A DNA stretch of 64,000 nucleotides, taken from assembly GCA_030549335.1 (NCBI GenBank), contig CM060183.1, forward strand, positions 35,400,768 through 35,464,767, read 5' to 3'. The position numbers and the translations under genes were made by a program. Below, piece after piece: positions 1-64,000 of this stretch (position 1 is the first letter of the stretch; each line of letters begins with the position of its first letter). This DNA comes from Pontederia crassipes. Its lineage: Eukaryota > Streptophyta > Magnoliopsida > Commelinales > Pontederiaceae. The notes below the pieces were generated by a model. It was not told where the DNA came from, ran no database searches, and worked only from the letters and a program-made list of their open reading frames with translations.

Positions 1-1029
1 TGGAGGCCGGATCCGCCGCCAGGCAGCCGATCCGGCTGCTGGAGGTCGGATCCGGTAGCCTGGCGGCCGATCCGACCGCTGGAGGCCGGATCCGAACGGC
101 CACGGCCGAATCCGGCCGACAACGGCCTTTGGCCGGAGAGAGAGACGCCGGCGCGGAGCGGGAGAGAGAAAGAGAGAGAGAGATGCTAGCGCGGGAGAGG
201 GTCGCCAGTGCGGGAGAGGGTCGCCGGCGCGGGAGGGTCGCCGGCGTCCGGCGCGGGAGAGGGTGCTCGCGGCCGAGAGAGAGAGAGAGAGAGGAGTGAG
301 GAATATATATAAAGGGAAAAAGTGGAAAGAAAGCGGGAAAAGGGAAAAAAGCGGGATAACGAAATTTTAATTACCGACGGTTTCGACCGTCGAAAATGTA
401 AATATTAAATATTTTTATAATTACCGATGATTGTGACCGTCGAAAATATATTTAGATATATATAATGTTTATTTTTTATTTTACCGACGGTTTGAACCGT
501 CGGTAATCGTTATCGACGGTCAAAATCGTCGGTAATTGCGATGGTTTGAACCGTCGCTAGTTATATTAATAAAATACTCTTTATATGATATTATTATACA
601 TTTACCGACGGTTACGACCTTCGAAAATTGCGGCGAATTTTGCGACGGATGGATATCCGTCGGAAATATCGACGTTCATAATCGTCGAAAAATTAAATAA
701 TAATATAATTAATTATATAATTAATTTTTTTATTTCCGACGGTCATGACCGTCGGAAAATTTTAATAATAATATAAAAAAATACATAATTTAATTTTTTA
801 TTTCCGACGGTCGTAACCGTCGGAAAAGTTGTCGGAAATTGCGACGGATGGATATCCGTCGGATGTTCCTAATCGTCGAAAAATTAAATAATAATATAAA
901 TTATTTCCGATGGTCATAATCGTCGAAAAATCCGTCGGAAACGGAACCGTCGAAAAATCCATCGCAAATTACGACGGATTTAGGACCGTCAAAAATTATC
1001 CGTCGGAAAATCGTGATTTTCTTGTAGTA
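1..1029. mobile_element. CACTA-type DNA transposon, right end only
   Basis: The right terminus reads TTTTCTTGTAGTA (1017-1029), the CACTA-superfamily end with the last G changed to A. Inside it, 360-1016 is filled with short direct and inverted copies of CCGACGGT/ACCGTCGG, the subterminal repeats usual for this superfamily. Further in, 120-300 is a GA-rich, GC-rich stretch and 1-150 repeats a GGATCCG/GGCCG-rich unit. The same order of parts, in the opposite orientation, occurs in the complete elements at 7622-8846 and 11878-13100, so this is the same family. The left end lies outside the window and no transposase is visible. Confidence 0.75.
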
Positions 1030-1615
1030 TTTTACTGCTATGGAGCCACTCTCACACGAGAAAAAAAAATTTACGCCAAAAGCAAAAGGAAAAAGGTCCA
1101 ATGTAAATAATCTTGTTGGGGTAATGTTAACAACTTCAATCCTATAAAACGAAGAACCTGACTAGGGCATAATTCGTCCTCAGGAGGAGAGCCGCGTGAG
1201 GAGAGAGAAAAGTTCTAATGAAAAGAAGTTAGCTGTTGAACCAAAAACCTGCTGAGCCGTGATCCACCGCTTGAATTGACACTTGAACCACGGCTTTGTG
1301 ATCCACCGTCCATGGATGATCCAACGTCTGTTGATGTAGGGAGCATGAAGCTACTCATTTTAATGGGTAGCATGTTCAGTAAATCCTTTACTCTTACATT
1401 CATATTACAATAAAAATATTTTTAAAATAAAAATAATCAATACAAGTAAAAGTACTAATTGATAATAATATTTTTATATAATATTATATTTATGTAGATA
1501 TTTAAAATTTTTTAATATTTTTTTATGTTAAAAATAAGAGGTAAAAATGATATTTCACACTTATTAGAAAAAAACTAACAAAGTTTAGATTAAATTTAAT
1601 TGAAAGATTTAAGTG
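1030..1615. other. Intergenic, with Mutator-like terminal arm
   Basis: No gene is seen. 1320-1400 is, in reverse complement, like 16306-16370 (shared GTAGGGAGCAT and TTTTAATGGGTAGCAT). 1500-1735 is, in reverse complement, like 16145-16330, with shared words such as AAACTATAAA and AAATTTGACACTT. A related arm lies at 46640-46815. I read these as terminal arms of a Mutator-like element family whose partner ends have been separated; no target duplication was found here. Confidence 0.4.
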
Positions 1616-1735
1616 TCAAATTTAAATAAGTTCGGAGAATAAAATTTATAAATTTATAGTTTAGGGTTAGATGTGAAAAAAGTTATACTTTAGGAGATGT
1701 TAAAGGAAAATTGAAATAACCAAATAATTAATCTG

Positions 1736-3097
1736 AACATTGTATATGTTAAACAGGTTGCTTGGGTTCTAATCCAATTCGAAGTTAAGGGTGGTGTCAC
1801 CCAGCTCGATCTAATTGATTTGATCACCGATACCAAGTAATGATCGAGCCTCCAATTTTCCATCAGTTACAAATTAAAACCCTCACAAGTTTTGTGGGTA
1901 AGAAATAATTAAACTATATACCTTTTATAGACCAACAAGCTTTTCAAAGAAAGGTTGAGCAATAACAAATCTGCTCATGAATCTTTATTCTAAAAATGAA
2001 ATGGCAGACCAAAAGGAAATCTGCTCATGAACCGTGGCGCCCCTCTCGGTTCGGTGGAACCAAGATGTTGGAACCAGGTCACGCGTGCGCCTGGTTCCAA
2101 CATCTCAGTTCCACTAGCGTTTAAAAAATCAGGTGAAATCGAGGGCTGATTCCACACAGTTCTACTTTACAAACGCGGCCATAGGGGTTTACGTAGGCAT
2201 CAATGTGGTGCACATGTGAAAGGAGAGAACTTCTTTGAGCTTAGTTTTAAGTATATGTATAATAAGAAGATAAAATTAACTAATCGAGTTAAGTTATAAT
2301 AATTCTCCAATTAAAGAGGTTTATGGATGAGAAAAAAAGAACGAAAGGTCCTATTTTGTTACATACAAATATGTCAGAAATATTTAAGCGCTTAGTACAG
2401 ACTAAAATAATTAAGTCATAATAAATATAATGATGAATGAAGTAAAAAAGTTAAAAATATTTTTTTAAAAAAAAGAAAAAAAATAGAAAGAAAGAAAGAG
2501 AACTCGGAGTTGAGAATTTGGTACATATAAAGATAAAAAGAAAACAAATCATGCATGGGAATATATAATATGATCGATGTAGAAACAATGCTGAAGTAAT
2601 CAGAATTCTTCTTTTTTTTATCTTTTGTGGCGGCAAAAGGTGCATATCTTAATATATATGTACTATATATAGATATTGCTGCATGAGAGACTTGGATCGA
2701 TGCCTTTTGGAGAGATAGAGATACATCATGTCTCATTTTATCAGGAACAAAAGAATACTGCCAAAGCTTTTAATTAGGACCAGGCGATCGAACTAACCAC
2801 AACTTTAATGTCTGTTCGTGCAATCGAGATTCTATTCGTAACATATGGAAGAGGATCAGGTTCTTGACTTCAACCAAGAACCATCATATGTGATTTCATG
2901 TACAGCATCAGCAGATGTTCATCTGGATACCATCCTTGGTTCTCTGGAATAATGAACAGGAATACAAAATGGAGAAAGAAAAAGTTGGCGTTTTGCTTTG
3001 CCAATATATGCAGCAAATTGAATTCGTGCATGCATTAGTTCATTATGTACCTATGCACAGGGCCGGCTCAACGATAAATAAATTAAGTACTTATCAC
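1736..3097. other. Non-coding part of unit 1
   Basis: No supported gene. The stretch includes an inverted pair around 2065 and 2093 (ATGTTGGAACCAGG and CCTGGTTCCAACAT) and AT-rich DNA. At 3059-3070 CAGGGCCGGCTCAA resembles a hAT terminus without a visible partner. A 35-codon open frame at 2845-2952 matches nothing I know. Confidence 0.5.
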
Positions 3098-6000
3098 CAC
3101 TACAAGAGAAACACATCTAACGACGCAAATTTATGTTCTTATGGACACATTTTTTGCATCTTTAAAAAGGTCATCTGCGCTTTCAAAAGCAACCTTATTC
3201 TTTGTGTCAAAAATAATATTAGGGACGTAATATTTTATGTTGCTAACGTGCGTCTCAAATATTAAGACACTTACATTTCTGTCTCTAATCAACGTTGTTA
3301 AATTATAGACGCTATTTTCGGCATCGTCCACTTGCGACTCAATTTTAATGATGCAATTATGGGTGTCGTCAGTGGACGTCAGCAAGTTAAAGACAATTTA
3401 GTTTATGTTGTTAGCTTGCGCTGTTAACAAACTCACGTACACTTTTCAAAGTGTCCTTATTCTTGATGTCAAAAATTTTGAGACGCTAATATTTGCATCA
3501 TTATCATGCGACACAAAATGTAAAGACATTATTGTTTACGTTGTTAATTTGTGTTGTTAAATTGGATACGTTATTTGATTGTATCACTAGCGTCTCTAAT
3601 GGAAGGACATTGTTATTTGCATCATCAAGTGTTGCCAATTAAGAACGCTATAACAAGTGTCAAAAATAAATGTTGTAAATTTAAGTACACTTTTATTTCA
3701 TTTTTTAAAAAACATTTTTAAAAATGTCACATTCAAAAATTGGCACAAGCTAACAAATGTCCTTCATTGTCCTTTAAAGACGCATAATTGGCGTCTTAAA
3801 CTATATTATTATTTTATAAATATTAATTCATTATATCATTTAACATGCATATGGCACATATATATAATGATTTTGCAAATCAGACAAATAGAATATAAGC
3901 AAAAAGTCAATCTAGATATCAAATTAAAAATTCTGAAGAATTTGTTACACGTATCACACACGTCTAAAAAAAAGAAAAATATGATAGATCTAAAAATCTC
4001 TAATAGAAGACACTTGAAGCTTTATCATTCCCTTCAATCTTTAAGTTCTTTGGCCATGTTGCTGTTAAAAACAAAATGATAAATTTATAGGTATCAAATT
4101 GTACATTTAGTGTTAGTAATATACTTTTACATTATACAAATTGAAAAGTGCTTACTTGTGAATGTGATAATTCATCTATATTTACTCAGTTAAAATGTTA
4201 TACTAGTGATGTTATGGTGTCAATTTGAGCTTGCATAGTTGATATTTGTTGTCGATGATATTTGGGATCCTGTTGTGTGAGGAGCAAGTTGATGTGCACG
4301 TATTTTTTTACCTATTGCAAATATATTCTAACAAAGAAAAAATTCATTCTCATAAGAATCATATTTACTTAAGTATTTGAGATATACGAAATTATTATCT
4401 TTCTTTTTTCAGAAAACTAATAATGGATTGGGTCCATTAACTTCTTTCGGAGCTTGCTTGCTGCATTTAGTTATGACCTCCCATCAAGCATATGTTTTTC
4501 TTTGAGAATTTAGAATCCATTAATCAACTTTAATATTAGGAAGAAGGACAAATTTTTCTTATAGCAAATAAATGAATTAGCATATATACGAAACACGTAA
4601 AAAGTTAATACACATATTTACAAATGAACTGTAACAACATTTTTAACATGTCATATTTAAAACAATCTAATATTTGTATCATGTCATATTAAAATAATCT
4701 AACATTTTTAACATGGCATATGAAAAAATATTAATTAAAAAAATAAGACATGTCAGATGAGAAACTATTAACAAAAATGAGAAATTTAAAAACTATGCGA
4801 CTAAATGCAACGTCTCATCCCATAGTTCGCCAAAGGAGCGCAGAAAATCTCTGCGTCCGAGTAGGGGCACACGTCGTGCCCCAAAGGGGCGAGCGCTGCC
4901 CCTGCCTGAGCAGGGGCACCCTCGTACGTCGTTGCTGGGGCGAGCACACCCCTCTTCTCACCTGAGCAGGGGCACCGCCGTGCGCCCCTGCTGGGGCGCA
5001 CATTGCGTCTTGCGCCCCTAATCAGGCGAGTAGAGGGGCGCGCGTCACACCCCTTTGCTGGTCTGAGCAGGGGCGCGAGGTGTGCGTGACCCTCTGCTCA
5101 CCCAGCAGGGGCGCACGACGGTGCCCCTGCTCGAGGAGCAGAGGGGTGCGACACGTGCCCCTCTGCTGGCCTGGGCAGCGGCGCGCGCCCCTCTGCTCGC
5201 CCGAGCAGGGGCACCATCTTGCGCCCCTGCTGGGGTGAGCAGAGGGGTGCGCCACGCGCCCCTATAGGGGTGAGCAGAGGGGGCGCACGCCCCTCTCTGT
5301 TCGTCGAAGAGCAGCGCGCTGATAGTTGACGAGCAGGCCGCGCACGATGACATGTGCCCTTGAGAGAAAAAAATATTAAAGGAAGAAGAAAGTACTCAAG
5401 AAGTTGAAGAAAGATAAGAACTTACCCAAGAAGGAAGAATCACGTCAAGAAGAAATCTGTGCAAAAAAGATTTTAATGAAACTAATTTTATCAAGTTTGT
5501 TGTTAAGTGTTAGATAAGATAAGATAACAATATATGAATCTTTTACTTAATAACATTACTTCTAAATATATAATTATAAATTTCGAAATTATATATATAT
5601 ATCTTTTACACATGAACGAATGAACAAATTATTTATGATTGTAAATGGATACTTGATCATCCTTGATTATATCAAAGGGCTTCAAATCATTAATAAGACA
5701 TTATTTACCAAGTCTAAATTAATCGGATTTATATTTTAGTTTATTTAGAATTAAAATTAAAATGTATCAAGCTTAATAAATGTTTCATATGATATCTGAA
5801 AATGATTTTAATTATATATCCAAAAAATAAAATATTGCTTTAAAATTTAAATGTATGATTTATAAAAAATAATGTGAAAGCAAAAACAAACGTCCCTATG
5901 ATCAAATATTATTGAGACGCAATAGAATTTGCGTAGCTAGCTAATTCAAATTATGAAATTCAAAACTAAAATATATTTATATTCTAAATTAAAACAGGGA

Positions 6001-6184
6001 CACAAAATTATTGTGTCTTAAAATTTTAAAAAGTGGAACACTAGTTATATTTGCGTCCTTATTATTTTATAATAATAATAACATTATAAAAAACGTCCTT
6101 ATAAGTGAACACTTTGTAGAGAATAAGAACACTTCAATTTGTGTCTTTAATTAAGCGCCCTTAAATAATTATGTTGTTGTAGTC
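3098..6184. mobile_element. Non-autonomous CACTA-like element (3.09 kb)
   Basis: Begins CACTACAAGAGAAACAC and ends GTTGTTGTAGTC, imperfect inverted termini of the CACTA type. Subterminal DNA (3115-3660 and 5890-6170) is rich in GACGC/GACAC and GCGTC/GTGTC words in both orientations. The sequence ATCAC stands directly on both sides (3093-3097 and 6185-6189). CACTA elements normally duplicate 3 bp, so this 5-bp match is unusual or partly chance. The middle holds a GC-rich array (4840-5360). No transposase frame is present, so the element would depend on another copy. It is absent from the older duplicate at the matching place near 10545. Confidence 0.75.
4840..5360. repeat. GC-rich inverted-word array inside CACTA element
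   Basis: About 500 bp built from repeated GAGCAGGGGCG and CGCCCCTGCT words in both orientations, strongly GC-rich against an AT-rich background. Each word can pair with several others. The open frames here are low complexity in every frame and are not genes. A near-identical array sits in unit 2. Confidence 0.8.
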
Positions 6185-6189
6185 ATCAC

Positions 6190-7621
6190 TCATACTTTTA
6201 GATCTAACTAATTCAAATAGTATTTTGCCTATTCTTCTCTTTTTTTGTGTGTGTGATCAATAATATTATTTTTTCCGCTTTAATCCTTCGAATATGTATG
6301 TATGTATGTGTTATTAATTAGTTTGGGCTATAGGTACACGTGAATGAATCTATCCTGATGGTGAGAGCGTTCCACTGCAAGAGAGAGAAAGTGAAGGGTT
6401 CACGAATCTAGTTAACCCAATCCCTATGGAATATAAGATACCACGTTGGCCTTGGTAAAAGGTTAAAACCTCGTGACCATTTAAATTTTTTTCCCATTTT
6501 CGGATAATGTTTGGAAAATATCAGATACGTAATAATGTGCTCGACGTGTACGTCATGAAAGAACAAATGAATGCAATGGGTATAGGAACCTTTGCTTGTC
6601 TTCCATTTTATTTTGGTGCATAATTAAGCTTCTAATTAAAAAAAGTAAAATATAGTGGTCTAAAAACTAGTTACCTAAAATCCGACTGGATCGGACTGAT
6701 TGAACCAATGTCTGGTCTTCAAAACAATTTGCGAATAATCTCAAACTTGTCCTTAAGATTGATTTATTTTTATTCGATCAAATACAATTAAAATTCGAAT
6801 TTAGTAGGTCAATCCGACGAGTTTGAATTATCTGATCGAATCAAATTGAAAATAAATAATTAGGACAAAAAATTAAAAATTTTAAGATGCATTACTTGCA
6901 TATTTATAATTATAAAAAAATCATCTTATATGTAATAACTATTTAGTTAATACTTAGTTTCTTATATTATTTTACTTTTAAGCTATTTTATTTAAATTTA
7001 TTATAATAGAACAGTAAGGATCAATTTTGACATACTAGAGCCTATAAAAAGAGTGTCACATATAGAAACAAAAGCATATATTCAAGTCTTGAAAAAAACT
7101 TCATGTTATCAAAAGAAAATATTTTCCTTGAAGTTTTTATTTTAAGTTTTATCTTCTTTCTCTCTTCTCCTCTTGTGAGCTTAGCATTGTAAAAGAAATA
7201 AACATTTTATTTAGAAAAATACTGAGCTCCTGTGTAAAAGATGTTCTAAATTTTACATCTTAAGCGAGAGAAAAGATTAACTTCATTGGAGGAGAGGTGA
7301 GTCTTACCTCTCGAAGCGGAGAAAAGGTAGTGGTATAAAGGATTTTTTTCTTCCTTGCCTCATTTGGAACAAAAGAAGAATTCTAGTGGAATCTCCGACA
7401 CTATCGAAGTCGATAAGTCGGAGCGGAGACGTATGTCAAGGTGTGGCTGAACCTCGTCAACAACCACCGCGTTCATTGTATTTGAATTCTTTCTTTCTCT
7501 CATATTGTGTTTGATATGATCTGAGTTGTATTATTTTTAAAAGGATCAACGAATCGATTTTAAACTTCCACGACGAATTTCGTGAAATTAATAGTTTTGT
7601 TTCAAACACAAACCCCCCTCT
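6190..7621. other. Non-coding part of unit 1 with truncated hAT relative
   Basis: No gene is seen. 6668-7007 matches the left two thirds of the hAT element at 16625-17142 and then departs from it at 7008. A short C-run (7613-7618) stands directly before the CACTA element. The equivalents are 10509-11877 and 22480-23933. Confidence 0.5.
6668..7007. mobile_element. hAT-like element, right end missing
   Basis: Starts TAGTTACCTAAAATCCG after CTAAAAAC, as in the intact copy at 16625, and matches it up to TTATTATAAT at 7007. The right terminus is replaced by other sequence. Truncated copies with the same break are at 10932-11263 and 22966-23305. Confidence 0.65.
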
Positions 7622-8846
7622 CACTACAGAAATCCGTCGCAATTTGCGACGGATTGGAATCCGTCGGGACGACCGACAGTTACAGCCGTCAGAAATAAAA
7701 ATAATAAATTATGCAATATAATATTTTATTATTTTATTTTTCGACGATTAGGAATATCGAAAGTTCCAACGGATATTTATCCGTCATAATTTTCGACGGT
7801 CCTGACCGTCAGTATATAATATAAGGAGTATTTTATTAATATAATTAGCGATAGTACAAATCGTCGTAATTTTTTACTGTCCTGACCGTCGGTAAGTGAA
7901 AAATAATATAATATAAGGAGTCTTTTGTTAATATAATTAGCGATAGTCCAGACCGTCAAAATTTTCGACGGTGTAGACCATCAGTAATCTAAAAAAATAT
8001 TCTATATATGTAAGTAATATTTTATTATTATAATTAAATAATTTCCGAAAGTCTCGACCATAAGTGAATTTAAAAATAATTAAATGTTATATTCAAATAT
8101 ATCATAATAATATATATTATTAATATTTCCTAAGTTTTCGACGATCATGACCGTCGGTAATTAAAAAATCACTCTCCCGCTGCTTCTTTTTTCATTATAT
8201 ATATAGTATATATATATCATCTTTCCCATCTTTCTCTCTCTCCACTCTCTACTTCTTTCCCTCTCTCCTCTCTCTCTCCCTCTCTTATTTTGCCAACGCG
8301 AGGACCTCTCGGACGATGACCCGCCGGCGACCCTCTCTCTCTCTCCAGCTCGGTCTCCGGCTCTAGCTCCCTCTCCGTTCGGATGCCAGCGGCCGGATCC
8401 GGCCGCCTCACAGTCCGATCTGGCCGCGGGTGGCCGAATCTGCCGCTGGCAGCACCAGGTGGTCAATCCGTCGGCCGGCTATACCAGGGCCGGCTAGCGG
8501 CTGGCAAATTTTTTTATATTATAAAAATCTATTGCGACGGTTGTCACCATTGAAACTTTTGACGGTTGTGACCGCCGAGGTTTTTCCATGATTGCTAACG
8601 TCGGAATGTTTCGATGGTTGCCGCGGTCGAAACGTTTCGATGGTTACGACCGTCGGAGTTTTACAGCAGTTATAACCGTCAAAACTTTCGATGAATTTTT
8701 TTGAGCCGTCGAAAATGAATTTGCGACGCCCTCTTTTTCAACTAAACGGATTCGTCGGTAAATCCGTCTAAAACAGAAGTTTCAGATGATTTTCTTGAAT
8801 TTTCAAACGGTTTGGACCGTCTGATAAAATCACTTTTCTTGTAGTG
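7622..8846. mobile_element. CACTA miniature element (1225 bp), complete
   Basis: Starts CACTACAGAAATCCGTCGC and ends TTTTCTTGTAGTG, with TCT on both sides (7619-7621 and 8847-8849), the 3-bp target duplication expected for CACTA. Both subterminal regions are packed with CCGTCGG/CCGACGG words. The core (8220-8470) is a CT-rich then GC-rich block with GGCCGGATCCGGCC palindromes, matching the family at 1-360. There is no transposase, so it is non-autonomous. Confidence 0.88.
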
Positions 8847-9262
8847 TCTCTTTTGGTGCCCTTTAGGATTCATGTTGGTAAAAAAATAGCAATTTTTTTT
8901 TGTAGTGATGTATGTAACTGGAGCATGATCAAGACAACTAGATGAGTATGTGCTATCAGGATGATGGATGAGTGAATGGCATGGAATGACACCTCCATGC
9001 ACGTAGAGATGTTTCATCACAATGGGTTAGTGATCGACAATTGATTCATCACACAATAGGCTGAGCGCAAGGCATCTGCTGAAATGATGTTGATGACGTT
9101 GACTACTTGTGAGTGCTTCCACCACTTCTGCCGAGCATGATTGTCCTCGAGGGGACCATGAGATGTTCAAAGTATTGTCCTTGGACGTTAGAATATTTTC
9201 TCGGTTGTTAAGGTGACGTTTAATGCGGTTAGATGGGTTTTTGTGGCTTGTACGTCGTCTTT
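8847..9262. other. Truncated copy of FT downstream sequence
   Basis: Matches 13101-13530 but stops at 9262, at the tandem junction. It contains a partial, diverged copy of the unrecognised minus-strand frame seen at 13289-13579. Confidence 0.6.
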
Positions 9263-9707
9263 AATGGTCGATATAGAAATGCTGCTGTAATCAGATTTCT
9301 TCTTCTTTTTATCTTTTGTGGTGGCAAAAGTTTCACATCTTAATATGTACCAGTACTATATATAGATATAGCTGCATGAGAGACTTGGGTCGATGCCTTT
9401 AGGAAAGATAGAGATATATCTGAAAGATGCATGTCTCACTTTATCAGGAACAAAAGAAGAATACTGGCAAAGCTTTTAGGACCAGGCGATCGAAGTAACC
9501 ACAACTTTAATTTCTGTTCATGCAACCGAGATTCTATTCGTAGCATATGGAAGAGGATCAGGTTATTGATTTCAACCAAGAAACATCACATGTCATTTCA
9601 TGTACAGGATCAGCAGACGTCAATCTGATACAAAATGGAATATTGAACAGGAATACAAAAATGGAGAAAGAAAAAGTTGTTTTGCTTTGCCAATATATGC
9701 AGCAAAT

Positions 9708-10508
9708 CAGTGTTATTAGAATCGGACCGGACCGGCCGGTCTGATCGGTTGTTAAGATTGGTCAGTTTGAAAGCTATAATCGGATTATCCTTTGGACCGA
9801 ATTACCCTTTGGACCGGATTAAAGCGGTTAAACCCGGTCAAAAACCGGATTAAATCGTGATTTGTATGAATCAGATCTTCTACAGAGACGAGTGAGTGAA
9901 AGAGAGAACACGTGAGAGAGGGATAGATATATATTGAAAATGTAAAAGATCTATGTGAATCATGGAGAAAGAGACGGTTGTGAGAGAGAGAAATATCATT
10001 GAAAATGCAAGAGATAAGAATCGGAGAGAGAGACGTGTGAGAGAGAATGAGAAACATTTGATACATAGAGTAGAGATGTTGAAAATGAGAAATAGGCAGT
10101 TGGAATTTGGAAAGAGAGAGTGTTGGGAAGGAGAGAGATAATATGGGGTAACGAGAAAGAGAGCGCAAGAGACGTTGGAAATGTGAGAATAATGAAGGCA
10201 ATAGAACTATTAAGATATGTATAAGAAATTTTGAACATTTTTTTATAAAAATATCTTATCTTATTTAAAAAGTTATTATGATTACAATATTTTATTTTAT
10301 AATTTAAACCTGCTTGGTTTCAAAATATTATGATTTAATTTTATTATAATATTTTTACCTTATTTATATGTTTGATATATAAATAATTTAATACATTGTA
10401 TTAAATTATAATATTTTATTATTAAGCGGTCCGACCAATCGATTCGACCGGTTCAATTTGAAACGAAGACTTTTCAATTTGTTGTCCGATCTGATCGTGA
10501 CAACACTG
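9708..10508. mobile_element. hAT-superfamily non-autonomous element (801 bp)
   Basis: Terminal inverted repeats begin CAGTGTTATT and end GACAACACTG, and a perfect 8-bp target duplication CAGCAAAT flanks it (9700-9707 and 10509-10516). Length, termini and 8-bp duplication fit the hAT superfamily. Inner termini repeat GGACCGG/CCGGTCTGATCGG words. There is no transposase. It is absent from the equivalent place in the older duplicate (around 3015), so it inserted after that duplication. Confidence 0.9.
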
Positions 10509-11877
10509 CAGCAAATTAAATTCACGCATGCATAGTTCATCATGTATGTATGTTTGTATTTATGTGTTATTAAATTAGTTTGGGCTATATGCATGTACAT
10601 GTGAATGAATCTATCCTGATGGTGAGAGCTCTCCACTGCAGGAGAGAGAAAGTGAAGGGTTCACGAATCTAGCTAACCCAATCGCTATGGAATATAAGAT
10701 GCCACGTTGGCCTTGGTAAAAGGTTAAAACAACGTGACCATTTAATTTTTTTTCCCATTTACGGATAATGTTTGGAAAATATCAGATATGTAATAATGTG
10801 CTCGACGTGTACGTCATAAAAGAACAAATGAATGCAATGGGTATAGGAACCTTTGCTTGTCTTCCATTTTATTTTGGTGCATAATTAAGCTTCTAATTAA
10901 AAAAAGTGAAAATATAGTGTTGTCCAAAAACTAGTTACGTAAAATTCGACTGGATCGGACTGATTGAACCAATGTCCGATCTTCAAAATAATTTGCGAAA
11001 ACTTGTCCTTAAGATTGATTTATTTTTATTCGATCAAATACAATTAAAATTCGAATTCAGTAGGTCAATCCGACGAGTTTGAATTATCTGGCCGAATCAA
11101 ATTGAAAATAAATGATTATGACAAAAAATAAAAATTTTAAGATGCATTACTTGCATATTTATAATTATAAAAAAAATCATCTTGTATGTAATAACTATTT
11201 AGTTAATACTTAGTTTCTTATATTATTTTACTTTTAAGCTATTTTATTTAAATTTATTATAATAGAACAGTAAGGATCAATTTTGACATACTAGAGCCTA
11301 TAAAAAGAGTGTCACCGCTAGAAACAAAAGCATACATCCAAGCCTTGAAAAAAAACTTCAAGTTATTAAAAGAAAACATTTTCTTCGAAGTTTCATTTTA
11401 AGTTTTCTCTTCTTTCTCTCTTCTCTTCTTATGAGCTTCGCATTGTAAAAGAGAGAAATATTTTATTTAAAGAAATACTGAGCTCCTGTGTAAAAGATAT
11501 TCTAAATCTTACATCTTGAGCGAGAGAAAAGATTAACTTCATTGGAGGAGAGATGAGTTTTACCTCTCGAAACGGAGAAAATGTGATGGTGTAAAGGGTT
11601 TTTTTCTTCCTTGCCTCATTTGGAACAAAAGAAGAATTCTAGTGGAATCTCCGATACTATCGAGGTCGACAAGTTGGAACGGAGATGTATGTCAAGGTGT
11701 GGCTGAACCTCGTCAACAACCACCACGCTCATTGTATTTGAATTTTTCTCTCTCTCATATTGTGTTTGATATGATCTGAGTTGTATTATTTTTAAAAAGA
11801 TTAATGAATCGATTTTAAGCTTCCGCGATGAATTTTGTGAAATTAATAGTTTTGTTTCAAACACCAACCCCCCCCCT
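10509..11877. other. Non-coding; copy 2 of 6290-7621
   Basis: Matches 6290-7621 at about 92-95 percent by eye, including a truncated hAT relative at 10932-11263 and a C-run just before the CACTA element. No gene is seen. Confidence 0.5.
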
Positions 11878-13100
11878 CACTACAAAATCTGTCGCAATTT
11901 GTGATGAATTTTGCGACGGATTGAAATCCGTCGGGACGACCGACAGTTACAGCCGTCAAAAATAAAAATAATAAATTATGTAATATATTATATTATTATT
12001 TTATTTTTCGACGATTAGGAACATCGAAAGTTTCAACGGATATCTATCCGTCGCAATTTTCGACGGTCCTGACCGTCGGTATATAATATAAGGAGTATTT
12101 TATTAATATAATTAGCGATACTCCAAACCGTCATAATTTTTTACGATCCTGACCGTCGGTAAGTAAAAAATAATATAACATAAGGAGTCTTTTGTTAATA
12201 TAATTAGTGACAGTCCAGACCGTCAAAATTTTCGACGGTGTAGACCATCAGTAAACTAAAAAATATATTCTATATATGTAAGTAGTATTTTATTATTATA
12301 ATTAAATAATTTCCGACAGTCTCGACCGTAAGTGACTTTAAAAATAATTAAATATTATATTCAAATATATCATAATAATATATATTATTAATATTTCTTA
12401 AGTTTTTGACGATCATGACCGTCGATAATTAAAAAATCACTCTCCCGCTGCTTCTTTTTTCATTATATATATATATATCATCTTTCCCATCTTTCTCTCT
12501 CTCCACTCTCTACTTCTTTCCCTCTCTCCTCTCTCTCTCTCCCTCTCTTATTTTGCCAGCGCGACAACCTCTCGGACGATGATCCACCGGCGACCCTCTC
12601 TCTCTCCAGCTCGGTCTCCGGCTCTAGCACCCTCTCCGTTCGGACGCCAGCTGCCGGATCCGGCCGCCTCACAATCCGGATCCGGGTGGCCGGATCTACC
12701 GCTGGCAGCACCAGGTGGTCGATCCGTCGGCCGACTGTACCAGGGCCTCTTGGCGGCTGCCAAATGTTTTTATATTATAAAAATCTATTGCGACGGTTGT
12801 CACCTTTGAAACTTTCGACGGTTGTGACCGCCGAGGTTTTTCCATGGTTGCTACCGTCGGAATGTTTCGATGGTTGTCGCCGCCGGAACGTTTCGGTGAT
12901 TACGACCGTCGGAGTTTTCCAGCCGTTATAACCGTCAAAACTTTCGAGAATTTTTTTGAGCCGTCGAAAATGGATTTGCGAGGCCTTTTTTTCGACTGAA
13001 CGGATTCGTCGGTAAATCCATTTGAAAGAGAAGTTTCAGATGATTTTCTTAAATTTTCAGACGGTTTGGACCGTATGATAAAATCACTTTTCTTGTAATG
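11878..13100. mobile_element. CACTA miniature element (1223 bp), older copy
   Basis: Diverged duplicate of 7622-8846: starts CACTACAAAATCTGTCGC and ends TTTTCTTGTAATG. The right flank is TCT, and the left flank has become CCT beside a C-run. The end base change (GTAATG for GTAGTG) is a useful marker, since it reappears in the chimeric element of unit 2. Confidence 0.85.
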
Positions 13101-14488
13101 TCTCTTTTGGTGGTCTTTAGGATTCTACATGTTCGTAAAAAAAGCGCAAATTTTTTTTTTTTGGTAGTGACGTATGTAGCTGGAGCATGATCAAGACAAC
13201 TAGATGAGTATGCGCTGTCAGGATGATGGATGAGTGAATGACATGGAATGACTCCTCCATGCACGTAGAGATGTTTCATCACAATGGGTTAGTGATCGAC
13301 AATTGATTCATCACACAATAGGCTGAGCACAAGGCATCTGCTGAATTGATGTTGATGACGTTGACTACTTGTGAGTGCTTCCACCACTTCTGCCAAGCAT
13401 GATTGTCCTCGAGGGGACCATGAGATGTTCAAAGTATTGTCCTTGGAGGTTAGAATGTTTTCTCGGTTGTTAAGGTGACGTTTAATACGGTTAGATGGGT
13501 TTTTTGTGGCTTGTACGTCGTCTTTAATGACGAAACTTTGCATGCATGTACTTTGAAATGCATGGTGTCCTAAGATCATTGACGCTGACGTGAGGTCGAT
13601 TTCTTACAGGGCAGGCGAGGATGATCTGAACCGTCTTTAAATATTGTCGGAGGATTGTGTCACTGGCATGTGTTTTGGGAGTGGGAACATGTTATATGTT
13701 GTGACCACGTAATTATTTCTCCTCATGTTAATCTAAATAATATTGGATGACTACCGCACCTTGTGTATGTGGTCATCCTCTCTTCTTGCAAGGAAAAAAA
13801 AAATACAATGTTGTTCTACCTCAAAAAAGTTGTAGATTGTGATGTCACCTCAATTTGACTCCGAGGGAATCTGGCATAAAGGTGATGAAGCTATCTCTAA
13901 TTATCTGTTGGGTATAAAGTTATTATCACGGTGTTGCAAAACATTATATATATATGGATTGTAACTTTTACGAATTAATGATGCAGAAGGAATCAGCCAT
14001 CTAATGGATAATAATACAAGGCTTATGCAAAAGTGGTATACTACAATTAATTGTTGGCAACCGTTGCCTGGTTTTATGTCGATTAAATCTTTCGTGATGA
14101 TGCACGGAGAACTAATTTATGATGAGATCAATGTGATGTGACTGCCCAAGCATATGATAATCATGTCATAATTTCTGGCGTGCCGAAGCTTACTGGTACC
14201 AACACAATCATCATACATTTCTCACCTCTTTGATCTCTGATAGCATGTGATCGGAAAAGCTTCCATTTTATTGATAACCAGCAATACATTTATATGTACC
14301 ATTATACTAAATACTTATCATATATGTGCGCGTATATTAATTATGTATTGCATGTTCTTGTTCTTTCTCTTATTGCCATAACCAGCTTTGCTTTGCATAA
14401 GCAAAGCGTCCACTTCTTAGGCTTTTAGCAGAGCTCGCTATCATGCATACTGCAGCAAGCAGGGAGATGAGCTTAATTAATTAATTAT
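13101..14488. other. FT1 downstream region
   Basis: DNA 3' of the FT-like gene, repeated almost unchanged at 25136-26520. It holds one unrecognised open frame (13289-13579, minus) and a short hairpin near 14381-14410 (TTTGCTTTGCATAAGCAAAG). No further gene is supported. Confidence 0.6.
13289..13579 (-). CDS. Unrecognised 96-codon open frame
   Basis: A 96-codon frame downstream of the FT-like gene on the same strand. No signal peptide, membrane segment or domain is recognised. The composition is Ser/Arg/His-rich. An unchanged-length copy is at 25321-25611 and a broken partial copy near 9020-9262. Its survival in the two units is explained by their recent origin and does not by itself argue for coding function. 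It could equally be an exon fragment of a lost gene or chance. Confidence 0.2.
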   Translation of the reverse strand: MILGHHAFQSTCMQSFVIKDDVQATKNPSNRIKRHLNNRENILTSKDNTLNISWSPRGQSCLAEVVEALTSSQRHQHQFSRCLVLSLLCDESIVDH

Positions 14489-15619
14489 TTAGCTTGGGTA
14501 CATTCTCCTCCCTCCACAGCCCGCTTCCCTGCGGCAGTTGAAGTAGACGGCAGCGACAGGAGCGCCGAGGTTGTAGAGCTCCGCGAACTCTCTGGTACTG
14601 AAGTTTTGGCGCCACTGCGGCGCGTACACCGTCTGCCGGCCAAGTTGCTCGAACAGCACGATCACGAAGCGGTGTATTCCCATGCTCGGCCGCGGACTCT
14701 CGTAGCAGATTACTTCGCTACCTTCAAACATGTATGCAGGTTGATATGAACTCAATTGATTGATATGAACTGTACGAGGAAGAAGAAGAAGAAGAACCTA
14801 CCAAAGTTTGGTGAAGTTGTTGCAGGAATGTCTGTAACCATCCTGATTCATTCATTAATGGAACAGTTGGTCAGCATATAGTGCAACCTCTTGTATCGTC
14901 ATAGCTACTTGGATCACAAATAATGCTACTATATACGGAAGTTATTACTATAATAAGATCGTTGATCGATATATCTCTGCACGTCTTTAATTAGTTTCAG
15001 TCTACACGTTCATGGCGAGAAGCTTAATTTCTAGGACACGGTGTTAATTTCCTTATTTCAGGCATCAGCAGTGTGATAGTTAGGTAGGATAAATCTAAAA
15101 GTGCATAGTGTAATATATTCACAATTAGTTACCAATGTAAATATTCTCGAAGACTTGGATTGCTTGGACTAGGTGCATCAGGGTCCACCATGATCTGCAG
15201 TACCACATATAAAAGGAAAATTGATTTTTCTTTTGTTTTGTTGAAGGAAATGAATAAACGTACACAAATATTATGTCGAAGTATCTCTAGCTAGCTATAC
15301 AGTTGATCAAAAGGTTCATCGTAAATATACGTATATATATACTGAAGAAGGTGTATCTGTAAAACTAAGGCGTTTATATGTATGCATGCATGCGTGCATG
15401 CATGTATAGATATAGTATATATACCAAAGTGTAGAAGGTCCTGAGATCGTCGCCTCCCACTTGAACCCTCGGTTGGCTGACGACCTCAGAAGGCTTAAAA
15501 TCGCGTCCATTGGTGACGTCCTTGGCTGCGTACCTCGCTCTCAGGCTCACACATCTGCTGAAGGGATCCAAGACATCCCCCACCACCCTCCCCACCACCA
15601 ATGGATCACTCTCTTCCAT
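14489..15619 (-). CDS. FT: FT-like florigen, PEBP family (copy 1)
   Basis: Phosphatidylethanolamine-binding-family protein of the FLOWERING LOCUS T type. In known plants FT moves from leaf phloem to the shoot apex and acts with 14-3-3 proteins and the bZIP factor FD to trigger flowering. Four exons by GT-AG reading: 15425-15619, 15133-15194, 14802-14842 and 14489-14721 (195, 62, 41 and 233 bp). The middle sizes are the classic FT ones. The product is 176 residues. Visible marks: [15 protein letters not shown] near the start, [10 protein letters not shown] (69-78), GIHR (114-117), Tyr83 and Gln138 (equivalents of Arabidopsis Tyr85 and Gln140, the FT rather than TFL1 state). The 14-3-3 contact residues Arg60, Pro92, Phe99 and Arg128 are kept. 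Odd: residue 135 is Gln where FT has Gly (YAPQW), and Glu124 replaces Arg/Gln. The frame is intact, with a good ATG and stop. An activator role is likely but not certain because of Gln135. Confidence 0.95.
15381..15404. promoter_or_regulatory. CATGCATG (RY-like) cluster in FT intron 1
   Basis: Overlapping CATGCATG/TGCATGCA words within 24 bp of the first intron. CATGCA is the RY motif read by plant B3-domain regulators, some of which are known to repress FT in Arabidopsis. The word is also simple alternating sequence, so function is only a possibility. The copy-2 equivalent is 27413-27436. Confidence 0.35.
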
Positions 15620-15755
15620 GGTTTCAGGAGATCAACAAAAAAGTGCACGTGCCTATTATATAGAAAAGCCTGCCCAAGAGCACTTCCAGTGCGATCTATA
15701 TATTATATCCTACTTCTGAGTTCTGCCTGTGGGTAGCTTCGCTGCCTTACATTAC

Positions 15756-15765
15756 CTATATATAG
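15756..15765 (-). promoter_or_regulatory. TATA box of FT copy 1
   Basis: CTATATATAG on the minus strand about 137 bp before the ATG, followed by a GC-moderate leader. It would give a 5' leader of roughly 100 nt. A GA microsatellite (15785-15806) lies just upstream. Identified by pattern and distance only. Confidence 0.6.
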
Positions 15766-15806
15766 AGTCGAGTCGACCAGAGGCAGAGAAAGAGAGAGAG
15801 AGAGAG

Positions 15807-16624
15807 GTGAGGGATCTGCATGACTTTCAACAATATTTTCTCCTGCAGTAGATCAGAGTTTCTTGAAGAATCCGCTTTATATTGCCTTTCAAGTTGCATT
15901 CACCATTGTGGTGTTCCACAGCTTAGGTGATAGGCCCCCGTTTATTCTTTCCCCTTTATTTTGTACTGCGCAATTATTTTCCGAATCGGATTCACTCCTA
16001 GATAAGCATATGGTGCATACATGCATGTTTGCTAATGAAGTAATATATCCAACTAACTAATTCGAAGATATAAAAAAAAATGTTAGTGCTAAACTTTATT
16101 TCAGATCATTAACTAACAATAATTAATTTCTCAAAAATATATAATTTATTTCCTTTAACGCCCCCTCACTTTTTTCGCTATCTGATCCTAAACTATAAAC
16201 TTACAAATTTTAGTCATCAAATTTATCTAAATTTGACACTTAGATCCTTTTGTTAAATTTTAACTAAATTTTATTAAATTTAATTGTGAAAAGTCCTTTT
16301 TACTCTTGGAATTAATGAACATGCTGCCCATTAAAATGGGTAGCATTATGCTCCCTACATCTAATAGTTTTCTTTCCCTGCCCAAAATCGAACTGGTCCT
16401 CATCAACGTCGCCAAACAATCTCCACTGTTTGAAGTCACCGCTGCCTTGAATGACCTTGCTGAAGCCTACGCTGTCGAACGACCTCATCGCACAATTACG
16501 AAGAGGTGCTTTCTTCCTTTATTCTTCTGAAATGTGAGGAACCTTTGCTTGTCTTCCATTTTATTTTGGTGCATAATTAAGCTTCTAATTAAAAAAAAGT
16601 GAAAATATAGTGCCGTCTAAAAAC
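15807..16624. other. FT1 proximal upstream region
   Basis: Intergenic DNA upstream of FT copy 1. 16145-16370 is a Mutator-like terminal arm, related in reverse complement to 1320-1735. 16306-16530 is an open frame of 74 codons that I do not recognise. 16541-16616 is shared with 6587-6660 and 10843-10925. The copy-2 equivalent is 27839-28656. Confidence 0.5.
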
Positions 16625-17142
16625 TAGTTACCTAAAATCCGGCAAGATCGGTCTGATTGGACCAATGTCGGATGGTCAAAATAATTTGCGGATAATCTCA
16701 AACTTATTCTTGAGGTTGATTTGTTTTTTATTCGATCAAATTCAATTAAAATTCGAATTCAATAGGTTGATCCGACAAGTTTGGATGATCCGGTCGAGTC
16801 AAATTGAAAAAAAATAATAATTAGGACAAAAAATTAAAAAAATTTAAGATACATTACTTGCATATTTATAATTACAAAAAATCATCTTGTATGTAATAAC
16901 TATTTAGTTAATACTTAGTTTCTTATATTATTTGACTTTTAAACTATTTTATTTAAATTTATTATAATTTATTGTATTTGTTATGCATCTTACCAAACAT
17001 TAAAAATATGAGAGAAAAATATTTAACATATTTTTACCATTTTTTTATTAAGTTATAATATATGGTTCAACCTAGTCTGATAAGTTCAACTTGACTCAAT
17101 CATCAATCTGAATCGATGACCGGATCGAATTTTACGACATTG
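16625..17142. mobile_element. hAT-like miniature element (518 bp) upstream of FT1
   Basis: Left end TAGTTACCTAAAATCCGG and right end TTTTACGACATTG form imperfect inverted repeats. Flanks CTAAAAAC (16617-16624) and TTAAAAAC (17143-17150) are an 8-bp target duplication with one mismatch, as expected for hAT. The inner part is AT-rich and has no open frame. It lies about 1.0-1.5 kb upstream of the FT ATG. Confidence 0.82.
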
Positions 17143-17669
17143 TTAAAAACGTAAAACCTATATTTTTTTCATTAAGCATTAACAAATTTTTAAAATAAAA
17201 GGTGCACGAACTCTATTATCAAAGATTTTAGAATCGTCCTTATACAAAAACAAGGATTAAAAAAAGTTTTTATTAGTCAAATTATTAACACAATTTGTAA
17301 CTCCATTTGCTTCCCCATAAATGTGTATGAAAGAAAAAGTTTGCAATCCCCTGTCCTTATTAGTTAGTGGACTAAGAAAACAAATTGGGCTATGACAAAT
17401 TGGGTGAGCTCAAAATCAATTTTGAGATGCAAATTAACATTCGTCATTACAAGTACGACCTAATTCTCAAATTAGGCTAATTAGGTCGTTCATATGAAGA
17501 CCAAAGAGTAAGCAAATCATTTCGCCAATTGGGAATTGAGTTTCCTCTGTAGAAATGGGATTCCCCAACCCAATTTGTACTACATGAAGTCTGATCATGA
17601 CAATTAATGAAGACAATTTAATTGTCCTTAGAAACAGAATATAAATGCTGGTGGCTTAACCATTACCTT
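17143..17669. other. FT1 distal upstream region
   Basis: AT-rich DNA without a gene. An inverted pair around 17460-17490 (GACCTAATTC and AATTAGGTC) is visible. The equivalent in unit 2 is 29175-29687. Confidence 0.5.
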
Positions 17670-17923
17670 TTAAAAAAAAAAGATTCCACCAACAGATGTA
17701 ATAACCAACAGTGCACACAAAAATTGTAGGAGGTCCTGAGAAGGCTCATCCCTCCAAAATACATCAACATAAGAGACTAATCGACTATTATTAGCAATAT
17801 AATTAACAGCTTGATTTGCTTTCCTATAAATATGTCTAATTTCAAGGTATTCAAAATTGTCTATAGTGTTCCAAATGTCAAACATAACATTTCTGATCTT
17901 CCAAGGAAAAGATGCCTTTTTGT
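17670..17923 (-). pseudogene. LINE RNase H-like fragment, cut by duplication
   Basis: Minus-strand frame with HIYRKANQAVNYIANNSR, the signature of the RNase H-like tail found in plant L1-type LINE proteins. It is cut at 17923 by the junction with unit 2. Nothing else of the LINE is present here. Confidence 0.6.
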
Positions 17924-17927
17924 CTTC

Positions 17928-19381
17928 AAATTTAAATAAGTTCGGAGAATAAAATTTGTAAATTTATAGTTTAGGGTTAGATGTGAAAAAAGGTTATAGT
18001 TTAGGAGATGTTAAAGGAAAACTGAAATAACCAAATAATTAATCTGAACATTGTATTGTATATGTTAAACAGGTTGCTTGGGTTCTAATCCAATTCGAAG
18101 TTAAGGGTGGTGTCACCCAGCTCGATATAATTGATTTGATCACCGATACCAAGTAATGATCGAGCCTCCAATTTTCCATCAGTTACAAATTAAAACCCTC
18201 ACAAGTTTTGTGGGTAAGAAATAATTAAACTATATACCTTTTATAGACCAACAAGCTTTTCAAAGAAAGGTTGGGCAATAACAAATCTGCTCATGAATCT
18301 TTATTCTGAAAATGAAATGGCAGACCAAAAGGAAATCTGCTCATGAACCGTGGCGCCCCTCTCGGTTCGGTGGAACCAAGATGTTGAAATCAGGTCACGC
18401 GTGCGCCTGGTTCCAACATCTCAGTTCCACTCGCGTTTAAAAAATTAGGTGGAATCGAGGGCGCGGCCATAGGGGTTTATGTAGGCATCAATGTGGTGCA
18501 CATGTGAAAGGAGAGAACTTCTTTGAGCTTAGTTTTAAGTATATGTATAATAAGAAGATAAAATTAACTAATCGAGTTAAGTTATAATAATTCTCCAATT
18601 AAAGAGGTTTATGGATGAGAAAAAAAGACGAAAGGTCCTATTTTGTTACATACAAATATGTCAGAAATATTTAAGCGCTTAGTACAGACTAAAATAATTA
18701 AATCATAATAAATATAATGATGAATGAAGTAAAAAAGTTAAAAATACTTTTTTAAAAAAAAAGAAAAAAATAGAAAGAAAGAAAGAGAACTCGGAGTTGA
18801 GAATTTGGTACATATAAAGATAAAAAGAAAACAAATCATGCATGGGAATATATAATATGATCGATGTAGAAACAATGCTGAAGTAATCAGAATTCTTTTT
18901 TTTATCTTTTGTGGCGGCAAAAGGTGCATATCTTAATATATATGTACTATATATAGATATTGCTGCATGAGAGACTTGGATCGATGCCTTTTGGAGAGAT
19001 AGAGATACATCATGTCTCATTTTATCAGGAACAAAAGAATACTGCCAAAGCTTTTAATTAGGACCAGGCGATCGAACTAACCACAACTTTAATGTCTGTT
19101 CGTGCAATCGAGATTCTATTCGTAACATATGGAAGAGGATCAGGTTCTTGACTTCAACCAAGAACCATCATATGTGATTTCATGTACAGCATCAGCAGAT
19201 GTTCATCTGGATACCATCCTTGGTTCTCTGGAATAATGAACAGGAATACAAAATGGAGAAAGAAAAAGTTGGCGTTTTGCTTTGCCAATATATGCAGCAA
19301 ATTGAATTCGTGCATGCATTAGTTCATTATGTACCTATGCACAGGGCCGGCTCAACGATAAATAAATTAAGTACTTATCAC
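17928..19381. other. Non-coding part of unit 2
   Basis: Counterpart of 1616-3097, with about 1 percent differences and a deletion of about 25 bp near 18462 relative to unit 1. No gene is seen. Confidence 0.5.
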
Positions 19382-21866
19382 CACTACAAGAGAAACACAT
19401 CTAACGACGCAAATTTATGTTCTTATGGACACATTTTTTACATCTTTAAAAAGGTCATCTGCGCTTTCAAAAGCAACCTTATTCTTTGTGTCAAAAATAA
19501 TATTAGGGACGTAATATTTTATGTTGCTAACGTGCGTCTCAAATATTAAGACACTTACATTTCTGTCTCTAATCAACGTTGTTAAATTATAGACGCTATT
19601 TTCGGCATCGTCCACTTGCGACTCAATTTTAATGATGCAATTATGGGTGTCGTCAGTGGACGTCAGCAAGTTAAAGACAATTTAGTTTATGTTGTTAGCT
19701 TGCGCTGTTAACAAACTCACGTACACTTTTCAAAGTGTCCTTATTCTTGATGTCAAAAATTTTGAGACGCTAATATTTGCATCATTATCATGCGACACAA
19801 AAATGTAAAGACATTATTGTTTACGTTGTTAATTTGTGTTGTTAAATTGGATACGTTATTTGATTGTATCACTAGCGTCTCTAATGGAAGGACATTGTTA
19901 TTTGCATCATCAAGTGTTGCCAATTAAGAACGCTATAACAAGTGTCAAAAATAAATGTTGTAAATTTAAGTACACTTTTATTTCATTTTTTTAAAAACAT
20001 TTTTAAAAATGTCACATTCAAAAATTGGCACAAGCTAACAAATGTCCTTCATTGTCCTTTAAAGACGCATAATTGGCGTCTTAAACTATATTATTATTTT
20101 ATAAATATTAATTCATTATATCATTTAACATGCATATGGCACATATATATAATGATTTTGCAAACCAGACAAATAGAATATAAGCAAAAAGTCAATCTAG
20201 ATATCAAATTAAAAATTCTGAAGAATTTGTTACACGTATCACACACATCTAAAAAAAAGAAAAATATGATAGATCTAAAAATCTCTAATAGAAGACACTT
20301 GAAGCTTTATCATTCCCTTCAATCTTTAAGTTCTTTGGCCATGTTGCTGTTAAAAACAAAATGATAAATTTATAGGTATCAAATTGTACATTTAGTGTTA
20401 GTAATATACTTTTACATTATACAAATTGAAAAGTGCTTACTTGTGAATGTGATAATTCATCTATATTTACTCAGTTAAAATGTTATACTAGTGATGTTAT
20501 GGTGTCAATTTGAGCTTGCATAGTTGATATTTGTTGTCGATGATATTTGGTATCCTGTTGTGTGAGGAGCAAGTTGATGTGCACGTATTTTTTTACCTAT
20601 TGCAAATATATTCTAACAAAGAAAAAATTCATTCTCATAAGAATCATATTTACTTAAGTATTTGAGATATATGAAATTATTATCTTTCTTTTTTCAGAAA
20701 ACTAATAATGGATTGGGTCCATTAACTTCTTTCGGAGCTTGCTTGCTGCATTTAGTTATGACCTCCCATCAAGCATATGTTTTTCTTTGAGAATTTAGAA
20801 TCCATTAATCAACTTTAATATTAGGAAGAAGGACAAATTTTTCTTATAGCAAATGAATTAGCATATATACGAAACACGTAAAAAGTTAATACACATATTT
20901 ACAAATGAACTGTAACAACATTTTTAACATGTCATATTTAAAACAATCTAATATTTGTATCATGTCATATTAAAATAATCTAACATTTTTAACATGGCAT
21001 ATGAAAAAATATTAATTAAAAAAATAAGACATGTCAGATGAGAAACTATTAACAAAAATGAGAAATTTAAAAACTATGCGACTAAATGCAACGTCTCATC
21101 CCATAGTTCGCCAAAGGAGCGCAGAGAATCTCTGCGTCCGAGTAGGGGCACACGTCGTGCCCCAAAGGGGCGAGCGCTGCCCCTGCCTGAGCAGGGGCAC
21201 CCTCGTACGTCGTTGCTGGGGCGAGCACACCCCTCTTCTCACCTGAGCAGGGGCACCGCCGTGCGCCCCTGCTGGGGCGCACATTGCGTCTTGCGCCCCT
21301 AATCAGGCGAGTAGAGGGGCGCGCGTCACACCCCTTTGCTGGTCTGAGCAGGGGCGCGAGGTGTGCGTGACCCTCTGCTCACCCAGCAGGGGCGCACGAC
21401 GGTGCCCCTGCTCGAGGAGCAGAGGGGTGCGACACGTGCCCCTCTGCTGGCCTGGGCAGCGGCGCGCGCCCCTCTGCTCGCCCGAGCAGGGGCACCATCT
21501 TGCGCCCCTGCTGGGGTGAGCAGAGGGGTGCGCCACGCGCCCCTATAGGGGTGAGCAGAGGGGGCGCACGCCCCTCTCTGATCGTCAAAGAGCAGCGCGC
21601 TGATAGTTGACGAGCAGGCCGCGCACGATGACATGTGCCCTTGAGAGAAAAAAATATTAAAGGAAGAAGAAAGTACTCAAGAAGTTGAAGAAAGATAAGA
21701 ACTTACCCAAGAAGGAAGAATCACGTCAAGAAGAAATCTGTGCAAAAAAGATTTTAATGAAACTAATTTTATCAAGTTTGTTGTTAAGTGTTAGATAAGA
21801 TAAGATAACAATATATGAATCTTTTACTTAATAACATTACTTCTAAATATATAATTATAAATTTCG

Positions 21867-21897
<31 letters not shown>

Positions 21898-22479
21898 CTT
21901 TTACACATGAACGAATGAACAAATTATTTATGATTGTAAATGGATACTTGATCATCCTTGATTATATCAAAGGGCTTCAAATCATTAATAAGACATTATT
22001 TACCAAGTCTAAATTAATCGGATTTATATTTTAGTTTATTTAGAATTAAAATTAAAATGTATCAAGCTTAATAAATGTTTCATATGATATCTGAAAATGA
22101 TTTTAATTATATATCCAAAAAATAAAATATTGCTTTAAAATTTAAATGTATGATTTATAAAAAATAATGTGAAAGCAAAAACAAACGTCCCTATGATCAA
22201 ATATTATTGAGACGCAATAGAATTTGCGTAGCTAGCTAATTCAAATTATGAGATTCAAAACTAAAATATATTTATATTCTAAATTAAAACAGGGACACAA
22301 AATTATTGTGTCTTAAAATTTTAAAAAGTGGAACACTAGTTATATTTGCGTCCTTATTATTTTATAATAATAATAACATTATAAAAAACGTCCTTATAAG
22401 TGAACACTTTGTAGAGAATAAGGACACTTCAATTTGTGTCTTTAATTAAGCGCCCTTAAATAATTATGTTGTTGTAGTC
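19382..22479. mobile_element. Non-autonomous CACTA-like element, unit 2 copy
   Basis: Duplicate of 3098-6184 with the same termini (CACTACAAGAG and GTTGTAGTC) and the same flanking ATCAC (22480-22484 on the right). It carries a longer TA microsatellite near 21868-21896 and scattered point differences. Its GC-rich array is at about 21120-21640. It reached this place by segmental duplication, not by a second insertion, because its flanks match too. Confidence 0.75.
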
Positions 22480-22484
22480 ATCAC

Positions 22485-23933
22485 TCGTACTTTTAGATCT
22501 AACTAATTCAAATAGTATTTTGCCTATTCTTCTCTTTTTTTGTGTGTGTGATCAATAATATTATTTTTTCCGCTTTAATCCTTCGAATATGTATGTATGT
22601 ATGTGTTATTAATTAGTTTGGGCTATAGGTACACGTGAATGAATCTATCCTGATGGTGAGAGCGTTCCACTGCAAGAGAGAGAAAGTGAAGGGTTCACGA
22701 ATCTAGTTAACCCAATCCCTATGGAATATAAGATACCACGTTGGCCTTGGTAAAAGGTTAAAACCTCGTGACCATTTAAATTTTTTTCCCATTTTCGGAT
22801 AATGTTTGGAAAATATCAGATACGTAATAATGTGCTCGACGTGTACGTCATGAAAGAACAAATGAATGCAATGGGTATAGGAACCTTTGCTTGTCTTCCA
22901 TTTTATTTTGGTGCATAATTAAGCTTCTAATTAAAAAAAGTAAAAATATAGTGTTGTCTAAAAACTAGTTACCTAAAATCCGACTGGATCGGACTGATTG
23001 AACCAATGTCTGGTCTTCAAAATAATTTGCGAATAATCTCAAACTTGTCCTTAAGATTGATTTATTTTTATTCGATCAAATACAATTAAAATTCGAATTT
23101 AGTAGGTCAATCCGACGAGTTTGAATTATCTGGTCGAATCAAATTGAAAATAAATAATTAGGACAAAAAATTAAAAATTTTAAGATGCATTACTTGCATA
23201 TTTATAATTATAAAAAAATCATCTTATATGTAATAACTATTTAGTTAATACTTAGTTTCTTATATTATTTTACTTTTAAGCTATTTTATTTAAATTTATT
23301 ATAATAGAACAGTAAGGATCAATTTTGACATACTAGAGCCTATAAAAAGAGTGTCACATATAGAAACAAAAGCATATATTCAAGTCTTGAAAAAAACTTC
23401 AAGTTATCAAAAGAAAACATTTTCCTTAAAGTTTTCATTTTAAGTTTTCTCTTCTTTATCTCTTCTCCTCTTGTGAGCTTAGCATTGTAAAAGAAATAAA
23501 CATTTTATTTAGAAAAATACTGAGCTCCTGTGTAAAAGATGTTCTAAATTTTACATCTTAAGAGAGAGAAAAGATTAACTTCATTGGAGGAGAGGTGAGT
23601 CTTACCTCTCGAAGCGGAGAAAAGGTAGTGGTGTAAAGGATTTTTTTCTTCCTTGCCTCAATTGGAACAAAAGAAGAATTCTACTGAAATCTCCGACACT
23701 ATCGAAGTCGATAAGTCGGAGCGGAGACGTATGTCAAAGTGTGGCTGAACCTCGTCAACAACCACCGCGTTCATTGTATTTGAATTCTTTCTTTCTCTCA
23801 TATTGTGTTTGATATGATCTGAGTTGTATTATTTTTAAAAGGATCAACGAATCGATTTTAAACTTCCACGACGAATTTCGTGAAATTAATAGTTTTGTTT
23901 CAAACACAAACCCCCCCCCCCCACACTACAGAA
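22485..23933. other. Non-coding part of unit 2, before chimeric CACTA
   Basis: Counterpart of 6190-7621, including the truncated hAT relative at 22966-23305. It ends in a C-run (about 23911-23932) longer than in the other copies. Confidence 0.5.
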
Positions 23934-25135
23934 ATCCGTCGCAATTTGCGACGGATTGGAATCCGTCGAGACGACCGACAGTTACAGCCGTCAGAAATAA
24001 AAATAATAAATTATGCAATATAATATTTTATTTTTCGACGATTAGGAATATCGAAAGTTCCAACGGATATCTATCCGTCATAATTTTCGACGGTCCTGAC
24101 CGTCAGTATATAATATAAGGAGTATTTTATTAATATAATTAGCGATAGTACAAATCGTCGTAATTTTTTACTGTCCAGACCGTCGGTAAGTGAAAAATAA
24201 TATAATATAAGGAGTCTTTTGTTAATATAATTAGCGATAGTCCAGACCGTCAAAATTTTCGACGGTGTAGACCATCAGTAATCTAAAAAAATATTCTATA
24301 TATGTAAGTAATATTTTATTATTATAATTAAATAATTTCCGAAAGTCTCGACCATAAGTGAATTTAAAAATAATTAAATGTTATATTCAAATATATCATA
24401 ATAATATATATTATTAATATTTTCTAAGTTTTCGACGATCATGACCGTCGGTAATTAAAAAATCACTCTCCCGCTGCTTCTTTTTTCATTATATATATAG
24501 TATATATATATCATCTTTCCCATCTTTCTCTCTCTCCACTCTCTACTTCTTTCCCTCTCTCCTCTCTCTCTCCCTCTCTTATTTTGCCAACGCGACGACC
24601 TCTCGGACGACGACCCGCCGGCGACCCTCTCTCTCTCCAGCTCGGTCTCCGGCTCTAGCTCCCTCTCCGTTCGGATGCCAGCGGCCGGATCCGGCCGCCT
24701 CCCAGTCCGATCTGGCCGCGGGTGGCCGAATCTGCCGCTGGCAGCACCAGGTGGTCGATCCGTCGGCCGGCTGTACCAGGGCCGGCTAGCGGCTGGCAAA
24801 TTTTTTTATATTATAAAAATCTATTGCGACGGTTGTCACCATTGAAATTGACGGTTGTGACCGCCGAGGTTTTTCCATGATTGCTAACGTCGGAATGTTT
24901 CGATGGTTGCCGCGGTCGGAACATTTCGATGGTTACGACCGTCAGAGTTTTGCAGCAGTTATAATCGTCAAAACTTTCGATGAATTTTTTTGAGCCGTCG
25001 AAAATGAATTTGCGATGCCCTCTTTTTCAACTAAACGGATTCGTCGGTAAATCCGTCTAAAACAGAAGTTTCAGATGATTTTCTTGAATTTTCAAACGGT
25101 TTGGACCGTCTGATAAAATCATTTTTCTTGTAATG
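23934..25135. mobile_element. Chimeric CACTA miniature element in unit 2
   Basis: Left and central parts, up to about 25110, follow the 7622-8846 copy (for example GAATTTTCAAACGGTTTGG). The last bases and the right flank follow the 11878-13100 copy (TTGTAATG, then GGATTCTACATGTTCG). The switch lies between about 25110 and 25131. It is preceded by a long C-run. See the recombination finding. Confidence 0.85.
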
Positions 25136-26520
25136 TCTCTTTTGGTGGCCTTTAGGATTCTACATGTTCGTAAAAAAATCGCAATTTTTTTTTTGGTAGT
25201 GACGTATGTAGCTGGAGCATGATCAAGACAACTAGATGAGTATGCGCTGTCAGGATGATGGATGAGTGAATGACATGGAATGACTCCTCCATGCACGTAG
25301 AGATGTTTCATCACAATGGGTTAGTGATCGACAATTGATTCATCACACAATAGGCTGAGCACAAGGCATCTGCTGAAATGATGTTGATGACGTTGACTAC
25401 TTGTGAGTGCTTCCACCACTTCTGCCAAGCATGATTGTCCTCGAGGGGACCATGAGATGTTCAAAGTATTGTCCTTGGAGGTTAGAATGTTTTCTCGGTT
25501 GTTAAGGTGACGTTTAATACGGTTAGATGGGTTTTTTGTGGCTTGTACGTCGTCTTTAATGACGAAACTTTGCATGCATGTACTTTGAAATGCATGGTGT
25601 CCTAAGATCATTGACGCTGACGTGAGGTCGATTTCTTACAGGGCAGGCGAGGATGATCTGAACCATCTTTAAATATTGTCGGAGGATTGTGTCACTGGCA
25701 TGTGTTTTGGGAGTGGGAACATGTTATATGTTGTGACCACGTAATTATTTCTCCTCATGTTAATCTAAATAATATTGGATGACTACCGCACCTTGTGTAT
25801 GTGGTCATCCTCTCTTCTTGCAAGGAAAAAAAATACAATGTTGTTCTACCTCAAAAAAGTTGTAGATTGTGATGTCACCTCAATTTGACTCCGAGGGAAT
25901 CTGGCATAAAGGTGATGAAGCTATCTCTAATTATCTGTTGTGTATAAAGTTATTATCACGGTGTTGCAAAACATTATATATATATATGGATTGTAACTTT
26001 TACGAATTAATGATGCAGAAGGAATCAGCCATCTAATGGATAATAATACAAGGCTTATGCAAAAGTGGTATACTACAATTAATTGTTGGCAACCGTTGCC
26101 TGGTTTTATGTCGATTAAATCTTTCGTGATGATGCACGGAGAACTAATTTATGATGAGATCAATGTGATGTGACTGCCCAAGCATATGATAATCATGTCA
26201 TAATTTCTGGCGTGCCGAAGCTTACTGGTACCAACACAATCATCATACATTTCTCACCTCTTTGATCTCTGATAGCATGTGATCGGAAAAGCTTCCATTT
26301 TATTGATAACCAGCAATACATTTATATGTACCATTATACTAAATACTTATCATATATGTGCGCGTATATTAATTATGTATTGCATGTTCTTGTTCTTTCT
26401 CTTATTGCCATAACCAGCTTTGCTTTGCATAAGCAAAGCGTCCACTTCTTAGGCTTTTAGCAGAGCTCGCTATCATGCATACTGCAGCAAGCAGGGAGAT
26501 GAGCTTAATTAATTAATTAT
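25136..26520. other. FT2 downstream region
   Basis: Matches 13101-14488 almost exactly; see that entry. No additional feature. Confidence 0.55.
25321..25611 (-). CDS. Unrecognised 96-codon open frame, unit 2 copy
   Basis: Duplicate of 13289-13579, differing by one visible residue (His for Gln in the QHQ stretch). The same caution applies: nothing here identifies a family. Confidence 0.2.
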   Translation of the reverse strand: MILGHHAFQSTCMQSFVIKDDVQATKNPSNRIKRHLNNRENILTSKDNTLNISWSPRGQSCLAEVVEALTSSQRHQHHFSRCLVLSLLCDESIVDH

Positions 26521-27651
26521 TTAGCTTGGGTACATTCTCCTCCCTCCACAGCCCGCTTCCCTGCGGCAGTTGAAGTAGACGGCAGCGACAGGAGCGCCGA
26601 GGTTGTAGAGCTCCGCGAACTCTCTGGTACTGAAGTTTTGGCGCCACTGCGGCGCGTACACCGTCTGCCGGCCAAGTTGCTCGAACAGCACGATCACGAA
26701 GCGGTGTATTCCCATGCTCGGCCGCGGACTCTCGTAGCAGATTACTTCGCTACCTTCAAACATGTATGCAGGTTGATATGAACTCAATTGATTGATATGA
26801 ACTGTACGAGGAAGAAGAAGAAGAAGAACCTACCAAAGTTTGGTGAAGTTGTTGCAGGAATGTCTGTAACCATCCTGATTCATTCATTAATGGAACAGTT
26901 GGTCAGCATATAGTGCAACCTCTTGTATCGTCATAGCTACTTGGATCACAAATAATGCTACTATATACGGAAGTTATTACTATAATAAGATCGTTGATCG
27001 ATATATCTCTGCACGTCTTTAATTAGTTTCAGTCTACACGTTCATGGCGAGAAGCTTAATTTCTAGGACACGGTGTTAATTTCCTTATTTCAGGCATCAG
27101 CAGTGTGATAGTTAGGTAGGATAAATCTAAAAGTGCATAGTGTAATATATTCACAATTAGTTACCAATGTAAATATTCTCGAAGACTTGGATTGCTTGGA
27201 CTAGGTGCATCAGGGTCCACCATGATCTGCAGTACCACATATAAAAGGAAAATTGATTTTTCTTTTGTTTTGTTGAAGGAAATGAATAAACGTACACAAA
27301 TATTATGTCGAAGTATCTCTAGCTAGCTATACAGTTGATCAAAAGGTTCATCGTAAATATACGTATATATATACTGAAGAAGGTGTATCTGTAAAACTAA
27401 GGCGTTTATATGTATGCATGCATGCGTGCATGCATGTATAGATATAGTATATATACCAAAGTGTAGAAGGTCCTGAGATCGTCGCCTCCCACTTGAACCC
27501 TCGGTTGGCTGACGACCTCAGAAGGCTTAAAATCGCGTCCATTGGTGACGTCCTTGGCTGCGTACCTCGCTCTCAGGCTCACACATCTGCTGAAGGGATC
27601 CAAGACATCCCCCACCACCCTCCCCACCACCAATGGATCACTCTCTTCCAT
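26521..27651 (-). CDS. FT: FT-like florigen, PEBP family (copy 2)
   Basis: Second complete copy, offset by 12032 from the first. Exons are 27457-27651, 27165-27226, 26834-26874 and 26521-26753. The predicted 176-residue protein is identical to copy 1, including the Gln at the YAPGW glycine. Introns and about 2.3 kb of upstream DNA also match almost base for base. It lies about 3.5 kb from the 3' end of the CTP synthase gene, on the same strand. Its distal upstream DNA (beyond 29956) is unique, whereas copy 1 faces the transposon-rich start of unit 2. It is either a recent duplicate or one homogenised by gene conversion; an assembly duplicate must also be considered. Confidence 0.95.
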
Positions 27652-27787
27652 GGTTTCAGGAGATCAACAAAAAAGTGCACGTGCCTATTATATAGAAAAG
27701 CCTGCCCAAGAGCACTTCCAGTGCGATCTATATATTATATCCTACTTCTGAGTTCTGCCTGTGGGTAGCTTCGCTGCCTTACATTAC

Positions 27788-27797
27788 CTATATATAG
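27788..27797 (-). promoter_or_regulatory. TATA box of FT copy 2
   Basis: Same CTATATATAG and spacing as in copy 1. The core promoter is unchanged between copies. Confidence 0.6.
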
Positions 27798-27838
27798 AGT
27801 CGAGTCGACCAGAGGCAGAGAAAGAGAGAGAGAGAGAG

Positions 27839-28656
27839 GTGAGGGATCTGCATGACTTTCAACAATATTTTCTCCTGCAGTAGATCAGAGTTTCTTGAAG
27901 AATCCGCTTTATATTGCCTTTCAAGTTGCATTCACCATTGTGGTGTTCCACAGCTTAGGTGATAGGCCCCCGTTTATTCTTTCCCCTTTATTTTGTACTG
28001 CGCAATTATTTTCCGAATCGGATTCACTCCTAGATAAGCATATGGTGCATACATGCATGTTTGCTAATGAAGTAATATATCCAACTAACTAATTCGAAGA
28101 TATAAAAAAAAATGTTAGTGCTAAACTTTATTTCAGATCATTAACTAACAATAATTAATTTCTCAAAAATATATAATTTATTTCCTTTAACGCCCCCTCA
28201 CTTTTTTCGCTATCTGATCCTAAACTATAAACTTACAAATTTTAGTCATCAAATTTATCTAAATTTGACACTTAGATCCTTTTGTTAAATTTTAACTAAA
28301 TTTTATTAAATTTAATTGTGAAAAGTCCTTTTTACTCTTGGAATTAATGAACATGCTGCCCATTAAAATGGGTAGCATTATGCTCCCTACATCTAATAGT
28401 TTTCTTTCCCTGCCCAAAATCGAACTGGTCCTCATCAACGTCGCCAAACAATCTCCACTGTTTGAAGTCACCGCTGCCTTGAATGACCTTGCTGAAGCCT
28501 ACGCTGTCGAACGACCTCATCGCACAATTACGAAGAGGTGCTTTCTTCCTTTATTCTTCTGAAATGTGAGGAACCTTTGCTTGTCTTCCATTTTATTTTG
28601 GTGCATAATTAAGCTTCTAATTAAAAAAAAGTGAAAATATAGTGCCGTCTAAAAAC
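27839..28656. other. FT2 proximal upstream region
   Basis: Matches 15807-16624 base for base as far as I can see, with the same Mutator-like arm and the same unrecognised 74-codon frame (28338-28562). Confidence 0.5.
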
Positions 28657-29174
28657 TAGTTACCTAAAATCCGGCAAGATCGGTCTGATTGGACCAATGT
28701 CGGATGGTCAAAATAATTTGCGGATAATCTCAAACTTATTCTTGAGGTTGATTTGTTTTTTATTCGATCAAATTCAATTAAAATTCGAATTCAATAGGTT
28801 GATCCGACAAGTTTGGATGATCCGGTCGAGTCAAATTGAAAAAAAATAATAATTAGGACAAAAAATTAAAAAAATTTAAGATACATTACTTGCATATTTA
28901 TAATTACAAAAAATCATCTTGTATGTAATAACTATTTAGTTAATACTTAGTTTCTTATATTATTTGACTTTTAAACTATTTTATTTAAATTTATTATAAT
29001 TTATTGTATTTGTTATGCATCTTACCAAACATTAAAAATATGAGAGAAAAATATTTAACATATTTTTACCATTTTTTTATTAAGTTATAATATATGGTTC
29101 AACCTAGTCTGATAAGTTCAACTTGACTCAATCATCAATCTGAATCGATGACCGGATCGAATTTTACGACATTG
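28657..29174. mobile_element. hAT-like miniature element upstream of FT2
   Basis: Duplicate of 16625-17142 with the same ends and the same 8-bp flanks. It arrived with the segmental duplication. Confidence 0.82.
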
Positions 29175-29687
29175 TTAAAAACGTAAAACCTATATTTTTT
29201 TCATTAAGCATTAACAAATTTTTAAAATAAAAGGTGCACGAACTCTATTATCAAAGATTTTAGAATCGTCCTTATACAAAAACAAGGATTAAAAAAAGTT
29301 TTTATTAGTCAAATTATTAACACAATTTGTAACTCCATTTGCTTCCCCATAAATGTGTATGAAAGAAAAAGTTTGCAATCCCCTGTCCTTATTAGTTAGT
29401 GGACTAAGAAAACAAATTGGGCTATGACAAATTGGGTGAGCTCAAAATCAATTTTGAGATGCAAATTAACATTCGTCATTACAAGTACGACCTAATTCTC
29501 AAATTAGGCTAATTAGGTCGTTCATATGAAGACCAAAGAGTAAGCAAATCATTTCGCCAATTGGGAATTGAGTTTCCTCTGTAGAAATGGGATTCCCCAA
29601 CCCAATTTGTACTACATGAAGTCTGATCATGACAATTAATGAAGACAATTTAATTGTCCTTAGAAACAGAATATAAATGCTGGTGGC

Positions 29688-30075
29688 TTAACCATTACCT
29701 TTTATAAAAAAAAAGATTCCACCAACAGATGTAATAATCAACAGTGCACACAAAAATTGTAGGAGGTCCTGAGAAGGCTCATCCCTCCAAAATACATCAA
29801 CATAAGAGACTAATCGACTATTATTAGCAATATAATTAACAGCTTGATTTGCTTTCCTATAAATATGTCTAATTTCAAGGTATTCAAAATTGTCTATAGT
29901 GTTCCAAATGTCAAACATAACATTTCTGATCTTCCAAGGAAAAGATGCCTTTTTGTTAACAATGCCGACAAGGTTAGACGAGTCAGTTTGCACTATGATC
30001 TTCTGGTAGTCAAGTTCTGAGCATTTGATGATGCCCTATCTCAGTGCTCAAGCTTTCGCATCCAGGACGGTGTGG
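29688..30075 (-). pseudogene. LINE RNase H-like fragment with in-frame stops
   Basis: Longer version of the 17670-17923 fragment. The minus-strand frame runs through IIVQTDSSNLVGIVNKKA and the HIYRKANQAVNY motif to a stop at 29688. Upstream it contains two in-frame stops near 30033-30050. This matches the C-terminal RNase H-like domain of non-LTR retrotransposon proteins. It is dead and non-mobile in this state. Confidence 0.65.
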
Positions 30076-31198
30076 AAGTTCTTCCTTGACGACTTTGCAA
30101 AAAAAAAAACTCCAATAAAAGATCTAAGGAGGAAGCTTGCTCCTCTCACCTCCTTGGGTACGTAAAAGAATTATCAGAGCTGAGTATCATCCAACCAGGA
30201 GGTGAGGGTTCCCACCAAATCTAGAGTGGACTGCGAGGTGGTGGATTCTCAGGGCAATGATGTTGTATGTATTCCTCTGCTTGCACACTGTAGAGGTAGA
30301 GATAGTGGATGGATTGAAAGAATAGAGAGTTACCTTGAAAGTTGAAACAACTTAACCATTACCTTGAAACAACTCAAAATATCCATTAATCAATTCATAC
30401 AGAACGAAGGTTTCGGCACCCAAAAAAAGAGAAGTTACAGGACCAGGAGTTCTTAACGTAACTTCGATTTATAGATAGGTTTCGGGATCAATGGTCTTAG
30501 AAATGTAATTAAGCCATTTAAAATAGTAGCAATTTATATTTATGATATAATACTTTCCCTCGCTGCTCACACTTTGGATTACAATGATGGCTCAAAATCT
30601 AGTGAAAAAAGATAAACTTAAAAATAAAGGACACGTAATAAGATTTGAATTCGATATCACTTGGATTATGAGTTCAAAAGCGTGACACAATTGGAGCATC
30701 TTCCTCGAACTTGGCTATTTAAAAAAAATGTTCCACATATTTATATTACTTTGCTTATTATCCACATATTTTTGCTACAAACCAATCCGAAATAAGTAAA
30801 AAAGAGACAGATTATGCACATTATTCACAGAAAAAAAAAACAAAATATTGTAAAGAAAGAGCAGAAAGACATTGCCCATTTGATATTTAGGAGATATTAT
30901 CTCTCAAGAGTCGACACCTCAACAAACAGATTTTCTACAAGGTTTTATTAATTACAGAATCGAGATAACTAAAAGAGTTCATTTTGACATGTCTGCGCCT
31001 TGGTGAAACAGAAAAACACCAAACAATCAAACTCTAAGCGGCCACGCAGATCATATTACTGTTCCTCACTAAAAATCCTGGAACAAGCATGTACTTTGTC
31101 TATCTAGAAGAAAATTGCTCCATCAATGGTAGATCGAGCTGCCAGCGCAACTACGACAGAAATGACTGGAAAGAAAGGAGGAACACTAATTGTATTTG
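30076..31198. other. Intergenic between FT2 and CTP synthase
   Basis: No gene is seen. The part next to 30076 may be further LINE debris. 30540-31080 is AT-rich and contains the likely 3' untranslated region of the CTP synthase gene; no poly(A) signal could be assigned with confidence. Confidence 0.45.
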
Positions 31199-34100
31199 CT
31201 ACACATGCACTCCGTTTCCATTGGCGTGCAGGTTTCCATTTACTGGATCGGCAGAAAGCTTCTTCAAGCTCCCATTTTGGTAGGTGTTCGAGGAACAGAA
31301 ACCATTACTCGTATGATTTGTTGTTATGTAGTTATACCGACTGGGATCTTTCAGAACACTATCCAGCTGACAGCATGAGGCTGCTATAAGTCCTGCCAAA
31401 TGATGCCAACAGAACTATAATTAGCCAACATAGATCAGAAGTTTCTCAGAAAAATAGGGTCAACAAAATAATACACAAAGGTTTCCGACCAGATATTATA
31501 ATCTAGAAATGCATGAGTTGGCGTTAGAAAGCTAAGCTTAGATCCTACTTTTAAATCAACCATTGAAGGACAAAGAAGCATTGCAAAAAATATACTCCTA
31601 AATGAGTTTATTAAACTTAATTCCTTTCCCATAAACCATGCATGGTTCTTAAGAGTTATCGTTCAGCTTTGGTTGGAATAAAAGTAACATGCATCGATAC
31701 ACAAAAAGGAAAAACCATTGATATGTAAATCACAAGGATACTCATTATGACTTCAGAAATGAATATAAAATGTATGTGAAGCCGCAAAGGAGATACATGC
31801 TGATAGAAAAACAACAGAGATAAATCGAAATTACATATGGTGTATGAAGAGGTAAACCATCACTTTACCTAAGAAAAGAGGAGAGGGCTTTCCAGGGCGG
31901 GACTTGAATTCAGGATGAAATTGGACGCCAACAAAAAAAGGATGAGAAGGTAGCTCAATGATCTGCATCAATCAGCAAAACATTTGAAGGTTAAAAGGAA
32001 TGAACACCTAAGATCATAAAGCCAAAGTTGTGACTCCAACCTCCATTCGTCTTTCGGTTTCGTCTTTGCCAACAAAGGTAAGACCAGCTTTTTCAAATTC
32101 TGAGACCAAGTCAGGATTCACCTACAAAGATAAATAGGCATCTCAGATAATGCACATTAGAGATAGTGTCTCAAATATTATTATAAGAAAATAATAGACA
32201 GACCTCATATCGGTGCCGATGTCGCTCATCAATAAATTTGGAATTGCCATACCTGAGAAGACAATTTCGTAAACTCGAGAATAATGTATCTCTAAGAAGT
32301 GAACAAGTGTGTAAATGAAAGACCAAAACCAACAAAGGTTCAAGCAGCTGCTTTTTAATCTTACAACTTTGCAGATTTGCAATCAGCGACCTGGAAATAA
32401 GTCCTTCTTGAACCAAGTCGCATCGTACCTCCCATGTGAGTTTTGGAGCCCTCAAGTGATCATACCATAATATAAGTAACTAAAGAACATCCATAACACA
32501 GGAAACATGATAAAAAAAATATGGCTTACTTCTGGCATAAAAATCACACAGGGCGTTTCTGTATTAGGATCAAACTCTGTGCTATTCGCCCCATGCAGGT
32601 TCATGACAGAACGAGCAAATTCGACGACAGCAATTTGCATGCCAAGACAAATACCAAGAAATGGAATCTGGCATTCACGGGCATATTTAGCAGCAAGTAT
32701 TTTTCCTTGCACCCCTCTATCTCCAAAACCTCCTGGCACTAGTATACCATCAGCCCCCTGAAAAAAAAATGCTAAGTACTACCAGAGCACAAAAATTACT
32801 TTAAATATAGCTGGGAAAGGTGCAACTTGGGCATATTCTAATATTTAAGATTGAAAAGGTAAACCAGCAGTGTGATCACCTTCAATAAACTCCATGCTGC
32901 TTTGTAAGTGTCAGGTGCCTGCATGAAAAAACTTGTTGAAATATTTGGAATAAACCAGAAAATTTGAGAGTAGACAAAATAATAGTACACAGACCTCATT
33001 TGCAGTATTATCTTCAAGGTCAGTAGATGCAACCCAATCCACTACAAGTTTCTTATGACAGGCAACAGAAGCATGAAAAAGAGCCTGTAAACAGGTTGAA
33101 AAAGGTTGGTAATTCTGAGTCAACATTTACAGAATAAAGCAGCAAAAACAATCTAAAAGCACATGAGAGGAATAAAAGCATCTAAGTATTGTGAGTCTGT
33201 CAACATAGCACATTCAAGGAACAAATTAACAATATAATCTTCATGGAATAAGCCCTGCAAATGACAGCAACTAAAGAACTAAAAGATACGAAAAGCATAT
33301 CTGTCCAGAAAATATAGAAAGAGAAGAATATGTTTACCTTCAATACAGAAAGGTAAGAATCTAAAAGCCCAGTATACTTTCCTACCATTGCAATTCTGAC
33401 CTATAAAGTTAATAACAGTTCAGAGGGTAAAATTTGCGGATCTGCCCAAAGGACTAAAAGAAAACAAGAAACAGATCACCTACAGGTTCATTCAATTTGT
33501 CACAAATTTTAGCCATATTTGTCCATTCTTCCAGCAATGGTTCCTTAGAGAAACTGCAGAAGAAAGGGCAACTAGCATCAAGAAATCAACAAATCTTCTA
33601 CTATCAGAATGTATGAGATCATACTGACCCTTGAAGATTCAACAGCTTAAAGAAAGCTTCATGTGCTTTTTGCTCCTACATATGAAATAGATGATAATTG
33701 ACATATTATATTTATAAAAGTATAAATACTTTAGATATCACGACAAAAGAAGAAACAACTAAGTGGTAACATAATATATTATACCCTCAAAAGCAGTGGA
33801 ATATGCCAAATGTTTGAAACGTCATGCAGAGTAACAATATTTTCTGCCTGAAAAAAGGAACAATGAACGGCACTAATTACTTCATTTTGGATTCACTATT
33901 TGTGAAACAAGAAACAGTGTAAAAGCTAAGAAGCTATACTGGAACATGGCAAAACTGTGAAAGTTTTTCTTTAACACCATCATCTAGTGGCTGCCAAATT
34001 GAATAAACGAAGAATTAGGAGCTATCAGAAGCAAGGTAAAACAAAGTAAACAAGGGTCTAAAATGAAATATACAGAAGAGCATCAATCAATTTAGGCAGA

Positions 34101-36449
34101 CACCTTATCACAGCGGCAGGCTAGAATGTTTGGTGTAAGACCAAGTCCTCGTAGTCCCCTAACACTATGTTGAGTTGGTTTAGTTTTCTACAAGAGAATA
34201 ATAAAAAATATTATATGATGTACAAGTTGAAATTTTTTAGCAGATGCATCAATAACTTCAGTTTTGTTTCATTCTAGTTCTTACTGGCTCCCCAACTGCT
34301 TTAAGAATTGGCACAAGACTGACATGGACTAGACAGAAGTTGCAAGGGCCTGCAAGAAAATTTGAGAAATATCAAATAATGCGGGAAAGCAATAGACTGT
34401 ATGCAGGTTGATGCTTGTCAAACCTCACCTACGCGGTAAGAGAATTGACCTAGAGCTTCAATAAACGGCATTGATTCAATATCACCTGCACCGAGAAGGT
34501 CACTTTTACTATGCAGAAAAAAATATATATCTTTGTCCTGCATCACATGCTTGAGAACTATTGGAATCATATACAGACATACATTTCATGTAATACACTA
34601 TTACATTTTTTTCTATTCTATACATAGACATTTGGATGTAAACTTTACCGATGGTTCCTCCCAATTCAATAATGCAAATGTCAGCAGGTCCTTCTTTCCC
34701 ATCCACGGGAATCATTGCCACCCTTTCAATCCACTCTTGTATTGCATCTGTGATATGTGGTACAACCTTCATAGAGGTCCCGAAAATAAGAGGTAAGCAA
34801 TTCGCAAAAATCACCTGAACCAATATGGAAGAACTTTCTCTGAAAAAAGACTCACCTGCACTGTTTTCCCCAGATAATCTCCTCTCCTCTCCTTGTTAAT
34901 GACAAACTAATAAGTAAAACAAATGTTAGCTACTTTCACAAACCGATTTTAAGAATGATACGAGGTAAGCACAATATTCTGTGTGGACATTGTTGACTGG
35001 ATGTAGATCATGACAAGGTATCAAATCTTATAACTGCAATAATTATTTGCTGAAATTCAAAAACTGGTACCCTCCTATTTCAGAAATAAAAAAAAATATG
35101 AATGATCCAATACCTGATAGATCTTTCCTGTTGTGATATTGTTGTCACGAGTTAGCTTGATATCAAGAAATCGTTCATAGTTCCCAAGATCTAAATCCAC
35201 CTGCAAATGCAGAAGTTCATCATTCGAAATAATTAAAACTAAAGAAGACAACCAAAAACTGCTCAAAACATTATTTAACCCATGTGGTCTAAACAAAACC
35301 TGTGATGCATTGCATATTAGAAATAAGTAAAATCAAGTGGGACTCTGTGCAACAACTTTACCTCACCGCCATCATCCAATACATATACTTCTCCATGCTC
35401 GAAGGGGGACATTGTTCCAGCATCAGTGTTCAAGTATGGATCTGCAAAGATCAACGTTAAAAAAATAAGTATAAGAATTACCAGGTTAGTAGCAATAAGT
35501 AAAGAATACAAGTCTGACTTGGTTTTGGCACAAAAAAAAATCTGATTGCAATGTTTGACTTTATGCATTAAAATAATTTAAAGTGAATTATTAGAGTAAC
35601 TAAAAACACTTGCAAAGTAGCCGAAAATAAAAACTTGCAGAAGCCTCTGACAGGAACGGATGAATTTGTCTACAAAGACCAGAACTATCAGAATAGACGC
35701 TTCCATTTTCAAATTTTGTCAGATGAACCAAAGGGCGTATAGAGACTGACATGGTGGCAGCTGAGGATTCAGCCAAAACAGGATTCGGCATACTACCAAC
35801 AAAAAACTCAACGTATGCAGTAAGAAAAGTAATAAGTTTCTTTTCTCATCCTTTTCTTCCATCCTTGATTGAGGAAATAGTCAAATAATATATGTTAGGA
35901 GGAGCTTGAAGACAAAAGTACTATGATATCTCATTGGAGACTGTCAAATCACAGGGAGAACACCAAAGCACATAAAAGGTGATAGCAAACGAGAGTTGGA
36001 AACAAAAATTTAAATTTTAACAAATCAACAAGTGATCAAGTAACGCCTGATTCGGAGTGAAAAGTGAGAACCCGAATGCAAAATCCGCTTGGTTCCTTCT
36101 TGCAAAATACAACTTGGGCAAGAAAAATCCTTTCTGAAGGACTGAAGCAATCTCAACAAAAAGAAAAAAAACGATGCAAAAAAGCATTTTGATCGAGGGA
36201 AGTGAGGTTTACACCAAAGGGCAATCCCATTACGACGAAAAGGCGCATACTTTCCAAAAAAAAGAAAGGAACAACCGAACGAGAAAGGGTTTTCCCAGGG
36301 GAAATCTTGTTGTAAGGCACGGCGAAAGTACCGATCTTTATGGATGTTACTCGAAATCCGCACGCCTTGAGGAGGACGCCGATACTGCTGGCCGTCACCC
36401 CTTTGCCCAGCCCACTCACCACTCCTCCCGTCACCAGTACGTACTTCAT
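31199..36449 (-). CDS. CTPS: CTP synthase, 21 exons
   Basis: Makes CTP from UTP and ATP with ammonia released from glutamine, the last step of pyrimidine nucleotide synthesis (cytosol; known to form filaments). Exons: 36449-36332, 35441-35362, 35200-35114, 34906-34856, 34766-34649, 34485-34429, 34349-34285, 34187-34104, 33990-33940, 33847-33785, 33675-33629, 33553-33484, 33400-33338, 33084-32995, 32918-32880, 32757-32530, 32450-32365, 32252-32204, 32121-32041, 31962-31869, 31392-31199. All introns are GT-AG, and the sum is 604 codons plus stop with no frame break. The N-terminal synthetase domain starts [17 protein letters not shown] with its nucleotide loop. The class-I glutamine amidotransferase domain begins near residue 298 and has the triad Cys398 (LGICLGMQ), His525 and Glu527 (VQFHPEF). 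The last 60 residues are a Ser/Asn-rich tail, common in plant forms. It looks functional. Confidence 0.96.
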
Positions 36450-36706
36450 CTTCCTCTCTCTCTCTCTCTCTGGATGCTAAAACCCCACAGCCTCCCTTTT
36501 CAATCTCCGGAACGGACGAAACCAACGCGCCGACGGACGGATGCTCCGAGAGGTCGCGAGAAGAGCGCGGGAAAGGTGCCGGAAAGGAAAACGAGGTCGT
36601 CGCCAAAAGCGTGAACCTTGGAAGAGAAGAACTGAAGAAGAGATGAAGAAAGTGTTTGGAGATGGCGAGTATGGATGGGCACAAGAAGAGGAGGGGAATT
36701 AAATAC
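36450..36706 (-). promoter_or_regulatory. CTP synthase leader and possible TATA-like site
   Basis: A GA/CT microsatellite (36453-36472) lies immediately before the ATG, as often in plant leaders. GTATTTAATT on the minus strand (36697-36706) could serve as a weak TATA box with a leader of about 220 nt. A 219-codon open frame spanning 36025-36684 crosses this leader in another frame and is not a gene. Confidence 0.35.
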
Positions 36707-36911
36707 TCGCACTCCTCCTCCCTCTTCTTCTTTGAACCAAAAAAAAATTTATAGAGAGAAATTTTGGTTCGATTTGTTTGCGATTATGGAAAACATCAAA
36801 ATAAAGGGAAAAAAACGTCATTTCCATATAAAAATAAGTAATATTATTTTACTTTTTCCAATTGAAAAGTTCAATTGTTTCCGTTTTTAAGATTACAACA
36901 AATATTTTTTT

Positions 36912-37178
36912 ACAACAACAACAAAGCCTTATCCCACTAGGTGGGATCGGCTACATGGATCATACGACGTCATTCTGCTCTATTAGTAATCAAACATTTC
37001 GGTATATTATTCATCAACAGATCTTGCTCTATTAGTTCGCCAAGTGTCCGCATTGGCCTCCCTCTCCCTCTTTTAATCGGACTTCATATTATTTGATCTA
37101 CTCTTCTTACTGACACATCTAATGGTCTTCTCTGAACATGACCAAACCATCTTAAACGATTCTCTACCATTTTCTCAC
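36912..37178 (-). mobile_element. 5'-truncated RTE-type LINE
   Basis: The minus strand encodes the C-terminal end of a plant RTE reverse transcriptase: MVENRLRWFGHVQRR, then VRR and RGRGRP, with an in-frame stop. It ends in a TTG-repeat tail at 36912-36922. Both sides carry TACAACAAATATTTTTTT (36894-36911 and 37179-37196), a target-site duplication of about 18 bp typical of LINE insertion. The 267-bp length shows strong 5' truncation. Confidence 0.88.
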
Positions 37179-37196
37179 TACAACAAATATTTTTTT

Positions 37197-38550
37197 TATT
37201 TAAAATAAATTAGCAGAAGATTCGTAGCGGAAATAATAATAAGGTTAAACCTCGTATGTACAAATACTTGAATTTAAAATTAAAACCTAATTAAAGTGGA
37301 ATAAACTGGTTTATCATTTCTAATTTATTTAATTTTGTGAGAAATATCTTTGATGCATCCACGCAGGCCCTAGGCTCCTTGGCGGCTTGGCCCTCATACA
37401 GCATTTACTATTTGCTTGCTTTATTCAGGGACTGGAAAAAAAAATTAATGATACTATCCAGCATTCCAGCTACCACAAACAAACAAAAATAAATAAAACC
37501 ATGATTATAAAAATAATGGGTGAATTTTATAAAAAAATTATAGTACTTTTTACGTCTACTTTGAAGTATGCATTTATTATATGATATTCTAAATTTTATC
37601 GTCATTTTCATTTAGGTCCATCCGTCTTGTCTTATTAACTTATTATTATCTTTTTTCTATTTATGAAAATATTAAAATATTCTATTATAATTTTGAGTTT
37701 TCATATGTTGGAATGAAAAAAAGGCATTTATTTTAAATCACTTAAGAGAATTTTAATTTTTACATAAATAAAAAAACAAAAAGCTTAAAAGAATATGTCC
37801 AAAGAATTTGAAAATACTATAAAATTTAGAGACATGCAAATTCATAATTTTATTAAACACAAAAAAATCATTATAGTTTAAGAGAAGCTTAAAAAATTAA
37901 TCCTAATTTCTTATAAAGTTAGCTCCGCCATTATTTTTTCTTCGAAATTCGAAGAACCGTCCATAGAAATATAGAAAGATCATTAATAGCGAGAAACATG
38001 GAACCATCACTGGAGAAGTATTTGAAATTTTAAAAAAAAGGTGAAGAATTCAGTGACGAAGAAATGGAAAAACAAATAAATTAAATTAAATTATAAACTA
38101 ATATAATAAAAAAGTTAATAATGATTTGTGATAAAATAAATTATTTTTATTATTAGGATTATTTATTATTATGTATATAATATTTGAAAATTATTAAGTT
38201 TTTAAATATAATAAGTGATTAAAAATTAATAAGTTTGAAAAAAAACAGAGGAAAGAAAGGAGCAACAATGTAGAAAATGATAATAGAAAGAGGAAATCAA
38301 TATGGGAGTATAAACATTAGGAAAAATAAACGGAAATAAATAAAATGAGAGATGTTTTAAAAGTTAATTAAATTTAAATAAATTAAATATAACGTAAAAA
38401 ATAACAATGATGTACCAATCATGATCGGTTTTTATGCTAATTTAATATAAACAAAAATGTTATTAGTTTACTTTATTAAAAATGTGATATATTGTGTAAT
38501 ATATTAGTTTATATATTCAAAATTTATATAAAAAATGTTATTAATATAAT
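37197..38550. other. AT-rich intergenic DNA
   Basis: No gene, tRNA or delimited element is seen. Sequence is roughly 75 percent A+T with many homopolymer runs. Confidence 0.5.
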
Positions 38551-38559
38551 TTTATTTTT

Positions 38560-39086
38560 CAGTTATTTCCTCTAACCACCCCTAAACTATTATAATTTTT
38601 CAAATCTAACCCCAAACTACGAACTTCATTTTTTGAGTCATCAAACTATTACGATTTTTCTAATTTTATCCTTCCATCCAATTTCGTCAACTTTTTTGTT
38701 ATCTTTCATTTTTCGCATTTGTGAAAAGTCCATTATACCCCTATTACAAGTGTTACTCTATTTTCCTTCAAATAATATAAAAATTAAAAAAAGACTGAAG
38801 GGAGTGTCGCCGGAGCGAAAGGAGGCGGCCCCTTTTGCTCCGGCAACAACAATGTCTTTTTTAATTATTTATTATAATTTTATTATATATAATTTTAAGA
38901 AAAATAGAGTAACACTTGTAACATGGGTATAATGGACTTTTCACAAATGCGAAAAATTAAAGATAACGAAAAAGTTGACGAAATTAGACTGAATGATCAA
39001 ATTGAAAAAATTGTGATAGTTTAAGAACTCAAAAAAATGAATTTGGAGTTAGTTAGAGAAATAGGGGTGGTTAGAGGAAATAACCC
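38560..39086. mobile_element. Mutator-like miniature element (527 bp)
   Basis: Two arms of about 200 bp face each other, with termini near AGTTATTTCCTCTAACCACC and GGTGGTTAGAGGAAATAACC. A perfect 9-bp target duplication TTTATTTTT flanks it (38551-38559 and 39087-39095). Long terminal arms with 9-bp duplication are Mutator-like. A short GC-rich core (38810-38860) sits between the arms. No transposase. Confidence 0.88.
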
Positions 39087-39296
39087 TTTATTTTTTCGGT
39101 AAAAATATTATGAATAACTATTTCTTCATAGTGATTGAAAAGGGTATAAGATATTTTATTACTGCTGCGGATTAAAGTAGGCAAGTAACATCAAAATCTT
39201 ACATGAGATTGAAGAATAAATTGTCCTAGTTATAAATAAAAAATTTTAAAAGGTAAAACAAATTTGATAGATTTTTCACACTCAACTATTAAACTA

Positions 39297-40147
39297 GGGT
39301 TATTTTTATAAATCACCCATAAACTATCACGATTTTTCACATGTAAATCCAAATCACAAACTTATTTCTTTTATCTCTAAACTATTACGATTTTTCAATT
39401 TGATCCTTCCCTCTTTCTTCTTGCACAGGCCGACTGCGATCGACAATGATCGTCGATCGCGTCACGGCAGGAGACGACCCCTCTTTCCTCTGTGTTGACC
39501 CTACTACGATCGACAATCGTCATCGTCGCATCGCAAATAGAGGGCTACCCCACCCCCCTCTCCACACACAAACTCTTTCCCCTGCGTCAACGCGCGCAGT
39601 GAAGGGGGGTCGCCCCCGTGCGACCGGCTAAGGTCGTTGTTCATGTCACAACAGAGGGAGATCCCCCTCTATTCCCTGCGCACGTCGATTGCGATCGTCA
39701 CATCACAGTGCGGAGGGGAGGGGTGTCGCCCCCTCTATGACCGATGACCTCTTGCGCATGCTACGACTGTCGCCGATCGCGTCCCAGCACGGGCCTCCCC
39801 CCCCCACAAACTTTTCCCTATGTCGGCGTGTGCAGGGAAGGGGGGTTGCCTCCTACTCGACCAACCAAGGTCATCGGTCGCATCGCAGTGGGAGGGCGTG
39901 TCGCACCTAGCTGTGATCGGCGACCCCTGTGCACACCAGTTGTGATCGGTGATCGTCGTCGATCGCGTCATTGTGGGGGATTTCAATGGATGAGTAATTT
40001 CAATTGTTCATAACGAAGTTAATGAAAAAATTGACAGAAGTCGATGAAAGGATCAAATTGAAAAATCGCAATAATTTAGAAATTTAAAAAATAAATTCGT
40101 AGAGTGAAAAATCGTCATAGTTTAGGAGTGGTTTATAGAAATAATCC
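39297..40147. mobile_element. Mutator-like element with GC-rich core (851 bp)
   Basis: Termini GGGTTATTTTTATAAATCA and GGTTTATAGAAATAATCC are inverted repeats of over 100 bp, flanked by a perfect 9-bp duplication ATTAAACTA (39288-39296 and 40148-40156). It belongs to the same family as 38560-39086. The core (39425-39995) is GC-rich and repeats GCGATCGAC/GATCGTC words and CCCCCTC blocks. It may be captured host DNA or an amplified internal repeat; the frames found in it are overlapping and unrecognised. Confidence 0.88.
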
Positions 40148-40156
40148 ATTAAACTA

Positions 40157-40628
40157 TGCATAAGCAAGTCACATTTTTATTAGTTTTTAATATAAATTAC
40201 ATGAAGAATAAGACAAATATATTAATTTGCATCTAAATTAATTAACATTGTCATGAATCTTCTTTTACTAATACTTAAAAATATATTGAATCTTAAGATA
40301 AAAGGCACATCATTTCTTCATCAACATGGACCCGTACCGGGAGGAGGGTAGAAATTAATTTCTATGAACAGAAAATGGCTATCTAGACATATGCACAGCA
40401 CAAATTAAGGCCAGTTTGATTTAAGAATAAAATAGAAATAAACATCTCAATCTCGACATCCACAAAACAGGGTTAGAACAACTTAGCGACATCCACTTGC
40501 ATTTAATGCATGGACAGTAAAAAGAAGCAAGTTTTTTATGTTTCTTGCGTGGGCAAGAACGTTAGGTCCATTTGGTTGTCACCGAGTTAATTCAAACGGC
40601 CCTTTTTCTTCTGGTTTTTCGATGCGGA
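40157..40628. other. Intergenic DNA
   Basis: Mostly AT-rich sequence between two transposons; no feature supported. Confidence 0.4.
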
Positions 40629-41151
40629 TAGGGGAGAGCAAATTCGGATTCGGGTTGACCCGGTCCCGATCTAGTTTTTATCGGGTTCAAATTTGGACCC
40701 GATTCCAATCGGTCCGGATCCGAGTCGGTTCGGAAAAATCGGGAATGAAACCGAGAATGGAACCGGATTAAAAAAATATTTAAAAAATATAAAGAAATAT
40801 AGAAAACTTGTGAGAATTAGCAAATTTAAATCATAATTTAATTAAATAAACATCAACTTATTAAAATATTATGTCAATGTATCACATAATACTACAATAG
40901 AATTTTTTAACACTTAAAAAATGGACAAGTAATGATTAAGTTATCAATTAATTAGAACTATATAAATATTATTAATAAGCGGGTCGGGTCCCAAGTCGGG
41001 TTTTTATATGTTGGACCCGGTCCCGACCCGAAACCCATCGGGTTTTTTGATTTTGGACCCGGACCCGGTCCGACTTATAACCGGGCCGGAAATATTTTCC
41101 GAAAATCTGGATCAGTGCGGTCCGGGTCGACCTGGACCGTGCTCATCCCTA
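40629..41151. mobile_element. hAT-like miniature element (523 bp)
   Basis: Left end TAGGGGAGAGCAAATTCGG and right end CCGTGCTCATCCCTA form inverted termini of the Ac/hAT kind. Both subterminal regions are dense in GACCCGG/CCGGGTC words, and the middle is AT-rich. No convincing 8-bp target duplication was found, so the exact edges are uncertain. Confidence 0.6.
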
Positions 41152-42380
41152 CGGAAGTTTTTTCACAAGGGGGTCACCATTTTTTTATTTTGCAATTTTT
41201 TTTTGTTTTTTTATTTATTTTTACCTATCTTATATATAATAAATTATTTATTATATGTAAAATAATAATAATAAAGAATTAATACAATAGTATTTAATAC
41301 TTATAATTTCATTTAATCATTACATTAAATATATATTAATAAAAAATGTTTTAATATTTAAATAATATATTTTAATAATTTTTTTTGTCATAATTTTTTT
41401 TAATATACTTTTATTTTTTATTTTTTTAAACAAATTTATAACATATATTTATTATACATATTTTAAATTCAAACATCCACTAAAATTAACCAATCACATC
41501 TACATTTTCATATAATTATCACCTACCTTATTTATCCACATCAAATTTCAATCTATTCAAATTCTAAACATAGACCGAACTAATCTGTCAATTCAATTAT
41601 TCATCGAGAACTTAGTGAAATTTCAGTTCCGTTGTCAAACGCCCCTGTGTATCATCAAAATTGAATAATATAATAATCTAAAAAATAATAACTCGATCAG
41701 ATTAAACATTCATAACGAATTGTGCACACTTTGTCATCTCTTGTTTTGACTATATTCAGATCCTTATATTTCAGCACTTAACTGGCAACCAAACAACGTT
41801 GTATTATCGGATAGATTAAAGGGGAGGGATTAAAGGATACAAAATTTTATTCGAAACTAAAAATATTTTATGCAAACTAGGCGGGCGTAGGAAAACAAAT
41901 CTAAAAAACTTAAAAAGCCGACGCATCTAATATAGAATTTTTGGCTTTTTAGATTTTAATGGGAAGTTAGACGATTTTTTAAAATTTTAAAAAACTCACC
42001 CGACGAGCCCAAGGCCTACATAATTAAAATTATATAAAATATATTATTACATTGTAAATATAATAAAAATATGATATCCCACTTAAAAATATATTATTAC
42101 ACGTCGTCGATTATTTAATTACTCTTTTACGTGGATGCTGATTCATGCACATGCGAGGCACTTCGATTTAACGAAAACAAGTGGCAGATTAAGCATCGAT
42201 ATCTATGATAAATTGACCTTTATTATTCCAACGATGTGTTGACGTGTTGATCGATGGTCTTTTTTTGGAGATAACGTTTTGGAATTGTTTGGTTGGAATT
42301 TGGAACAAAATCAGCATCAATTAATATAATTTTTAGCATTGGAATTTGAAAAATATTAATTTTGTCCATGTCAGAATCGT
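41152..42380. other. AT-rich intergenic DNA
   Basis: No gene is seen. Confidence 0.45.
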
Positions 42381-42814
42381 TAGGGGTGTTCTCAGTCGGA
42401 TTCGACTCCGCCCAGGAACCAATTCAACTCGATTCATCTAATTTTAATATGATTTCGAGAGCCAAATCCGATTCATTAGGGTCGGGAATTCAATCACTCA
42501 AAAAAAATTTTAATTTTCTTAAATTTTTAAAATTTTAAATTCATTAAATATAAAAATATTATTTAATATATATTTTGAAAAATAAAATAAGTTGCCTAAC
42601 TATTTAATATTATTTTGTACTTAAAATATTTTATTTCAATTCTTTTAAAATGTTTAAATCAAATATAAATTTATGTTAAAATAATAAAAAATAAAAAATA
42701 GATCGATCGGATCGGATTGAGCCAACTTAAGTTGGAAAAATTCAATTCGTACCCGACTAAAACCGCTTCGAATCGAGTTCAGTTATCGGGTTCACAGATT
42801 GTCCAACACCCCTA
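42381..42814. mobile_element. hAT-like miniature element (434 bp)
   Basis: Inverted ends TAGGGGTGTT and AACACCCCTA. Flanking octamers AGAATCGT and ATAATTGT agree at 6 of 8 positions, consistent with an aged 8-bp duplication. The inner ends carry GATTCGAC/GAATCGAG words and the core is AT-rich. Confidence 0.7.
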
Positions 42815-42822
42815 ATAATTGT

Positions 42823-44950
42823 GTCTCGGGTCCGCCTTGTGATGTATGCAATAATCCGAGCCATGAAACATATTAAAACGTCAAAAACAACAATTAACTA
42901 TATTTCTGGAGTACAAGAAGAAAAAAAAGGTTGGATTCTACTTCATACAAAAGAAACGTTTTATTTGCACCGCGCAAGAAATCAATTTTGTTTAATATTC
43001 ATGAATTAAAGGAAAATAATTTTTTTGGAAAAATTTTAACCACAAACAATCTATGAGATCTAATTTAACATATTATGTTTTTTTGTTTTTCCCTTTGCGT
43101 GAGAAAATTAATTGTTTCATAGCCGGCGGTGGTTGTTCGTTGCAATGTATTAACGACGAAATCGGTGACAACGTCAAATCCTATGGTTTTGGATATTGGT
43201 CTACGTCGGGACCATTCGTTTAGTTGATCTCTTACACAATTATGGCATATTATATTTAACTTAATAAATATAATAATTTAATTAATTAATCAGTATAAAT
43301 AGACGTACAATATTTAAATTACAATATCATATGCATAATGTTTTCTTATTACTATGACATAATGACTATTATTTATTATTCCTTATATACTTTAATATAT
43401 ATATACATATATTAACATAAGATAGATAGAAAATGAATCAATTAAATAGAATCTAGATGTTCCTAGTAAAAGTTCTATAATGTCATTTAAATTGTTCAAA
43501 AAATTATTCGTACATAATAAGCAAGCTAATATGTATTACTAATAATTTAATAGGTGATAACTTTTCTATTAGAAAATGCCCCTTGTATGTTTTTAAAAAA
43601 ATTGTTAAAAATACAGAATATAATATTTAAACATTAAATAAAGCTTTAATAATATATCTTGATAATGTTCAACCACAACTATAAACTTTATATGTGCTGG
43701 TGACGATAACCTATAAATTTCGGAGTGCAAAATCATAAACTCAATTTAAAATTTTATGCACCAAACAGAAAAAAAAGTATTTAAAACTATATTCGTTATC
43801 CAAAACTCTATAACTTGAACATGAATTAATGTCTTAACAAACAGATAATATTTCAACTACAAGATAATGTTATAGTTGAAATTATCAATTAGATATTAAC
43901 GAATAACATATAATATTTTTTAAAAAATATTTCATAAATATAACGAGTACAGTAACGTATAACTATAAAATAACAAAAATGACACATTTCTCATTCTCAC
44001 ATTAGATATTAATTATAATTAATTTATAATATTTTTATATAGGACAATATATAGTATTTTATAAAATTCATACTAAAATTATTGATTATTTTAAAATATG
44101 TAAATACAACTTCATTTGTGTTTGTTAAGTACAATCAAAGATGTATAATGCTAAAATAAAAATTGATCCACGATGTTTACAAATTAAATTAAAAAATTAT
44201 TGAAAAGGTTTTTTTTAAAGAAATGTTAAACTTGTATACTACAAAATTTATAGGCTAGTGAAAATAGCATTTACCATTTTATCATATAATATCTAACTTC
44301 TAAATCCAAGAAAAATAAAAATGCATGTGTGAATTCTTAGAATTAATCTTACAACAAAACCAGATGGTAAATTTTAATTAAAAAAAATAGAATAACTTTA
44401 CACGTTTAATATGTCATCGAATAATATATCATTAGGTACCAAGTAATGGAAGAGGCTTTGAATTTTTCTTTCAGCTGGAGAAGTCTAAATGAACTTTGAT
44501 ACAAATGAGACAATATTTTATTATGACGTGCGGATTCGTGAGGTGAAAGTTAAAAAAAAATAACACTTTAAATATTTAATTTTGTTCCCAACTAACCTAC
44601 TGTTCTTAGATCACATATTTGTTTTTAAATTATCACGAAGTGTACTTGTCAATTGTGACTTGAGCAAATATGTTAAAAACGATGGTTTGTATCATACTAT
44701 TGTCATGTAAATATTATATTGATAGATAAAATATTTATAAGTCATAAAATTCTTAATTTTTATCATATTCCTGTGAATAAATTGATGTGAACAAATAAAC
44801 CTGCATAAGTTTTAAAATAATATATTAGTTTGATTATTAGCCACAAATCTTTTGTTAACTACATCATTTTTAAGTATTATTATTTTATAATTTATTATTT
44901 ATAAATATATATATTTTAAAATGATTCCTTTTATATTTATTAATTATTTT
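42823..44950. other. AT-rich DNA, possible Helitron body
   Basis: No gene is seen. The DNA is among the most AT-rich of the window. It lies directly upstream of a Helitron-like 3' end at 44984 and may be its body, but no 5' TC terminus could be fixed. Confidence 0.35.
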
Positions 44951-44956
44951 ATAACA

Positions 44957-44984
44957 CCCCTGCATCGCATGGGCATTATACTAG
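44957..44984 (+). mobile_element. Helitron-like 3' terminus
   Basis: An imperfect hairpin (CCCCTGC, loop ATC, GCATGGG; 44957-44973) stands 7 bases before CTAG at 44981-44984, followed by T. A GC hairpin close before CTRR, with insertion between A and T, is the Helitron 3' signature, and this wording closely resembles common plant Helitron ends. Confidence 0.6.
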
Positions 44985-45418
44985 TTATATTAACAATGTA
45001 AAGGGATAGTTGAATCTATTACATTAATGTCATATACTCATGGGTTTAATGATCCTACTATCACCTTTTAAGCCATAGTACCATATGTACCTCATTTAAT
45101 AAAATGTGTTTTTATGTGGTCAGTCATCGAAAGCGGTGCCGACGTTTCAAATCGTACGATATTAAAAATCGCATTATTTACAGGTTGAAGATTGACTCAT
45201 CATCAAGTTTAACTAATCCAGTTAGGTTCGCCTCATGTCACTTACTTATAAAAAAATATGTTTTCATTGAATTTAATTCAAATTATGTTTTCATACAAAA
45301 TTATGAAATGTAAAATTCACCCTTATTTATTTATTAGAAGAAAAAAAATATCAATACAAGAAAAAAAATATTATTTAATAGAAACATTATATGTAATATC
45401 ACATTCATGTTAATATAA
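44985..45418. other. Intergenic DNA
   Basis: AT-rich; no supported feature. Confidence 0.4.
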
Positions 45419-45427
45419 TAATATTAT

Positions 45428-46625
45428 GGAAAAAATGGGGGTGTACTCCTTTAAAGAGGGCACACCTGTACCTGTTAATATTAGCCATTGGATTAGAAAG
45501 TGTGGTTAAGATTAATTCAAACTTCTTTTTATTCAACATCGGCTCAGAAAAAATAATATCAAAGAAAAAAACTGAACCCGATACATCTCTCCAATTAACC
45601 CTTACGTGACTCGCCTCCTCTCCCCGACAAAATACCTCGTTCCATCACTCTCCTCTCTCTCTTCCTTTGACTCTCTCTCCCTCCATCTCTTCCGACTATC
45701 TTTCTCCAGCCATGTTTGCTGCTCAAGTAGCCATCCAGATGCCACAATGTTGTCAACCCCACGTCTTCTCCACCAAGCTCTCCGTCACTTCTCCGATGGC
45801 AGCGCGCGGCAACTCGCGGACACACTCGCAACGACGCGCCCTTGCACCCCGACGCTGGCCATGTTGGCTCCAAGGAATTAAGGGTGTGACCCTCTCCTTT
45901 AGGAGTTGCAGCATATTTTGGGCCGGCATGCACCTCGCGACGGAGAAGTGGTCATGCCCCATGACGGCGCCCTCGAGCTCTTAGACACAGAAGATTGATC
46001 CCGGTGGCGTTGGGAGCATCAGGCTGCACGAAGGTCGGTTGCGGTTGTTGGACGACACATCCAACCTAATGAAGGTTTGGAGCGTGACCTCGGATATGAT
46101 CACCGGCGTCTAGTCGGTGCATGATCTTTCGGCTGTTTTTGTGGCAAAGTCAAATGTGCCGTTGTCGCTGCCGACCAAGTGGAGATGCTCCTGGTCCTGG
46201 AACTTGGAGGTGTTCAACGACACCAGGGGTTCGTTACCGCCAATGTTGTCACCTGGAATCCAAGAGAAGAATGATCTGATGAGGTCTCTCATGGCGGCTT
46301 CTTCTGCTAGAATCTTTCACGGCGAAGGGAAGGCGAATCTGAAGCACATACATCAACTAAATATATGAAGAGCGTCATTCTCTATCTCATGGCGACAAAG
46401 ATGGAGGGAGAGAGTTTGAGAGAGACATAAATGGCGGAGGGAGATGAGACAAATGGAGAAAAGGAGAGAGACGAAGGTGTGGTTTGGAAGAGAGCCATCG
46501 ATTTTTTTAATCAATTTTTTTGAGCCAACGAGAATCAATTTGGAGCACACATTCTTGATCCAATGGTGATATTAAAAGGGTACACCTCGTGCCCTCTTTA
46601 GAGAGGGCACACCCTCATTTTTTCC
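45428..46625. mobile_element. Mutator-like element with gene-like core (Pack-MULE candidate)
   Basis: Inverted termini of about 70 bp start GGAAAAAATG and contain AAAGAGGGCAC. A perfect 9-bp duplication TAATATTAT flanks the element (45419-45427 and 46626-46634). The core (45600-46500) is GC-rich with plant-exon-like composition and overlapping open frames on both strands (for example 45667-45984 plus, 46110-46292 minus). No transposase is present. Gene capture by Mutator-like elements is well known, but I cannot name a parent gene. Confidence 0.85.
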
Positions 46626-46639
46626 TAATATTATATATA

Positions 46640-46815
46640 TTTTTTCATGTTAAAAAGTAATAGCAAAATGATATTTCATGATTATTAAAAAAATTAGCAA
46701 AAAGTGAATTAAATTAGTAGAAGACTTTAAATATCAAATTTGAATATGTTCAACAATTATAAAATTTAGTAATTTAGAGTTAAATATGAAAATATTATGC
46801 TTAAAAAGCGTTAAA
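46640..46815. mobile_element. Single Mutator-like terminal arm
   Basis: Matches the arm at 1500-1735 (shared ATGATATTTCA, AATATCAAATTTGAA-like and TAGAGTTAAATATGAAAA words). No partner arm or target duplication was found. Confidence 0.4.
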
Positions 46816-47590
46816 AATTCCAACAAATTAAACAAGATATTTTGATGAGAAAAAAAAACTTATTTAAATATTTTAAATGTTGGAACTTGGGAGAGATATT
46901 AGAATCAAGTAGACCCCTTAAGCTAAAGAAATATTTGTTTTCCAGCAACAGAGAAAAATAAGGTGAAAGAGTATTAATTATAAAGAAATCAACAAAGTGC
47001 GGTATTGTGTGTTTGTACGCTTGTACCCTCACATTGCAGATTAAAAAAAACTGCTCTAAAATATTCCCGTTAGATTTTGTGGGGTCCACCATTTATCTAA
47101 CGACGGATGTCGTAGGGGCCCACCGAGCTAATGTTGTGTCGGATAAGGGCGGTGTGTGACGCAGGGTACGATGACACGCGCGCGTACAAGTAGATCCGTC
47201 GGCGGCACGTGAGATAATTGCATGAGTTTTAACTCCGTAGTCCGTATATATTTATATACGGATAATGTTTTCCATCCATAATTATATCATGTTGACATAA
47301 TCCTATTTCAGTGCGCACTAATTTTAGGTATATTTATTTTTTAAAAAAAATAATAATTAGGATAATTTTTTAATTACAACCATAATGAAATTTATATAAT
47401 TTGAAATTATCTATGACAGAAAAATAATTTTGTACCTAATGTTTTTTTTTATCTAACAATGCAACTCTTCGACTAAGCCTTAGCATAATCTGATTCATAA
47501 TTAGAATTCAGTCATCCGGATCTCCATCCGATTCTTAGTCCCAAAACTATTACATTTTTTTAAAATTATGTATCACCATTTATTTATAAA
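46816..47590. other. Intergenic DNA
   Basis: No gene is seen. 47085-47215 is a GC-richer island with CACGTG-like and ACGCGCGCG words that could be a promoter remnant. Confidence 0.35.
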
Positions 47591-47595
47591 AATTC

Positions 47596-49976
47596 TGTAA
47601 CGCCTCATGTCAATAAAAAAAAAAAAGTGAAGAGGAAAGGGTCGAACCCATCCCTCTCCTTCTTTATTGCCACTTTCTCCATTCCTCTCCCCTCTTAATT
47701 TCCCTATCAGTTGCAGAATGGAGAGGCATGGGGAGAGGAAGGGACAACTACAACACTATAAAACCTCCCCCTCACTCTTTCTCACGTCTCTCTTTCTCAC
47801 CTTCTAGTCTCTCCTCTCCGACGACGCGCCGAATAGCGGCAGAGGGAGGCACTCCGGCAACAATTTTCAGCGCGGACGATGACGAGCAGCAGCAAGCAAC
47901 CGAGGACTAATCACCGCGTGGACGAACCTCAATCTCGTAGGCTAAGAGGTGTGAATTCGGGATCTATCTCATAGGTTAAGTTGTTGCACGATTATGCATG
48001 CTTAGGGTCGAATCCGAATTAGAAATCATGATTAGAATACAAGGTTGATAACTGTAGAACGTTTGATCTTTCGTTCCTGCGAATGACTTGAAACTACTTA
48101 TCTTTTAGAACATAGATTTCTAACTTGTTTAGGCGATTACATGTGTAGATTCCTTTTGTATTGCTTAAATGATTAGGTGGTACTTAGTTATGATTACAAA
48201 CTCGTGCTATTGATGTAGTGTTACCTTAAATTGTGAAAGAAATGGAAGGATAGAAATCGACAGACTCACGTAATTTTTCTGTGAATACAGAACCCGGCCC
48301 GAGTTGCCCCTAACCCGGCTCGGATCGGATTATTTCGGACAAGTTTCGCCCAACTCGGCCCGGATCCGCCATTGATGCTCGACCCGAGCTCTGATCGCAC
48401 CAGTAGCCCGGCCCGAGTTCCGCCTGACCTAACCCGGGTACCGATCGGAGAAGACGATCGGGCGGATCGACTTTTTCGACCCGATCGCGCATCCCACTCG
48501 GCCCGGGTGTAATCCCGACTAGGCCCGGGTTCTAATTCGAATTTTTCAAGAGTGATTCCGCCCATAACTCGACCCGGGTTTCACCTGTACTCGGCCCCGG
48601 TTCTAATCAATCGAACGTAAACCTTATGATTTATGAACCCTGTTGACGGAATTGATATCTGATTTTTATAAAAAGTTAATTGTACTCAATCGAACCATGT
48701 TTACCACTTATTGAATTGAATGGAGAGAATGAAATGTCAAACTTGATTATGATATTATTGAAATGACAAATGGCCGTCCACTCCCTCACCGGACGACCGC
48801 TTAAAAGGATTATGACGGACGACCGTTTGACTTTTAGGCGTCCGGTACGTGGACAGAGAAATTCGACCTTAATCGAACCATCTAATTTTAAACTTCTGTC
48901 CACCTGATTAGTTAATAAAAAGAAAGAACTAAAAGAATAATTCGGAACTATGCTCCATATGACCTTGATCGATCATTGGATCGAAAGAAAGGTCCATTAT
49001 GATAAGGGAAGTTGAACGAGCCCTAAGCAAGACACTTCCCCGCGGATTATCATTTGTTCTATTTAGATGGGAGTTTCTCTCCATTTTTTGATGCGTCCTC
49101 ATGGTACGATGTCATCCCAGCTCGACGGGGTTGGCCGTGACACTGATAACTCACTGGTCCATAATAGTCTAGATAGTAGCACTACGAGTGTAGGCATATT
49201 TTCCTAAATAAATGAAGAGCTCTTCCAATGGAATGAATGGAAATAGAAATGGAGTGGAATAGAAATGAAATAAGAGAAAGGAAATTAAATGAGAAAAGAG
49301 AAAGTGAGTAAATGAATAAACGAAAGAAAAGAAGAAATGATAATGAAAAGAGAAACATGAACCTTATTGTGCTCTCTGCTATATGACTCACTTCTATATT
49401 TCATTTCAAGACCTTTTAATATGTTTATTCTAACAGAACTAATCTATGATTTATACGAACTCACACTTTGCTTTATGCTAACGGTTGAGCTTGCTCCCCT
49501 GTCTGATCCCCACAGGTACATGATGATTGCTCACGACGTGATGGTGTGTGCACGGCGACTTCGCTCAGGGTGTCACGTGCATATGGTTATGGTCATGTCT
49601 AGTATGAGTCGTGTGTTTATCCGTTACACTAAGTGGTATATCTAAATGGATGGGTCTTATCATGTTTTGGTCGACCGTCGTCATTTTTATGTTTAGTGCT
49701 CATACTCTTATCTTCATTACTCCAGACTAAGACCACGGGATATTATCTTTTGCTTCCGCATTATGTTTCTTATCAAAACAATTTGACGTACTTTTCACTC
49801 TTTTACTTCCACATTCTTCTTTTATTGTTGTATTATTTTATTTGACAAGTCTTCCGCTTACGTGTCACTTTTCTTGATCATTTGGGTCAACAAAAGAGTC
49901 AAACCAAAGATCAAGAATAGGATAGCGCACAAGAGAAGATCGCGCCACGTGGCAGGTCAAATTTTAGGACGCTACA
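47596..49976 (+). mobile_element. Solo LTR of a gypsy-type element (2381 bp)
   Basis: Begins TGTAACGCCTCATG and ends TTAGGACGCTACA, with a perfect 5-bp target duplication AATTC (47591-47595 and 49977-49981). A TATA box (CTATAAAACC, about 47755) and a pyrimidine-rich start region follow a short U3, and the transcribed part is about 2.2 kb. It lacks internal retrotransposon sequence, so it is the product of LTR-LTR recombination. Its general layout (CT-rich start, GC-rich minisatellite, CCACAG near the end) parallels the LTR at 53450-55342. Confidence 0.88.
48290..48610. repeat. CCCGGCCCGAGTT-type minisatellite in solo LTR
   Basis: About ten degenerate copies of a CGGCCCGGGTT/CGACCCGAGTT word separated by short spacers. 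It is strongly CpG-rich inside an otherwise AT-rich LTR. Confidence 0.75.
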
Positions 49977-49981
49977 AATTC

Positions 49982-50359
49982 TCTCGATATTAGTCCCAAA
50001 ACTCAGAATCAAGCTATGGGACTCCATGATCTCAATTCATAAAAAAATTCAATAAAAATGACTAAAATTTCGAATATGATTTTTAGAATAATTTTTTAAT
50101 TGAGAGAATTGATCCGTTTAAATTAGAGTCTATACTAACAAATCCTTGGGATTCGTAGAACTCATTTTTATTTAATAAATTTTATTTATATAATTAATTA
50201 ATAAGTAATCTTTTTTATATAATTTAATATATTATCATCACGTTATGAAATGTTAACTTAATAATTATAGTGCGACATCTTATAATTAGATATAAATTTA
50301 ATAATTTTTATATTAATTTTCATTTATCATATATTTTTAAAAATATCATTTTACTAAAG
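49982..50359. other. AT-rich intergenic DNA
   Basis: No supported feature. Confidence 0.4.
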
Positions 50360-50590
50360 ATTATTTCCTCAAATCATCCCTAAATTATCACGATTTTTTA
50401 GATTTAACTTCAAACTACGAATTTTATTTTTTGGACACCTAAACTATCACGATTTTTTTAATTTGATCCTTCTGTCCAATTCCATCGACTTCTCCGTTAT
50501 TTTTTATTTTTCATATTTATAAAAAATCCATTATACCCATTTCTTAAGTGTTAGTCTATTTTTACATAAAATAATATATAATAATGGATA
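50360..50590. mobile_element. Single terminal arm of the Mutator-like family
   Basis: Matches the left arm of 38560-39086 (ATTATTTCCTCAAATCATCCC, then AAACTATCACGATTTTT and TTTGATCCTTCTGTCCAATT-like words). No opposing arm is nearby, so it is a remnant. Confidence 0.6.
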
Positions 50591-51916
50591 TAAAAATAAT
50601 ATGTGAAATGATAATTGTATTATTGAATCAAGTATCAAGTGATTCATTTCATTTTTTTAAGACAATTGATTGATATGTCACTGAACCAATTGGTTGGCTA
50701 TGTGAAATGATAAAAATTGTAACAAATTTCGAATATAGCAGAGGTAGCAGTAGAGGGTCACTTTACCTAATCAATCACTTTTGAAGGAGGTATCTTTCAT
50801 CTGTGTTTGGCGATAAGAAATGTGATTTCTTCGAAGTTTTTTCGTGTTCCATATAAATAATTGAATTAACAAATTAATTAGAACTGTATTTGAATGAGAT
50901 AAAATTAATATAAAATTAGATATGATAGATTAATTTTAGTGGGGTGTTTGAATAAAAATAAGTATTTTAAATATAAAATATAATCTTATTTTTAAAAGTA
51001 TAAGTTATTTTTTTAAAAAATAATTAGTTAAGTAATATATTATTTAAATATAAAATCATTTTTAATAATTTATATTTAATGAAATATTAAATTTTTTAAT
51101 GGAATGATAAATAATATTATATTAATCATTTATTATATATATTTTATATATAGCAAATAAATTATTTTCTATAAGTAAAAAGAAAAAAAGAAAAAGAAAA
51201 AAGAGTTTGCAAAACAAGGGTACGTGACATTTCTCTCTCTCTCTCCTATTTCTTTTTTGGGTTATTTTTTCTTTTCTCATTTTTTCTCTCATTCTCTCAC
51301 ATACTCAGATACTTATTTCTTCTTAATCACCTTATTAATTTATACTTTTAGTTAACTCAACCGTCATATTAAAAAACTTTAGTTAACCTATTTTGAAACA
51401 TATTAACTTTAAGTTAATTTAATATTTTTCAACTAATAAAAATCAATATTATTTATTAGATAATATAGTTCAATTTTGTACTATTTATTACGTTGGATTT
51501 ATAAAGGTGTTTTATTATATTTGGAAATATATTATTTTATAAAAATACTTATAATATTTTTTAGTTCACATTTAATATTTATATTTTTAAATTACACTTT
51601 TTTTTACACTTTTTATTCAAACGCTACCTAAATTAATCTATCAACTTTTTTTCGTAATCACAATTCACTCGCCAAATGATATCAAAATAAAAAAAATTTA
51701 TGGCGCTTATTTGTCAAAGCCACTCTTTACTAATTGCTTTTTTTTTTACACTGTTTGATAACATAATATGGCTGGAACTGATCCCGTTCTTTCAATTCAT
51801 TTTTGTAGATCGCATTACTTTCAATTAATTTTGATAGACGATGTCGTAAATGGGAAAAAACTAAAACGGTAATGCATAATCAGTTTTTCCATATTTTCAT
51901 AAGGGCCCTTGGGTAC
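50591..51916. other. AT-rich intergenic DNA
   Basis: No gene is seen; a CT-rich stretch lies at 51235-51300. Confidence 0.4.
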
Positions 51917-52385
51917 CAGGAGCATTCGGATGATCATCGGATCGGATTGACCCGGTAAACTCGAGTATTCGATTCGATCGGATTCAAGTTGAATTTTTCT
52001 AACAAGATTTAATTCGGCTCGACTCGTCAACCGATTTTTTTTGAATTTTAAATATTTTTATTTAATTTAAGTATTTTATATCATCTAAAATTATAAATAT
52101 ATAAAATAATATATTTCAAATAAAGAATAATATGTAGATATTTAAAGTAATATTTTTATGCCTAAAAATACTTTATTTTATATTTAGAAATACTAAATAC
52201 TTTTTGTATTAAAATTAAAAAATATATAAAAAAGGTGGTCAAATAACTCGATCAGCCGTTCGGACCGAGTCAAGTTGGGTCGGATCCTGACTAAAAAAAT
52301 TAAAATCCGACCTAACTCGACCTAACCAACTCGATCGAATTGAGTTGGATTTATTTATGAGTCGGATCAAATTCGAACGCCCCTA
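51917..52385. mobile_element. hAT-like miniature element (about 469 bp)
   Basis: Left CAGGAGCATTCGGATGATC and right TTTGATCCGA-like inverted end (GGATCAAATTCGAACGCCCCTA). Subterminal ACTCGA/TCGAGT words on both sides and an AT-rich core resemble 42381-42814. No clear 8-bp duplication, so the edges are approximate. Confidence 0.55.
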
Positions 52386-53449
52386 ATAAATCATAAGGTA
52401 AGACCTTATTCTCACTTTTATTCTCACTTTTATTGTCACACTAATTTTTTACAAATCCATGAAGTTCGCATTAATAATTATATAATAAGAAAAAATAGAG
52501 ATAAAAAATTAAAACTATTATTAAACAGTTTTTAAAAAAAACGCAGGAAATTCACGTACCGTTGGAGATCTATGATGAGTGGAGCGGACTCCACGAGGCG
52601 GGCGACCGCGGCGTGGGTCCCACTAAGGCACCAACCAGGTGGGTTTGACACGTGGTGGGCCCGCTGCCAGCTTATTGTCTTGCTATGGGAGAAATGACTA
52701 TTTTTTTTTTCATAGTATTTGATTAATTTGATATTCGAACACGTTATATCTTTAACCAACGTGATAGATTCTGAATAGCACTTATCACACATCTATCAAT
52801 CAGAATGAATTTATAATTTATCAATTAAATAATTTATCATTTATTGTGAATTAAATGATAATTAATAAACGTCTCATAACAAATTTTTTTTAAAATGTTT
52901 GCATTTCCGTCGAAAAATGATGAACAGCTACCAAGAAAAGAAAATGCTGATTGGGACGAATGCGTTGAAGTGGATTTGTTCAACTTTATCTGACTACGAC
53001 AATTAGAAATTGACCCCCTGACACGTCCGTTCGCGTACTAAATTTGATGTGTTACTGTGCACAAAATTGGGACTTCTCTTAGCATAACATTTTCTTTTCT
53101 ATTCATATATTAATATTATTATATAGAACAATGAGAAAGCGATGAGAATTAGAAGCAAAAATAGTGGAGTCGTACAAAAATTTTACGTAATAACGTTACG
53201 TTCAAAACGAATAATATCTTAATTAGATCGGAAGACGTTACGGATTGGTATTAAAATCGATCTCGCGTGCTTACTTGAGCCATGTAGAAAATACGAGTCA
53301 TGAGTCAACACGGCCTCCGTGGAGATGGTCATGGACTTACATGTAGCTATCCTCTTTACATATCAAGATGCATTTTAAATTCGTACAGTCGAAAGTTCAA
53401 AATAAACAATATTACATTTCCGATCTTCGAACTTTTTCTTTTCTTCAAA
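52386..53449. other. Intergenic DNA left of the gypsy element
   Basis: AT-rich apart from a GC-rich island at 52555-52680 of unknown origin. No gene is supported. Confidence 0.4.
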
Positions 53450-55342
53450 TGTAATATTCGGCCCAAATTAAAAAATATATATATACATATATAATAATAA
53501 AAGAAATAGAAAAGGAAATTAAATTATAAAAGACCAACTATCCTAATCTAATTAAGAAGTCCATTAGCATGTTTAGCCCATTACCCAAATTATAAAAAGA
53601 TTAAATGCCTAAAGACTCGTTCTTATCCACTCATTCCTCTCCCTCACTCCTCTCTCTTCCTCCCTAAAGCATTTCATCCAGCAAGGAGGGGGCACTCTGG
53701 TAAGGTTCATCTAGGTTCTCCTTCATTTCTGCATCATCCCTCACTTATTCTTCCCATTGGAATGCCTCTTAAGTGGAGAACACTAAGGAGAAGTGACTAT
53801 CGGTGATTGGAAAGGTCAAACTAGGATCAATCACGAAGTAATGTGGGTGATATCGAAATCCTCATGCATAACATGATTAGAAATTGTATAGAATTAGGGT
53901 TCTTATTGTGAATAGTGTTCTTGATTGATGAGAAGTATGGAAATGGTATGATTGATTGCATTTCGTATGTTTGATGCATGTTTTGTGATTCTTATATCTG
54001 TAGATATGTTCTGTATTAGTCCTCCGTGCCTAGATGATTGATTTTATGTCTTGATTGCATTTTTTGATTGAAAATCGTTGTTATTACAATTCTGTCCGAG
54101 TCTGTTTTCATACAAATCGGTCGATCGGTCATATACATCGGTCGACCGGTGATGAGAATATCGATCGACCGATTCTTGGAAATCGTTCGATCGATCATTC
54201 CTCTAGAGCCTTGTACCGATCGGCCGATCGAAGCTCCTTTTTAGTCTGTGTTGTCGGTCGACCGATCTAAAGATATCGATCGATCAGTGTAGTAGAACTT
54301 ATTATAATGCATTTAGACCAACCGGTCGACCGATCCGGATATATCAATCAATCAGTGTCCAAAAGACGGTCGACCGACCAGTGAGGACCGGTCAATCGAT
54401 ATATGTCCAGATTGCATATTGATTCCTATTTTGATTGAGATTCTTTCTATGCTTGTGTTGTACTACTCTTTACTATTTGGAATGTTATGTGATTTAATCT
54501 TTGATCTTGTTTTGATGTTTCCTATGACCCAATCCTACTATGATATGCAAGCATGACAAAGTGATAAAGTGACTAAGAAAGAAAAACATGAATATGTTTA
54601 TGAGAGTGGTGGTCAAATCTTAAGTTAAGTAGGGTCGCTCCCTTAGTCATGTCTTGATCCCCATTGGCTGTCTCTGGCGTAAATCCCCCAGGATGAAAAC
54701 ACCCAAAGGCATCTAATATTAAGTGAAAGTAAGGGCACAAAGAATATGGACAAGTGGCATGAACATGATGAATCAAGCATGATTATTGATCTAGTATGAT
54801 CTTTGAAATCTTCTATGATTATAAGATGGACTCATGATCTCTATCTCTTTTATTCATCGATATCTCAAGTGAATGGCCTTATGTTCACAAATATGATCTT
54901 ATTGCAAATGATTACTAATTATACTAATTGCTATTTATTGTTATGTATTGTGCACTCATAGATCTCCACTAGGTTGTATAGCTTACGAGAGGACCTCCTC
55001 CCTTGTGTTGATTTCCACAGGATCAGGTCTGTGATGATGTCGAGATCATGTGCTGCGACTAGCAATGCTAAAGCACATGAACCAAGAGAGATCTAGTTAT
55101 CTTTATCTTTATTTCCGCATTATGAGCTTGATGTAATTCAGACATTATGACTATTATGGACTTGTAATATTTTGGGACTTTCACTTTTATGATATTTCTA
55201 TCTTTCCATCTTTATTCTTATTATTGGCATGCCATTATTTTTATTTGAGATTTGGTCAAGTTTTGTTCTATCTTATAGTGTTTTCGTAGTGCCTTCGAAT
55301 AGATCCTTGCCACATGGCATTGATCGATTTATGGGCCTTACA
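53450..55342 (+). mobile_element. 5' LTR of a Ty3/gypsy retrotransposon
   Basis: The right edge is firm: GGGCCTTACA ends at 55342, four bases before the primer-binding site. The left edge is inferred at TGTAATATTCGGCCC (53450), which pairs with the right end. TATA-like ATTATAAAAAG lies near 53587 and a CT-rich start region follows. The 3' LTR is beyond the window, so the left edge and target duplication cannot be tested here. Confidence 0.75.
54113..54405. repeat. CGGTCGACCG palindromic minisatellite in LTR
   Basis: Roughly a dozen degenerate copies of ATCGGTCGACCG, whose core CGGTCGACCG is a perfect palindrome, spaced 15-40 bp apart. It sits where the solo LTR at 47596 has its own GC-rich minisatellite. 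Confidence 0.8.
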
Positions 55343-55346
55343 TTTA

Positions 55347-55358
55347 TGGTATCAGAGC
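55347..55358 (+). other. Primer-binding site, initiator tRNA-Met
   Basis: TGGTATCAGAGC is complementary to the 3' end of plant initiator tRNA-Met, the usual primer of plant LTR retrotransposons. It follows the LTR end by four bases. Confidence 0.92.
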
Positions 55359-55530
55359 CGCTATTCAGACTCTTTTGACGTCTTAACGTATATATAGTAT
55401 AAGAGGAGTTTATGTGCTATCACTGAGCTGTCGCCACACTCTCCACCAAAAGAGGACTCTAAGTCAAATTCATGTTTATTATATGGTATTAGTTTTGAAT
55501 ATATTGTTCTTTCATGATTAAAGGATATGA

Positions 55531-56809
55531 ATGTCGAGGCGATCATAGAGGATCCAGGAGCGAGAGGCTGGATCGGCCCGTATCACTCTTGAGGCGCCAG
55601 AGGGTCCAGAGGGCCCAATCATTCACAGATCTTAGCCCCGCGAGGCCAAGGACGGGGCAGTGGTCGAGGTCACACTCCCACCCGCGGTCGAGGACGAGGC
55701 CGCAACGCGAAGGCGCAAGTGCAGGATGAGTTTGTGGATGAGACTGACCCACTGTAGGGTAGTCAAATTGGAGGCAGCCAGCATGCGACTAGATGTCGCA
55801 CACGAGAACCTCGACAAGAGGATCCTGAGGATACTATTCAGGCATTTTTGAGGTTACGTCCACCACAGTTCGAGGGCAAGGCAGATTTCTTTATGGCGGA
55901 GCAATGGATAGAGACATTGGACCACATTTTCTAGCTAATGAAGTGTGCTGAGGAACGAAAGGTGTTGTACGCTGCCCATCTGATCACCGACTCTGCCATG
56001 GGTTGGTGGAAGACTACTAGAGCCACTAGGTTCAGAGGACCGGAGGAAGAAGAGATATCATCAGAGGAGTTTAAGTTGGCCTTTGCAGAGCGATACACTC
56101 CTGCTCACGAGCGGGAAAGCAAGCATGAGGACTTTTTAGAGCTCGTCCAGGGGACCATGACAGTGAGAGAGTACCACGCATAGTTTGTCACGCTGAAGCA
56201 ATATTGTCCTATGTCGTTTGAAGGACGCATAAGGGCAAACAAGTTCATGGTCTACGACCGGATCTAAAGACTGAAGTCTTGACTAGGGACAGTGATGGCT
56301 TAAAAAAGACGGTGAGACTGGCCACCCGCATGGAGAAGGACCAGGCTGAGCACAAGGCCAGAGTACCAGCCAAGCTAGCGGAGCCGCAGCGATTTCGGAC
56401 CGAACATCGCTGACCATTCAGGAGGGATGATCGTCGCGATCGCCGCTACAAGCCTTATCATCAGAGAGAGGCCCATCGCCATGCTCCACATCCTCATCGC
56501 CCAGCACTAGCACAACATCAGGTATTAAGATTTCAAAATATTAACTAAGAATATGTAAGCGTGAAAGTTAACTCACGTCTCATGTAATAGCCTCTGAGAC
56601 AGTTGCCACCTTCTCCATGTCAGCCTCAGCCACCAGCGCCAGTAGTTCCACAGAGGCTTCGCTGTCCACATTGCGAGCGATATCATGACAGCGAATGCCG
56701 CAGGAGGACTGATGCATGCATCCTATGTAGACAGTTCGGGCATTTTGCCCGAAATTGCCCCCAGCCTGCTATGAGAGGTCATGATAACAGGGGCGCAGGG
56801 GCGCAAACG
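55531..56809 (+). pseudogene. Gypsy gag, decayed
   Basis: Starts MSRRS followed at once by a stop, and several frameshifts and stops come later. The retrotransposon gag domain is clear in 55938-56183 (WIETLDHIF upstream, then SAMGWWKTTRATRF and EFKLAFAERYTP). The CCHC zinc knuckle (CILCRQFGHFARNCP) is at about 56696-56740, preceded by a Cys/His cluster. Gag forms the particle that packages element RNA; this copy cannot make an intact protein. Confidence 0.88.
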
Positions 56810-56814
56810 CCGTA

Positions 56815-59562
56815 TGTCACGACCCCGGAATTAAGTCTCGGCCTAACCCGTAAGTCGCGACGTAATTACGGACGATCAAATAAAATTTTGCGGAAACGTG
56901 CAATAGTTCCCCTAGAAAACATTAGAGGATAACACACATAACAATCCACGCAATTCATATATTTGATCATCAGAGCATAACAGAAAACCTTAAGGTTTAC
57001 ATCACACAAAACCATATTCTTTTAGGATACAAAAGTATATTCGTTTATGTATTTTACAAACACAACTCCTTTGACATCCAACAAAGGATGCAAGAAGTAC
57101 AAGTCTTCTATCTATGTCACCACGAAGATGCCAAAACTCTCCAATACCTTAGCAACAGAAAGAGTCTGCGACTCTGCTAAGGTAGTCCACATGCACGATC
57201 TCAAAAGCTCTAATGATCTGAAACATGTTGAAACAACGTAATGAGCAACCAACAGCTCAGTAAGTTGATAACTCATACTCAATGTGTTAACCACCTTTCA
57301 ATTCAGAAGGATATCAAATACATACAATAGTAAGAAGCAAAATGATAAGTTACCTTTAGTATCATAAGCGCAAAATCATATACAATTTGCAAATCCGATC
57401 AATCAGACAAATCACTTAACATATGCAATGATGCAGCAAACACATGAATGCACAGATCACCAACTGGCCAGTTTGTATAGTCGATAGATGGATTCGAGAG
57501 GTGGCTCCCACCGTGACTACTCACGATGTAGCACTTCGCTCCATTCTACCTCATCCCTGCCGGGGAACAGAACGAATCAGAATGTAAGTGGATTCAAGAG
57601 GTGGCTCCCACCGTGATTTCTCACGATGTAGCACTTTGCTCCATCTTACATCATCTCATTTTGGGATCAGAATATATTGATGGTTGGATTCGAGAGGTGG
57701 CTCCCATCGCTATCAACGATGTAGCACTTCGCTCCAATCATCACTCATGCAAATGCATGACACACACATATGCAAATGAATGATTCCTTACACAAATTGC
57801 ACATTCAGATATTCTGACAAATCATTCGAATCAGTCATTCACACAAATACATCATTCATACAAATCAATGTCTCACTCAATAATACTCTTTAGAGAACAA
57901 TGAATAGTTCAAAATACTTTCCCTCCAAATGTCAATGTAGAAATCACAAAGAATAGGAGGAACCAACTTACCTTATATAAGTGATGTGAAAATTTTAATC
58001 GCCTCCTCTTATCCTTACTTACTCCTTTAATCCTAAAATAATAACATATGTCCATTTAAATACTATGATCTGAGAACTAACATAATATACATGAAAAACA
58101 TATCAGATAAACTATACATATCATTTACCCCCTTCACTCAAATAATTCAACTACTTGAATCCTTAGAAGTGTTCATGTTGCACATGGCAGATTAACAACC
58201 TAATGCAAGAAAATTCATAACTCCGAATATTTAGGGCCAAAATTCATATTATAATTTGTTATGAACCTAGAGTTCCTCAGGAATGACTAATAAAAGTTTC
58301 AGATTTTATTTCATCATAATTAGGTCGCAGAAAAATCGACAATTAGCATAATATCAATTATAGTTCCTAGTTCTGACAGACAGGGCAAGGTGCAATAATA
58401 AATTCATAACTCTCAGAACACAATTGATTTCAAGGTGATTCGAATTGGAGACGAATCCTAACTTCAACATATGTCTGAACCTTAAATATCAAGAATTATC
58501 ATATAATATGGAATTTTCTACATAATTTACAATTCGGGTGAGCAATTCTGCAAAACAGTCTGATAGACCCTTAAACATGAGGGCATAACTTTTTGTACAC
58601 CAATCCAATTAAGCTAATTCCAAAGACACACGAAAGCTAGCTCATAAGGGATGTTCCAGAATTAATTTCATAATTTTAGGAGGTCACTAGGGCATCCAGA
58701 TGACCTAGCAAATCTCGGGCATAGAATTGCTTGTAGCTAGGGCTTGTTCTTGATCAAAAGAGATCAAGCTAAGTATACCCCTTAACTACACTGAGATTTT
58801 GGAATGGGAAAAAAAAGAAAAAGCCAGAGGAACTATGTGAAATCAGAGTATGACCATAATTACAAGATCTATGTAATACTTACCACAAAATGACCAAAAT
58901 CCACTTTTGTTTACTTCTCCAAGTTCTTCTTTCTTCCTTGAATTTTGCTTTTCTTTGTGTTCAAGTTTCGGATGGATGAACTAAGGGCCGACAATAGGTG
59001 GATAAGATCTTGTAATAACCGACTTCAGAGTGGTCAAACTAAGGTACAAAATTGCCCTTGGATTTTGGTACTTATTTACACTCCATGCCATTTAAGTAAA
59101 TGGCTTTGGTTTTCTATTTATTTATTTTATTTTTCATTTACTTAAGACATTACATGTAAATAAGGAAGTACCCCCCATTTGGATTCAAACAAAATATTTT
59201 CAAACATAAATTTCAAGAGAATAAAAATCTAAATTTTGGTCCGAAGAACAAAAACGACGATTTTTCAGATTTTCCGTTTTTACACATCATTTTTACCTAA
59301 CTAGAACATCTTCTAAAAATTAGTAAAAATCATATCTAGCATACATTCATATATAGGAACAATTACCGGCACTTTATTTTTCTTAATTCTATTATTTTCC
59401 GATATCACATTTTCATGCCTTAAGCGAAATTTTCAGCGCTTAAGACGTTCCGACGATCATAGTTGGAACTTATAACATAACATTCATATCATAATGCATA
59501 TCAATCACTTAAAACCACATTAACAAATATCAAATTATAGGGATTAGTTTTGGGATATTACA
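56815..59562 (-). mobile_element. Solo LTR inserted between gag and protease (2748 bp)
   Basis: Starts TGTCACGACCCC and ends TTTTGGGATATTACA, with a perfect 5-bp duplication CCGTA (56810-56814 and 59563-59567). Read on the minus strand it begins TGTAATATCCC, a common gypsy LTR start, so it is probably in minus orientation. It interrupts the host element just after the zinc knuckle. No internal coding sequence remains. Confidence 0.9.
57490..57735. repeat. Three-copy direct repeat in nested LTR
   Basis: A core of about 50 bp (GGATTCGAGAGGTGGCTCCC ... GATGTAGCACTTCGCTCC) occurs three times with a spacing near 100 bp. It is part of the LTR and has no coding content. Confidence 0.8.
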
Positions 59563-59567
59563 CCGTA

Positions 59568-61141
59568 GCCCAGGGCAGGGTGCATCACATGGAGGCAAAT
59601 GCTGAGCTGAATGATAACGATGTTATCAGAGGTACTCTTCCTATTGCTGGTGTGTCTGTCATTGCTTTGTTTGATTCAGGGGTCACGCACTCGTTTATTT
59701 CGGAGTCGTGCACCCAAGCTCTTAACTTGTCTTTGCAGCAGATGCCTCATGGAGCACCCTCATGGGAGACCTTCATACGACTAGGTACATCCCGAATGTA
59801 CGTGTCACCGTGGAGAAGAAAATTTTTTCTGCAAATCTCATTGTCATTCTGATAACAGACTACGACGTCATCATAGGGATGAATTGGCTTTCTTACCATG
59901 ATGCAGCTCTACACTACAAACAGAAGAAGATTATAATAGGTGCACAGGGCAAGACAGTCATCGGAGAGCAAGAAGATAATTGTTTCGACTATGAAGGCGC
60001 AAAAGATGATCCATAAGGAATGCTATGCCTACTTGGCAAGTTTGGTGAAGACCGATGCACCAGCCATCGCACTACAACAGATAAATATTGTTCGTGAGTT
60101 CCCAGATGTTTTCCTTGAAGACACTTCAGGATTGCCACCAAAGCGTGAGGTGGACTTCAAGATTAATCTTCTATCTGGCACCGCACCCATCTCCAAGGCA
60201 CCGTACCGTATGGCACCTGCTGAGATGCATGAGTTGAAGAAGCAGATCCAGGAATTGCTAGGCAAAGACTTTATTCGACCGAGTGTCTGGCCGTGGGGAG
60301 CACTTGTACTATTTGTGAAGAAGAAGAATTGTTCAATGCGGCTTTGCATTGATTACAGGATGCTTAACAATGTGACGATGAAGAATAAGTACCCACTACC
60401 TCACATTGATGATCTCTTCGACCAGTTATCCAAGGCATCCGTGTTCTCCAAAATCGATATGCGGAGCGATTATCATTAGTTGAGGGTTGCTGAGGAGGAC
60501 ATACCGAAGATAGCCTTCCGGTCTAGGTATGGTTACTATGAATTTAGTGATGCCGTTTGGACTGACGAATGCTCATGCATCATTTATGGATATGATGAAT
60601 AGGTCTTCGGACTCTACTTGGACCAGTTCGTCATAGTATTTGTGGATGACATCTTGATTTACTCGTCCAGTCTGGAGCAGCATTGGGAGCATCTCAGGAT
60701 AGTGTTGAAGACCCTGCGCCAACACAAGTTGTACGACAAACTCTCGAAGTGCGAGTTTTGGCTGAAGGAGATTATGTTTCTTGGACATATAGTATTCAAG
60801 AAGGGCATTTCAGTGGATCCCGCAAAAGTGGAAGTAGTGACCAATTGGGCGATGCCGAAGAATGCTTCCGAGATCTGCGGTTTTCTAAAATTAGCAGGTT
60901 ATTACAGGAGGTTCATAACAGACTTCTTCAAGATTGCAGCACCGCTCATGAACCTCACGAGGAAAGCGGAGAAGTTCATCTGGTCTGACAAGTGTGAGCA
61001 GAGCTTTCAGACCTTGAAGGATCGTCTGACATCAGCACCTGTCCTCACTATTCCGACGGGCAGCGGAGGATATGTAATCTACAGTGATGCATGTGGGACA
61101 TGTTTAGGGTGTGTGCTCATGCAGCATGGTAAAGTAGTGGC
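59568..61141 (+). pseudogene. Gypsy protease and reverse transcriptase, decayed
   Basis: The aspartic protease motif LFDSGVTHSFIS lies near 59670 (DSG intact, Ala to Val next to it), and VIIGMNWLSYHDA follows after a frameshift around 59760. Reverse transcriptase domains run from about 60150: [25 protein letters not shown], then the catalytic FVDDIL at 60642-60659, FLGHIV, and the start of RNase H (YVIYSDA). In-frame stops occur at about 60478 and 60600. Sequence resumes in RNase H after the nested LTR at 62884. Order protease-RT-RNase H-integrase is the Ty3/gypsy order. Confidence 0.92.
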
Positions 61142-61146
61142 CTATG

Positions 61147-62878
61147 TGATGCGTTGAAATGATGTAGCAAAATAAAATCGCTAGCAAGTGCACTAGTCGC
61201 TCAAGTAATATAGTAAAAAGGAGTAAGAGTGTCGAACCCACGAGGAATATTATTAATTCAATATCTGAATCTTTAAATTAATAAGAGAGGAAAAACATGG
61301 ATTTTGAAAATAATTTTTATAAAATAAAATAAATAAAATAAAATAAAGATAAGATAGTTGTGTTGAAGTTAGGCCTTAGGATGAAAATAGATCAGGATAA
61401 ATATTTGAACCATAAAAGAAAAATTTAATCTTTAATAATGGATTAGAGTCCCCTTAAATTATTAACTTGACATAATTAAATTACAATCTCCACAAACTGG
61501 CATCCCCTCAATCTAAGTATGCAAATTAAACTATCTTAATTTAATAAGAATTGAAATCTCCACAAACTGACATCCCATCAAATCATATTAAAATTAAGAC
61601 GCATTAAATTGGATTCCCTAGTCTAATAATCACTCCACAAACTCGTATAGATTAACAGACCACACAAATTTGATTATCCACACACTAGTTATCAAATTCA
61701 TTCAATTATTAATTTCACATAAAGTCAATTAATTTAATTAATTAATTCTGAAATCAAATAGTCCACAAACTGGTAATTACTCAACTCAGAAATCCAAATA
61801 ATTAAATAAAAAACACTAAGCACAATTAACTAATTGATCAGAAAAGATTAAAACAAATAATGTAGAGTCCAAATAATTTCCCTTCAATAATAATCTCCTA
61901 AAATAATAATCTTAAAAAAACATGGAGTTCATCCTAGAAAATTTGGAGAGATAATAACATAATAACAATAATAATTGGAAGAATTACACTCAAAATAGAA
62001 GTAGAGCTCTCGAATTGGACAGACAGTCGGGCAGCCTCTCGGACTTGATCAGGGTCGCGATCAATTTCCAGCCGTCGCACCTCTCTCCTCTTGGTCGTAA
62101 CCTGCAGACTCACGACTCGTCGTGGAAGAAAACCTAAACTTCCAAGCACACCTTGGAACGACGGATTCTTCACGTATTTATAGGTGTGGACGACCTTCAA
62201 TTTGATTCCGACCGTAACATCGTACGGTTGACTTTAAAACTATGAGATAAACTCGGCCAAAAATGATAATTCATCTAACTATTATGCCCAAAAGATAAAT
62301 CCTTTTTTCTTTACCCCTTTGAATCTCGGCCAAAACAAAATTCTTTTATCTTTACGCCCTATGGATCTCGGCCAAAACCAAAATTTCCTTGCCATTATCC
62401 CCTCCAAATATCGGCAAAAACAATATTCCTTTATCCAAATCTCAGCTAAAACGGAAAGTCTTCACGCCATTATGCCCAAAAAGATAAAATCTTTTTATCT
62501 TTACCCCTTCATATCTCAACCAAAAAGTGATCATCTCCTTTGTAATCTCGCTAAAAAATGATGAAATCTGATCTCGTTACGCCCAAAATTCAAGTTGCAT
62601 TCGTTTTCACCCCCAACGAAATAAAGATGTAATTTATCTAACCATGAGATCATCTCGGTCGAAATATAATTCTTTATGACCGATTCATATTACTTGCAAA
62701 ATAATTATAAGAATTAAATAAATTCCTCTTTAGTTAAAATATTCAAAACATTAATAATTAAAATTGATAAATTCGGAATTACAACTAAAAGTGACTAAAA
62801 TTGATGCATGTCATGATCAAATTATAGAAAAATTAATTAAAATAATAAACTAAAATATGTTATATTTTGCATGCATCA
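61147..62878. mobile_element. Solo LTR inserted in the RNase H region (1732 bp)
   Basis: Begins TGATGCGTTGAAATGATG and ends TTTGCATGCATCA, with a perfect 5-bp duplication CTATG (61142-61146 and 62879-62883). TG...CA ends and the duplication identify an LTR. It contains degenerate repeats of ATCTCGGCCAAAA with CTTTACGCCC words at 62240-62560. It splits the RNase H reading frame of the host element. Orientation is not clear. Confidence 0.85.
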
Positions 62879-62883
62879 CTATG

Positions 62884-64000
62884 CTTCACGCCAGCTGAAG
62901 AAGCATGATGTTAACTACCCCACGCATGACCTAGAGCTAGCTACTATAGTCTTTGCGCTGAAGATATGGAGACACTATTTGTATGTGGAGACTTTTGAGA
63001 TCTTCACAGATCATAAGAGTCTCAAATACATCTTTGATTAGAGAGACCTTAATATGAGGCAATGCCATTGGTTGGAGCTCTTGAAGGATTATGAATTTAC
63101 TATTAATTACCATCCTGGTAAAGCAAATTCAGTCGCAGATGCACTAAGCAGAAAATGAGAAGGTTCACTAGCTTACATCAGAGTAAGAGAGTATGAGATG
63201 TTGCAGGAGTTAGACCAGTGGTGTCCCAGACTTGATAGTAATGAAGCGATATGGATGATGCAACATATGAGACCCAATATGATTGACATGATCATAGTTG
63301 CTCAGAAGGAGGATCCTGAGTATCAGAAGGTGCTGAAGAGATGTCAGTAGGAGCCGAATGACTTCCAAATATCAACAGATGGAGGAATTCGGTATAGAGA
63401 CATATTATGAGTTCCCTCATATGCCACTATCAGATGGGAGGTTATGGACGAGTTCCAGAAGTCCGAGTTTGCTATCGACCCTAGAAGCACGAAGATGTAC
63501 AGCGCAGCTACTGATGGTCGAACATGAAGAGGGAGATAATCAGAGGTGAAGATTGAACATCAGAGGCCCTATGGAAAGTTGAAGACTCTAGATGTCCCAC
63601 AATGGAAGTGAGATAATCACTTTGGATTTTGTATCCAATTTGCCCAGGTCCAATAAGGGTCATGATGCCATATGGGTGGTAGTAGACAGATTCACGAAGG
63701 CGGCGCACTTCATCCCTATCCGGTGAAAGCAGTTGGTAGAGAATCTACTGGACTTATATGTTAGGGAGGTGATTAGACTAGACGGCATTCCAGCATCGAT
63801 TGTTTGAGACCGAGATCCCAGATTCACTGCTAGATTCTGGAAGAGCATGCATGAGGCATTTGGCATCAGGCTGAATTGTGCTGCTTTCCACCCTCAGACC
63901 GATGGGCAATCCGAGATGACTATACAGACATTAGAGAACATGTTGTGAGCTTGTGCACTGAATTGACAGAGTAGCTGGGATGAGCATATCCATCTGATCC
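62884..64000 (+). pseudogene. Gypsy RNase H end and integrase, partial and decayed
   Basis: The RNase H remainder ([43 protein letters not shown]) runs to about 63155, then a linker. The integrase core is seen from about 63600 ([44 protein letters not shown]) and runs off the window end. Multiple stops interrupt it, several at places where a C-to-T or G-to-A change would make a stop. Confidence 0.9.

Follow-up and report, generated by a model that had tools for sequence, protein, structure and literature searches.

The 64,000-nucleotide window of water hyacinth (Pontederia crassipes) DNA analyzed here contains two FT-like genes, copies c and d, which lie head to tail at an offset of 12,032 bp (Table 1). 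Each has exons of 195, 62, 41, and 233 bp, and all introns are GT-AG; short second and third exons in a four-exon layout are typical of FT, and both copies fit this pattern. The coding sequences have no synonymous or non-synonymous differences, and the 176-aa proteins are identical. Exon coordinates and coding sequence comparison thus confirm the original prediction of two complete four-exon genes on one strand, 12 kb apart, encoding the same protein. The introns and proximal promoters had been described as nearly identical, which is true as far as it goes but too weak: the maximal exact match spanning the gene is 3,728 bp long; it covers the introns and extends 2.05 kb into the promoter and 0.5 kb into the 3′ flank. 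Upstream of the gene, the copies are 99.9% identical over 2.3 kb. The predicted span of 13101..29956 ends correctly at the end of the second repeat unit, but 13101 is not a boundary, and the first unit starts at 1616.

Table 1. Coordinates of the genes, repeat units, and repeats in the window
Feature	Position	Strand	Description or basis
FT-like gene copy c	14489..15619	-	Four exons, 176 aa
FT-like gene copy d	26521..27651	-	Four exons; protein same as copy c
Copy c exons	15619-15425, 15194-15133, 14842-14802, 14721-14489	-	
Copy d exons	27651-27457, 27226-27165, 26874-26834, 26753-26521	-	
First (longer) repeat unit, 16.3 kb	1616..17923		R1, spacer, R2, FT copy c; self-BLAST, junction reading, segment alignments
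Second (shorter) repeat unit, 12.0 kb	17926..29956		R3, FT copy d; self-BLAST, junction reading, segment alignments
Filler bases CT at head-to-tail joint	17924..17925		Junction reading; genome search
Identical core, unit 1 (3,728 bp)	13945..17672		Likely conversion tract
Identical core, unit 2	25977..29704		
R1, 3-kb repeat	6293..9266		
Spacer R1-R2	9267..10548		Absent from unit 2; self-BLAST, junction reading, segment alignments
R2, 3-kb repeat	10549..13529		93.6% identity to R1; segment alignment
R3	22588..25561		Mosaic: R1-like left, R2-like right of ~25190; 245 informative sites
RVT_3 (reverse-transcriptase-like) reading frame	29691..30035	-	Continues past the end of unit 2 (copy d); truncated at 17923 in unit 1 (copy c)

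Self-BLAST matched the units to each other at 96.9–98.4% identity over 7 kb, which excludes chance as the source of the repeat. The second unit is shorter than the first by ~4.3 kb. From its mosaic composition, we infer that R3 is the product of an exchange between R1 and R2 and that the missing ~4.3 kb was lost by recombination between these two 3-kb repeats. Among the best 40 of 12,483 candidates, five long R copies were found (four full-length, R1–R3 included, and one partial), all in the array on C1, the chromosome that holds the window; the other R matches in this set, one of them on C2, were partial only. An interpretation of R1 and R2 as retroelement LTRs, with R3 as a solo LTR, was rejected because their ends do not look like LTR termini and because R1 and R3 have the same left flank. 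The RVT_3 reading frame continues past the end of the copy d unit but is interrupted at copy c, which indicates that d retains the ancestral flank; copy c is without the ancestral sequence beyond −2.3 kb.

The c/d pair is part of a four-copy array on C1, with two further copies to the left of the window, and the homoeologous C2 carries three array copies. In each of the seven, the exons are open and the introns canonical. The older copies are 4.3–7.8% apart, and two copies, b and x, are altered at sites that are otherwise conserved. The presence of seven intact copies, in two homoeologous arrays and with older members this diverged, indicates that the locus truly is an array; as read from the assembly, c and d are most probably a recent, real tandem duplication and the youngest members of an older FT-like gene array. 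The genome is likely to be allotetraploid, with C1 and C2 as two subgenomes. That they are two haplotypes is less likely, because partner chromosomes are unequal in size (37.8/44.9 and 69.8/85.1 Mb) and all eight FT-like locus pairs compared are only 91.2–95.7% identical in their alignable parts. Six chromosome pairs are backed by PEBP matches; C5/C6 and C15/C16 were paired by order alone.

The encoded protein has a PEBP (PBP) domain (PF01161, 3.3e-11, above the cut-off), and its best PDB matches are Hd3a (2e-82) and FT (1.3e-79), followed by TFL1 (3.1e-58). All seven array copies retain Tyr85 and Gln140, where TFL1 has His and Asp, as well as R62, P94, F101, and R130, the 14-3-3 contact positions of Hd3a. 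In segment B, Y134 and W138 are also present in every array copy, but position 137 (Arabidopsis FT numbering) is Q in all seven, compared with G in each of the 16 other FT-like loci read. With Y85, Y134, W138, Q140, and the 14-3-3 contacts all unchanged, the array proteins most likely belong to the FT (activator) class. In the protein tree, the seven array genes form their own clade on a longer branch, and the tree did not place them in any one of the published monocot FT clades (PMC9847362; PMC8408984).

All 15 array pairs had dN/dS values of 0.17–0.79, compared with 0.05–0.07 for five of the seven other FT homoeologue pairs and 0.28–0.29 for the remaining two, which suggests that the array is under weaker constraint than most of the FT pairs it was compared with. 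The array is a divergent FT-like subfamily, and since its proteins evolve faster than those of five of the seven pairs, it may not be the principal florigen of the plant. The term "florigen" in the original prediction is therefore not established, given the common Q137, the separate clade, and dN/dS values above those of most FT pairs. Candidates for the principal florigen are the FT genes on C3/C4 and C13/C14. It is quite possible, if somewhat short of an even chance, that, although the duplication is real, the array evolves under weak constraint, with copy number drifting by unequal exchange and little effect on flowering. The elevated dN/dS, the altered sites in b and x, the availability of other FT genes for the main role, and the concentration of long R repeats in the C1 array, where they form a substrate for unequal exchange, are all consistent with such drift. 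It is harder to reconcile with seven reading frames and sets of intron ends that remain intact despite 4–8% divergence, or with a dN/dS that stays below 1 for each of the 15 full-length pairs (one pair reached 1.06 on exons 1 and 4 alone). Neutral turnover concerns function and is compatible with the structural part of our preferred explanation.

Differences between the units are not evenly distributed. There were none in 3,727 positions of the core, compared with 28 in 4,641 of the left part of the unit (Fisher p 7e-8) and 12 in 3,677 of the quietest stretch of that part (p 2e-4). Outside the core, c–d divergence is 0.3–0.6%, with higher values at 1616–2615 and in parts of R. With an identical FT core and at least 0.3% difference in the rest of the unit, the core was probably homogenized by gene conversion after duplication. 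The uneven divergence could instead reflect exchange between diverged haplotypes. Unit 2 would then have arisen by unequal interchromosomal exchange without any conversion, with a diverged haplotype supplying its left part and a near-identical one supplying its FT part. We consider this doubtful. Divergence does fall from near the R1/R2 switch, at ~25190, as such an exchange would predict, but differences return on either flank of the core, also within 17672–17705 towards the unit end, as a bounded conversion tract would leave, a sign that is limited by the small number of differences in the FT-side segment (three SNPs, at 13633, 13911, and 17705, and three indels, none inside the gene).

The joint itself argues against an assembly artefact, in which a full-unit haplotype and an R1/R2-deletion haplotype of a single locus were assembled end to end. 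The c–d divergence outside the core is close to the 0.76% heterozygosity estimated for water hyacinth by k-mers (PMC10938897), which would fit such an error. However, inspection of the joint for signs of false duplication found no gap (N) and no overlap common to both ends; there is no homology between the joined ends, and two different places are linked by two filler bases, for which an assembler needs a real read. There is no N in the window or in the C1 and C2 stretches read. The other tandem copies, at 4–8% divergence, and the second array on C2 also show that the locus duplicates, and a haplotype artefact is unlikely. A 301-bp query across the joint had a full match at one place in the genome among the best 40 of 920 candidates. 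The right half of this query matches many places, often as inverted pairs ~400–550 bp apart. The breakpoint was considered as an exact transposon end, but this was rejected because the same element extends left past the breakpoint in C2, which places the break inside a terminal inverted repeat.

It is highly improbable that the array encodes an FT-type flowering antagonist like beet BvFT1: Q137 is at one of three external-loop positions altered in that repressor, but none of the seven copies has a change at Y134 or W138, changes at position 137 alone did not turn Arabidopsis FT into a repressor (PMC10156061 for both the beet and the Arabidopsis observations), and kiwifruit AcFT1, which carries G137R, is reported to act as an activator. 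Given these reports, Q137 was not our first choice as a repressor mark.

The sequence shows a 16.3-kb unit followed head to tail by a second copy of itself, with no homology at the joint and two filler bases. In the account that we favor, the second unit would have lost ~4.3 kb by R1/R2 recombination, leaving the mosaic R3, and gene conversion after the duplication would have homogenized the 3.7-kb core, which contains the FT gene with 2 kb of its promoter. With the same FT-like protein and proximal promoter, c and d could provide an additive dose of one PEBP signal. As a whole, this account of recent tandem duplication in an older array, R1/R2 loss, core conversion, and additive activator-type dosage is reasonably probable on the evidence of the sequence.

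Extra FT dosage from c and d is plausible, and barley HvFT1 is a precedent for it. The doubled dosage originally proposed is possible in that both copies are intact, with 2.05 kb of identical upstream sequence, but doubling is too simple for four copies on C1 and three on C2. The companion proposal, that the copies have split their expression, gains no support from the identical proximal promoter; an expression difference could come only from beyond ~−2.3 kb or from the 3′ side, where the copies differ. A more ambitious scenario, which we regard as a long shot, is that a Q137 FT-like subfamily in a clonal allotetraploid aquatic monocot was amplified repeatedly via locus-specific 3-kb repeats, with copy number differing between subgenomes and conversion keeping the gene and promoter of the youngest pair the same; copy number would thereby serve as a tunable dose for switching between clonal growth and flowering.

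If c and d are expressed, they would offer a concrete locus for FT-dosage tests outside the grasses, with identical copies, a joint typable by one PCR, and a homoeologous array as internal comparison. FT-array turnover, in the form of duplication, repeat-mediated loss, and homogenization, is legible here in 30 kb. If neutral turnover is true, the pair is an ordinary young tandem duplicate.

Over exons 1, 2, and 4, copy c is 74.5% identical to rice Hd3a (PDB: 3axy) and 68.2% identical to Arabidopsis FT (PDB: 6igg), both of which have solved structures. These two have the fold family, functional residues, and FT exon structure in common with the array, whereas the array has Q rather than G at 137 and forms its own clade on a longer branch. 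The C3/C4 homoeologues of this genome also have an FT pair (L010/L014 and L011/L015), with two FT-like genes ~7 kb apart in each homoeologue, but that pair is old (81.4% protein identity over exons 1, 2, and 4), with PGW in segment B and homoeologue dN/dS of 0.05–0.06. Beet BvFT1, the FT-type repressor, is likewise changed at external-loop position 137 (PMC10156061), but its Tyr134 and Trp138 changes are absent from the array. For barley HvFT1 (VRN-H3), PMC3664738 ties FT copy number to earlier expression and flowering. The HvFT1 duplication starts within 600 bp upstream of the ATG and has a flowering phenotype, whereas here 2.3 kb upstream is included and the arrangement is read from the sequence. 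Both have extra, near-identical FT copies in one genome, and in both the duplicated piece covers the promoter start along with kilobases of sequence on the 3′ side (PMC3664738 for barley). By this analogy, the water hyacinth locus would be another instance of a kind of FT duplication already known to alter flowering time in barley.

The original prediction of two four-exon FT-like genes on one strand was borne out by tblastn of the window with Arabidopsis FT (AtFT), which puts both on the minus strand, and the identity claimed for their proteins extends to the coding sequences. The spliced models of the two genes, copies c and d, have GT-AG introns throughout. Their protein carries a PBP domain (Pfam, 3.3e-11) and in a PDB search matched rice Hd3a (2e-82) ahead of Arabidopsis FT (1.3e-79) and TFL1 (3.1e-58). 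The longest exact match that takes in the gene, hereafter the core, is 3,728 bp (13945–17672 and 25977–29704, offset 12,032). Read from the assembled sequence, c and d are a real, recent tandem duplication inside a lively FT-like array.

Features of the window and exon-4 positions of the FT-like array on contigs C1 and C2
Feature	Position	Strand	Remarks
FT-like copy c	15619–14489	minus	spliced model, exons 195/62/41/233 bp
FT-like copy d	27651–26521	minus	spliced model, exons 195/62/41/233 bp
R1	6293–9266		repeat, unit 1
R2	10549–13529		repeat, unit 1, past the spacer after R1
R3	22588–25561		repeat, unit 2
RVT_3 reading frame	29691–30035		crosses the unit end at copy d
CTP synthase gene pieces (CTP_synth_N)	34512–36476	minus	right of array; usable synteny anchor
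Inverted repeat, ~436 bp	38615–39050		self-match in reverse, 80.7%; perhaps another small hairpin-like element
Retrotransposon remains	55935–61154	plus	pieces of gag, reverse transcriptase and RNase H; zinc knuckle below cut-off
Array exon-4 matches, C1	35372950, 35384907, 35415259, 35427291		copies a, b, c, d
Array exon-4 matches, C2	2541583, 2550469, 2593025		copies x, y, z

The window was placed at C1:35400768–35464767, and the genome was searched with the FT protein (102 matches, E up to 0.001; 111/111 candidates scored). All seven array genes, on C1 and its presumed homoeologue C2, encode 176-aa proteins with canonical intron ends, the donor in copy y being taken upstream of a 7-bp insertion; otherwise conserved sites are changed in copies b (e.g., G to R, E to G) and x (e.g., G to V, L to P). 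C1 and C2 are collinear on either side of the array (BLAST blocks of at least 500 bp at 82–99.5% identity; the two longest at 94.6% over 3.8 kb and 95.6% over 5.9 kb). Array gene regions (exons, introns and near flanks) are pairwise 4.3–7.8% apart, c–d excepted (0/1,751). In the gene-region tree, a and b are grouped (100/100) and c equals d, but the remaining branches are weak, so one-to-one C1/C2 partners cannot be named. Upstream of the ATG, d aligns to c over 2,305 bp at 99.9%, whereas its gene-adjoining alignment to a, b, z, y and x ends at −429 to −687, beyond which d and the other copies have repeat fragments in common (pieces >60 bp, within 9 kb).

Twelve large contigs form six pairs by their PEBP matches, with C5/C6 and C15/C16 paired by order only; alignable parts of partner loci are 91.2–95.7% identical in eight FT-like pairs and 91.1% in one further PEBP pair. 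A long CCCTAAA array was found at 1 of 20 contig ends sampled. GC-rich last exons and an FT-like group that presumably resembles onion FT suggest a monocot. The genome is probably that of an allotetraploid monocot; for water hyacinth, a 1.22-Gb assembly is reported with eight pairs of pseudochromosomes (16 in all), split into subgenomes of 640 Mb and 578 Mb, and with a tetraploidisation dated to 8–10 million years ago (PMC10938897). A PEBP locus far out on C13 (55.08 Mb) has its apparent partner on a small contig (C30:0.70 Mb), so the assembled C14 may be missing part of one end.

All seven array proteins have Q at the AtFT Gly137 position and keep R62, Y85, P94, F101, E109, R130, Y134, W138, Q140 and N152; they differ from AtFT at 115 (M) and 150 (L). 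Position 137 is G in each of the 16 FT-like loci outside the array whose fourth exon was compared, all among the stronger genome matches (two each on C3/C4, one each on C13/C14, ten on C7/C8/C11/C12). Arabidopsis FT carrying G137A/W/E/R is described as not repressive, and Tyr134 or Trp138 changes as repressive (PMC10156061); kiwifruit AcFT1 with G137R is likewise described as still an activator (PMC5441913). An older tandem FT-like pair, ~7 kb apart, occurs on both C4:23.39 Mb and C3:24.48 Mb (L010, L011, L014, L015); segment B of these genes has PGW, as is usual, and their homoeologues show low dN/dS.

Each dN/dS value (NG86) is based on few substitutions: array pairs gave 0.17–0.79 (15/15), six array pairs 0.20–1.06 from exons 1 and 4 alone, and other FT homoeologue pairs 0.05–0.07 (5/7) or 0.28–0.29 (2/7; exon 4 only, 213 nt). 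This suggests that the array is less constrained than most of the other FT pairs compared, and "florigen" therefore denotes similarity here, not a demonstrated role. By analogy with barley HvFT1, identical genes with identical proximal promoters would be predicted to add dosage; neutral turnover of array copies is nearly as likely.

Self-BLAST returned 1616–17923 (unit 1, with c) again as 17926–29956 (unit 2, with d). Left part A of the units differs at 28 of 4,641 positions (22/28 transitions), R1 and R3 at 50 of 2,961, and the FT side (13530–17923) at 3 of 4,392. The core differs at 0 of 3,727, and differences resume on both sides (Fisher p 7e-8 against the whole of A; 2e-4 against its quietest stretch, 2616–6292, 12/3,677). 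The first kilobase (1616–2615 versus 17926–18930) holds 16 SNPs and 5 indels and is more divergent than the next 4 kb. If 6.5e-9 or 1.3e-8 substitutions are assumed per site and year, a divergence of 0.33% dates the duplication to about 0.25 or 0.13 million years and the core to less than about 0.06 or 0.03 million years (95% bound). 1616–2615 and parts of R exceed the background of quietest A, so the profile is no simple clock; exchange with other array repeats perhaps raised divergence there. Gene conversion is the simplest reading of the identical core, which would have been homogenised between units; the rival reading is exchange between diverged haplotypes.

Unit 2 is ~4.3 kb shorter than unit 1, a single R3 standing for R1, spacer and R2. 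At 245 sites informative for R1 versus R2, R3 is R1-like on its left side with scattered exceptions and R2-like right of ~25190 with one exception, the pattern left by R1/R2 exchange; unit 2 was probably shortened through repeat-mediated loss. Among the best 40 of 12,483 candidates, which makes the counts lower bounds, R1 has at least four full-length copies (R1, R2 and R3 among them) and at least one partial one, and each of these five lies within the C1 array; remaining matches, one in C2, span parts only.

The units abut at a joint of two filler bases without homology, inside a small element's terminal inverted repeat. Among the best 40 of 920 candidates, the 301 bp spanning the joint matched full length at one genome place, and its halves at many. 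The terminal inverted repeat (1350–1720 and 17926–18020) recurs at many genome places, often in inverted pairs spaced some 400–550 bp apart. A haplotype artefact of assembly would fit the level of c/d divergence but is unlikely, the joint being of the wrong kind. Copy d retains the ancestral flank, its RVT_3 frame running on past the unit end; at copy c the joint severs it there.

Among the papers listed for water hyacinth with FLOWERING LOCUS T, PEBP or florigen, in a search covering few subscription journals, none dealt with this array. In barley, extra HvFT1 copies are described as accompanying earlier expression and flowering (PMC3664738). Papers listed for tandem duplication, copy number or gene conversion of FT put tandem FT genes on record in several plants.
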